NCBI GenBank assembly: GCA_008933995.1 | Contig: WARS01000015.1 | Span: 16,252,957 to 16,316,956 of the forward strand | Reading direction: 5' to 3' | Source: Datnioides undecimradiatus | Lineage: Eukaryota; Chordata; Actinopteri; Lobotiformes; Datnioididae | Length of the DNA stretch: 64,000 nucleotides | In this document: positions 1 through 64,000 of the stretch, one piece after another | Layout of the letters: each line of letters starts with the position of its first letter | How positions within the stretch are numbered: the first letter of the stretch is position 1 | Translations under genes and position numbers: made by a program | Notes under the pieces: generated by a model | The model's database searches: none | What the model was told of the DNA's origin: nothing | What the model saw: the letters and a program-made list of their open reading frames with translations, nothing else

Positions 1-1022
1 CACTTGTATCTGTCTCATAATAATCTGTTTGATGCCTACCAGTCAGGTTTCATTGCATTTACATTGCTGTCACTGCCAATCACATTAGCCCACTTCATGA
101 CCTCATTCAGTGCATATCTGATTTTATAAATTGGATGGCAACAAACTTTTTACAATTGCAGGAGGGCAAAACAGAAATTATTTAAGTAGGTCCCAAATCT
201 CGTGTCTGCGTCCTCCCATTTTTAACTCCCCCGTCTGTCAAGCCCTGCGAACATGCCAAAAACCTTGGAGTTACATTAGATGCAGATCTTAATTTTCAGA
301 GACACATAGCTGATAACACCAGGACAGCCTTTTACCACCTTAAAAATGTAGCAAAAAGAAGATCCTTCTTATCTTTTTCGGACTCTGAAAAGCTGGTTCA
401 TGCTTTTATCTCCTGCCAACTTTTGCTTGACTGACAAAGCAGGCCTTATATAAACTCCAGCTTATCCAGAATGCCGCAACTAGAGTTTTAACCAAAAGTA
501 TATGAACATATTAATCCTATTTTAACCTTGCTGCATTGGCTCTCTATAAAGCAAATAATTGATTTTAAAGTACTTCTTCTTGTAAGTCTATGAATGGTTT
601 AGCCCCTACCTATGTTGACGATATGCTCACAAAATACACGCCCAACAAAACTCTAAGATGATCAAATAAAAGGCCTCTTGATGTACCTCAAATCCATACC
701 AAATCAGCCAATGGTGCTTTTAGTTTCTATGCTCCAACTATCTGAAATAACCTACCACTCGAACTGAGATCTGCCACAACAGTATCCTCCTTCAAAAGTG
801 GTCTTAAAACATATCTCTTTTCACAGGCTTTTACATGACCGATGTGTATGCTTCTTTTATTATTCTTTTATTATTACTGTTTTTTTAGTATCCTATTTTG
901 TTATGTATTTATAATGTCTGTATATATGTTATACATATATATATGTTTTATGGTGTGTTCTCACTTTTATTTGTTAAGCACATTGAGTCATGAAATGTGC
1001 TAAATAAACATGACTTGACAAG
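1..1022 (+). mobile_element. 3' end of an L2/CR1-like LINE, decayed
   Basis: This is the tail of a non-LTR retrotransposon, cut by the window edge. Pieces of the C-terminal part of a reverse-transcriptase ORF can be read in shifting frames: 'AFYHLKNVAKRRSFLSFSDS' near 325, 'FKVLLL'-like coding near 565, 'GLAPTYVDDMLTKY' near 600-640, and 'FSFYAPT' followed by 'NLPLELRSATTVSSFKSGLK' near 720-810. This is the usual order in fish L2-type elements. Frameshifts and stops break the frame, so it is inactive. The 3' UTR closes with a 'GTGCTAAATAAACATGACTTGAC' style tail near 1000-1020, as in many fish LINEs. Family assignment rests on memory of these peptide motifs, and the exact clade is uncertain. 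Confidence 0.75.
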
Positions 1023-2180
1023 AAAGACATAAAAAATGGCTTGAGCAATAAGGAGGCATTAATCTTGTCATGCTTTTGCAATGACAGTTATCCTGTTTGT
1101 TCTCTTCGTCATGTGGGATCCGCCCATATATTGTTGTCAAACTTCATTCTGGACGCATTAAGACTTTGAGAAAGAGTTAAGCAGCAAGATTTGCATTTGG
1201 TGAGTAGAATAAACTGATAATACATGGAATAGATAACTACTGAGAGAAATAATAACCTACACATGTACCTGTATACCTGTATATGTAGCCATCGACCATA
1301 ATTTCATTAATGAAAACAGTTGGTGAAAACAGGTGGTGAATGTGCAGGTCAGAATAACTGGCAATTATGAAACTAACTACAGCATACTGTTACAGAAGAT
1401 ATACTATCAGTGTTAAAAGATACAACACCTCGGGTAAATGCAACATCATGGTCTAGGTGAAGAGGAAACAGTGAAAACAATAAAATGCTAACAGCCAAAA
1501 AAGAAAGCTCATTTTATTTTTGCAAAGTTGGCTTAGTTTACTGAGACAAAATTATGAATGCCTGTATACTCAGTGAACAAAAATGTGTATATAATTAAAT
1601 ATAATTTTTTAAAAGTTGTATTCAATACTTTATCACATCTAATATATTTAAGGCACCTTTATTTAAACTCATGTATTCAGATGTTTAAAACTGAAGCCAC
1701 TTAAACTTAACTCTTAAGCTGTGTTGCATTTTATGGTTACATTTTGGCTACTAAATCAATAAATTACCTCTGTATTAATATCTAATACTAAACAAAATGC
1801 ACTTATATATGCAGTATATATGTCATTTTTACATAATTGTAAAACTATGCATTTAGTTAGCAACATGGTTGACTAGTTGTGACATATAATTAAGGGGGGA
1901 AAAAACAAAAAATTAAAAATTAATCACTATGCGACATGTAAGCATAGTGTCTAATATAGCTTTGAGCTAAATACTGTTATCAGAGTTTTGGGCTGATATT
2001 TTACATGTTGGTAACACTCATTTGAGTCTGCAATGCCACAGGGGTACTTATCACATTTCTACTGAGCACTCTCCATAACTTTGTGAATAACCTAATTTTA
2101 ATAAGAACATTGTTTATGAAGAGTGCAGTAATTGAGCTGTGGTACTTTTTTTTGTTTACTTTATTTCCTTTTAATTTTAG
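1023..2180 (+). other. 5' region of GIMAP-like gene 1: presumed UTR exon and first introns
   Basis: AT-rich DNA between the LINE tail and the start exon of GIMAP-like gene 1. A candidate 5' UTR exon ends at 1199 with the donor GGTGAGTAGA. The same exon end and donor recur before gene 2 (9705), which supports it. A long T-rich tract then leads to an acceptor at 2179-2180. The transcription start is not visible. Apart from short AT tracts I see nothing else here. Confidence 0.45.
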
Positions 2181-2277
2181 TGTCATCATTTTGCATGTTT
2201 CCTACAACCCAACAGACAGCAACCTAAGTTACTGGAACTGGAACTTCTCCAAAAAGAAGGCTACTTCAGCATCCAGT

Positions 2278-5200
2278 ATGTCTGGTAAGACTTCATAGTA
2301 TGGATATGGTCTGTCATTAAGGAGGAAGGATTGGAAGAGGAGCAGGCAGCTGTGATAGTTAGTGACAAGTTAAAAGGCAAGAATTCTGATGTATCCAGGT
2401 CAATCTTATTAACTGAAAAGCAAATAATTTTTGCATAATCTCAAGAGGATAACAATTTCAGCTAAATCTAAATTGGAGACATTTGGTTCATTATCACATA
2501 ATACACATAAGGACAATTACTTTAATATAACTTCCAAATCCTTCCACTTTACTTCAACATAACATCCTAGATTGTTCCCTCATGGAATTCTGAACATTTT
2601 TAATTCTTTTGTCATTATTTTTTACAGCCACCAAACCCCGAATTGTCATTTTTGGAAAAAGTCAGTCTGAAAAGACAACACTGAGTAACTTCTTCAGAGG
2701 AAAATCCTACACAGTAGTGAAGGCAGCTGATGTCTTCTGTCTGCCAATGGATAAAGTAAAACATCAGATGAAAAGGTGTGTTGCTCAGTGCCCCCCTGGA
2801 CCAAATGTTCTGCTGCTGTTGGTGAAGCCCTCTGATTTCAGTGAAAAAGACAGACAAAAACTGAAACTCGCCCTGAGCTTATTTGGACAAGATGCCTCTA
2901 AATACATGATCACTGTCTTAACACAAAATGATGAAGGAGGGAATTCTTCAGTGACCCAACTCATACAAGACTGCAGACAAAGACAGCACAGAATAAATTT
3001 GGGTGAAAGGGATTTTCCTGACTATGCTCTTAAAGAATTGTTGGAGAAAATGGAAGACATTGTGATTGAAAACAGAGGACAGTATTTAAACTTTACTGAA
3101 GATGCTGATCCCATGTCAGCAGCTGAAGGTCCAACACAACCACTAAACTTAGTACTATGTGGGAGACACGGGGCTTGGAAGACATTAGCTGCTAATGCCA
3201 TTTTGGGAGAAAAAAAGTTCGGTCCGCCTGCTGACTCATCAGAGTGTATTAAAAATGAGGCACAGGTGTGTGAACGATGGGTTTCAGTGGTGAAGCTGCC
3301 TGTCCTGTATGGAAAATCTAAGGAGGCAGCAATGAAGGAATCATACCAGTGTATCTCCCTCTGTGATCCTGAAGGTGTCACTGCCTTCGCCCTGGTCCTA
3401 CCTTTAGATCCCCCAGATGAGGAAGACAAGGAAGAATTAGAGACCATCCAGGACATTTTCAACTTTAAAGTTGATAGTTTTACCATGGTTCTTTTTGCTA
3501 CACAGAGAAATCCTAACACTCCAGAAGTTGTGAGGTTTGTACAGAAAAACAGAGACATTCAGCATCTCTTTCAGAGCTGTGGTGGACGATATATTATCTT
3601 CAACATCGACTACAAACAGCATGTCTCTGAGGTGATACATACTGTGGAAAAGATGAAAGCTGTAACATGCACAGGTGTCACAAAAGATCTGTTTCCAAAA
3701 CGTCCCACGGTTAAAAGACATACATCGTCTTTAAATGTGGAAGACCCGAATAAAGACTTTAACAGGAAGCAGCACCTTAGACGCTCTTTCCAGATGCAAC
3801 CAAATAGACAGTTTCGCAGCATGGAGCTGAGGAAAGAGCCTCTTAGGATGGAGCCAAGTAGACCGTCTCTTGGAATGAAACCATGTAGAGAGTCTGAGAA
3901 GTTGGAGCCGAGTAAAGAATGTCTGAGGATGGTGCTTATTGGGAAGACTGGCAGTGGAAAGAGTGCCACTGCAAACACAATTGTGGGCAAACAAGCTTTT
4001 GAATCTAAAGTCAGCATGAATTCAGTGACTACGCTGTGCCAAAAAGAAGAGGGAGAGATTGACGGACGGTCTATTGCTGTGGTCGACACCCCTGGCTTGT
4101 TTGACACAAATCTGTCCAGCAATCAAGTTCAAAAGGAGATTATGGAATGCTTTAGGTTGTTGGCTCCAGGACCTCATGTGTTCTTATTAGTGCTGCAGAT
4201 TGGTCGCTTTACAAAAGAGGAGCAAGATACTGTGGAGCTTATCAAGACATTTTTTGGCAAGAAGTCAGAAGACTTCATCATTTTGATATTCACAAGAGGA
4301 GATGATCTGAAAGAGCAAACAATAGAGGACTACATAGAATCAGACAAGGGGGGCCTTATCAAAAAGCTGACAACTGACTGTGGAGAAAGATACCAGGTCT
4401 TCGACAACAAGGATCAAAAGAATCGCTCTCAAGTAAGCGAGTTGCTGACCAAGATTGAATCAATGTTAAAGAAAAATGGTGGTGGCTGCTTCACCTCAGA
4501 CATGTTCAAAATAGCAGAATCATCTGAAGAACAGGAAAGTGAAGAAATCATGAGGGATAAAGATGAAGAGATACAGAGGAAGAAGACGATCCTTGAAGGA
4601 AAACATCAAGACAAAATGCAACAAAGGAAAATACTGGTAGAGCCCAAATTTCATCAGGATAAGACAAGACAACAGGAAAAAAGAGATGAGGAGGAAAAGA
4701 ACATACAAAGGCAGGAAGAAAAAGAAAAGGAACAAAAACTCAAATTTCACGAGAAGAAAATAAATTATGGAGTAGATAAAACAATTGCTGAGAGAATATT
4801 ATTTCTACAAGATAGAGACAGAGTGAAAAAGGAACAAGAGGCTAGGGAGAATAAAAAGAGGGTAAAGGGATATCAAGGCAATGAACTGAGACATGAGGAG
4901 GAGCCAACACCTCTTGAAGAGCTCCTACAAGGTGAGCAGGTATTGAAAGAAATACAAAAGAGCTATAACAAACTGGAGGAAATGTTGAGGACGACTGCAG
5001 AGGAGGCAAAGAAGCAAGACAGTTATGACACGAAACACATATATGCGAATGATATGTCAGATGACAGTGGGAAGAATGACAGGGAAATAGAGGATCTAAA
5101 GCAGAAGCAACAAAAACATAATGAGTTCATGATAGGACAGCTGTGCAGAAAAAAAGTGTACCAGAAAACCTATGATGATCTGAAGAAAAAACAGCAGGAG

Positions 5201-5356
5201 GAAATGAAAAGACTGATAATGACACAATTCGACAATGAACGAACAAAGAAAAAACAAATCAATGACCTAAAGAAAATACATGAGGAGGAAATAAATGACT
5301 GGGTACAGGAACATGTAAGAAAAGCAACTGAGGACAAGGTTTGTTGCATTTTATGA
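2278..5356 (+). CDS. gimap8-like: GIMAP8-like AIG1-type GTPase, gene 1 (911 aa, two coding exons)
   Basis: Join 2278-2284 and 2628-5356. The start is ATG 2278 in an exon probably running 2181-2284 (donor GTAAGA, acceptor TTTTTTACAG), giving [14 protein letters not shown]; the frame is open but lacks an ATG further up. Three AIG1 modules follow. Module 1 (about 5-165) has an altered P-loop GKSQSEKT at 12-19. Module 2 (about 174-360) has GRHGAWKT at 181-188. Module 3 (about 434-625) is canonical, with GKTGSGKS at 441-448, DTPGLFDT, the AIG1 box FTKEEQDT and RGDD. Residues 389-433 are five nonapeptide repeats. Residues about 625-900 are Lys/Glu-rich coiled coil. The protein ends CCIL, a CaaX box. 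GIMAP proteins are membrane-linked GTPases of lymphoid survival and immunity; three modules is the mammalian GIMAP8 plan. Module 3 alone probably binds GTP. A polyadenylation signal lies at 5666. The family call is firm; orthology to GIMAP8 is inference. Confidence 0.9.
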
Positions 5357-5665
5357 GATAGTTTCAGCTTTTGCACAGTTTCAGCTGCAAAGCTGTAAAC
5401 ATTTGTTTTGACATCTTAAGACATTAAGTAGTTGTTCATGTAACTTTTGTATTCAAGACATGTACTAAGTTGACATTGTTCAGACCACCATTATTTTAAC
5501 AATGTCTGACATAAAAATACAGTATAGCTGTGTAGTTGTATTCTAACATTTAATCTTTATTTAAGCTAAATTGATTGTAACAGCTCATTTCATTATACAT
5601 TATACGTTGCACATTCATTGTCTCTTACATTAAGTATCTGTGTATCAAACCTGATGACCGAAGCA

Positions 5666-5671
5666 AATAAA
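5666..5671 (+). terminator. Polyadenylation signal of GIMAP-like gene 1
   Basis: AATAAA lies about 310 bases after the stop codon, followed by a TG-rich stretch (5700-5740) of the kind seen downstream of cleavage sites. A second AATAAA near 5845 could serve as an alternative. Confidence 0.5.
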
Positions 5672-5749
5672 TCAATGTATAAAGTGCATAATCACAAATG
5701 TACTTGTTTGTAAATGTATGTATATGTTTGTATTTGTATCACATTTTAT

Positions 5750-7044
5750 GTAGTGCTTGATGAGCTGATTGAAATGTTTATAATCTGAACAATGTGAAAA
5801 TACATTCTGTTGTCTGCTATAAAGATAAAAAATTGCATATGGATGAATAAACTGCTTAAAGCATTACATGTTAGTGCAACTTTTTTTTTCCTTGACACAT
5901 GAAAATTGATAAGCACTTTCAATTGTAACAGCCTCACAACTGATTCTATTAAAATATTTAAACATATTTAAAATTCAAATTAAAAGGTAGCTAACCTGTC
6001 TGTGGCTCCTTACGTTTTAGCTTAAGTAGACCTACAGAATAAATTACTTGAATGCAGTCTGATTGAGAGAGAGTCAGCAGAAATAATGAACTCGGGCAGA
6101 TACTGCAGAAGAATGTGGGACCTTCTAGACCTTGTGTGTTCTTACTGAAAGACATTTCCTGCTTACACTTAACCGTCAAATGCTGAGTCTGTTTTGACAG
6201 AAGACAATCAGTCTTTTAGTTTCCACCTCATTTAAAAAGGAGGGCAAAATATGAATGAATCTGTAGGAAAGACTGTCCTTTTGTCAAATGTAGGACCTAC
6301 ATACAGTTAACCTCTTTACTCTGAAGTGAGTATCAGATTTCATTACAGAGCATCTGGATGAGGACAAGTTTTACCTGTTTATTTTTGTTTGCCGTCAATG
6401 CTGTGCTATGCAGCAGACCTTGCTTGGTTGCTGTTCCAACCGTCTGCTCCAACTGCAAAGACAACTGTTGTTTCAGACTGCTTCATTGTTCAGGTTCATT
6501 CCACAGTTGACTTATTCTATCAACTCTGCCAGGTAGCAGATCAGCTAAGTAAGTTTTATAAAGCTTCTTTCACCTCAGCCTGAATGTGACACCCTGGATC
6601 AGTCAGTGCCCTGCCTAGTCTTTGATCTGCTTTTAGGAAGAAGGACACCAGAGGATTTCACCTTGTGAGAATTCAAATGTATGACAATACATACAATCAA
6701 TGACTACATCCTTTAGTAGTCGTCGGTGTGTAGTTTTTAGATGTTCAAACTCGGATTTTGTATTATTAATCTGTGTTAAAATTAGGTTGTTAAAGTTAGC
6801 ATTCTTGTATTACAAGGTTATACTTACATTTATTAAAATTTAATTTTACTTTGCCACTTTTGGCAACCAAAATACTGCAATGAGTAAGTATTGTAAAACA
6901 ATAACATACAGAAAGTAAATGTATATTTCAATATACTTTTACATTTGTTGAGCACAGGTGATGAGTGCAGAAATGAAGGAGAGCCATAACCATATTACAG
7001 AAGAAACTGATAAAAAAAAAAACCTCTAAATGTTATACAGCGTA
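5750..7044. other. AT-rich spacer after GIMAP-like gene 1
   Basis: No gene is supported here. The open frames of about 60 codons have no recognisable motif and no splice context. Only A/T-rich tracts are seen. Confidence 0.5.
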
Positions 7045-7261
7045 TTACTCTGTTTCTCTGGCCCGAAACATTGCTCAATTTTGCACATCTTATTTATGTA
7101 AATTTGTAAATATTTTAGTTCTATATTCTATTTTTATCTTATTCAGTTTTTATCTTTTGTACTATTTTATGTTATTACTGTTGGTGCTGCTGTAATAACC
7201 AAATTTCCCTCAGGGGATTAATAAAGTACTTCTATTCTATTCTATTCTATTCTATTCTATT
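7045..7261 (+). mobile_element. 3' tail of a LINE or LINE-mobilised SINE with (TTCTA)n end
   Basis: The stretch ends in CAGGGGATTAATAAAGTACT followed by a (TTCTA)n repeat at about 7229-7261. A 'ttccc-(t/c)-ggggattaataaagta' end with a short tandem tail is the usual 3' terminus of common fish non-LTR elements. The 5' part is AT-rich with no coding signal. The family is not resolved. Confidence 0.6.
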
Positions 7262-7367
7262 GTTCTAACATAACTGTGTCTGTGCAAGATATAAGAGCTG
7301 TATAAAGAGCTTCACCACTAACATGTGTTTGCAAGTAGTTAACAATAACTAATTAGATGCTCTAGAG

Positions 7368-7964
7368 CACATGTGTCAAACTCAAGGACCGCGGGCCAAA
7401 TGTGGCGAGAACTTAAAAGGTCTAATTGTCCTATAATAAATAAGTCAAAAGGGTGCATTGACCATAAACTACATTTCCCATAATGCACTAATGCCGATTA
7501 TGTTACCCGCGAAGTGCCGACATCCTGCCACTACATTGCAGTGTTTCCACATCAATGCCATTTTCCGAACAAGTGGAATTGAATAATACAAACAATGATC
7601 CCAAAATGTCCAGGAAGAGAAAAATTGATGCAGATGGAAGGCTGCTTCAAGAAAGATGGGAAGGCACGTTGATTGATGGAGTAATGTGGGTTTCATAACC
7701 TGACAAATTAAAAGGATTTATGTTATAACAGCAACAAGCAAACATATTTTTTTTTACATCTATGCAAATATACATATGTACTATTTGTAAGTTGAATAAG
7801 TAAAAAATTAAGAGTTATTTAACATTAAGGAGTAGTTGCATTTATTTTACATTACATTTAGTTACATTTAGCTGCATTTATACTGTCTTACAGTTACGTC
7901 TGGCCCTTTGAGGGCAACCATTATGCTGATGCGGCCCTCGGTGACAATGAGTTTGACACCCCTG
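7368..7964 (+). mobile_element. Non-autonomous hAT (Charlie-type) element with transposase N-terminal remnant
   Basis: The ends are imperfect inverted repeats: ATGTGTCAAACTCAAGG at the left and GAGTTTGACACCCCTG at the right, the usual ends of a hAT group common in vertebrates. Inside, + strand positions about 7599-7660 read MSRKRKIDADGRLLQERWE. This resembles the N-terminus of the hAT-derived transposase family related to GTF2IRD2/ZBED proteins ('KRK-D-ENR-FQ-RWE'). After about 50 codons the reading ends in AT-rich filler, so the element is internally deleted. No clean 8-bp target duplication is seen. It lies just upstream of the GIMAP remnant at 8030. Confidence 0.7.
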
Positions 7965-8029
7965 TATTTTTCCAATGAAAGGGTCCCACTTCAAAATTTT
8001 TTACCATATAGGGAAAAATTCTATTAAAG

Positions 8030-8340
8030 TCAAGGAATTTAAGAAGAAAAATTACAAGAAGGCCAGAAAGCAAGCTGAAGAGTTAAAGCATTGAGTTCAG
8101 GCATAGATTCAGCATGGACTTTGTAACTGATGAAATGTATGACTAGGAAATGGATGCTATAAACTGGGCAACAACAAACCAGATTCAGAAACACGAAGAG
8201 AAATTAAACTTTGCACACAAATCAATCGTTAAACTAAAGAAGGTACACAAGTAAGAAATAAATGATTGGATACAGAAACATGTGAATAAAGCCACAAAAG
8301 CTAAGGCTTGTTTTATTTTACAAGATGCTTCCTCATAACA
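8030..8340 (+). pseudogene. GIMAP-like remnant A (C-terminal coiled coil and CaaX only)
   Basis: This is a decayed copy of the 3' end of the neighbouring GIMAP-like genes. About 8058-8090 reads KARKQAEELKH, matching [11 protein letters not shown] of gene 2. About 8245-8320 reads EINDWIQKHVNKATKAKACF-IL, matching [14 protein letters not shown] of gene 1 and [14 protein letters not shown] of gene 2. Several in-frame stops and a frameshift lie between these blocks, and the GTPase modules are gone. The last four codons before the old stop position still encode CFIL at 8309-8320, a CaaX-like end. A hAT fragment lies about 65 bases upstream. It shows that the cluster once had more copies. Confidence 0.8.
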
Positions 8341-9220
8341 GGTTTTCCCTGCAGGACGTTTGTTGCTTTGACACACCTTCAAAAAATATTCATCTTCTTA
8401 TTGCTGCAAAAGGGCTATTATCACATATATAACATCATTTTTGTTTTAACATCCAAAGGGACAAGGGACAGAAATATCTAATTTTAAAAGTCTATGTATA
8501 AATCTCTCCTAAAAATCTCTCTCTTGTTTATGCAAATAAACCACACTATTGAAAAATGGTGGATACAGTCTTTAAATCACTGGGTAGAGTCCAGATTAGT
8601 TGACTTAATCCAAACAGCACCCAACACACTGTTCCTTTTGTCACTGATTTTGATAACGATAGTTGCAGTCTCAGAGTCTACAGGCAGGCTGCCCGTTGAG
8701 CCAGCTGACAAGTCACTCCGCACTTATCTTAACATGTTGAAACAGCACAGTGTAGGCTGTTTAAGCTCAACACCTCTGAAAAAATACTCAAATAACATGG
8801 TAAAAATTAACCTTCTTTAGGCAATAAGGCTGAGTAATACAACCTAAAGTCAACAGAACAATAAATGATCACTTTTACCTTTGTATCCGTTTGATTAAAT
8901 AAAGCAATCTTTTACTATATACACATCTGCACAAGATTCTCCATCCTCATCTCTTATTAGTTCTCGTATGGAACAGTAAGCAAAATCAGACATAGCATGG
9001 TTAATGGTGATGACCTAAAACTGCTGAGGGAACAATGCCAAATATATATTAGGTATGTTTGAAAGTCATTGTGTCAGTTTTATTAACTTTTTGGTTAATC
9101 GCTCAGCCTTACTAAACAAAAGTGCATTTACAGAAATGAAACGGTGAAGAAGCTCAGATGATTCATTTATTGTGACACATAAATGTCATTTTAGTCATGC
9201 TATTTTAATTACTTGTTTAC
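8341..9220. other. Spacer between GIMAP remnant A and gene 2 promoter region
   Basis: No supported gene. A + strand open frame at 8494-8820 (108 codons) shows no family motif, signal peptide or splice context that I trust. Otherwise AT-rich DNA. Confidence 0.4.
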
Positions 9221-9239
9221 GTGTGGCTGCGCCCTTGAC

Positions 9240-9256
9240 TAGTTTCACTTTTCGTT
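9240..9256 (+). promoter_or_regulatory. ISRE/IRF-like element upstream of GIMAP-like gene 2
   Basis: AGTTTCACTTTTCGT closely fits the interferon-stimulated response element (AGTTTCNNTTTC), with one extra T in the second half. It lies about 450 bases before the end of the presumed first exon of gene 2 and just upstream of a short GC-richer stretch (9260-9380). No equally good match is seen before gene 1. Interferon control is an inference from this one motif. Confidence 0.4.
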
Positions 9257-9639
9257 TGCTGTGATGCGGAAGCAAATGTACTCTGCCACACCTATTCCAG
9301 CCTTCAAGGAAATGCCACCAGAAAACCGGAGGCCCTCAGAGAAGTTTTGATTTAAAAGTTGAGGTTACAACGGCCCAGACACTCTAAAATTCTGTGAAAC
9401 GTATCCTCAGAGGTGTGCATGTTTTTTTGTATATGCATGTTTATGTTGTCACTTTGCCAGTTAATGTGATATGCCTTACCCTGTTTACCATAAATCGCTT
9501 TTTAAATTACTAGTCATGGAAAAGTGGCTAATCTGGTTTTCTGTGAACTGCTTGTTAGACTATTATTACCATGCTGAGCTATTTAACTGTTGTCATACCT
9601 GCCCTGCCCTGTTAATCATGCTGACAAAAAGGATGGCTT

Positions 9640-9705
9640 AGATAAGTTAATCTCATTGCGCACCTGGTACTTTGAAGAAAGATTACTTGACAAGAATTTT
9701 TGCTG
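9640..9705 (+). other. Presumed 5' UTR exon of GIMAP-like gene 2
   Basis: The exon end TTGCTG is followed by the donor GGTGAGTAGA at 9706. The stretch from 'CTTTGA' to the donor resembles that before gene 1 (about 1160-1199), including TTTG, A-rich core and the identical GTGAGTAGA. This is best explained as a duplicated first exon. Its 5' edge is not defined. Confidence 0.5.
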
Positions 9706-11151
9706 GTGAGTAGACAATCAAAAAATAAATATAATGATTGAAGAATGTATAATAATTGATATAATATATGATTATATATGCAAAATGTATAAATGTATTA
9801 TAGAATATACTTTTTAAAATTGACTGATTAAACCAGTTTGTCGATAATGCTCAGGTGTTAATTGCTTTGCAAAGCCAAGAGCCACAGTTGGAGGTACATT
9901 CAAACGTGCTGCTCTTGTGTATTTTTGTTTTTTGCTATATTGAGTTAGTGAGGAAACGTGAGGTTTTATTTTCTCTTTTTCTTTTGGTTAGTGGTAAGAC
10001 CTGAGTTTAGACAGTATTATTTGGTTTTGATCTTTTGTTTTGCTGAACAGGGAGAAGCCACCAAGAAACCTGGTTTCATTTTGCCATGTTTGCATGAATT
10101 CTGAAAATTAGGAATAAACTTAGGAAACACTGTTAAATAATGGTCAGTTTTTTAAACATGTTGATAAAAAGCCATTCATGTCTGTATTCCAAGCCAATGA
10201 AATTTAGCCAGAGTCTGTTTCGGTAAGTATATTTCATGAGACTAAATAATTTACCTAAGGAAACAACATTTACTATATACTATACATACCTGTAGTATGG
10301 AGGCTATTTTCTTCATTTTAACTCAATAAACTGTAATTTACTGATATCAGAAGAGGGAGTCTGGCCATCCACAAGGCAACAGTGGTAGAGAGGTAAATGT
10401 AACAATGTGTAGAACCACTAAAAAAAACTTTAATTTACACCAACCATTAGGAGTCAACAATCACAATGGTTTTGGTGAGTTTTACTTTGTTTCTGTCAAG
10501 TGTGCTGTATATTAATAAAATTTTAATAATGTTGATTGAAGTCTGGTCAGTTTGAACAGAGCATTGATATCAAGGTATGGTATTCATTTGTTAAGGATGT
10601 GGCCAATGTGTATCTAAATACTGTGTAATGACCAGCCTACCAAGTTATGGTATTTATATGTGTAGGTATTTTAGGTATTGATGTTAGTTGAATTAAGGTG
10701 AGCGACATAGTGTTGTGCTGTGGCCAAAGTTAGCTATGGAAATACTGTTCCCCCAAGTATGTGTGCTGATATGATGTAGCCTACACTAATGTGCAGCAGA
10801 GAAGTGTGGCATTTCATTGTGGTTTCTGTCAATGTCTGACAGATGAGTGTAGCCTACATCATGACAATCATCACCTTGGTGGGAATTTGCAACTCCATGA
10901 GCAAAAACATAAATGTTGTCTATATAAAGTACCACTTAGAACTTCTATGAAGCATATCTTTTGAAGCATGTCAGTTTGACCACAGCAATAACAACTCCAG
11001 TTCCACAGCTTTTAACTCTAACAAATGGTTTTAATCAATTACTTTGTATGACTTTCAAACTTCGTCTCCGCATTTCACTATAACTTTTCCTTGTTTCCTG
11101 AATCACAGCAGACACCTAACAGCTTCTCCATTTGAATTTCTGTCCCTCTAG
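9706..11151 (+). other. First intron of GIMAP-like gene 2
   Basis: AT-rich intron of about 1.45 kb between the presumed UTR exon and the start exon at 11152 (acceptor TCTGTCCCTCTAG). Other possible donors occur near 10221 (TTTCG-GTAAGTAT) and 10391, so alternative leader exons are possible. No repeat family is recognised. Confidence 0.4.
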
Positions 11152-11170
11152 TTTGGGCCAAAGTGACAAT

Positions 11171-14100
11171 ATGGCAGATGCATCCCTTATGTCAGCATCT
11201 GGTAATTATGGTGAGAATATACACACGTGCACACACACATAAAACATTTATCTCTGAAGTATATATAGTTAGAAAAGACAATGGTGTAGATCATACCAGA
11301 GCTTAAGTCATAAGTCACAGTTAATAGGAGGCTAGAAACCTTATATGAATCCCAAAGTTGTTGTATGTCTGACGATACAAGCCGTTTTTCTTGTAAATTG
11401 AACCTAATCAATAGCAGGTGCAGAGATTTCCAAATTTGAGACAAATATCAAAATCATCAGCATAAAATGGATTTGAAAACATTTTATTCTGAAATTCACA
11501 GGCTAAAATTATGACAGGAGAACAGCCATAACCTTGTTTGTTCATTCACCTCCTTGCTTAATGTTTTTAAATTCATGATTTTTATGTCTATAGAGTGATT
11601 TCATTGTCCTCATTATTCAGCTTTAATTATGCTTGTCCACAAATGCCTCACATAGTTTAATGTGCAAACCACTAACAAAATGGTAAATGTACTTTTAAAA
11701 TGTACTCATGAGACTGTGTGAATTTAATCCTTTGACTCTTCTTGTTTTACAGCGTCTGAGCTCAAAGTTGTAGTATTTGGAAAGAGTCAAAATGAAAAGA
11801 CTGCACTAAGTAACTTCATCACAAGGGGAAACGATGTCCATCATATAAAAATATCAAAGCAAAGTTCAGTCAGCTATGGGGAATGGAGGAAAAAAAAGGT
11901 AACGGTGGTAAACACCTCAGATGCCTTCAGTCTGCCTGAGGATAAACTGAAACACGAGATGAAAAAGTATGTAGCTCTTTGCCCTCCAGGACCAAATGTT
12001 GTCCTCCTGTTAGTGAAGCCTTCTGATTTCAGTGAAAGTGACAGACAACAATTAAAGATTATTCTCAGTTTCTTTGGCCAAGATGCTTTTAAATACTCAA
12101 TGGTCATTACTGAGACACAAAATGAGGAAGAACAGAATTCCTCAGTTAACCAGATAATCCAAGACTGCAGTCAGAGGCAGCACAGGATTTCCTTTGATAA
12201 AAATGATCTTTCTGATGATGATTATCGAGCACTGATGCAAAAGATGGAGAAAATAGTGACTGATAACAAAGGAGGACATCTGAACTGCACTGAAAGGGCT
12301 GATCCCACAACAGTTTCCGTAACTTCCAAACCTGCTTTGAACCTAGTGTTGTGTGGGAGACATGGGACCTGGAAGACATTAGCAGCTAATGCCATTTTGG
12401 GAGAACAAAAGTTTGGTCCACATGCTGACTCATCAGAGTGTATTAAAAATGATGCACAGGTGTGTGGACGTATGTTTTCTCTAGTGGAGCTGCCTGCTTT
12501 GTATGGAAAACCTCAGGAGACAACAAAAAAGGAATCACTTAAGTGTATGTCTCTTTGTGATCCTGATGGTGTGCATGCCTTCATTCTGGTCCTACCTGTT
12601 GGTCCCCTCACTGACGAAATCAAGAAAGAGTTAGAGACCATCCAGAACACATTCAGCTCTCAAGTCAATGACTTCACCATGATTCTGTTCACTGTGGAGT
12701 CGGATCCTAATTCTCCAGCCGTTGTCAATTATGTAAAAAGCGACAGAGATATCCAGCAGCTATGTCAGAGCTGCGGTGGACGATACATTATCTTCAACAT
12801 CAAAGACAAGCAGCAAGTCTCTGAGGTGTTAAACACTGTGGATAAGATGACAGTTGTGGGATCCAGGTGCTTCACAAAACAAATGATTGCCACACCTCTA
12901 GAGAAAGAGGACATAAGTTGGAAATATGAACTGAAATTGGCAGAATACCAGAGTAGAGAATGTCTGAGGATGGTGCTTATTGGGAAGACTGGCAGTGGGA
13001 AGAGTGCCACTGCAAACACCATTCTGAGTCAAAACACCTTCCAATCTAAGGCCTCCATGAAGTCAGTGACCAGGTTTTGCCGAAAAGCAACAGGAGAGAT
13101 TGATGGGCAGTCTATTGCTGTGGTTGACACACCTGGCTTGTTTGACACAACCCTGTCGAAGACTGAAGTTCAAGAGGAGCTTGTGAAATGCATCAGTTTG
13201 TTGGCTCCAGGACCTCATGTGTTTTTACTAGTGATGCAGATTGGTCGCTTTACAAAAGAGGAACAAGACACCTTGGAGCTCATCAAATCATTTTTTGGGG
13301 AGAAGTCAGGTGAATTCATCATTATTGTTTTCACCAGAGGAGATGATCTCGAAAGTGTAACACCTGAGAGTTACTTAGAAGACAGTGATGACTTTGTCAG
13401 AAAAATGATTGCTGACTGTGGAGGAAGATACCAGGTCTTCAACAACAGAGATCAGAATTGTGCTCAAGTCAAACAGCTTCTAGGCAAAATTAAGTCAGTG
13501 ATGAAGAAAAATGGTGACAGTTGCTACACTTCTGAGATGTTCCAAGAAGCTGAGGCAGCCATACAAAAGGAAATGGGCAGAATCCTGACAGAAAAGGAAG
13601 AAGAGATAAAGAGAGATAAAGAGGAGGTGGAAAGAAAACATCAAGAAGAAATACAAGCAAAGAAAAAAGAATTGGCTGAACAAATTGCTAAAAGTGAACA
13701 AGAAAGAGAACTTAAAACCAAACTGTTCAAGGAAAAGAGGGAATACATTAAGAAAAAGCAGGAAATGATTAAGAGACAAGAAGAAGAAGAGAGAAAGGCA
13801 GAGGAAATAATGACAAAAAAGCAAGATGAGATTCAACGAATTCAGTTGGAAGCCATGGGGAAAAAAAGAAATCATGGGCCACAAAATAATCCAACAGCTG
13901 ACAAAAAGCTGATAGAGGACAGAGAAAAGATGAGAAAAGAACAAGAGGAATGGGAAAAGAAACAAAAAGAGTGGTGGGAGAAGCGATATCAAGATCAACA
14001 GAGACGACAGGAGGAGCAAGCACGACTTGAAAAGCTCAGAGAGGAATATGCGCAGGAAGTAGAAAGATATAATAAAAAAAGAAAAGAAGATCAAATTAGA

Positions 14101-14538
14101 AAAGATCAACAGGAGAAAATTTTAACAGAACTACAAAACTCGCTGACTCAAAATCTTGCTCTGATGACGAAGAAACATGAAGAAGAGGCCAGAAAGAAAG
14201 CTGAAGAAATGAATGAATTCAGATTCAGTTACACCAAGGACTTTACAGATCTGGTGGAAAAGCATGGCGAGCAAATAGAGGATCTGAAGCAGAAACAACA
14301 AAAACACAATGACCTCATAATCCAACAACTGAGCAAACACAAAACCTTTCGGAAAGACTTTAAAAAACTGAAGCTAAAACAAGAGCAAGAAATGGATAAC
14401 CTGATGAATTTATCTCCACTGAACATGGAAAATCTGAGCAAAGAGATTGATGAACTGCAGGCAAAACATGATGAGGAAATAAATGAGTGGATACAAGAAC
14501 ATGTGAAAAAGGCCAGAGCTAACTGTTCCATCTTATGA
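11171..14538 (+). CDS. gimap8-like: GIMAP8-like AIG1-type GTPase, gene 2 (938 aa, two coding exons)
   Basis: Join 11171-11201 and 11753-14538. The start exon (11152-11201) encodes [10 protein letters not shown] and splices in frame (donor GTAATT, acceptor TTGTTTTACAG). Module 1 (about 14-195) has a non-canonical P-loop GKSQNEKT at 20-27 and NTSD where DTPG is expected. Module 2 (about 205-390) has GRHGTWKT at 211-218. Module 3 (about 414-610) is canonical, with GKTGSGKS at 421-428, [16 protein letters not shown] and RGDD. Residues about 610-930 are a Lys/Glu/Gln-rich coiled coil. The last four residues, CSIL, form a CaaX box whose final Leu favours geranylgeranyl transfer. It is a close paralogue of gene 1, with a longer module 1 and no nonapeptide linker. 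Likely a membrane-attached immune GTPase. An ISRE-like site lies upstream, and AATAAA lies at 14705. Confidence 0.9.
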
Positions 14539-14704
14539 GATGTGATGCTTTTCCTTAAGCAATTTTACAGTTTCAAACTGTGGACCAGGGAGATCTCATT
14601 TTGTGTTTTTAATCTTTTTTTTTTTTTTCCAAAACTACAAAGTCCCATCAGTAGTTATTGTGTTAATCTTTACCTTCTGAAAGTTTCTTTATTTTTACAG
14701 AAAT

Positions 14705-14710
14705 AATAAA
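14705..14710 (+). terminator. Polyadenylation signal of GIMAP-like gene 2
   Basis: AATAAA about 170 bases after the stop codon. The first 3' UTR bases after the stop (TGAGATG) are shared with the trace in remnant B. Confidence 0.5.
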
Positions 14711-16404
14711 GTGCCACAATACATATATTTTAGGTATTTCTGGAGTGTATTCACTCTCTAATGTCTAAGATTTCTGTAGAATAAAGGTAAAGTTGCTATT
14801 ATAATCAATAATTAATTTAGATTTTGGATTTTATTCTGTCATTACAAACAATAACCAGTTAATCTCTAATTGCAACTGTCTGTTATGTCTGCAAATTTTG
14901 TTTAATGTTTTAAAATAATCTTTTTTATTTCTTGGACATAAGTTAAATAAACTGATCTATACATGCATATATTGTAACATGTATTTCAGATATATTAAAA
15001 CACACATTGACTGTATTTAACTAAATATATGGATATTTGTAATCTCACAAACAACTTAATGTGCATGGGTAATCACAATTACTTTGAAAAAAACAGCAGA
15101 GGTTCGATACTGTGTTTGCAATGCTTTTGATTTTTGAATTTTTTTTTTCCTACAAGGTGATATGCTTATACTGGCTATTCAGAGTGTATTTGTATTGTAT
15201 TGTATTTGCAATGTGCATGTGGAACTTTGGAAAATTGATAATAAAAATGTTTAATGCTTAATACGCTATAACTATTAAACCACATATGTATATGCCAAGC
15301 AGAATCACAATCCTCCAGTTGTAGAGAAGCCACGTCACAGATAAATGCAGCTACTTTTCTATAGAAAAAAAAAAATATTACAATTAGTGTGTAAGCATTG
15401 AGTATGATATTGCATCAGCTGTATTAACATGGCTCTGGCTTCATATCTTTCCACAAAAGTAACTAACAGTTTTGATATTTAAATGATACTGCTTAGAGTT
15501 CTGCAAACAAAAAGGTATTTTTCCAACTGTAGACACTGTACTACACATGAGTGACCATTTTGTATCTAATCTTCCCCCGAATCTTACTGCACTCATAAAT
15601 CTTGGAGTTAATAAAATCACGTAACACTTTACATTCTATGCAGACTGTAAGTCCTTTTATGTACTGAGGTGTGTTGATGTGCAATGAGTAGGTGAGAAAT
15701 CGATTAACTGAATGAAATAATCACCAATTATTTGGATGAGTAATCACGGCTGATCATTATATCTGCAATATATATTCAGTCTAGCAGTTAAATGTTCAAA
15801 CAGACACTTTTAGTTTTGGGGGAGTTAAAATATCTTATATTTTGTTTTGACAAGTATAATTAAAGTTATTTACATCTTGGAGTACAATTTGTACTAGTGC
15901 AAATGCATACCAAGGTCATATCTTTCATTACCATACAAGTTTGTGAGAATACAAGTTTTACTTAGAGAAATGCTAGAATGAATATCAAAACATGATTCCA
16001 GATGGAGGGTGATTCGTGAAATGCAGAAATAGTTGGCAGAGATGTGATTTTACAGTAAATAATTTAACTTTTTTAATGAATTAAATAAGGGTTAATGATT
16101 GATCATCCAATCATTCCCATTATGTTTTATTTCTGCTGCACTGAGTTTGTCTACATGCACACCTAGTTTTGAGCCATACAGCTGCACTGATTATATTTGG
16201 ATTATATATATGCGAGAAAGATGAGCAGCCTGGTTGTTGAGTTACCTTTATACACAGTTCTAAGAATTTCCAGCCCTTTGATCTGATTGGAAAATTAAAA
16301 TGTATCCTCTATATTTCCGTTCTCAAACTCAGTACACTATATATTATCATAACTTTTGTTTTGCTAATCACTTCTGCTAAACCCAACTGTGTAGACACAC
16401 AGAC
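14711..16404. other. AT-rich spacer between gene 2 and remnant B
   Basis: No gene supported. The sequence is AT-rich with short T and A runs and a small (TTGTA)n patch near 15188-15210. No repeat family is recognised. Confidence 0.4.
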
Positions 16405-17170
16405 AATGATCAGACACACTGACAAGGTCAAAAAAATGATTGCCGACTGTGGAGGAGGATTCCAAGTCTTCAACAACAACGACCAGAAGAATAATACACA
16501 AGTCAAACACCTGCTGGACAATGTAGAGAAAATGGGAAAGAGTGGTGGCAGTTGCACAAAAGAGATGTTCCAAGGAGCTGAGTCTGCCATGCAGGAGAAG
16601 TAAGAAAGTAGAGATGCAAAGAGAGAAGGCAGAACTTGAAAGTAAACATGATCAAGAAATTCAAGCAAAGAAGAAAAAATTAAGCGAGAGAGCAGAGAGA
16701 TGGAGCACTGAGGGAAAAGGAAGAGTCCATTCACAAAAAACATGAGAATGAAATATATGGACACAATTTTGGGAACGACAACTTGACGCTCTGGAGAAAA
16801 CAAATCAAATCTGATTTAGAAAAAGCACAACTGAAGAGTTAAATCTGGTGCAAGATAGAGAAGAGATGAGGTGAGAACGAAGGGCTTGGCAGAAGGATCA
16901 CTAAGAATGATGGGAGAAATGATGTCAAGAGGATCAACAGAGACAGCAGGAGGAGCAAATGGGGAATATGAGAAGAAAAGGAAAGAAGAGAGTCTTGGAA
17001 GAGAACTAGAGGACAGAATGTGGGAAAAGGTAAACTTCTGAGAGACAGCAAGAAATAAAGAAGAAAACCACAGAGGAGGCCAGAAAGCAGGCTGAAGAAT
17101 TCAATGAACTGAGACAGAAATACACAAAAGACGTTGTGGTTCTGAATGAAAAACAAGGAAATGGAGGACT

Positions 17171-17221
<51 letters not shown>

Positions 17222-17445
17222 CAAAAGCAACAAGAAAAGAATTGCCTCATACTGAAACAGCTGATCATGACCAAAACCCACCCATTTCCACAGACTGAAC
17301 AAAAAAGCAGGAAGAAGAAATGAATGAGATTGTACAGATTATTGCTAAAGGAGATGCAGACAATCAGCATGAAGAAACCAATGACTTTGCAGAGAAACAT
17401 GCAGAGAAAGCCTCAGAAGATAAATCTTGCTGCATTTTATCAGAT
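16405..17445 (+). pseudogene. GIMAP-like remnant B (5'-truncated, frameshifted)
   Basis: This is a broken copy matching gene 2 from inside GTPase module 3 to the C-terminus. It opens with [18 protein letters not shown] (about 16423-16476; gene 2 has [18 protein letters not shown]), continues through QVKHLLDNVEKM and CTKEMFQGAESAMQEK, and hits a stop at 16601. Coiled-coil fragments follow in shifting frames (KAELESKHDQEIQAKKKK, later QTEEF/ELRQKYTKD-like text). The end reads EETNDFAEKH...SCCIL at about 17374-17439, and the expected TGA after CCIL is TCA. The P-loop is absent. A (GATA)n tract at 17171-17221 has expanded inside the stretch that encodes EDLKQKQQ in the intact genes. Confidence 0.85.
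17171..17221 (+). repeat. (GATA)n microsatellite inside GIMAP remnant B
   Basis: About 12 tandem copies of GATA, placed between sequence matching 'GAGGAT-CT' and 'CAAAAGCAACAA' of the intact paralogues. It therefore grew within former coding sequence. Confidence 0.95.
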
Positions 17446-17770
17446 GCTGTCTTTTGTCTACACGTCACAAGAGCTGCACGACTGTGAGAGCTATAGGGTT
17501 TGATTTCACTTTGTTTTCTATGCTGAAGCTTAACATCTATGGTGACAATGTGCAAATGTGCAGGGGCAGGATTGCAGACCTGCCGGGGCAAATTAACAGC
17601 CTGTAACTCCAGTCCTTCTGGTGACGTCCTTATTAGACGTTATTTGCTGTACTGACTCAACAAAGTTGCAGTAGGCCATGACACTAGCGGCAGCTATGGG
17701 CAGTATTAGGTTGGACAGTGGAGACAGCAAAAAGAAAGTGTTTGTTTGAAAACAGCAACAGCATTAATTA
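17446..17770. other. Spacer between remnant B and the hAT element
   Basis: Unique-looking DNA following the remnant; the first part probably derives from the old 3' UTR. Nothing else is recognised. Confidence 0.3.
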
Positions 17771-17778
17771 ATTATAAT

Positions 17779-19235
17779 TAGGGGTGGGACTTTAATGCGT
17801 CAATTATGATTAATTAATTACAAAAAATTAACAAGTTAAAAAAAAATAACGCATTTAATCGCTGTTTGCATTCCAAACAACGCGGAACGTTTGTCAGTGC
17901 ACGATTTCCTGGTACACTGATTACACTGATGCACACGTCAGAGCTCGGCTAACGGCTACCAAAAAGCATGGTTTTGTGCAAATTGTGAAAAAAAGAGTTT
18001 GCATACAACCAAAGCACTTCAACGCTACGGTACCGTCTAAATGCAAAGCATGTTGCAGCAAGCACAGAAACCACCGGAGCTGTCCCGGTCCGAGTACGAA
18101 CAAGAGGTGTCGGCTAGCGGATCGATCCAAATATCAATATTATCGATACCAACGTTGGTATTGATATTGATCGATACCATTGTAATGAGATCGATACTTT
18201 ACTCTTTCATCAAAGAGGCGACCTGGCTGTATGTGTATGCAAAAGTGCCGCTCCTGTCACAGCGCGGAGCAGGCGCACTTTGCTCCTCCTCCCCGTGTTG
18301 TTTTGATGTTGTACTGAGAATTTTTATTTAATTTTTGTATTGTAGTTTCTGATCACTCTGCCTGGAAAGAAGAATTTGTTTTAATTTGTTTTCGACTGAT
18401 AATTTTGTGCACTTTGTTTGGTTAAGAAGAAAAACCCAGACATGACAATGTTTGTTTTATTATGATAATAAAGTATCTTCGCCCAAATTCTGTCCTGGGT
18501 TTAACTAATTAATAATCCAAAGCAAAAATCACAAAAACAATTAAAGTCATGAAAATTCATTCCGATTTAGCATTTGATGATGCATCCACCTTAATTATTA
18601 AAATGTATCAGTATCGGTATCGGTATTGATATCGGCGATATTGGCCCTGTATTTACTTGGTATCGGATCGATACCAAATATTGCAGTATCGCACACCACT
18701 AGTGTCGGCAGCCCAAACTCGATCAAATGACTGGCTTCAGGACCAAAATTAGTAAGTGTTATAGCCTAACGTACAAAATAATGTGTGCTAACTTGGAGTT
18801 TAAAGGAGATAAGGAGATTTAAGCTTGTCAAATGACCATTTATATTTCTGGTTGTTTTGCCAGAAGAAGAAAGAAGTAGAAATTGCACTTTATGTTGAAT
18901 TGTTGGGGGGGGGGGGGGGGTCAATACTAGTCAATACTGTTCTGAAAAAGTACTTAAAATGGCACTTTAACTTTAGGTCTATTCAGTTTTGGCCAGGGAT
19001 ATTTTCTATTTCTTTTTCTACTGTTCTGAATTGAAATGCAATTAAATGCATTTTTCCAGACATTAAAAGAGCTTGAGTTTACAATATTCATGTCTATTCA
19101 AATCCATTTAAATTAAAAAATGTTGCTTTTTTGGGGCAAACATTGTTATGCGATTAAAATGCGATTAATCGAGATTAATTAATTACAAAGCCTCTAATCA
19201 ATTACATAAATTTTTTTAATCGAGTCCCACCCCTA
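17779..19235 (+). mobile_element. hAT-type DNA transposon (outer element), interrupted
   Basis: The terminal inverted repeats are TAGGGGTGGGACT at the left and AGTCCCACCCCTA at the right, a perfect match. They are flanked by the 8-bp target duplication ATTATAAT (17771-17778 and 19236-19243), the length used by hAT elements. Near both ends are ATTAATTA/GCGATTAAT-rich subterminal repeats. At about 17968-18056 the + strand reads VLCKLCEKKEFAY followed by STSTLRYRLNAKH, a BED zinc-finger remnant of a hAT transposase; the rest of the transposase is absent. A 587-bp second element splits it at 18115-18701; without that insert and its duplicated target it would be about 0.86 kb. A G16 run lies at 18905-18920. 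Confidence 0.85.
18115..18701. mobile_element. hAT-type short element nested in the outer hAT
   Basis: Flanked by an 8-bp duplication GTGTCGGC (18107-18114 and 18702-18709). The ends read TAGCGG... and ...CACCACTA, an imperfect terminal repeat (TAGTGG by complement). Subterminal DNA is rich in inverted GATCGATACC / GGTATCGGTATC motifs, known from a group of fish hAT elements. No transposase coding is seen. It inserted after the outer element had settled. Confidence 0.85.
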
Positions 19236-19243
19236 ATTATAAT

Positions 19244-19845
19244 ATAATATTATATAATTATTATTAGATATTTCTTCACTGAACAATCAATAAATTGGCA
19301 CTGAGGGCTTTTATCAATGGAAAAGATGTTTTTGCTCTCTTTATGACTGGATTTGGCAAATACTCTCCTACTACGTCGCATTGCGATCTGATTGGCTGAC
19401 GTTAGTCTTTGGCAGATAGTCATATACAAATGGTTCATCCGATCACCTGCTAATGTTTTAAAATGTACCTGTCTTTTTCCCAAACGGCTTCCAAGAATGA
19501 CTGTTGACTCACAAGATGACTCACATCGCCACATCGTTTTACTTGGAATCATGGGAATCTTGAAAACCTATTTTTATTTTATTTCACTGTAAAACCAGGG
19601 TTGTTATTTTTAAAGAGCCTTAAAGGCATGTTTGGTTGCAAACAAATGATCTGTATACAATAACACAAAGTAGATTCCTGATATAATCATGCATTAAAAT
19701 CAAAGAGAGTGTGCTATGTGCTTCAATAATGTTTTGTATTACATCACATTGGTACACAGTAGATGTATTATTACACACCTCTCACAGAGAAGAGATGGAT
19801 GACACACACACCAAATGTCAGTCAGAGAATAAGACTTTTTCTTAC
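19244..19845. other. prdm6 intron segment between the hAT pair and the PR-domain exon
   Basis: Non-coding under the nested-intron reading. No motif or repeat family is recognised. Confidence 0.3.
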
Positions 19846-19973
19846 CTGTACTGTACAACCATCATGTTCTGCTCCCCACAGTGTCTGGCACAGCGGATAT
19901 ACCTCATCCAGCTGGACTTACTGGGATCATTACCATCAATAAAGTGCTGTAACGTCCCCTCTGCATCATAGAT
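19846..19973 (-). CDS. prdm6: prdm6 coding exon 4 (PR domain, second part)
   Basis: Encodes [15 protein letters not shown] followed by [20 protein letters not shown] and NMMVVQYR, nearly identical to human PRDM6. Acceptor GTTTCAG and donor GGTAAG are strong. It ends 2 bases into an Arg codon, so a further exon must follow. Confidence 0.95.
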
Positions 19974-22900
19974 CTGAAACACATAAATATACAGTCCAAA
20001 TTGAAAGTTGTACAGACAGAAGTGAGCTGCAGTAAGCAGCGCAATAACTTCTAAGCCATGCAAACCTGTGGAAAAAAGGTTGGTTCGGTTTTCAGTACAG
20101 ATTTCTGGATAGTAAAGTGTAAAGTGCAAAAACATGTCAGCACACACACGTGCAGTCATTTACACATTTTGTGGGCACATCCTCAGTGTAATACACTTAG
20201 ACCCACAGGACCACAATGTAAATAAGCTCTTGGGCATTGTATTTTGGCTAATAAAGATATCTCCTGGTTAGGCTACATTATTTATTTTATGTGCTGTATA
20301 TATTTTATAAAATACAGTGAATAGGAAACCCCCCTTTTAATCAAATCCTCATGTTTAAGGACTTTTACACTGAACTTGTTTAGCTTCATTAAACCACAAA
20401 CAATGGTTAGATGGTTATGAACCAGAAGAAACTGGGCAAAAAGACAAGCAACGGACATACTGAGTTATGTTTAACAGGTAGCTACTTACACCATTACAGT
20501 TAAACTCTGGTTGGATATAAAGCAAAATGAGACATCTTATTGAATGTCCAAGTCCAACTTGGACAACAACAAATGGCATTTCACATGTGTATCACTCCAC
20601 CATGCTAAACAACCTAGATGATAGCAACAAGCAAAGATGGCAAAGTGAAGTGATTCCTCCCAATAACTCGTTAAAATACGGACGATGCAAACAAGGTTAA
20701 AAACACTATTCACTGTTCAGTGTCACAATAGTACTTAACTAATCATTTTTTAAATCATATAGTAGCATACAGTATGTGGCATTTTTCTTGCTGCATGTGA
20801 GCTGTAGCTACTATTCTGTGCACATCAATAAGTGTTGAATCCTGTTTTTAAAACCTAACCAGCAGCGCAAGATTAAAAAACCTCTTCAATTTAGTCCCAT
20901 ATTTTTTTTTCTCTGTTAATCTACGACTATATTCCCTCTCAAATGAAGAAGTCCAGACTTCAACATAGAAAGACAGACATGCTTTACAGATTCATTTCAG
21001 TGTTACAGATATAAGATAACAGATGTAAAGATAGTCAAATGTTTAAATCAAACAGCTAAGGATGTGCAGCCTCTGTGCGTCTCATGGTTGAGGAAAGATA
21101 GTCAAACGATTACATATAGATATACGGATAAGAGATATGCAGGGCAAGGCCTTGGACGAGGTCTGAGAGTATCCCAGCAGGGACATCATATCTGAAATCC
21201 TATGAGAGCTACAATATTAACTCCCGAGTTTAGGACATGAAGTATGAAATGATATTCCACTTTTAACAGAAATAAAGTTATGCAGGTGTCAACGGAAGGT
21301 CTGACATCAAGAAATGTCACTTTTTAAGAAACCATTTTAAACAACATGGGGGTAAAATATACAACTCATAGTAAAATAAGATTTTCCACAGTGTTTATCC
21401 ACACAGATTAGTTTAAGTTAAGACATATTTATGGAAAGGAAAGTCTAAATTTGTGTATCTTGATAATTGTGTGATCATGTTTCATCGAAGAGAAGCTTTC
21501 TACTGGAAATGGTTACGGGTCCTGCACTTGTAGCTTAAACAAAAAGAAATAACTCCAGCTGATTTGAAATGTTTTAAGCAAGTCTTGGCAACAAATCATT
21601 AGCCTCTTATCCACAGTCAGGCTGAAGCTGTGATTATTACAGGCCTGCTGGGTGTTAAACGTTATACAAACCTGATTTACACCTGCTTAAAAGCCTCGCT
21701 GCTTCGTCTGCCAACGTCTCAGACATAAAAACAAGTTCTGAGTTCTAAAAATATGTTTTTACCACGACAGTTGAAGATAATGCCTGACACAAGATGCATG
21801 AACATAAACTAAACACATTCCCATTTAGACAAAGAAGAAGGAAAATATCTCAAGGAGTACCATCCAGACTGCTAGAACAATTTTCCATGGATGTTCATGG
21901 TCCCCAGAGGATGACACCTAATGATTTAGTCCTTACTTTTGGCAAAATCATGAGTTCCATTTGTACAAATTAAATATTAATATTGACACTTTGTCACATT
22001 GTCTTTTGTCATTGACTGATAATACATTTTCAGATCAAAGTCCCCAGAGGATAAACGCTTTTTCTTATGATGACCCCCTGACCTCTCCTCTATAGAGCCA
22101 CCCTAAGGACAAACATTTTACCGCATTGGAGTGTGGCTCTGACCCAAAACTTACACCAAATATGAGAAGAACGACATTTAGTGTAACCCCTAACCCTATG
22201 GAAAAGAGTAGATGTCATGATTTTCTGATTTTTTGATGGATTGTATCGGGCATCTTCAAAAAAATAAACAACCTATATTTCACACAATTCCACCCCTTAA
22301 GTTCCTCTTTTTTTGTCTTTTACTCTCTTCGAGTTTGTATCCGTTATAAATCTCCACTACCAAGCTGGGATACATCGATGACATCATTGGGTTTGTTTCC
22401 TCAGACTTGGCAAAGATAAAGTGGTAATTTTTTTGTTTTTTAGCAGGCTAAAACTGACTAATGTTGCTAAAAAAAAAACATTTTCTAAAACTACTTGGTA
22501 ATATGATAATGGGAAAAAAACCTGACTTTTACATCTCGTACACATGAATTACTGCAAAATCAACTGAAAACTGTATGAGATTGAAAAAAACAAATAAATC
22601 AACAGAAGAAATCACAGCTACAATAAGCAGTTTAAAAGAGTCAATGTCCCTCAGCCCCTCTGTGTGTTCATTATTAATCCATCCCTCCATCCATCCGTGG
22701 TGATGCACTGTGACTGTATTGAGGAGGCGTTGAGTGCATTTATAAGGTGATGACCTGAGCCAATAGCCGGCCTCTGTGCTGTCCATACAGCCAACAAACA
22801 ATCAATGCTGTAAATGACTGCGAGAATCAAAGGAAACAGCCTCATTTATTATTCGCTGCGTGTAAGCACTTTAATGTCTGTCTGTCTGTCTGTCTGTCTG

Positions 22901-25900
22901 CAGTCTCTTCTGTCTTTATCTGAATCTCTTTCAGCATGTAATGCACAAACACTTTTTACATGTATATATTATATAATGTTATACATTTCTATTGTTAATT
23001 CTAGTTTTCAGTAAATTAACAGAATATCACAGTCAAACCATGATTAAGTCCAGTTTTTCTCTCCATCTTTGAATCAGATTTTGTCAAAAAAGTAAAAGCT
23101 CTCCCTCCCTCTGAGGGAGGTGAAAAATTACAACTTTAAATGTTGTGTATCCCTTTAACAGAGAGCAAGGAAATAAATCTAAAGACTTCAGAGTTTCAGG
23201 TAAAACTGATCCTGACATGTCACTCCTCTGCAGGGAGGATAAGTGACAGGAGGAATGGCTCCTTAGTATCCTTGTGAGCACCAGTTTGAGAACTTATAGG
23301 ACATTCTGTCTGAGCTTCAGTACTTCGTCAAAAAAGTGTTGCTTTTTGAGTTGAGTTCAAGTTCAAGTTCAGGTCCGAGACGAGAGCGGGATGCTCCTGT
23401 TGCCGAGGGACCTCATAAGTTCAGCAGCGTGAACATGTGTGTGGTGTGCTCTGCTCCCTGCAGCCCGTAATGAAACTCCTACACTCTGCTGTTGTTTAAA
23501 GCTTTTGTTACTCGCAGCCATTTGTCACTGACGTCTGTTTAAACAAATCACAGCACGTTTAACAGCCTCCCGCGTCGTCCTGCTCCACTTTGCTCTGCAA
23601 CGCCCCAGTTTATGCTTTATGAAAGAGCGAGAGCACAACAACACAACAATTGTTGTTTTTTAGAGGGCTGACTCAGTTATTTTTGCAATTCTAAATACAC
23701 CCTCAAACTAAAGCCCTGTACATGTTACTTAATTTAATGTTGTAATGTTAGTGTTGTAATCTTGTGTAACATGTTGTGTTAAAGTATCAGTATCAGAACA
23801 TAATATCACATTATGTCCAGTAGACAGTAGTCTATTCTTAACAGACATAAACATCATAAATTATTTTAAAGAGTTATTTTCTGTGGCCACTGTGGGAAAG
23901 TGAATACACAGTTTAAAAAACACGGCACAACGATAAATTACAGTTAGGTATTTTCAGACCGCTGGAGGGCAGTAAGTCAAACATTCAGCATGGAGCAGTA
24001 ACATATTACTGCAGCTGTTACGTAAAGAAATCAAATATTTAGCAACTAATGTTAATGTTATTAATGTCTTGTCCTTTGGCAGGCAGTGAGTTTGATTGAT
24101 TGACTGATTGATTGAGTGATATTGGACATAAAAGCACCCATAAACAACAACATAAACATATTGTGTAAGAGTTATGTGGGGCGGTCCAATGTACGCTCCA
24201 TTTGGAAACCAGCCATCCATCGATACATTTGTTTCTACAAAATAAACAATAGAAAAAGACAAAAAGACTCTCTTTGGATTGACTGCTGCACTAAATCTAA
24301 CACCAGTGATCGTGGAAAACCTTCATCAGGAGGCCAGTTAGTGCCTGTCTCTGGAAACAATGGGCAGGATCTTCAGCTACATGCTCAAAAGGCAGGTTGG
24401 TAACCACTATGCTATGAGACCAACAATAAGAATTATTAGGTAAGATGATCAATTCATGACTAAGAAATGATGAAATTATCTTTTAAATTGACATTTTTAT
24501 TCTACTCTTCTCCATGATGGCATTTTAAGCCTTCCTGTAACACATTTCTTTTCCTTTCCTGCAGGTACCGACAAATAAATGTCTCTTCTGCACATAATAA
24601 ATAAAAAAAGATGGAAACGCATGTATGAAATTTGATCTGATTATTAGATATTGATTAAATATAATTAAAACCTGCTCAAACATTTTGGATGTAGCGATTC
24701 TGCTCATTTGTTCCATCGTGCCTTCATCAGCGAAGCACCTGTGAGTGACCCTCAGCCGACTGCACAGTGAAAAACCATGTTAAGCTGCGGAGAACTGGGG
24801 CCTCCCGGACCAGCAGCTGCTTTCTAGCTTGGTGCTGTTCAGTCAAAGACATTTTGGCCGCCCGTGTTTATCGAATCCATCGCTACAAAATTCCATCTGC
24901 AAGACAAACGGCCAAATATAACATGTTGTTTAGTTCAACAGCTAGAAAATGTTGCAAACACTGCCAGGCTGTCGGCTTCACTTCACAGCTCCAGCTGTCA
25001 TTTTTCCATCTGAGCACAACAATCGTGACAAAACTGGACTTTTTCTTTTTCTTTTTTGCAGCAGCTTCGGTTCCTTAAAGCTCAATAAATTATCCTTGTT
25101 TGACCTTCATTTTGTCCAGGAGAGATGACCCTTTCAACACCGCACTGCTTTATATTCACACCCCGAGACCACACATCATACAAGCTGCTGCTGCTGCCGG
25201 AGGAGCTCGGGGGCTCAGCTATGTTTAAAAAGAACTTTCTGGTGTGAGGATGAAATCCGCTACGGCTGCAACTGATGATTATTTGCATTATCGATTACAC
25301 TGCCACTTATTTTCTCCATTAAATGCTCTGTAACATCTAAAAATGGAGGAAAAACATTTAGTAACACACACAGTGACAATCTGCTCAAGCCCAGCGTGAC
25401 ACTCAGTTTACAGTAGTGTAAAACAGAAACAGTGTGTGTCTGGCATATCTGCTTTCAAAAATGATTTAAACCACTAATCAACTGTGAGGACAGCTGCGCC
25501 GTATTTTCTGGTGATTTGTTGCGTCAGATCTAACGTCCACCAAACCAAATCAGATTTTGAAAACATTTTATTTTCGTGTAGAAACACTGCAGAATCAATC
25601 TGCACACAAACGTTTTGTTCAAAGTCAGTCGCATATCAATACATATCATTTTAAGGAATAATTCACTTCTTTTGTGTCAAAGAGAAGTGACAAAACATGG
25701 TTCTCGTTTATTCTATTATTAAACTCACAGTGACATCTGGAAATTATAAGAAACCTCAAAGGGACATTTAAGGGGATCATTTAAGATTATTTATTTTCCC
25801 TTTTATTGGACAGTAGGTGATACCGGTGAAACCGGTGACACGCAGCCAGAATCAAAGCTGTTCCACAGGTGTCAGTTATGCGGCTTCCTCGGCTACCAGA

Positions 25901-26114
25901 GTGCTTCATAATGAACTATAGTGAAGGTCAAATGAAGACGCCGCTGAGTCACAGACAAATGAAACTGATTATTTACTCTGAGCTTCTGAGTGAAACTGAA
26001 GTGGAGCAAGTCAGAGAGACGGAGAGTCTAATCTGTCTGTCTGAGTCTCTTTACACTTACAAGAACCAGAAGAGAGGAGGTAAGTGGGGAGGATTAACTC
26101 ATACACAGACACAG

Positions 26115-26150
<36 letters not shown>

Positions 26151-26294
26151 ACGCACACACACTCCAGTGATGGATTGTGTGTGTTTGTAAGAGGCTGGAT
26201 TACAGCTCACTCTTTCAGTCATTGATCTCTGCTGTCTAGACTTCACTTACAGCTCTGTCACTGTTCATGCACATGCGCACGCACGCACAAACAC

Positions 26295-26329
<35 letters not shown>

Positions 26330-27779
26330 CAAAAACACCATCTATCTACCAAACACAGATGCTCTATTCTCTATTATTTACATTTTATGTCAAAATGTGA
26401 GAATAAGTATCTAAGTCACAGTAAAACTCAAATTAGATTTTGACACATTTGATATAATAGATAATAACATAAATTATATATATTCTAATAAATAAAATAT
26501 AAAAAGCATCAAAAGCAAGCCAGCAAAACTAAAATTCCAACTGACGGTAAACTGGCTGGACTAAGATAGGCTTTTTTAAAAATCTTTTGTAATATGTACA
26601 GTCTGTTTGTTGATGAATCTGCTTAATCTGCTTCTGGACTGCAAAACATTAAAGCCTGAGATAGTACAGGTGCGGGAAGAAATAAAAGCTAAACATATGT
26701 CTAAACGCTGGTTTCATTTTCCATATAACTAGTTATCTTTGTACATTTGACACAAGTGACAAACAGAGCCATGGTTCAGGCCTGCAGCACGGTGTGTTTG
26801 ATATTTAAAGGAGCAGTTTGACATTTTTGGAAATGCACTTATCTGCCTTAGTTGGCAACTGTTCTACCAGACAAGTTTCTCACCTCCAAACTTATCACGT
26901 TGTTTTATTTATTTTATGATAACTGTCCAAATGATCCAAAATAGCAGACTATGAAAACAGATTTGTGTATCAGAACGTTGTTTTGTCTTCTTTTCCGTCA
27001 CATTAATCATTTTTATCTGGTGACCCTTCAGAGGGGCCTGACTGTAGGTTAGACAATTAAAAATATTAACTCCTGTGTTTTTGTATTTTTACATTATTGT
27101 ATTTGTACTTTAGTTAAATAGAGGAACTGAGTACTGGGCCCACTCCTGGGATATAATATACAAGATGTTTATTGGTGAATTTAAAAGCTGCTGGTAGGTG
27201 GATTTTGTCAGCTTTGGACTGAGTCAGGTAGTTGTTTCTCCCTTTGGGCTTAACTACCTAACTGCTTAAAGAAGCTTCATATTTAGAGCGGTACTGATCT
27301 CATAATATATATCTATAAGTAAATGTTAACCGAAATGCTAAACTATGCCTTAAAACAATCAAGCACCGTCACAAACACTGCCCCAAATAACATTAAATAT
27401 GCTCTTAAAGGTGCAGTGAGAATGATTTAGGTGGATCTTTTCTTAAAAACGCAGTATAATAGTCATTGTTGTCTTTTTATTAGCCTATTAGGAGACTTCA
27501 TCTTCCACAGAGTCAGCCACGTTTCTACAGTAGCCCAGAAAGGACAAACCAAACTCTGGCTCAAGAGAGGGCATTTTGTGTCAGATTTGCATGACCGCCA
27601 TTCATTTTCCTACATGCTGGGAAGGGGACAAAGTATGGCGGAGTATTCAGTTGGTGACAGTTTGCGTCCGCATCAGTACATGCCACTAAATCATACACTC
27701 ACACTTCTTTAAGGACAACAAAAAAATCTAAATTGCTGATTGACGACTGTTGGTGAGTGATCTGCACAACTTCAACCAA

Positions 27780-27813
<34 letters not shown>

Positions 27814-30800
27814 CAGAGAGAGAGAGCGAGAGAAAGAGACTTAGAGTGTGTCTGAAATTTACTGACAGCATTTTGACCTTTTGACCTTATTACAGAGAGT
27901 TAATCTTCTCCTTGTCTCAACTGAACACAGACGCTACAGAGATACCGTGTGTGTGTGTGTGTGTGTGTGTGCGTGTGTGTGTTTGGAATGTGGAATGTGG
28001 TTCAGTTATCAGTCAAAAACACTTAACTGCGGCTCTGAAGCAACACTGGCATGTAAATGGCTGCTTCGCCATCAGAGGACGATGTGTGTGTGATGAGTGC
28101 GTCTGTGTGCGTCTGTGCTGGTTTAATGTGTTTATCACTGGGTGTGTGACGTGTGCGTGTCTCTGCAAGTCACTAATGCAGCTGCGAGTTATCGTGTCCA
28201 GAGGTGTTACGACACACTTACGACACACTCTCGCTTCAACACACACAAACACACACAGAAATGTCGAGGAGTGTATTTGAAGCTTTGAAGAGTTCAATAG
28301 GTCGTTCTGACCTTCTTTTTTTTTTTAACTTTTCAATTTGAAGCTGCTGTGAGAACATTTCCAAACAAAGAATGTGCATGAAATCAAATTAACAACACTC
28401 CCAAAAATGCTTGATTGCTTTTGGAAACGTTAGAAACGTTAAGCCTTCTGCTGAAAAGTTGAATGCATTCTAAGAACTAGGCTCTTGAAAAACATTGTAA
28501 GAGAGGAGCAAATTAGTGAATATAATGAATTATTACCGCCCCCTACAGTTGTGCAGATGTAAAACATGAGTAGATAGACGTTACCAAGCCATCAATTATG
28601 AGACACTTCAGGCAACTTTAAGCCAATTATACACAAGATATATAAGTCTTGTAAGTAAGCCCCACCCTTCCTGCCACAGGTACATATGAAATAAGGGAAG
28701 TATGTCCCAAAAGTATCTTAATGCTAAGGTGATATTTGTCGTGTTGTAAATCTATGGGCATGGATAGTACACAACCCAAGCTCATTTAGGTCTTCTCTGT
28801 GGTGCACTCTCAACTGTTGTAAATCCCAACTTCTGTAGATTTAGAAGGCGCTGCTGAAAAGTACTGCACTGATGAACGGGTGTCCAGCGTCACAGAATAA
28901 AGATCCGTTGAACAAATAATAAGCAAACACGGACGCTTTGTAAAGTATGATGTGTATGTGGGATGTTCTTGCAATAATTAGGTCACTGTCCAGCATCAGG
29001 TCTCAAATATCAGATGTTGGATTTCCCAACAGCACATGAACACACCTCTCAAGCTACATTTAAAATCCTAACACATTTGCAGCAGTGGGATGGTGTGTTT
29101 TAGTTTTTCATTGGTTACCCTGGACAACACGAGATGTTTCTCTCCTCAGCACAGAAGACACCTTGATGCTCAGTAAGAGATCATATACAGAAAAAGTCTG
29201 ACTATCAGTCAGCTCCTTCTTCTCTTTCTCTACAGAACACACTGTAGGCTTCTCCTTTTTCAGTCCAAATCGTGTAAAACTGTTCCTGAGAGCCGATCAA
29301 TGCTCACACACTTCTGTTCTACAGCTAATCAATGAAACTCCACTAATTCTACTGTTATCTGCTCTCTTCATCGGCCTCCTCCTCCTTATCTTACCACGTC
29401 TCCTCCTCTTCTCCTTCCTCCTTCACCTCTTCCTCCTTTTCCTGATCTTACTGTGTCTCATGTTTGTACTGAAGGTGGTGGACAAAATAGTGAGAACATG
29501 TCATAAAAAAAAGCACCTTAACTGTAAAGTATTTGCCTCAGATGGTGTATTTTAGACTGAATGCTAATCAGTGGCAGCTACACAAGTTCTCTGTGACCAA
29601 CTCAGATTAGCACACAGGGCAATGAAAGGAGTCTGATCTTAAACCACTGCTTCACAAATCATGAAGTTTTTAAAGGAAAAACCTACCAACCACACAACCA
29701 ACCAATCTCTGTTCACAATAAGATGACTGGAAGATCTTTAATTTTAAAAGGACACGGTTGTTTATTTTGACTCAATCACACTCATTGTCCTGCAGCCCAA
29801 AAATCTCCGCCCTTGAAAAAAGTCCTGAACAAACGCACTATTTGCTGGTACCTCTGTTAAAATCTAAACTGACCAGCTGTTTTGGGAAGTTGCTGACTTG
29901 GTTTTGAGGGACGGAATAAGACATTGTTGGTTTTGGTCTCTTCATGGGATTACGAGCAAAGCATACCATGATGCATGATATCCTTTGCTGCACTTCATCT
30001 TGTGAGACATCCCACCGTTGGTAACACGTGCTCAAAAACTTGTATTTTAAATGTCTTTAAACCACACCAGCCTGATTTATCTTCAATACATATCTCAGCT
30101 TTAGATCCTTTATTTTACTCTTTCTTGCAATTCCTCTTTAACCTTTTAAACCTTCTGGTTCTCCTTTGTGTCATCCCCTCTTCCTGACCTCTCATTTCAC
30201 AGAGAAAAACCTCTGTTCATACACACTCATACTCTCCATGTACATCTGACTCTATTCACTGTGTCACTCTGGATATTAAATCTTCTGTAACCACATAATG
30301 TGTTCATGGCCGACTTGCCAGGTCAAATGAAATGATGGTTAAATAAAAGCAAAATAAAGACAGAGTCCTTCTCATTCATCCTGCCTCTGACACACTGGTA
30401 TTCAGTGTTTCAGATGTTTTAGTTTTCTTTAACACAACCTGTTGTTGAAGAGTCCATTTTTCAGCAGTAAGCCTCATAAACCCTGCTGCCATTGCTGCCA
30501 TCACCGCCACCATCGTGCCCAAGAGCAACAGTCTGGGCCTCCACACATCTAGCAAGAGCTGCTTCGGCATCTGAAACTGTGTTTTCAGTGAGCAGCAAGT
30601 CGGCTCATAAATCAGAGGGGTAATAATCGTTCAGGGAAATGGATAATATTTGGATAAGTGACCCTGATTCACCTCAGCGTCAACAGCAGCCAGACTGAGG
30701 GCAGAGCTGCTGCTTTCTCACACAACAAGGAGAAGCAGCAAAGCGTCATCCACAGGACCAAGGTACTACCACCCACATTACTGAGGCAGCACCTCCCACA

Positions 30801-33800
30801 AGGCCTGATGTAACACCATCCATAAGACTGAGGTACCACCACCCAGAAACTGATGCACCACCATCCACAGGACTGATATACATAATCCACAAGACTGAGG
30901 TACCACTGCCAACAAGACTGAGGCACCACTACCCACAGGACTGATGTCCCACCACTCACAGGACTGATTTATGGCCACCCATAGAAGGTACCAGCAACCA
31001 GCACAAGAATCCCCTACCTACCAAGCTCAAGGACCTACAGAAACCCTCCACTTCACTGACCAACTAAACCATAAACCCATCTGACTCATCCATCCCATCC
31101 TATCCTGTCCACCCAATGGCTTCACCAACCCACTAGATTAGTTGTACCTCATTTACCAAACCCAGTAATCCATACGACTGTCTCCCAGCTTTCTGTGGGT
31201 ACATGCAAGTAGGATGAAAGCTGGTATCATTAGTCTATGTAATGATAAATCACTATAACACATGTCCTGATACTGTAAATTTTCTAAATATTCAGATGAC
31301 TTTTTTTCACAGATAATGAGCATTATCTTTAATCAACCAATCAGTGATAAACAGGATAATTAAAGAGGCAGATGTTTCTAAATCCTATTTAAAAATGCAA
31401 TTGTTGACAAATCTGTATGTTCTAATTGGGTAATATGTACATTAACATTATCAGCCTATCCTGTAACCCACTGGCCAAAATCGAACAGCTCCCTCTGGTT
31501 TTCCATCCACTTGTTAAATCCTTGACCCAGCTGCCCCACAGACCCCAACCCACTAGTATGACTCCAACCTGACCATCTATCGACCCACCTGCCCCACCAA
31601 CCCTTATCCATTTGTCCGAATGATATCACCCCTCTGATCTGATGTACTTTATTCCAGCCATCAACACTAACTCTCATCAAAAGACCAACTGGATGTTTTG
31701 ATCAGTATCATTTATCCTGAATTAAAACAAGTCAGTTTATGTAGTGAAACCACATTGACAGTAACAAATGCACATTGAAATAATTTACCATAAAGTAAAA
31801 CATTTTCAAGAACAAACGTCTTCTCCTTAAAACTAACGGGGAGATCATATTTTTTGAAGGTGGACTATGAGCACAAATAAGTAGTTCATAAAACCAAAAG
31901 TTCCCACTGAACCTCACCCTGTCAACCAAGCCTTCAACACCAGTGATTCAATGTCAGTCACAATAAATCAGAGAAAAGTCAGGTATACAAAATGGTCTCA
32001 CTTGTCATAGGACAATCAATGTCTATTTCTTTTGGACAGGAACTATAAAGAAGGTGTATATAGAGGGAAGAAATAGGTTGCATGATGCCACAAGAGAGAA
32101 AAAAGAGGACAAAGAATAAAACAATCAAAAGATGATTTATGTTATGATCCATGTGTAAAAAAATAATCTCTGTGTGATTTATCTGGAAGAAAAAAACCCT
32201 TTTTTAAACATGTCTGCTTGGTCAAGTGCAATGGTGGTTTTACTGATGAGCGATCAGCTGACAGAAGAAAGACATTCAGAGATAGTTTCAGACCTGTGCT
32301 AAGGAGCGGTGAACATTTAGCTGTTCTTTACTGAAGCCCCAACACAGCATGTAAAGCCCCTACAGACACCAACACGGGAGAGGAAACAACCAGCGGCCCT
32401 ATCACTGTGGAAAAACACACTGATCAAACATGCTGCTGGATTATGAAGAGACTACGCACATGTACACGCACACACTCTGTGTTATTTTAACATGAAGGTC
32501 CTGATGGAAAACCCCAGTCTTTGTTCTCGAACCCCCGTGGTTGCCATGCCTTCAGGGTGATGTCACACAGAGAGGAGAAATGAACTGAGTTAACCTGACT
32601 CACCATGTGGGTTTAACCAAACAGCACCGAGATGAGTGGTGGTTTATAGTGGCCACAATCTGACCCTCAAGTCACATGATCTCCTGGGGCCAGCAAAAAT
32701 TGCTTTTTAACATCGCTAAAATGGGGATTTATATTTTATAGTCCACCTTAATTCCAGGTGTGGTCCAAGAATAGGTCTGATCTGTGTTGATTGGACACAA
32801 CGGGAGCTGAGAAGTCACAGTCTGATAACATGATAAATATACACTGCATCTTAGGCAAAACACCTCAAATGACTTAACCGAGTTTGTCATCAACAGGTCA
32901 GATACATAAGAGCACTGTACTGGACTCATAAGCCTGATATTGTTTGTGCACGTTCATGGTTGTATGCTAATAGACCTCTTGTGGCTGTGGTACTTCACAG
33001 TGTTTGAAATGCTTGTTTAACTTGACCTCTCGTCTTAACCAGCTGGTAGGAGCTGCGAGTTTACTCCATATAATCAGTCAACACACATACACTCTGGATA
33101 CAGCCTGGCCTGAACATCCTGTTCCTCCACCCGCATGCCCACAGACACCTGGTGGAGAGCTACAGTGAGTGCACCCTTCTGGATTTTGTCAAAGACCTAC
33201 TGGTTGTTTTTTGTCCAGTCTTTATTGGACAGGGATGGCAGAGAAATGATTGCATCACTGCACCTGCTGCCAGCCTTGTTCTTGAATGTTCTCACATTAA
33301 CAGCTTGGTATCACTGAGACTTGACCTCTGAAGCCTTTTCAGATAAACTCAAACCCACTGACCTGATGGCTTTGTATCAGTGTGGTTGTCGCTGCCTTCA
33401 TTCAAAGATTCCATTGATAAAAACTCAAACGCCTCACTGAAATCTAAGCAACAGGAAACCAAAACATGTAATTTGACGTAAAACCATCAGTGATTATGTA
33501 ATCAAACTGATGATGTCAACAGCGATCGAACCCTTTAATAAAACCCAGAGCACAGACAGTTACACAAACATTAGGTAATGACATCAGTCAAGAAAACATT
33601 ACAGAACCTTTACTGGACGTTGTGACCACAAACCACTGAAAACACAAAGTCAATGGGAATTCTGTGGGGAATACAGCAGGAATACGATGATGGACAGACA
33701 GACAAACACGAACGGATGGACTGCAGGAGAGTAAAGACAGACAGCAGTGATTCAGTTACAAGGAACAGACAAAGAAAATAGATGTGTCTGTTTGAAGATG

Positions 33801-36800
33801 TAAAAAGCCAAGATACCAACATGAGTTTTGGAATTTTCTGAATCCTCATGTGTCTCATCACCATCCCACACTAACAAAATATTTTGCCTCAAACTGCGCA
33901 GCTGAAGTTTGCCTTTCTTTGCCGCTCTGGAGTTACGACGTTTGGGGCTGTTTTCACTGACTCTGCGCTGACAGCTCGTCCAGTCTCAGATCTGTCCAAA
34001 AGAAAACTCGCGTAAAACCCACCAGAGGACGAGGTCAGAGCTGTGACTTCAGGATGTTTCTCGTGTTTGCACTGCACATTCTTTTCAATCTGGACGGCCT
34101 CGAGGTTCGGACAAGGGAGGTCAACTGTTCGAATGGTCAGACAAAAATCCAGCCAGGGAGAGGATGAGAAACTGCCATCCCTTCCTTCAACAAGTACAGT
34201 CGGATAAAAGTGGGAGTATTTATTATAAAGTGATTACTTTATTATCGTAAGTCAGAGGTCGTGATACTTAGATGGAGTGCAGTACCTACTTCCATGGGAG
34301 ACTTTCTTTCCCTGCATTTCATGGTTGTGTTTGTTTCTATATTCGTCACACGGTTACGATTCAAAAATCTGATTATGAGATTGTGAGAATTTCTATTGTG
34401 TCAAAATCCAAATATATTTAGTTTACAATGATATAAAAAAGGAAAACAGACCCTGTATACAGGATTTAAAATTGCCTGAAACAAATAAGAATAAAATAAT
34501 GTTTGTGCAAAGGTTTGTTCCTAAGAACTCTTGACCACAGTAGAAACAGTATGTGATAAAGCTCCACCTCAGATAGTTAAAGAATTATTCCTCCATAAAC
34601 TCAAACACTGAGCTCTGCCTCGGAGGGGATCAATTTGTCGAGCCGTAAAATACTGCAGCACCAGAAAATCCTCCACTGTTCCACCCAGACGTAACGGCAA
34701 GTGTCTTAATTAAAACTGGCCCTTCCTGGACACCATAGACAACATGACACAAGCTCCCTGATTGGCTATAGGACAAATATCTCTTCCTGTTTCGGGGGGC
34801 ATCAATAAGGGAGTTTAACAACCACTGAGTTTTAATGGGATCTGTGTGTAAAGCTTCTTCATCAATAGGCCTAATGACCGGTTTTAGCCCAGCAGCCGAT
34901 AATCTGCCGATGGTTAGAGCCGGGTTATCGGATCAGCATTTCTCCAGGGCCGAGCGCTTCAGAGGCTGGTTTGAGACCCCGCAGCGAGTCCCAGTTTGCC
35001 TCTGCTGGGTCCGAATACAAGAAATATAATAAAAATGCAATTACATAAAGGATTTACTTTTAAGAACCCATCTTCCTTCTTTTTACATTGGAAGTTCAAC
35101 TGTTATTAGTATTTAAATTCTGTACACATTTATCTGGTAGTATTTCCAGTCTCATGAGTAATTTTACATCCTGAACATAGATTTTTGTTTTGCGTATCAT
35201 GCAACCTGTGGGGGAAAAATGCTATATTTATCAAAATATAGTCATTTTTTCTGAGCTGAATACAGATTTGGTTGTCCAGATCTTGAAGGAGCATGGTGGT
35301 TCTTTGTATGGAAATGTTCAAATTATTAAATCTACAAATTAAATGCGGATTTATGGCTCAAACGTCACATATAAATTGCTGCAACCAAAAGCAACAGAAA
35401 GAGAACAAAGCAAATGTGTAGTGGGTAACAAATGCAAATTAAATAAAAGTTACATTATATTTCAGTCAAGAAATAAATCGAGTTTGGCTGATGCACTGGA
35501 TGTCCATGTGTGTCCATGTTTTAATATTCCCTAATGGATGAAAATGAGGTGGACAAAATATAAGAAATACCTCTAAATATTATACATTAGACTTTAACAC
35601 CACTGGAAACTAAAACATCAGTTAAGACAGACTTAAATAAATACCTCTCGGACAGTGTCAATCAAAACTTAACATCATTATATTAATAAAGCCTGGTGTG
35701 AGGTACAGCTGCTGTATGGGATCACATTAGATTGTACAGAATCTAATGATGTGGCTGCTGTGCGGATCCCTCTTGAAGTTGTGCCCCGCCCACACAGACA
35801 TCATATTACAGAAAGTGCTGTTTGACAGCTGACAGTGATGGACAGGTAAAGAACAACTAAAAAAAAAACTGTCCAGTGACAAGTTGATGTCTGCGAGCAA
35901 GTCTGTATCACATAAAACAGCAACGGCAAACACACAGACTGTGTGTAAAAACCTGCCGTCTGTGAACTCAGCTCTTTCACGCTCAGCGTTTGAGGCTGAA
36001 GTCCGGACATGTCGAGCTTCATGCTCCTGCTGGACTTGGCCTATGATGTCTTGCAAGCCCCCACCCCCCTGAACTCTGACCTCTGCAGCCCCCCCTCCAA
36101 CTCCCCCATCCATCCACCAATCTCCACCCTCCTCCCCTCCTGATGTCCTGCTGCGGTCAACAGCAGAGAGACTGATGTCCGGTCAACCGACGTCTGACTG
36201 ACCTTTACCAGCTTGGCCACAAGGGACTCATCTATCTCTCTGTCCCCCAGCATCCCTCACTACCCCTCCGCCCCCCCCCCCCCTTTCTTTTTCTCACTCA
36301 CCCCCTCTCTCCCTCTCCCTCCCTCTCGCTAATGCTAATGCAGCTGTTTATAACTGCCACATTGACTTTCGCCTGCCACTGTATGTAAATACGATCTGCT
36401 CTGATCAATGGACTGAGAGGTGACATGACGCTGACCGCAAGCACGTACACGCACACACACACAGAACAAACTGGCGTGCACCAACGTTAGCATGGGATGC
36501 TCTACATGATCAGTGAGTAAAATTTACCATTTCCCACTTTTTGCAAGTGAATACCTGCCAAATATCGGCCAAAATATGAAAGCGTGAAGGAAAACTAGTA
36601 CAGTTGATATAGAATTATTAATAATTTTATACATTTCTTTAGGTGTATAACTGCAATTTTGAATATAATTAATTAAATAAATGTATGAAAAATGGATAAA
36701 TGGATTATTCATTTAAAGGTGCTTATAAGTGTGTCGAATAAACATAAATCCCATAAATAAACAGTTTTCTTAAACTTCAGAGGACACAGAATTCAAAGCT

Positions 36801-39800
36801 TTATAATAAGACCTGCAGTAATGCCACATAACAAACATGTCTACTCTCTGAAAGCATTTAAAAAAAAATAGCGTGGTCAAGTGTCGAGTGCAGAGGCCAA
36901 AAAATAAATGTGTTGCATCACACTCGCTGAAGAAAGTGTGTGTTCAGTCACAGTGCCTTAAGCGTGAGGCTGTCTGGACATGAGCATGTGTCTAAATGTG
37001 CCCTGCAGCCCACACCCCTCACAACCCACTTACCTCCCACAGGTGTCTCGTGTTTCTCACGGCTCCCGACTGCAGTTTGTCCAGCAGCAGAGGCACTCCC
37101 TGAAACGGGCCGATCCAGGTTCCCTGAGGGATCCTCTGAGCTGCACAGATCCCATAACCGAGACCAGGAACTGTACTGGTGCACAGACACACCTGCACAC
37201 GGGACACAGAGCACATATTTCTATTATAAAACTATTTCTATTTGTACATTAGTAATTACTTATTTTCATATTCAGTTTATTACTGCTATTAACACCACAA
37301 ATACATTATGATGCATTGTTATAGATAAGGTACCCAGTTTTACCAATTACAACATTAGTGACACTTTGTATTAATATTTATATGCATCAATATGTACAAT
37401 CCAGTGATATATATAACATTTCAGAAATGGGAATTTCTACATAATGAATACTTCTAGTTTTGGTACTTTAGTACATTTTGATGCCAATACCTCGGTGCTT
37501 CTACTTATCTAATATTCTGCATATGAATACGAGGAATTCTTAGACGACTGGCTGTAATAAACAGTGATCAAAGACTGTCCACCGTACATTCTGAGATCAG
37601 CCAAGCTGAGCTTCATTACATCCTTCTGGAGCTCCTCACGTCGCCGGCTCACCTGTAGTTTTTCTCTGCAAACCTAAACCAACCTGGTAAACATCAGCTC
37701 GCCTGTGATGTTTCATAGATGTAATATCAGTTTTATCTGCTTTACCACACTTTTTTAAACATATCATTAAATGTAATGTCACTTTATTTCTGCAAAAGTG
37801 CAGAAAATATACTTTTAAAGAAGCCACATGACGTCATTGTTTGGTGACTGCAGCGAACTGCAGCTCACAGCTGGCCAGGCACAGAGCATCTGGCTGACAG
37901 CAGCAACCGGAGCTATCTAAACCAGGACACAGTTGAGGCAGAAGTACTGTACTCCAATCTGGTACTAGTATTAAGAGTATAATAATAATATGTACCAATA
38001 CTCTACTACAAGTGAAGTCTTACACTGAGTATTTCACCTCAGGACAGGAGTAACAGCAGCATGTACTTAACGTATGAAGGCAAGTGTACTTGTCGGTGGT
38101 CCCTGTATTTTATTATATTACAGTAAATCATATCATTAAAATATAATAAGTGATGCTTGAACATGTAAACAGCACTGTAATGTTAGAGCACCTTTTAATG
38201 ACTTCATATACAGTTTGATGGTTTAATCTATCAAATATATTTCATATCATATTTCTGCACTCAATGGTCATATTGTACATACGTTCTTATGTCCCTATTG
38301 GTTTTAATACATTTAATGCCATTGTTAATTTTCTATTGTTCAATTTTCTATTATACGCCTCTTGACTTGCAGTACTTGCTTTCATCTTATCACTATGTAT
38401 TGCTACTTATTACTATCATCTCATGACATCTCATCTTTCATCTTCTTACTTATTACACATTTGTTTTGTTAATTGTTTCAGTATAACTAACCATATTCCT
38501 TGTATGTGAAAACCTACTCGGCATTAAACAAGATTCTGATAAATTGATCATATTTTGTTTGTATAATTTAATTTATAAAGTAGCTACTAAAAGCGTCACA
38601 TATAGCAGAGTAAACAGTGTAAGATATATTAGTTGAAAATTAAATATTAAGTAAAAGTACGTCAAAACTTAGTACTCTGGAGTGTTAAATGTTGTATTAT
38701 AGTTGCTTAAAAAAACAACAATACAACAATAAAAACAACAATAAATCTAATTTCTGTGATTATTACAAATAGATGCTTTTGTTGAAACACACTGTGAACG
38801 GCAAAACTTTATGTCACTGTTTCACTGTTAATTGCACAACATCTACTAAAAACTCCTAGAAACCTTGTAAAACACAACACTTAGACAGGAAGTCTCACCT
38901 CTCTGGGCAGGTCTCGGAGCCAATCAGGGACGTCCGGCAGGGTGACGGGTGCCGCCGTGCTGCTGGTGCCGACGAGCCGCCGCAGGGAGTGGAGAGGGCC
39001 GTGCATTGGACACTCGCCGTTCCTGTTGTCGGCACACATGTCACAACCTGGAGAGAGGAGGGCAGATTTGACAGATTATTACCTTGAATAACAAGGAAAC
39101 AAGACATACACAAAACATACAGAGGTGTGGCACATGATTTAAAATGTAAGTATTTTAATCCACAGCAGAGCCTTTGAGATGAATTCTTGCGTTTACACCC
39201 TGATTTCAGTCAAAGGTTTTAATCATTTGCATGCCAAGTGTCTTTAAGTGTCTTCGTTGTGCACGTCACGACTGTCCTTAATGCAGCGATTCCTTCCTTG
39301 TCTCATGAGCATTGAAATAGCATTGAACTTGAATTGTAAGGACTTACAGAAACCTTGAAAACTGTATTTAAAAAAACACAGATTTGACCCCTTTCATAAA
39401 CCAGCAGTGTAGTTAGAAAGATGAATGGGTTAAAAAGATTGATTATTTGTCTTTATTGGAGCTCTGTGCACTTTACCGGCTGATGAAGTGAGCTTTTTAT
39501 ATCCTTGCTTGCTGTCTATAGGCAGATTTAAATGGTTAACTCAATCTTAGACTAATTTGGGCGTATGACTTTCTGAGAAAGAGAAAAACTGTGACTGATG
39601 AAAAAGGAAAGAGGAAGACGAAGGAGGAAGGGGAGCAGGGGGCTGATGTGTTTGAAACCGTCCGCTCTGCACTGTTTTTCCAGGTTAAATGTGGCGAGCA
39701 GCGTATTGCTGGGAATTAGCGTGTGTCAACATTTACTCAGAGATGCAGTCTGACAGTAATGGATGTTAATTGACTGTAGCAACATAATGAGAGATTATTA

Positions 39801-42800
39801 TCTGGACACAAAACTCCCACAGAGCCACACAGAGCAGAGAGGAACAGGATGTTAATGTTGTTGGTTTTTTTACCCCAAATTAAATATCCGCCGCTTGAGA
39901 GAGTGACGGCTACTTTTACACCATGATTGATAGAGGCGTATTAAACCATATTATGGTCATTAATAAACCACGAGATGAAACACAGGTTCACGGTCGAGTA
40001 AATGGGAAAAATCCCACCGGCTGAATTCTTCACCATCCTGGACTTTGCGAAACTGAAATAAACAAAATTTTAGGGCTGGACATCTGCTGCAAACTGCTCA
40101 AAGCACAACTGCAGCCCTCACCACTGACAACACTGGCTTTAACATGGTCCTGTATGTTACAATGTGGTACTTCCTGCCCGACTTCCGGACAGTTGTGTAA
40201 GAAAAGGAAATGTTCATTCTGCTGGATATTAAAACTAAACTAACCGAGAGAAAGTTAGATAGGAACCCCCACATGATGTACAATTACAAAAATTAAAGAA
40301 AGAGTTTAACTTTCTATTGTTTTCTTTTGTTGTTTGCACAAAGTGTCGTGATCTTGTTTCTGTTTGCGGACAGATGGAGCGAATAAGATACCACATGTTC
40401 GACATGACGAGTGAGCTTCAGAGGTGCAGAAGTATGTTAACTAAACTAAACTTCAGACACAGCCAGGCTAGCTGTGGTATTTTTCAAATATTATGATTTG
40501 CTGCATTTCCTTTTATTTATTTGTAATAATTTGGAGCTTTTGGACTGCTGGTTGGACCAAACAAACATTGTCAAGGTGTCACTTTGAACTTTTTCATCAG
40601 TTGTAGCCCTGCACAAAATCAATAGTAAAATCTTCTTTTTTCATTATTACAGTCATAACTAAGTCATAATTATCTAATGATGATGTATATTACAGTGTCA
40701 AAAGACACATTTATCTCCATTAAATACTTTTAATTTTAAAAAAAATTCTGAATATATTTACATATTTTACCTTAGTAACATTTTAAATGCAGGACTTTTA
40801 CTTTGTTGTACTAAAGCATTTCTACTTTGTTGTATTAGTACTTTGACTGAAAGTAAGAATCTGAATATTTCCTCCACATCACTTAAAAAAAATGTTAGAG
40901 TTCCAATAATTTTCTTATTTTGACTTTAAACAGAAAAGTTTCTCATTGAAGTAGAAACTTTTATGTTCAAACATCCATAAAGAGTTTGAAATAACAATCT
41001 CTGTGTTACTGATTAAAATCACATCTTCCTGAGCTCCATCATCATCATCATCACCATTGTTGATATAGATCATTGTCACTCATGATCTACATCAACGTCC
41101 AGCCTGCATTAAACATAGCAGAGAGGATTCTGCTGAACTGAACAGTGTCAGCTGTAGATGAGCTGTGATTGTCTGTCCACAGCGACACACTCTGATTATT
41201 TTCACAGAGTTCGGGCTTCATTAGAGAGCTCACCATGCAGGGAGACGACGCAGACGCGGAGGAGCTCAGCCAAGAACCGGTGACGACGGGAAAACTCAAC
41301 AGGCGAGTCGCTGAGCTGCAGCTGAGCTCAGCTCTGATTCATGGAGCTCCGCGCTCGCATAAACCAACGCTGATGCACTTAATAGCGCAGCTGCTACTAC
41401 AGACTCTGGTACAGATACACACAGGAGGTGAGTTCAGTAAAAAGTCTTTTGCTGGCTTTTATTTATCTTTTGGTTGTTCTTCTATCCTGCTTTTGTTTAG
41501 ACAACGTTAAACATGAGACCTCTTTTAATGAAAAAAAAACAAAACAAAACACATTTTAATATACTGAAGAGACTGACACTGAAGTGCTCCTGGACTCAAG
41601 TTATCCAGTTATATATTATGTATTATTCATACAGTCCTCCTACAGCTTCTAAACTTTGTGCTTAAGTCAGTATGAAATAAGAAATAAAAGAGTCACTGTA
41701 TTTTGCAGACTGAGGAACTATAAGTGATGTGCAAACATGATACAGTCCTTTTCAGAAAGGCGACTATATATTTTTTATGTATTTCAAAATATAAATATGG
41801 TTTCATCTACATTAGATTCATTCACTTGAAGTAATGTGGCCTCAGATTTGATATATCAAATAAATATTTCATTGATACTCTGTATTTGTCGCCTAATATT
41901 TTGTACCGCAGCTGCTGCAATTGCTCTCGAGGTGAATAATGTTTGATCTAAACTGACCAAATCCTTGCTTCATTTAGTTAAAAAAGTAAATTTTCATGGC
42001 CTTGAATGTGTTAAATTCACATTTCTCATATTTCTGCATGATAAATATGATAACTGACCTCTGAAAGGTCAAAAAAAAACAACTATTGTACACATCTGCG
42101 ACATTCAAGTAACATTTGACGTGTCTTTACAAACACATATGCTTATTGTACATGAAATTAACACTGTCCATAATGTTATTTATGTGATCAGCTGTGTGAA
42201 TGTGTGATGAGTTCTCGTGCCTTTAGCAAAAGAACAAGACACTACAGTTAAAGTGCTGTCTTTTTGTCACTGAACCTATTTTCTCTTCCTCCTCTCTCTT
42301 CTTCTCTTCCACTCTTTCAGACTGATGAACTGGCTGTGAACTTGTTATGGCGTGCTCTCCTCGCTGCCCATCATTCAAACTCAGTATTCTGTTACATCCA
42401 TCGCCAGTGTTTAGACAGCTCCGCTCTGCCTCTGATCTCCGTGCGCCCGACGCCATTTCCAGTGAAAATGTCTGCGGGCACTTTGGAGTGTTTGGTTCCC
42501 ACAAAATAAGGACCTTTTGTTTTGAGTGTCTCTTCCTGAAAACCCTGACTGCAAACATTTTTATTTCTCGAAAAACCGCCTGGATCACCTGCCTCATGCA
42601 CACAGCACTAACCCCAAAATTTTCACGAACTGTGACGTTCAAGTGTCACTTTCCATTTCTGCATTTGAGCCTCTCTGACTCTAATCCAGAGTGATTAACT
42701 GAAAGTAAAACGCAGCTTGTGGCATTTCCTGACCTGCCGCCATCATCACACACACAGCGCAGCAGCAAGGTCGGAGCTCCGTAACAAACTCCTGGCCTTC

Positions 42801-45800
42801 TCCACAACAAAACCATCACACTTCATAAAGACCATCGATGGTAATAGCTGCGTTTGTTTCCAGCACAGCTGCGAGTCCAGATGAGGACGGACCACACAGC
42901 GAGGCTGCACTTCTACTCTGGAAACTCACACTGCGCAGACGTCTACAGGGCATTTTAGCCTCTTTTAGCTCCTGGTTTTGCTTTTTTTGCTTTGTTTCCC
43001 GTAGCAGCAAACAAGCTGGGATAAAAGCTCTAGGCACTATGCTCAGCACTAAACAGCAGAGAGATACAGTTAGAGAGCAGCAGGTGAAGAAAGTGGAACA
43101 TTAAGCAGTTAAAGAGGTGGATCTGCTTCTCAGGAGCTGGTGGAGACCAAAACAGAGCTGAAAGCAGAGTCCCTGCTCAACTGGACTCCAACCAGAGATC
43201 ATGTCGCTCAGTGTCTGCATATTTGGATGTCGGCACTAGATTATGTTTTTCAGTCGGACTCATTGAGCTGCAGGTGGTTGCTACTCCAGTTTTGTCACGT
43301 CAGCGATGTGGCTCTGATAACAACTGAATAAACAAAGAGAAGCAGAGAAATGTGGCGATTTAATCTTACGGCACAGGACAGGAGTCACAGAACATGCAGG
43401 GATTACAGATATTTACTGTTGTCAGGGGCCCACTGAGCCTGTGTGTGTGTGTATGAAGAGTGATGAGCAGGGATTAAAGTGGGACAGCAGTATGAACATG
43501 TAAAGCATGAGTTCATTATCCCACATTAAACATGGACCTTTATTAGACACAGAGGCTGGAAACTAACAAACAGAATGTGTGTGTGTGTGTGTGTTCAACC
43601 CGCCTTTATTAAATTACAATGAAACTGCCAGCTGACATTTGGTCCAGATGTAAATTGTAAGAATTGATCTGTTTTCTGTATCATCCCAGCTGTCAGACAA
43701 CTTCCTGTCATATGTTTTATTTCTCTATAGGAGCAGAAATAACATTTATTGAATATAACAGTCCAGATGCTTTATGTTGTTGACTGTTTTTATGTTGTTT
43801 TTTTTTTGTTCAGTGACAGTAGACCCCATACTCTGGTAAGAAAATACACATGTTTTTGATCAAGTCTGAACTTTCTTTCCCCATGACAGTGGATGGCGGG
43901 TGGGTTCACTTTAGGGTTGCTGTGTTTTTTAAAAAGGTAATGACACAGATGCACATTTCTAGTTTTCAAACTAGAAAGACATGAAATCCTACTTTTTTTT
44001 CCCCCAAACACATCAGCTGACTTATTATATACATCACATGTTTTACAGGCCATGTTTTCTCTGTATTTTGAGGTTGTATTATTCCATATGTATCACAGGC
44101 AACAGACACAAGACATTAACCTAAATGCAGATGAGCGTTAACTCTGCTCTTTATGAAAATTCAAACCACAGGACTGGAAGCTGCTATCACTCCTGAACTG
44201 ATTGGCTGCTCGTTAAAACACAGATTAAAACAAGACTAATTAACTGATTGTCATTGCAATGAGGGCGGCCCACAAATTCATCCAGTGCAACCCACCCACC
44301 CACCCAAACTCTGTATAATATTCTGAGTATTTAAGAGAGCGTCGTCACATTAAAGTCAGGTTAGTCATCACATGCACTGGTTTTGTTATGTTTTCCGTGT
44401 TTTATGAAGGAGCATAGTGACGTTATCAACGTTGCATGAGTTCGAGCTTGGAGAAAGCAACGACTAACAACAGAAAGGTCTGGGTTAAAACCCAAAGGCG
44501 GGATGTGCACTGGAAGAAAGGTTCCAGTTAAACTTAGACAACCAGTTGCATTATGGGAAATGTAGGAGCCAGTGTTTTTAGAAGGTTGTTTCCTCAGCTT
44601 TGTGGAGATACAAAACGAATTCACCAAATGTTCCGCTTTATTCATTCATGCAAGTGGTTGATTTACTTGTATCTGCCAACATTATGGTTCAAACTGTTGT
44701 TTTGAGTCGGTTTTAGTGCCTTAGTCCAAAATCCAGAGATTTCTCTGAAGGGTTTCACAGTCTGTGTAATTCTGCTGCTGAACAACATTTAAACCTATGT
44801 GGGTTTTTTTTTTTAAAAAAGTCAAATTTACAAACAAAAATATGTCTGTATATTGCCTTTAGAAATCATCATGTCTAAAAAATATTAAAATGTACAATGT
44901 AGATTTCTCCTCAGCTCAATAATCGCCCAAAATGTACAGAAACATGAGTGAGTTGATTTAAAGCTCAGCTCTTTAATGGATGTTTATGTGTTCAATGCTT
45001 AAATGAAGGAAGAAAGAAACACAATAACCGCCAATAAATAATGGTTTTGGACAATAAACACAAGAAATATAATTAATATTCAGCATCGAATGTTTTAACA
45101 ATTTGAGTTTGCCTATTTAAATATAATATTATTGTAGGAATATTATTAGAATTATTAGCATTATTGCTGTTGTTGATATCATTATTATTATTGGTGTAAT
45201 TAATAATCGAGCTCGGACTGTGACATGTGACGGAGTGTGTGTGTTTGTGTGACTGCTTTATCTACACCCCCACTCATGCGCGCGCGCGCACACACACACT
45301 CACACTCGCACACCCCAGAGACCTCAATACGGCCGTGTTGGGATGATAAATAGCGGGCCGGTGGCCGCTGGATCGATCCCCCTCCCTTCTCTCTCTCTCC
45401 TTCACTCTTACTCTCTCTCTCTCTCTCTCCCCTCCACAAACACAAAACTATATACGGCAATTAATTCCTGCTTGTCCCTCCATCCCTCATCGGCCCTGCC
45501 AGCGCGTATCGACGCAGATTACTGCTGATGGTCCGTTTTATCACCGCAGAATATACAGCGAGGAGTGCTCATAGACAGTCACGCACACACGCACACGTAT
45601 ATAAGCTACATTCATACATACTTACATACATAATCTGTTCACGGTGCCGTAACGCCCGAAGCCAAAAACGTCACTTTGTGGTAAATTCTAAAGTTACGAT
45701 GTCACCACGTGACCCTACACCCTGATATTATGGCGTTATTATAGGAATATAATTGGAGGGTAAAAAGATGGTGACACTGCTGTAGCAGGATAAAACCCTA

Positions 45801-48800
45801 TCATACAAATAAACAGTACACGACGCGCCACAGCCACCGCGTGCGTCTTTACCTGGTATTATACCTGTCAGCTCCGCACTAGATTAATAAACCTCAACAA
45901 CAAAAACTACATGTTTAAAAGATCTGCAGCCCCCTTCCAGTACCAGAGAAATATTACACACAGAGCCGTATTTATCAATAAAATGATATACTTCTATGTC
46001 TATAATATGCGCTATTAAGGTCTGGAAACACTGCTGAGATCTAAAAAAAAAAAAAAAAAACTTACTCAGCGTGAAACACAATCATAATGGAGATGTAAGA
46101 GGCGAATATTTATACACTGGTAAAAATATATAAGTCATCATAAACGGACTGTGGACACACTGGAAAAAAATAATTCTAGGAATGTTATTTAAAAAATAAT
46201 AAAAATCGAATTTAGAAGATAAATTCCGTATATTCCCATATACACCCAGAGAAATCATATAAACAACTTAACCCCGTAACATCATTACTGAACACTGAAC
46301 CTGAATATCAACAGGGGCTCCGCTGAGATCTGCTTTTCTCATTATATTATCCACTGACGGCCTGCGCAAAATGAACCGTAATCAACAGCATTAAAAAAAA
46401 TAAATCGGCTGTCGTCTTAAAATGACAGTTTAAAGATGAAATGAATAAAATAGAATCGGTAAATAAAAAAGAAACTTTAAGATTATCTCCGGGGAAAAGG
46501 CGTCTGAAACAGGAAAATATCTACCATAACGAGTCCAAACTAACTCGCGCTAAACTGACGATGTTGGTGCACACGCGCGCAGTGGGGCGCACGAGCGGCT
46601 GTCGGTGGCTTCGGGCTCACAGCGGGAGAGTTTGGTGCCGTTACGCTGTACAAACGGGCCGCTGGGAGTCTGCACGCAGGGAGGGAAGACTTCGTTCGGA
46701 CGCGGAACGGGACACCGCGACGTTACGAATGAAACGCTCCTCGGAACCAGACCGTGGAGCTTTCGAACTCGACAGCGGTGTGTGTGTGTGTGTGTGTGTT
46801 TCTGTGTGTGCGCGTGTGTGTATGTGTGCGCGCGCGACTTTTACGCATGACGGCACTCTGTCAATATCTGTCCACACACGGACACGCATACACACACACA
46901 GAAACATGACGTACAAGCGGACTCACTGCAGATATGAAACTATAGAAGGGTTTTCATAAATTCACGGGGAATAAAGTCGTGTTTTTACAATATTTGCTGC
47001 GGGTTTAAAAAAAAAAATGCGTGAACATAAACTGTGAACTGACTCGGATTTTAGAATAAATAAAAAAGACAAAGAGCCCAGCTTTTTTTTTTTTTTTTTT
47101 TTTTTTCTGGCAAGCCGTTTGATTTGTTTAACTGCCCCGAATTGAGGAAAACTCACCTGAAATAAAACTAATATGCAATTAGGCTAATCGATCGCTTTGA
47201 CCGGAGTTTAAGTGAGATTAATCATGAGCGCGCACATCCAGGAAATAAAATAAACTAAACAGTGAAATGACCCCGTGAACGCAGACAGGTGGAAACACTG
47301 ATGCGTATTTCACAAAATCTGAATGAAGTCTGGTTAATATTAACTCGAAGCTGCAGGCCCACTGCTGCTGCTGCTGCTGCTGCTGCTGTCTGACGGTCTG
47401 GACCCTGGCCAGGCTGCTGACCTTTGACCTCTGACCCTCCTGCGGCTCCTACCGTCCAACACAGCAGCTGTCAAACACACTGTAACATCTGACAAACTGC
47501 TGCAGAAAACTCCGGCCTGGCCTCTTGATCAAACAGTTTTCTGTGTGTGATTGCTCATAAATTGGGTTCAGCGCGTCTCAATGAATAAATAAATCCCATA
47601 GCTTTCATTTTTATTTTCTTTAATTGAACTAATGGAAATGTAGCAAAAAAAATATGATTTTAAGTGGCAACAAGCTAAAAAAAAAAAGAATTCATTTATT
47701 TTTCACCTATTTTATTTACATCACTCAGGTGAATGTTTAGCTGCACTCAAGGCCTGACACTGATTCTGTAAAGCTGCGATTCACATATGCTAATAAAATG
47801 TTTTTAAAAGCCCTGCTGATGCTGGATGAAATATTCTTAATGTATTTAGCAATATTTAGAGAACAAAGGAGAAATATTAAAGGGAATAAAATGTATGCAA
47901 AAGTTCTTATAAATTATAGTGCACCTCTCTATAAGAATATTATACAAATATTAAAGAAATAATAAGGAATTTTTATGTGATAATACAGAAATATTTTCAC
48001 AATGCAATTAGACTTAAGCTGTCGTTAAATGAACCGCATGCAGCTTTTTCTCAGACAAATATTCAAGAGTTATGACAGAAACGTGCAGCAGCAACGATCA
48101 CACGGAGCTTTTGATGGTCGGAGCAATTAAACTCGCAGCAGAAATATAAAACAACAGCAACACGACTGAGTACAGCAGACAGTGGGAATACATGTTGAAT
48201 TATAGGAAGATTTTAAGAACGCGATGCAGAAGGTCAGAAGTCTCAACTAAGCGCTTGATGCTCAGTTAAGATCATAAAAGTGTTCTGTGTTTATAAAAAC
48301 AGATGAGGCGCGCAGGTGGATGCAAGGGTGTACAACACACATCCCCGGTTTGATTGCCGGATCATTCTCATCCTCTTCCCATCCTCCTCTCAACTGTAAT
48401 AAAATGCCCCCGAAAAAACACTCAAAGCAAACTCCAGTGGCAGTGACAAGCCTGAGTGTGTGCGAGTGTGTGTTGTGTGTACATACGGTTGTTGACCTCT
48501 CCTGTGTGGTTGCTCAGTGGGATGATCTCCATCCTCTGCTGTCCGTACAGGTAGTAGTCCAGCTCCTCGGATGTCAGCTTGAACCTGGCTGTCGCTCCTT
48601 TGCCGCCCTCCTCCACCCCAATGCCGCTGCTGCTGCTCTTCACGCTGGACGAGACCACGCTGACCCCCCCACAGCTCTGCTCTTTGGCCTGATGGAGAAG
48701 CCCTGCTGCTGGGTTGTGACCCTGCTGGTTCTCTGGGGGGACAACCACTACTAGGTCTCCCCCTCCTCCTCCTCCCGGTCCTCCTCCTCCTCCAGGTCCT

Positions 48801-49219
48801 CCAGGCCCAGCACACACTGGGGCCAAAGCCTGCCCAAAAAGTGCAATCTGCTGGGGGACGGGCAGCTGTGAGATCCCTGCCGAGGTGGAGATGGAGATGG
48901 AGGAGGATGGGGTGAGAGCTACTGCTGCTGCTGCTGCCGCCGCTGCTGCAGCCGCCGCTGCTGCTGCTGAAGAAGAAGCTGAGGAGGAGGGTGTAGAAGA
49001 AGAAGATGAGGAGGTGCAGTGTGTGGAGGCCAGGAGGTGGCTGTGCAGGCGGGATGGGCGCAAGCTGTCCACGGGGATGGAGAGGCGGTCAGGTGGCGGC
49101 GGCGGCGCAGCCAAAGGAGCCTTCAGCTGCGCCTGAGGGAAGAGCTGCTGCCAGTGCTGCAGGTAGGACGGGTCCACCTTCAGGAAGGCCGAGCCACTCG
49201 GGTCACCAGGCTTCAGCAT
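19846..49219 (-). CDS. prdm6: PR domain-containing protein 6, first four coding exons (C-terminus outside window)
   Basis: Join on the minus strand: 49219-48487, 39047-38899, 37192-37034, 19973-19846; all junctions have GT/AG and matching phase. They give about 389 residues against roughly 595 in human PRDM6, an SET/PR-family transcriptional repressor linked to smooth-muscle and cardiovascular development. Residues 1-20 ([20 protein letters not shown]) are nearly the human start. Next come a Pro run, Ser-rich tract, Ala16 (85-100), Gly-rich tract, and the conserved [18 protein letters not shown]. Exon 2 gives [20 protein letters not shown]; exons 3 and 4 carry most of the PR domain ([39 protein letters not shown]). 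The last exon ends within an Arg codon at a good donor. The rest of the PR domain and the zinc fingers are not found between 19845 and 1. ppic lies divergently upstream. Confidence 0.93.
25785..25870 (-). mobile_element. Probable antisense tRNA-derived SINE fragment
   Basis: TTTTATTGGACAGTAGGTGA followed by GACACGCAGCCAGAATCAAA resembles, in reverse, the body of a common percomorph SINE: a tRNA-like 'GGTTCGA' end, then '...CTGTCAAATAAAG'. It is decayed and short. Confidence 0.35.
26118..26160 (+). repeat. (CA)n microsatellite
   Basis: Near-perfect AC dinucleotide run. A second, interrupted run lies at 26281-26335. Confidence 0.95.
26281..26335 (+). repeat. (CA)n microsatellite, interrupted
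   Basis: AC dinucleotides broken by AAAC units. It lies about 120 bases after the first run, in the same orientation. Confidence 0.95.
26806..26905 (+). mobile_element. Fragment of a percomorph interspersed repeat (MITE-like)
   Basis: TTTAAAGGAGCAGTTTGACA followed by TTTTTGGAAATGCACTTAT matches a widely spread fish repeat beginning 'AAAGGA-CAGTTTGACATTTTGGGAAATACGCTTAT'. The 3' part is not recognisable. Family knowledge is from memory. Confidence 0.45.
27405..27712 (+). mobile_element. 308-bp percomorph MITE with TTAAAGG termini
   Basis: It begins TTAAAGGTGCAGTG and ends CACACTTCTTTAA. Internal blocks GTTTCTACAGTAGCCCAGAA, GGACAAACCAAACTCTGGCT and TATTCAGTTGGT are hallmarks of a very common non-autonomous fish element. 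Length and both ends suggest a full-length, moderately diverged copy. Confidence 0.8.
27782..27812 (+). repeat. (TG)n microsatellite
   Basis: About 15 TG units followed by a GA-rich run (27815-27840). Confidence 0.95.
27947..27982 (+). repeat. (TG)n microsatellite, one interruption
   Basis: GT dinucleotide run with a single GC interruption. Confidence 0.95.
30745..30990. repeat. Imperfect minisatellite, period about 22-23 bp
   Basis: About ten diverged units of the form ACCACCATCCACAGGACTGA plus 2-3 bases, alternating GACTGATG and GACTGAGG forms. Pyrimidine-rich 'CCAACC' DNA continues to about 31160 and again at 31470-31620, perhaps older units. The minus-strand open frames over it are by-products of the repeat. 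Confidence 0.75.
36060..36330 (+). repeat. C-rich polypyrimidine tract
   Basis: Long C/T-rich stretches, with a C run at about 36270-36283 and CTCCCT repeats to 36328. Just beyond it (36330-36430) sequence composition changes to a non-repetitive block. Confidence 0.8.
37034..37192 (-). CDS. prdm6: prdm6 coding exon 3 (PR domain, first part)
   Basis: Encodes 53 residues from [20 protein letters not shown] to NTRHLWE, in phase 0 at both ends. [10 protein letters not shown] is the PR/SET fold's conserved strand. Acceptor GTGTGCAG and donor GGTAAG. Confidence 0.95.
37193..38898 (-). other. prdm6 intron 2
   Basis: AT-rich. The part at about 37930-38130 carries 'AAGTAC/GTACTT'-rich text like the fish MITE family also seen at 40.7 and 52.9 kb. 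A LINE-type tail lies at 38256-38539. Confidence 0.5.
38256..38539 (+). mobile_element. LINE-type 3' tail fragment
   Basis: It ends TTGTATGTGAAAACCTACTC, then GGCATTAAACAAGATTCTGA. This is a typical fish non-LTR 3' end ('..ACTTGGCAATAAA..GATTCTGATTCTGA'). The preceding 250 bases are T-rich 3' UTR-like DNA. No coding remains. Confidence 0.6.
38899..39047 (-). CDS. prdm6: prdm6 coding exon 2
   Basis: Encodes [20 protein letters not shown] and continues to DWLRDLPRE, a conserved Cys-rich block before the PR domain. The Arg codon is split across the exon 1 junction (C|GT). Acceptor CTCCAG and donor GTGAG. Confidence 0.95.
40660..40882 (+). mobile_element. MITE fragment of the 'AGTACTTTTACT' family
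   Basis: TTTCTACTTTGTTGTATTAG followed by TACTTTGACTGAAAGTAAGA and CTGAATATTTCCTCCACATC matches the 3' half of a common fish MITE ending '..GGATCTGAATACTTCTTCCACCACTG'. The 5' half is diverged. Confidence 0.55.
41235..41427 (+). other. Orphan open frame with good start context and splice donor
   Basis: CACCATGC gives a fair start context for 64 codons ([20 protein letters not shown]..., then ...[18 protein letters not shown]). The frame ends at a strong donor GGAG-GTGAGT. It runs antisense inside prdm6 intron 1 and is richer in CpG than its surroundings. The nearest good acceptor (42320) would give a stop at once, so no protein product is established. It could be the first exon of a non-coding RNA or a chance frame. 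Confidence 0.25.
45365..45431 (+). repeat. (CT)n-rich pyrimidine tract
   Basis: TCTC dinucleotide runs with a few interruptions. A short GC/CA alternating run precedes it at 45279-45300. Confidence 0.9.
46540..46870. other. CpG-rich segment in prdm6 intron 1
   Basis: CpG-dense DNA (many CGCG and ACGC words) followed by (TG)n at 46781-46800. A + strand frame of 172 codons crosses it, but its composition follows the CpG and TG bias and no family motif is seen. It could be an internal promoter or enhancer of prdm6. Confidence 0.35.
47351..47390 (+). repeat. (CTG)n trinucleotide run
   Basis: About nine CTG units (CAG on the prdm6 sense strand) in intron 1, next to a nuclear-receptor-like site. 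Confidence 0.9.
47418..47436 (-). promoter_or_regulatory. Perfect DR1 nuclear-receptor site plus third half-site
   Basis: TGACCTTTGACCT is the complement of AGGTCAAAGGTCA, the exact DR1 consensus bound by RXR heterodimers, HNF4 and COUP-TF. A further TGACC follows at once (47432-47436). It sits about 1.1 kb inside intron 1 of prdm6. Function is inferred from the motif only. Confidence 0.4.
48305..48425 (+). mobile_element. tRNA-derived SINE, 3' part
   Basis: A degenerate B box (CCCGGTTTGATTGCCGG, near 48344-48361) is followed by CATTCTCATCCTCTTCCCAT, then 'TCTCAACTGTAATAAAATGCCCCCGAAAAAA'-type tail text. This order fits a SINE common in percomorphs ('GGGTTCGATTCCGG..CATGTCATCCC..CTCTC..CTGTCAAATAAAGGC-AAAA'). 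The A box is unclear. Confidence 0.6.
48487..49219 (-). CDS. prdm6: prdm6 coding exon 1 (N-terminus)
   Basis: ATG at 49219 is chosen because [15 protein letters not shown] starts the human protein. An acceptor-like CCTTCCAG lies upstream (exon start about 49242), so a separate 5' UTR exon is expected. It contains Pro, Ser, Ala16 and Gly runs of low complexity and the conserved [18 protein letters not shown] near its end. It ends at donor GTATGT. Confidence 0.93.
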
Positions 49220-49242
49220 GGCTGCCCACCGGCTGCTGGAAG

Positions 49243-50680
49243 GACAGATCAGAGAGGATGAAGTGTCAATCATCAGCATCAAAACACACACACAGAGGTC
49301 AGGACTCGATGTGTGGGACACACATGGGGTCAAACCCAACACAAGCCAAACAACATCTGCATCAAATTCACTTGAAACGTGACAGGCAGAAAATTTACTA
49401 AGAAGATGCCAAATCACAAACTCTCTATGATCAATCGCTGTCTTTCCACATTTTACTGAGACTGAGACTCAAAGACTGAACCTGTTTCAAAGTGCGCTTG
49501 CACGTGAATTTACTGGAAAGGTGTGAAAGTGATGCTGATCACACATCGAACACAGAATTCGGCCTCATCGCTCATAATAAACACTCAGTTTTCGGCGTTC
49601 AGCTGAGCCCGATCGCACCTGACCTCACCTGATTTCTGCAGCTTATCCTGAATCACATGTTGTGTTAAACGTACGCAAACACACACAAGATGTTTAGCCT
49701 CATCCATTTCATTCAGCCTGATCATGTTTCGTCTTAAAACGTTCACTTTTAGACTGTTGGTGGATTATTAAAATAATGTTAATACATACATATGACAGAC
49801 ATTTACAATATGGCTTACTGTTGATTGCATTAAAATAAACTTTCAGGTGTGGGGTGGAGAATAAAAAAGAATTACATGTTCCACATCAAATATGAACCAA
49901 TAACTCAAATGAAGCTTTTTGTTAGTGTTAATTTGTTTTTGTTTCTAATAACTGATTTTTCTTTATTTTTATCGAACACTAATTTATATGTTTATGCATA
50001 CTCCACACGGCTTCCCTCCTGTCAATCATCCCGCAGGCTTAAAACTAAGATAAAATGAGACGCATGCGTCTAACTTGAAATTCAGCGAGCTGATGTCTCA
50101 GGTGTTTCAGATGATGCTGATCAGGTTGTTCACCGCCTCAGCCTGCAGGATTTCACTGATGTTTTCAGATTTTATTGCGCGAGGAAAGTTCAACATCAAC
50201 TCTCGTGCGCTTCTGTTTCAAATAGATATTCAAATAGTTTGGAAATGAGTTCAGCGTGCAGTGGAAGATGAGTTAAAGATGGACAGACAGGTTGTTTCTG
50301 TTCTGAATTTAAAAAAAAAACAACAAAAAAACCTGCGGGTGCACCTTTTTAAAGCAGTACAAATGTGGTAAATGTTAAAGGATTTAAGACACCAGAGTCA
50401 CGAACATGGGCTTAAGATATTTTCAGAAAAAGTATCATCCTGTACATTTCCAGCCCCATCATCTTATAACTGAATCTATTTATGAGTTTCATGTCTTGAA
50501 GTATTTTTATTCTTTTTTTCCTCCTTGTGTTTTCAATAAAATCTAGTCTTCGTTTTTAAAATCAAACTTGTCTCTCTTTGTAAATATAAACTGTGCTTAG
50601 GGCTTAGTCCTGAGCCATAAACTGTGTATACACTCCACAGGCAATAAACCATTCAGTATAAACTGACTTCAGCCGGGCTG
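49243..50680 (-). other. Presumed prdm6 5' UTR intron
   Basis: Non-coding, AT-rich from 49.7 to 50.6 kb. A minus-strand donor (AGGTGAG) occurs near 49622-49630. No repeats are recognised. Confidence 0.35.
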
Positions 50681-51250
50681 ACCCTCCGCTCCAGCCCCGC
50701 TCTGCTCCGCTGTCTCGGTCTCGGATGGTAGTTAAAGCGCGAATTTTACGCACGCCGAGCGTAAAAAAAAACGCACCACGTTAATGCAACAAAACGCGCA
50801 AGCACACACAACTAGTTCACAACGCAAACCAGGCAGCGAGCAAAAGTTTCATCAGATAGGATAAATAAGTCCCGTTAAGTCCAGTCTGACCGACGGTCCG
50901 GTGTGCTGTCCGTGGCCGGACAGAGGCTGCGTTAGGCGGGTATGGACGCGTGGACGCTCCGCTTGGTTCCCGGAGTTTTCCGGGATGTTCCGTTTTTCTT
51001 TCTTTCTGTGTTTTAATGTGAAAGTTGTTGAAGAGCAGAACAGGCTTACTGCTGTCAGAGTGTGTACGGCGGCTCCTGGGCGCTGATTTCCGGGCAGCGG
51101 TGGAAGGTTTGTCCCTCCTCCGGGCTGCGGTGAACCATCGAGGGGAGCCGGGACAGTCCGCTGCGTCCTGCGCGTCTCCGGAGCCAAAACTACCGGAGCA
51201 GTGGCTGCGCGGGTCTCTCTCTCTCTCCCTCTCTCTCTCTCCTCTTCCAT
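50680..51250 (-). promoter_or_regulatory. CpG-rich candidate promoter of prdm6
   Basis: High G+C and many CpG words between 50690 and 51200, bounded on the upstream side by a (CT)n-rich tract (51217-51460). It lies 1.5-2 kb before the prdm6 ATG in the right orientation. The two minus-strand frames here overlap in different frames and show no motif, so I read them as CpG-driven. The transcription start is not visible. Confidence 0.5.
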
Positions 51251-51460
51251 TCACTTGCCCTTTCCCCTCCCCCTCTCTCTCTCCCTTATCTCCTATAATT
51301 CACATGTATTATTTCTCTCAGTCTCTTCACTCTCACACTTTTTTCTCCTCTTTTCCTTTTCCTCCAAACTCTCGCTCTCTTTTTTCTGTTTTTCCTCTTT
51401 CAGCGCTGGTTTTGTTTCTCTTTGGCTCTCTCTTCGTTTTTTCGTTTTTCAGTTTAGTCT
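51217..51460 (+). repeat. Polypyrimidine (CT/TTC) tract
   Basis: Nearly unbroken C/T run on the + strand, with TCTCTC repeats at 51217-51242 and TTTCT repeats further on. Confidence 0.85.
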
Positions 51461-52919
51461 CAGTGTCAATAATGATCATTTGAATTGAACTAAGTACAAA
51501 TGTTGAAATGGTCAGACCAACATGTGTGTCTCCCTCTACCACAGCAATGAATATACATGTTGTCCGGACTACAAGATGTTTCTTACTTTAGGTGTTTGTA
51601 TTTTAATCTTATTGATCAATGTCCTTCACACTTCAGTGCCTCTCTTACATATATTTAGGAACATGTGTTTGTGACTGTGGGGTGTGGGGATCAGGTGATG
51701 CCAGATTCTTAGGGAGAGACACGGTGGCAACCTTTTTAGACCCTGACTAAACAGAGCTTGCTGTCTGTCACAACTTGGACTGAGGTGATGCGCGATGCCT
51801 TGATTCCACTGGGTCTGTGAAATGTTCACACAGTTTTGCTCAGATTGTGTTGCTTTTATTTCCTTTTTCCTTCAGTCTTTGTTTTCGACCATCACATAAT
51901 TCATTGTTTTTTGTTTTTACCATTGACAAGTCGAGTCTGCACGGGGTGTTTTATTTTGAAAACTGACCAGATGCTCCACGTCTTTCCTGTGTCCGACTTC
52001 CTGCTCTGCTCTGCGCGGCTTGACGTGGCTTCTGTCAAAAGTATAATACGCATTTATTTTAAGCAGAGCAGAGCAGAGAGTCGCTGCTGGGACACATCTA
52101 CAACATCACAGGCATTTGTTCCGATGGCCACCATCAGCTGCAGTGCCACAGCCGGAAACCAACAAAGCTGTGTCCGGTGGAATGAACCCACAATGTGTCA
52201 GGAATGAACTTCATTGTCCCACCTGACAGCGCCAACAACATCTTTTCTCATCACATCTTTTTGCTCTGTACTTCTGTTGGTCAACAACACTAAACTTATT
52301 TCCTATACGTGTTGTTTCATACTGTGATACACAGGACTTAAAAACTGTGAGACAGTTGCTGGTTTTAGAGCAGTTTTAAGTGCGAGTCACACCAAAAAGT
52401 GTGCGGTGTAAGTAAAATATGTGGTGCTAGAAGACTGCTACAGATGACATTAGAATATATTTATGTACAAATAATTGTACATAAATATACTTAGACATAT
52501 TAGCTTCTAAACAGGTTATTAGCCCTTGGAGCTGGGGAGCTAAATGCTAACATGCTAGCTAGGTTACAAAAGTTGGGGGGAGGCGCTCAGATTTTGCTAG
52601 TTTGCTACTTTTAGTGTCATTTAGCTAACACGTTAGCTTGTTTGCTAAAGGTTGATGTTCACCCATCAACTCAGTGTCTGATAACTGTGGTTAAACCATG
52701 TCTCTGTTATAAAGCAGTGTACATAAACCTTAAAAATCACGTACATCTATGACGTCAACCCATAAAGAAATATTTAAGCCTTTAGTTTATTAGAAAAAAT
52801 CATTCAGAATAACCAAATTTGGAGATACGTGTTTACTGTAGATGTAATCTAAAAAACTAAGTGTCAGACAAATGGAGTGGAGTAAAAACTACAACAGATG
52901 CCCCTGATGTATAGATGTA

Positions 52920-53006
52920 TAACAGTGCACAATATGGAAATACTTAGGCAAAGTACCCAATTTGAATAATTGTACATAATTGTACTTAGTTACTTCCACC
53001 ACTGTT
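52920..53006 (+). mobile_element. 3' end of an 'AAGTAC' MITE
   Basis: AATTGTACATAATTGTACTT, then AGTTACTTCCACCACTG, is the terminal repeat of a very common fish short element ('CAGTGGTGGAAAGTAACTAAGTACA' by complement). The 5' end is not found, so its upstream limit is open. Confidence 0.65.
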
Positions 53007-56000
53007 CCAATGAAATGAAAAGATGTAGATAAAGGGTATCACCTTTGAAAATCAGGAGTTTTGACAGAACGTCAGGCTAAAGTAAAGGAGAAGGGAAAGA
53101 CACGTCTTGAGGACCATCCTGCGTAACGTGTAGACTGTGTAACTTGAAGTAGTTGTACTCTAGTGTGTGTTTGCTGGAGACTCTTCATCTCACTATTCAT
53201 TTATCTCCTGAAGAACTCTGAACCCGTTTGTCAGTGTTGCAACTAAGATTATCATTACAACATTTATTATTATTACTGGTCTTGTAGGTGGTCGTCCTGC
53301 TGTCAGCTCACCTCTCCCTCTTTATCAATCCTTCACTGTAATTCAGTGTTTGTGTGTGTGCGTGCACGCAGATAAGACAGATTACAGCCGAGCTCATTGT
53401 GTTTCTGGGTCTGACTTGTTATCCACGACCCTGAGCTTTCCCACCCGTCTGGTGCTCTTGCACACACACCCACACAGCACCAGGCATGTAAAGCATACAG
53501 TACATGTGTGTGCATCAGTCATTGTAAGCTGCTGTGGATAAGAACATCAGCTAAATGCCCAAAAACGTAAGTGTGTGTGTGTGTGTGTGAGTGTGCGTGT
53601 GTTGTTATGACTGGCATCGCCGTGACAGGCCCCATTTGTCATCCTCGGGACCTCTGGTGGATTGATAACGAACAAAAACACAAACATAAGCGTCTGAAAA
53701 TGAACTCTTGTCGGCTTAAAGCGACTTTTTCAGCGCAGAGGAATGTGGAGCAATAACAGGCCGTATGATTGGCTGCTTCACAAGTTCAGGGCCGACAGTA
53801 GCCAGTGGGCAACCACAGGGTTGGGAAGTGAATCCCGGCTCCTCCAGGAGGTAATTTAATCAGTAATTTTTTTTCATTAAAAAGACTTTAAGTTGGTTGG
53901 ATGTTATGCCAGTGTTTTATATCTTTTTTATATCTTTGTGAATATAATTATTTTTTTTCCCTGTCAGTGTCAAAAATGTCCTTTTTCTGATTTGTTGGAA
54001 AAACGTTTTTGACATTAAAGGAAATGGAATGGGTTCTCGGTCCACTGGTGCATCTTTGCTTCCTTTTTTAGTCATTTTTATGGCCGTTTGACATTCCTGA
54101 GTCACATTTCTGGCACCACAATAACTGGCTTCTGACCACTTCACGCTAGATTTAAAGAAATATTACTGCGTGGCTTTATTCATATATGTTGGGACAATAA
54201 TAATGAAGACACTAGTCGGCACATTGTTTAATTTAGTCAGCTGTTAAGATCCTGAATCCAAACTTTCAACCCAATAAGGGACTCCGAAACGTGCTCATGG
54301 CATTGTCACCTCATGTTTTTGTCTCTGTTAACAACTTGAGAGATTTCTAGCAACGTTATAAAAAGAAGGGCGGCTGTCTGTTGGGGAAAAATAAATGAAA
54401 ATGTTGTATCTGTAGGAGTGCGTACAAACCTCTGCAAGAATAAACGAAATGCTTTTTAAATATTTTTTTTTTCCTTAAATGTACCTGTTGACTTCAGATT
54501 GAGATCATTAGACCAAAAATAACAATTCTTTCAATAAGATAAGAAATTTATTTGGGGGCCATGCAAGCAAGTAAAGGTAAATACATCTCACTTTTTGTTT
54601 TCTGTTGATCATAAACCACCAGTTCCAGTGACCTTGACAAAATAGGAAATTTGTGTTCAAGATAATTCAGTGTTGGACTGACCAACAGACAGACTACAGC
54701 CACATCAGTAGGATGGCTAAAAAAGTTTAGTATATAAATATAGTATATAAGTATAATGAATTAATATATTTATAAAGTGTGACTTATCTGATAAAATTAC
54801 ATGAATTACAAAGTAGTTTTCTTTCTTATATATACTATATGCAGGGTAAGCAAGATTTATCTACTCTCAGATGCACCTGCATAAGGAATACTGGATGCAG
54901 TTAGTTAATCTGTTCACAGCAACAAATATGTACAGTAAGAAGAAGAAGACGAGAAACAATGCATAAGATCATAATTAAAAGTTGTAATCAACAAGTATAA
55001 TGTAAAGTTTTTAAAAGGAAAGTGTTTTTTGTCACTCGTTTGATTTTTAGGTGCAAAGTGTTTAAACCTTGTTTTTTTCCAGACAGTGAACATGGAATTC
55101 AGCTGAGGTTACACTGCCCTCAGACCGGACATTATAATTACTGTATTTAGATGGCGTCAGTGATGCACGAAATAATCACTCTGTCATTGCCACAAATCGA
55201 TGACAGAAACAGGTTGATCTTTAAATGGGAATCAGTCTTCGGGCCGCCTCTTCGAATGATCTTTACGCGGATGTTTTGACTGACTGGCTGATTTTAAGTA
55301 TTTCATTTTACCTATTTAATTTATTTGGAAGCACATTAGCTATTTTAACAGAGCACATCATTGTCATTCACGTGCTGATCAGAGAAACTTAAAATGTTTC
55401 ATGATCCCTGGACAAAATGACATACCTGTTTGCAGTGAAATGAGACACTGATTAACTGAACTCTAATGTGAAGGTTATTAAACTATAAGTCTATCAAAGG
55501 CATGTACAAACAAGTCAAAAAAGCTACATGTTAGTAGATGAATTAATGAAAAACACATTAATTGACCCTTTTCACATTATTTAACTTATCACCATAAATT
55601 AATCTTAATGTCATACTTGAAGTGTCAATAATATCATGTTACATTTGAGCTGTTTATTGCTGTTTCAATGCATTTTAATGCACGTTTACGTATGAGCTTA
55701 CTTTCACCATCATCATCGTCAGTCCATAATTACAGCTCTTCTCCATATCGTGGCTGGGGATCGTCTGCTCGAGATGGAAAGCATGCAGAAAGAAGAGGAA
55801 AAAAGGAAAAAGCAGAGCAGGAGGAGAATTAGGTGTTTTCATCCATTGATTAATGGCTTTCTAAAGCAAAGCACATCGGAGGAGCCGGCCGATCAATAAA
55901 TTAACTGCCCAAATTCATCATTTTCTACAACAAAAGCTAATTATTTAGACGGCTGCAGGAAAGGAAAAAACACAATATTAACAAGAGTTCATTTAGCAAA

Positions 56001-56272
56001 GCAGCGTTTCCTGCATGTGAGAACACTGCAGAGCTGCTCTTTGCACGTACTGGAGCCTCACATTCAACATAAACACAAAGAAATATCAAGATTACAGTTC
56101 TGCACAATGATGGAACCAAATTTATACTGAAATTTAAATCCCTGTTTGCTGATTATGGATTTTTAAAAGATAAAAAGGGCATAAGAGCTGGATATCAGTT
56201 TCAGCTAGACCCACACACAGGAGATTGCAGACCAAAACATAATCCTTACATTCATTCATTCTTCATACTTAA

Positions 56273-56688
56273 CCCGTTTGTGCCCAGATTTTTTTCAGAG
56301 TTGTAAGGCATATCATTTTATTAGTTGAGTCCCTCTGAATCATGTTATGTATTTATTTTTTCCATTTTGTACCTGTTTTGAAGAAAATAGCATTTTTATG
56401 ACTGGCAACAATTGTTGCCAGTAGTCACACAGCTTGTCACTAGGTCAAATGTCACCTAATAATAATAGAGAAATAATAATAATAATATAATAACAACAAA
56501 ATAATAATATAGTCATAATAAATAATAACAAAAAGGTGGAGCCTCAGGTTCCCCCTGTACCTTTGTCTAAGTTGTCTACTAGCATATAAGTGGAAAAGTT
56601 GCATTAGTACCTTTGAGATTTTTTATTGTGAGTCAAAAATGACAGTGATACACTTTGGCAACAATTGTTGCCAGTGGGGCAAAACGGG
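56273..56688. mobile_element. piggyBac-type MITE (416 bp) with TTAA duplications
   Basis: The termini are CCCGTTTGTGCCCA and GGGGCAAAACGGG, inverted copies with one difference over the first 12 bases. They are flanked directly by TTAA on both sides (56269-56272 and 56689-56692), the diagnostic piggyBac target. GGCAACAATTGTTGCC occurs twice inside, at 56404-56419 and 56657-56672. The first copy extends to a perfect 22-bp palindrome, 56401-56422. An (AAT)n-rich patch lies at 56456-56530. No transposase is present. Confidence 0.85.
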
Positions 56689-56819
56689 TTAATATCATAT
56701 CAGAATAAACTATTCTAAAAGACTTATAAACTGTATTTTTAAACCATTGTATCTGGTTGCATGTTGCATGTTTTGACTTATTGGTGACCAACCAATGACC
56801 TTGCCATCAGCCATAGCTG

Positions 56820-56970
56820 TACTTTATGCTAAGTGCTAATTAGCAAGGGTTAGCATGCCGGACTAAGATGGTGGATAGAGTAAGCATCAATATGTTAGCA
56901 TTGTTATCGTGCACATGTTAACATGCTAATGTTAGCATTTAGCTCCCAGCACGGTTTACAGAGCTGCTAG
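56820..56970 (+). repeat. TTAGCATGCTAA-type interspersed repeat
   Basis: GCTAAGTGCTAATTAGCAAG, then ATGTTAACATGCTAATGTTA and GCATTTAGCTC. This text is dispersed widely in percomorph genomes. Related words occur at 52530-52650 and 63170-63260. Confidence 0.55.
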
Positions 56971-57550
56971 CTTCCTGCTTAATCTGAATGATTTATATCG
57001 TCTCTTGCTGTGTTTTCCAGTCGGTGGAGTAAAAAATTTATCATGACAAGCTGAATAAACATGCTTTTCTAAACATTATTAACATTAATTCAGTTAGAGA
57101 ATCATCTCTACAATTACATATCTGAATATACTTGTGATTTAAGTGCTAATAAGAACAGTGATGGGGCCTTTAAGGGAAACTGAAGGTTTAAAGGGTTAGT
57201 TTCCACTCGGTGCTAAATGAGGCCGTGCTGGTTTAAATCCATGAGGGTTAGTTAGCGCATAACTGATGGTAATTCAATTAAAACATCGGCATGTCCCCTG
57301 TTCATTAACACGCACACATGCATAAATACACGCACAGCCCCCCTGTAACCTTGGTGTGAAAGCCTCTTGTATACATTTATATATATAAATATACAGGTTT
57401 AAAGCGGTGTCACTTTCATTTACATAGGAGCATGTTGTTAAGGTCCTGCTTTGACATTCAATTAAAACGTTTACATTTCTGCTTAATTAATTCGGCGGAT
57501 GGTGAGAAGAAAAGACGAATGGACGGGCCGCTGTGACAGGAGACCGATAA

Positions 57551-57553
57551 CTG

Positions 57554-57588
<35 letters not shown>
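57551..57588 (+). repeat. (TG)n microsatellite
   Basis: About 18 TG units with one GC interruption. Confidence 0.95.
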
Positions 57589-57591
<3 letters not shown>

Positions 57592-59039
57592 GGCCGTGGT
57601 GTTAAGGTCACGGCAGACTGACTATTATAATTCATCTCTATAGACATGTATTCAGCAGGGACTTATATTCTCTTTTTCAGCTTTATTTCCTGCAGCTGAA
57701 GCCAAGCTGAGCAGAGCCGAGGTGTTTTTAATGCAGTAAAGTCTTTTAACGCTGTAATACCTGACTGTATGGACTTTATTCTCCCTCTGTTTATTGTTAA
57801 AAACTAACTGCTGCAGCTGATTATTGATCTCTGCTGGGTTTGTCAATCAAGAGGAAAGAATACAAATCCACAGAGCCGCATCATATTTTTTCAGCTTTTG
57901 ATTCTGGATCAAATTTGTATTACACTTCATATTTTATGAAGATTATTTATAAATCACCGACCATCCAAACTCAATGGTAACACTTTAGCTTACAGGTGTG
58001 TAATTTCCTGATAATTCCGTGAAAAGAAATATGTCATCCAGTGGGGAAAATAGAGGCAGTGTTATTTAGAGTTCAGCAGGAGTTTCCTTGCAATAGTCAC
58101 TCCATATCCATTCAAATGATCATAAAATGTAATAATTCTAATAACTAGGTTTTTTGGTGGTGCATTTAGGAAACGTTGGACTCAGAAACTCTGTATTTCC
58201 GAAACGGTGACTACAGCCCTGCTGTGCAAGCTATAGAAGAATACTGATAGTTTTGTTTTTTTTCAATCTTTCATTAACATATGAATGCATTATGTATACA
58301 ATATTTATGACCAACTTATCTGAATGTATTTAATTTTGCTGTTGTTATCCACAGATATTTGCTCTCAGTGCAGGAGTGCTCTAAATATTCTTTGGGATAA
58401 AGGAATCAATACTTTCTGCTGTCATGAGGGAAAATAGGCTCATGTTTACATGTGATCGGTGAAACTTTAAATTAAAGAGGAATGCGTCTGTGTGAAAGGA
58501 CTGCATTTTAAGTGAATGAATTGTGTATTTATAAGTAAAGAAATCTTTATCTTTGGTGTATTTGCTCCTCCAGCAGACAGGGGGTGCTGTTGTGGATGCA
58601 GCTGGATGAAGGCTTCACGATGTATGAAACTGCATACATTTGAATGATTGAAACAATTTTTAAATTCGTCTCACTCGAAGATTGGACACCTGCTTCAGCG
58701 TGAGTCGGCTGTCCTGCTGTGGTTGTGTGATCGCCCAAGTGCGTGCAGGCTGACAGGTGTGACATTCATGCGGGTTACTACAAATGATCAAACACACACG
58801 TTACCGTTTCTATCAGCTCAGGATATTAAAGGTCAACCGGTAACCTTTATTTATCAGGTTTGAGCGAGATTAGAGACAAATCAGGTGATCAGCAGGGGTG
58901 TTTTTTTCCATCTGTCTCAGGAGCTTTTCATATTTATAGTGAGACCCCATGAAGGGTCTCAACCCACAGATTGAGGACCCCTGATTTTAGTACCAATGAG
59001 GAACAGTAAATAAAACATGTCAGGTTAGAAATATCGACT

Positions 59040-59306
59040 CTACAGCTCTCTATATTTTTCTTTTATTATTTATTTCTATTAATCCTCTCCCATCCCCTTT
59101 CATTCTACTCTCCTCTATTGTCTCTATTGTCTTATTTCCTCTCTTCTTCTACCCTCTCCTCTCTCCTTGTCTATTCCTCCATACTTGTCTTTGTTTCATC
59201 TTCTCTCTTTTTAATTCTTCTCTCCTCGTTGTCTCCCCCCTCATCTCCTCATTTCCTACTTCTCCTCTCCTTTCCTTTTCTTTTCGCCTTTCTCTCCTCT
59301 CCTGTT
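59040..59306 (+). repeat. Polypyrimidine tract before the ppic promoter
   Basis: About 265 bases of mostly C and T (TCTCCTCTCCT, CTTTCCTTTTC words) ending right at the GC-box region of ppic. Confidence 0.85.
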
Positions 59307-59486
59307 CTCGGTGGGCGGGGCTTTAATCCAAGTTCAGCCCACAGGGGGGTGTGGTGTAGTGATGCATCTGAGTGTGAAGCGCTGTTCCCCGGTCAGCCTC
59401 CAGCTGTGACTTGCTGTGATTTCTTCTTCTTCGCCCCCCTCGCCGTTTCTCCCAGCAGGGGCCTGCGCCGCTCTCTCCGGCTAAAA
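59307..59486 (+). promoter_or_regulatory. ppic: ppic promoter region / 5' UTR with GC box
   Basis: A GC box GGGCGGGGC (59313-59321) stands about 165 bases before the ppic ATG, in CpG-rich DNA that continues into intron 1 (to about 59820). No TATA box is evident, as usual for a broadly expressed gene. Confidence 0.5.
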
Positions 59487-62400
59487 ATGGAGCTCTGGAC
59501 GGTCCTATCGACTCTCCTCTTCCTCTCTGCCTCCTGGCTGCAGTCGGTGTCCGGCGCAGCTTCACGGACAGGACCGAAAGTCACCGAGAAGGTGGGTGAC
59601 GATATTTGCCGCATTTATTTGCATGAATCCAAAGCTGCGTCTTATTCTCTCCTCTGCGTGCGCCACCGGCATCTTCTCATGGCGAGCGGCTGCGCGCGCT
59701 GCTGGACCGTGGATAATAGCTGGCATTAGGGACGAGCACGCACGCGCGCTTACACACGTAGAAACTGAGAGACGACGTGTCCGGCCGGGGGAGACCTGGA
59801 CGGGAATACGGAAACTTACACTTGTCTCAATGGAAATTTAGGGATCTTTCTAGAAAATGTGACACACACACACACACACACACACGCACAGCTGTACACG
59901 TGTCCTCTCAGATGAGACTAATGCGCAGTGCGTTTGCCTGCAGACACTTCAAACACGCACACACACACAAACACAAACAGAGGACCTAATATTAATATTA
60001 ATATTTGCACTACTTACTTCACTGTAATGCATAAACAGAGATGCATCACGCAGTTTAGTATAAAATCATATTCAGTTATTAATGCAGAGCAGTAATGAGT
60101 GACACCTCGGCCTGTCAACACTATTTATTGTGAAATTGCTTAAACAGGGACGTTATGAAGCATGGCTATGAAGAGTATATCAGTCAAACTATCACTTCTG
60201 TCAGGTTTGACAGTTTATATTGTAATATTATCATTTATTTGCTGATTATATTCTGTTGGAAAATGACTAAAGTTGTCAAATCACTTACTGAAGCAAGTGA
60301 AATAATGGTAGTGGAGCAGAAGTATAAAGTATGGCATGGAATGGAATCACTGAAGTGAGGCACTGGTAGCTTAGCCACGTTTCACTGCTGTTAGTTTGCA
60401 GCAAATGAGTTAAGTATCGAAAGTTTCCACCTCCACAAATGTTGAGGTAGAAAAATGGAAACACAAAAGCTACTGAAGTGTCTGAGTCTTCACACCTTTG
60501 ATTGACTGACAGCATTTCTGTGTTCCTCTGTGTGTGTGTGTGTGTGTGTGTCTCCAGGTGTTTTTTGACATCACAGTGGCGGGTCACGAGGTGGGGCGGA
60601 TCGTCATCGGCCTGTTTGGGGAGGTCGTCCCTCTTACTGTCAATAACTTTGTTGCCCTGGCAACCGGAGAGGTAAGATCATGGTGTATACAAACGCACAC
60701 ACACAGACTAAAACTCCTAATCTAACCTAAGTATATTGTGTATACACACGATAATTACACGTGTAAATTATGTCTTTCAATATTTCAGTCTGATGATCAC
60801 CATCATCTCTGCATCATATAACTCTGGTGGCTGTTCTTTATTTCCCACGTTCTTATATTTTTCCATATTTATATTTGTATTGTATTTTCCTTTAAATTTC
60901 CTGCATAGGTTTTCACTTATTTCACTCACTTATTAAGTCTCACGATCAAAGGAAAAATCTCCAGCCTTAAATTCATCGTGATATATAATTAAAATATTTG
61001 GAAGAACTCTTATTTATTTTTTAAAAAATACAACTTTTACAAGGAAAATTGATCCTAAATTTCACAGTGAAATTAAAAGCCTCTTTATCGCATTTTTTTA
61101 GTTTGATTGTGTATTTCATGCATTTACATTTTTATTTCTGTACATGTGGTCCACATGTAAGAAGCATTTCAATATTCAAGCTTGTGTTAATGGCAGATAT
61201 TTGTATTTTGTTGGCATTATCTTGAATCTTTGCTTTGTGCTGTGATCTTCTCACATCTTCTCACTAATCCTCTTAAAGCTGCCGTTGGTTTGCTTGTGTC
61301 CGTGAAGACACCATGTTTCGTGTGTGTCTCTGCAGAAAGGTTACGGCTACAAAGGCACAAAGTTCCACAGAGTCATCAAGGACTTCATGATCCAGGGGGG
61401 AGACTTCACAGCTGGAGACGGAACTGGAGGTGGGTATGCGGCTCAAATGTGGCACCCTCTCTCTCTCTCACACACGTTTTTTTTCACGGTATGCAGCAAA
61501 TGCAGAAAAAATGCTTGAAGTGATATAGTGTTGTTACTTCAAAGTTATGTAAATAATATTTATTGAATATATATATTTAAAGATATTTTTATATTTACAT
61601 ATATACACATATATATTATACATTTCCTATCTAAAATTAGTATTGGTTTACAAAAAAATGCCATTTTGGTGTACAGACCAAATGACACAAGATGTGAAAA
61701 AGAAGTTAGCAATTTAAAAGAATACTAAAAATGTTAACCACCTCAAAGTGACCAAATCTTGCATAAATTTCATATATTTATATGCAGGTCACAGCATCTA
61801 TGGAACAACCTTTGCAGATGAAAACTTCAGACTGAAGCATCTAGGAGCAGGCTGGGTGAGCACACGCGTTTGTATTTCTGTTTTTCAGTATTAGGGAATA
61901 ATGAGCTCAGATGTTTTGAACAACTTTGTTTTTCTGCTTTTATTCTGCCTTTTCATTGAGTGAGGACTTGATGGGCTGAGTGACTACACCCTTAGCTTTT
62001 ATAAACTTGTCAAAATGATAATGACAAGATGTATGAAATGAAAAACTGTGTGTGTGTGTGCGTGTGTGTGCGTGGTCATGTACCAGGTGAGCATGGCGAA
62101 CGCTGGTCTGGACACCAATGGATCACAGTTCTTCATTCTGGCTACCAAGGCACCATGGCTGGATGGGAAACACGTGGTTTTTGGCAAAGTCCTGGATGGA
62201 ATGGTTGGTGAATCTGCAAAATAAATTAATTAATTAATTAATTTAAAAAAAAAAGATTGTTACAGTTTGGTCTGGCATTTGAACAGCTCTCATAAGTCTC
62301 AGACATAGGTGTGCTGCAAAGCCTCATGGGAGCTATAGTTAATGAATGCCATCAAAATTATCATTTCCATGTGAACCACTACACTTAATTAATAAAACAA

Positions 62401-62834
62401 TGAACTCAACCAAAATTGACGAGCATCATCAGAATTGATCGATTTGAAATTATACCCATCCTTCCCCACTTGTTAGACAACTTTTTCCTAAAGAATTAAA
62501 AGACTGAAATTAAGATTTAAGACTCTAAGGCTCTAAATGTTATCAGACAATCTTCAGTATATTGTACAAGCTGGATAATGCCATGAAGTTATGGAGAAAT
62601 AACCAACTCTGCATGTTAATAATCCCTTATATAAAACCTGTGATGACAATGTGATCCACTTGTACTCAGTATATCTAACCTGCTGCTGTTTGTGTCCTCT
62701 GGTAGTCTGTGGTTCACACCATCGAGCTTCAGGACACCAACGACCGGAACCTGCCCTACACCGAGTGTGTGATCGTCAACAGTGGCAGGATCCCCGTCAA
62801 AGAGCCCTTCATAGTGGAGGTGGAGGGCTGGTAA
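59487..62834 (+). CDS. ppic: Peptidyl-prolyl cis-trans isomerase C (cyclophilin C), complete, six exons
   Basis: Join 59487-59591, 60558-60671, 61336-61429, 61788-61855, 62087-62203, 62706-62834, giving 208 residues (human PPIC about 212). It catalyses proline cis-trans isomerisation in the secretory pathway and should bind cyclosporin. Residues 1 to about 23 form a signal peptide ([20 protein letters not shown]). The cyclophilin fold follows: [14 protein letters not shown] holds the catalytic Arg85 with Phe90 and Gln93; NGSQFFI at 138-144; Trp151 and His156 in [11 protein letters not shown] match CypA Trp121 and His126. The end, FIVEVEGW, matches the PPIC tail (human FVVEIADW) and not the PPIB end, which decides the paralogue. 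Exons 2 and 5 follow (TG)n tracts; the exon 5 donor is the weak GTTGGT. Divergent from prdm6, as in human. AATAAA lies at 62999. Confidence 0.97.
60529..60550 (+). repeat. (TG)n tract at the ppic exon 2 acceptor
   Basis: Eleven TG units directly before TCTCCAG, taking the place of most of the polypyrimidine tract. A second TG run (62047-62074) precedes exon 5. Confidence 0.9.
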
Positions 62835-62998
62835 ATGCCACTGTCAGGACGTTTACTGTAGAACAAATACAGTATTGATTATTATACAATGGTGATCAAT
62901 CAGAAGTCCAGTTTGCCAAATTCACATTTTCTTTTAATCGTTTTTGCATATTAACATGCTAACACTTGTTGGTTAACAGTTAGACACAAGCTCTCCTT

Positions 62999-63004
62999 AA
63001 TAAA
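62999..63004 (+). terminator. ppic: Polyadenylation signal of ppic
   Basis: AATAAA 165 bases after the stop codon. Another occurs near 63057. Confidence 0.5.
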
Positions 63005-63059
63005 ACAGACAAAACTTTATTAAATTATCTTTTGAAACAGTAAACAGCTGTTCAAAGAA

Positions 63060-64000
63060 TAAACTAGAATCAAAACCTGACATAGGACCCAACCTTACGA
63101 ACACACTTCAGTTGGTACCAAAAACACAGGTTGAGGTTCAATACTAGGTGCTATTATCAAGCTAACATGAGACGTTATCGCATTCCCATGCTAACTGTGA
63201 CACGATACAAAGGCTAAATGTTAGCATGTCATAAACTAGTTGCAGCATGCTAACAATGGGCTTGTTGATGCTAACAAATACGTAACTTTGCCTCTGAAAT
63301 AGTCAGCAGCAGCGCTTCAACGCGGTTTAAGGTGAACATGACTTCTGATCGATTTCTACTGTATGAAGATAAGTGATAGAGATTTAGTTATTAAGTTATT
63401 AACAGAACATATCATAAGGTGATGTCTAACAACTGTCTGTGACAAAGACAAAGATCAATGATCAGATTGAGACGAACAGACACAAAGTTAAGTTCGTCAC
63501 AGATAGTAAAGGAACACACAAACATTGGCATGACATTGGTGCCCAGGTGAAAACCTTATATCTCCAGAAAAAAAAACTCTCATATCACCTAAAAAACATA
63601 TCACTGAATTACACAATAGGCACACATGAATATAGATTTGGCTCTGTGAAAATGTGACATTTATTAGATGGTTTCTGTATTTCCTCGAAAAGACTTCTTA
63701 TGGATTAACATGCAATATAACTATAACAACCTGGAGATATGAGGTTTTCAGCCAATAGTGACACGAGCAGAGTGGCGTCAGTTTGATGTCGAGTGTTCAG
63801 GATGTATCAGGGTTCACTGTGGTTCATGCTAACGGTTTTACTCGTTAGCATACTTGCATATAAAGGGGATGTTGCCAGTTAGCATCATCCCTAAAACAAC
63901 AAGCTAACAATGAACTGTGACTCAAACATGACATATATCATGGAAACATGCACATACAGAACTATGTAGCTCCTCATTGATCTCTTATTGCCAAATCATT
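63060..64000. other. 3' flank of ppic
   Basis: AT-rich DNA with TTAGCATGCTAAC-type words at 63170-63260. The small + strand frame near 63439-63657 has no motif. In human the next gene on this side is SNX24, but none of its exons is recognised here. Confidence 0.4.

Follow-up and report, generated by a model that had tools for sequence, protein, structure and literature searches.

Human GIMAP8 carries three AIG1 domains, as do the GIMAP8-like GTPases of bony fishes and the genes described here; ours differ from the known bony-fish ones in lying inside prdm6, and none of the papers listed by our literature searches reports GIMAP genes in that location. Genes nested in introns are common: passages of one paper count 673 nested gene pairs (5.3%) in zebrafish and place 74.3% of simple nested pairs in human and 77.8% in mouse on opposite strands, and its introduction calls internal nested genes typically short and intronless (PMC8467205). 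By that account, the prdm6 locus resembles other vertebrate cases in that a single intron of a long host gene encloses its internal genes entirely, with host and guests on opposite strands, and differs in holding three genes of at least two coding exons each, clustered with decayed members. In the terms of those passages the arrangement is a common one, and it involves no new mechanism. Because nested genes are common, we regard it as a moderately interesting, well-documented example and no new kind. More distantly, part of a review lists an Arabidopsis AIG1-family GTPase as a prenylated defence protein (PMC6866125); that is a plant protein, whereas each fish protein contains three AIG1 domains, and its prenylation is predicted from the last four residues only.

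The stretch that we analysed (the window) comprises 64,000 nt from Datnioides undecimradiatus (GCA_008933995.1, WARS01000015.1:16,252,957-16,316,956, forward strand), which we joined to 100 kb from its left in the same genome to give 164 kb. Probes for PRDM6 and CEP120 were human protein sequences. A tRNA scan and an Rfam scan gave no match. The following parts of prdm6 were placed:

48487..49219, minus strand: coding exon 1 from its ATG, 733 b, with a GT donor (tblastn and exon joins)
38899..39047, minus strand: exon 2, with AG/GT borders and fitting phase (tblastn and exon joins)
37034..37192, minus strand: exon 3, carrying the start of the PR domain (tblastn, exon joins and domain profile)
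19846..19973, minus strand: exon 4, with its GT donor at 19845-19844, carrying the PR domain to profile position 90 of 123
1..19845, minus strand: in-window part of intron 4, which measures 35,341 b in all, a further 15,496 b lying to the left
G000:C328:16237460-16237336, minus strand: exon 5, left of the window on the same contig

The preliminary description, made from the window alone, had the last prdm6 exon ending within an Arg codon at a donor at 19845 and found nothing more of the gene between there and position 1. The first point is borne out, as exon 4 ends inside an Arg codon in phase 2 and its GT donor has the G at 19845. So is the second: tblastn with the human PRDM6 probe gave no match in positions 1-19845 up to E 10, and residues past 343 reached only E 2.3 as their best match in the whole window. 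Four relaxed motifs for the SET end and the fingers had no matches in positions 1-19845, and a strict C2H2 pattern had a single match there (5348, minus strand), which we judged to be chance. When simulated exon-5 copies were planted in the same positions, with detection set at E<1e-3, the search recovered 40/40, 40/40, 39/40 and 39/40 of them at 10, 20, 30 and 40% residue change.

The missing exons lie further along the contig. A minus-strand search left of the window, as the preliminary description had suggested, located exons 5-8 at 15.5, 24.5, 35.1 and 40.4 kb from window base 1, in order and in phase (E-values 3.7e-22, 4.8e-45, 5.3e-34 and 3.2e-16). All seven introns of the resulting model have GT/AG borders and matching phases, with lengths of 9439, 1706, 17060, 35341, 8871, 10196 and 5199 b for introns 1-7. 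The predicted protein has 655 residues, no internal stop and a normal terminal stop, and is 81.5% identical to the human PRDM6 probe over a 444-column alignment in which residues 31-211, from the long low-complexity exon 1, are unreliably aligned. Its PR/SET domain is followed by C2H2 finger exons, and its neighbours are those of PRDM6. Comparison of exons 2-4 with a collection of genome contigs gave 57 stretches that fit a pattern, none of which was confirmed. On one side, plus-strand cyclophilin-family exons at 60.5-61.5 kb of the window belong to a gene that we take, from its place, to be ppic; on the other, cep120-like exons, also on the plus strand, lie left of the window at a distance of about 72.4-68.4 kb (human CEP120 probe). 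Judged by these sequence likenesses, prdm6 is flanked by ppic-like and cep120-like genes as in human; a published gene list has the order PPIC, PRDM6, CEP120 (PMC9318831).

Intron 4 of this gene contains the following:

10.7-7.4 kb left of window base 1, plus strand: GIMAP8-like gene A2, intact
2278-5356, plus strand: GIMAP8-like gene A as a whole, intact
2278..2284, plus strand: short coding exon of gene A, predicted from sequence (ATGTCTG, then GTAAG)
2628..5356, plus strand: main exon of gene A, encoding three AIG1 domains and a charged, coiled-coil-like tail ending in CCIL
8219..8320, plus strand: decayed GIMAP tail fragment with an in-frame stop, CFIL at the homologous place and the stop codon lost
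11171-14538, plus strand: GIMAP8-like gene B as a whole, intact
11171..11201, plus strand: short coding exon of gene B, predicted from sequence
11753..14538, plus strand: main exon of gene B, encoding three AIG1 domains and a charged, coiled-coil-like tail ending in CSIL
16349..17439, plus strand: decayed GIMAP with the end of the third GTPase domain and the tail, a broken frame, SCCIL and a lost stop
17781..19233, no strand assigned: DNA transposon-like element lying between exon 4 and the GIMAP cluster; its inverted ends match over 26 columns (96%)

We conclude with high confidence that intron 4 of prdm6, a gene otherwise complete, harbours a nested GIMAP8-like cluster in antisense orientation. 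Three intact GIMAP8-like genes and two decayed fragments occupy the intron, each on the strand opposite to prdm6. Genes A2, A and B lie between the consecutive host coding exons 4 and 5, which bracket every GIMAP copy, as the preliminary description had anticipated in placing the cluster within a single intron. Its count of two intact and two decayed genes stands for the window; the cluster itself is larger, with a third intact gene to the left. Host and guests are oriented oppositely throughout (prdm6 minus, 5/5 GIMAP copies plus), an arrangement that is usual and not obligatory. GIMAP matches in the joined 164 kb are confined to intron 4, and no more appeared when the search was extended by 40 kb on the left, to about 140 kb from the window, and by 50 kb on its right. 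prdm6 would be transcribed across the cluster, which splicing would then remove, and the nested genes would start from promoters and 5' exons of their own. Here a fast-evolving immune family duplicates and decays within an intron of a conserved developmental gene and leaves its host unbroken, and intron 4 thus offers a clean site for quantifying the effects of intron nesting on host and guests alike. The locus also carries a warning for annotation, in that a partial view of it could split prdm6 or label it truncated.

The open frames of genes A and B run to 920 and 936 codons, compared with a maximum of 333 in 30 block shuffles of positions 1-19800. Both match the AIG1 profile PF04548 (cut-off 27 bits) with E-values of 1.8e-98 (A) and 9.2e-105 (B), and the best AIG1 stretch in A2 scores 235.4 bits. 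Each protein has three AIG1 domains, seen as three stretches in A and in B and as three matches in A2. Canonical nucleotide-binding motifs occur in domain 3 only of A and B, and identical strings are present in the A2 translation. The closest solved structures for the B protein are GIMAP4, 7, 2, 1 and 5 chains. A phase-1 intron is predicted after a short first coding exon in each of A, A2 and B, and on the ground of its retention we dropped a retrocopy origin. B had no match in phage records, and of five stretches matched by part of B in viral contigs none was confirmed.

Three explanations compete with this account, two of which would undo the nesting itself. One is that prdm6 is broken, its 3' end lost and the gene dying, for which speak an in-window PR domain that stops at profile position 90/123 and the immediate stop met by read-through past the exon 4 donor; exons 5-8, present 15-40 kb further left, in phase and with a normal stop, refute a truncated prdm6 and exclude the loss of its 3' end. 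We also think it very unlikely that the GIMAP cluster belongs elsewhere and was placed in prdm6 by assembly errors at repeats flanking it. The exon-4-side end of the transposon-like element occurs in this genome as a high-copy repeat and lies at a classic place for a misjoin, and the contig is not gap-free everywhere, as 33 N occur in one 10-kb stretch right of the window. However, no N is present in the window or in the 100 kb to its left, so that the joined 164 kb is free of N, and the flanking genes are in the expected order. Since prdm6 continues on both sides of the supposed insert, with correct order, strand and phase, a misassembly would take two matching errors within one intron. Nor are the nested genes and the genes on contig C129, the closest other triple-domain genes among those fetched, the same DNA placed twice, given only about 55-62% identity in domains 2-3. 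The misassembly alternative thus finds no support in the sequence.

The remaining alternative concerns the origin of the cluster and leaves the nesting untouched. The preliminary description left it open whether the cluster was inserted into the intron or grew there; growth inside is somewhat better supported than insertion of a whole cluster, given that the three nested genes fall into one group. They account for 9 of the 86 AIG1 matches in a genome census. In a GIMAP tree limited to 11 fetched loci, with 8 of 13 inner branches open, they form one group at 85/83, below the tool's star mark, which adjoins the 932- and 853-codon C129 copies at 92/97; the 557- and 449-codon C129 frames do not fall beside them. 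A five-protein tree without an outgroup grouped the nested genes at 100/100. The two adjoining C129 copies are triple-domain, like the nested genes, and are the closest among the relatives sampled. Since the three nested genes form a group next to these two, we prefer a single founder that then multiplied within the intron by duplication, a reading that is probable and, on these sequence comparisons, moderately supported. A founder related to the C129 triple-domain genes would have entered intron 4 and duplicated in tandem, with an old split into A and B types and a later, recent duplication giving A and A2; other copies would have decayed, and transposons filled in. A and A2 share 826/908 residues (dN 0.044, dS 0.073), with a dN/dS of 0.60 that indicates weak constraint. 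Their nucleotide identity of 97-100% over 4108-5307 may be maintained in the 3' half by gene conversion, which is another way in which neighbouring genes can come to appear as sisters. Less likely, though a serious contender, is the joint arrival in the intron of more than one GIMAP copy or of a cluster already formed. A and B agree at 467/855 residues (dN 0.31, dS 0.80 overall and 0.52-0.55 in domains 2-3), an old split that may predate the nesting, and over the whole protein B is about as close to the C129 932-codon copy (53.7%, dN 0.32) as to A (54.1%, dN 0.32). Against a joint move, the nested genes cluster with one another and leave the two C129 genes outside, and dS in domains 2-3 is lower within the nest (0.52-0.55) than to C129 (0.79-0.83).

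We further considered whether the nesting is functional, such that induction of the GIMAP genes in immune cells would drive antisense transcription through the 35-kb intron and lower or re-route prdm6. As one example, prdm6 could be ended after exon 4, where read-through would meet the immediate stop and an AATAAA-type signal; reading along the minus strand, the first such signal comes about 260 b beyond that exon's donor, a distance given without a chance control. If true, such interference would link immune activation to prdm6, a smooth-muscle and developmental repressor, but we consider it improbable. A possible interferon site, GAAANNGAAA, occurs 13 times in the window, where 5.2 matches were expected, and the idea that such sites serve the nested genes was rejected because the 2 kb upstream of A and of B, the two genes scanned, contain none. 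TTCNNNGAA words, counted without a control, occur four times upstream of B and not upstream of A.

We also observed prenylation-type CaaX ends on the nested proteins, CCIL in A and A2 and CSIL in B, from which prenylation is predicted. Such ends occur in 12 of the 2173 window frames of at least 20 codons, genes A and B included. The proteins may act as membrane-attached GTPases of immune cells, each having two degenerate G domains, one that is canonical, and a C terminus that is prenylated. The C129 932-codon copy has a similar end (CIIL), whereas the 853-codon copy has a hydrophobic C-terminal stretch and no CaaX.

As the preliminary description had proposed looking for the missing prdm6 exons on the minus strand left of the window, we searched 100 kb of that flank with a human PRDM6 probe. 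In the assembly (G000; 497 contigs, 581,297,614 bases), the window is C328:16252957-16316956, and exons 5-8 were found beyond its left end, on the expected strand and in order. Together with exons 1-4 in the window, they make up the following gene, in which negative positions are bases left of window base 1 and 0 is the base directly left of it.

Exons of prdm6 in contig C328
49219-48487, minus strand: exon 1, in-frame splice join
39047-38899, minus strand: exon 2, in-frame join, AG/GT borders
37192-37034, minus strand: exon 3, in-frame join, AG/GT borders
19973-19846, minus strand: exon 4, in-frame join, AG/GT borders
-15496 to -15620 (C328:16237460-16237336), minus strand: exon 5, E 3.7e-22
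-24492 to -24873 (C328:16228464-16228083), minus strand: exon 6, E 4.8e-45
-35070 to -35246 (C328:16217886-16217710), minus strand: exon 7, E 5.3e-34
-40446 to -40560 (C328:16212510-16212396), minus strand: exon 8, E 3.2e-16

Each of the seven introns (9439, 1706, 17060, 35341, 8871, 10196 and 5199 bases, from intron 1 to 7) is bordered by GT and AG, and the phases match at every join. Translation predicts a protein of 655 residues, free of internal stops, that is 81.5% identical to the human protein in a 444-column alignment and 86.7% identical over the first 30 residues; the low-complexity remainder of exon 1 gave no reliable alignment to human PRDM6. Exon 4 lies to the right of the GIMAP cluster and exon 5 to its left, which supports the earlier proposal that the cluster is contained in a single prdm6 intron. 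This is intron 4, the longest of the gene at about twice the length of intron 3.

Within the window, the probe matched pieces of exons 1-4 at E 1.7e-12 to 7.1e-23. The PR domain of the spliced exons reaches only to position 90 of a Pfam profile that has 123 positions; among solved chains it is matched best by the PR domains of PRDM12, PRDM2 and PRDM14, and reading on beyond the exon 4 donor meets an immediate stop codon. In window 1-19845 the same probe found nothing up to E 10, and for PRDM6 residues beyond 343 the best match anywhere in the window had only E 2.3. Four motif scans independent of the probe also found no late prdm6 exon in 1-19845; a strict C2H2 pattern gave one match, judged to be chance. 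Simulated exon-5 copies planted with 10, 20, 30 or 40% of residues changed were recovered at E<1e-3 in 40/40, 40/40, 39/40 and 39/40 cases, respectively. Because probe and scans were blank while planted copies were recovered, we conclude that exon 5 onward is absent from 1-19845, as had been read from the sequence.

Beyond prdm6 exon 8, the plus strand carries exons that match the initial portion of human CEP120, at about -72.4 to -68.4 kb. On the other side are plus-strand cyclophilin-family exons (window 60.5-61.5 kb), which from their position we take to be ppic. PPIC, PRDM6 and CEP120 are adjacent in a human gene list (PMC9318831).

The two intact and two decayed GIMAP-like genes described earlier in the window were recovered, and a third intact copy, A2, was found to its left.

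Features in and beside the nested cluster
2278-2284 + 2628-5356, plus strand: gene A, GIMAP8-like, 911 aa
11171-11201 + 11753-14538, plus strand: gene B, GIMAP8-like, 938 aa
-10678 to -10651 + -10154 to -7435 (C328:16242278-16242305 + 16242802-16245521), plus strand: gene A2, GIMAP8-like, 915 aa
8219-8320 and 16349-17439, plus strand: two decayed GIMAP pieces
17781-19233: transposon-like element with inverted ends, between the cluster and prdm6 exon 4

Each intact gene has a short coding exon, a predicted phase-1 intron and an uninterrupted main frame encoding three AIG1 domains. The first ATG of A2 is missing from gene A, which must start at a later one. In A and B the canonical motifs, including TRGDD, are confined to the third domain, and the P-loop is altered in domains 1 and 2; the closest solved chains for B are GIMAP proteins, with the match spanning the third domain. 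No GIMAP match was found outside the nested cluster in the joined 164 kb, and nine additional stretches of 10 kb each, covering 40 kb on the left and 50 kb on the right, gave none either. Among the matches listed, the nearest other AIG1 matches on this contig lie about 225 kb past the right end of the window. An AIG1 gene at that distance (L038, G000:C328:16541506-16542687) has two domain matches, a 643-codon frame and a hydrophobic C terminus, and falls in a different tree branch from the nested genes.

A profile census put the AIG1 domain matches at 86 or more, spread over 24 contigs, with nine of them in A, A2 and B. The same profile also gives matches in 12 of the 14 control genomes (7 above the cut-off), so other GTPases may account for some of the weaker ones. 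In a tree of best-matching domains (16 rows, with 11 loci from elsewhere in the genome; 13 inner branches, 3 of them starred and 8 open), the A–A2 pair had 100/100 and B joined them at 85/83. Next to this group (92/97) were the 932- and 853-codon triple-domain genes of another contig, C129, two further frames of which (557 and 449 codons) were placed elsewhere. A five-protein tree with no outgroup split the nested genes from the 932- and 853-codon genes at 100/100, and dS over domains 2-3 was 0.52-0.55 when A or A2 was compared with B inside the nest and 0.79-0.83 to C129. Because the nested genes group in the trees and dS is lower among them, these sequences point to one founder copy followed by growth inside the intron as the probable history. 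Comparison of whole proteins weakens this slightly: B is as close to the 932-codon copy (53.7% identity) as to A (54.1%). A and A2 are, by sequence, a recent pair. Across the main-exon region (window 2510-5307 compared), they agree at 84-93% of nucleotides in the initial 0.6 kb and at 93-96% in the middle, rising to 97-100% over 4108-5307. This gradient suggests gene conversion between nested copies, and faster change in the first domain may contribute to it.

GIMAP proteins are GTP-controlled scaffolds on immune-cell membranes. The nested proteins have CaaX-type ends with a final Leu: CCIL in A (5342-5356) and A2, and CSIL in B (14524-14538). Such ends occur in 12 of the 2173 window frames of at least 20 codons, A and B included, and the decayed tails retain CFIL (8219-8320) and CCIL (17300-17439). 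The 932-codon C129 copy ends in CIIL and the 853-codon copy in a hydrophobic stretch (loci L028 and L029). On account of these ends, these genes seem to share a theme of attachment to membranes, through prenylation or through a tail anchor, perhaps with two modes of attachment in one subfamily. Binding may be the role of the two degenerate AIG1 domains, with nucleotide control left to the third. Transcription of prdm6 would cross the cluster, which splicing would remove, and the GIMAP genes would be transcribed in the opposite direction from their own start sites. Plant AIG1 is given as prenylated in a review (PMC6866125), so predicted prenylation of fish GIMAP proteins is not without precedent.

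The arrangement belongs to a common type of nested (intronic) gene. Zebrafish is reported to have 673 nested gene pairs (5.3%), and in human and mouse roughly three in four simple nested pairs are on opposite strands (PMC8467205); in one table of overlap classes, nested antiparallel pairs show the highest rate of human–mouse conservation (51.97%; PMC2330155). GIMAP expansion in fish is likewise already known (PMC9245644, PMC13403563). What lifts the case above routine nesting is that prdm6, an intact developmental gene, houses in a single intron an entire small cluster of immune-family genes undergoing birth and death. We found no account of GIMAP nesting in prdm6 among the literature titles listed (at most 20 per search), and the two papers whose full text mentions both prdm6 and gimap, once each, were unrelated by title and abstract.

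Several repeats lie in the window. The end of the element at 17781-19233 recurs at 80-95% identity in at least 39 other genome places (40 scored of 281 candidates). Inside it, the word ATCGATACC recurs across 18130-18690, which also has an inverted match of 46 columns (83%) and is perhaps a second, nested element. Window 1-1020 holds a decayed fragment (frame 186-434) that has no Pfam match and resembles the 3' end of a non-LTR retrotransposon. A stretch at 7370-7965 with TGTCAAACTCAAGG...GTTTGACACC ends resembles a non-autonomous hAT-type transposon. In prdm6 intron 3, a minisatellite of 23/45-bp units (30750-30967) overlaps open frames on both strands.
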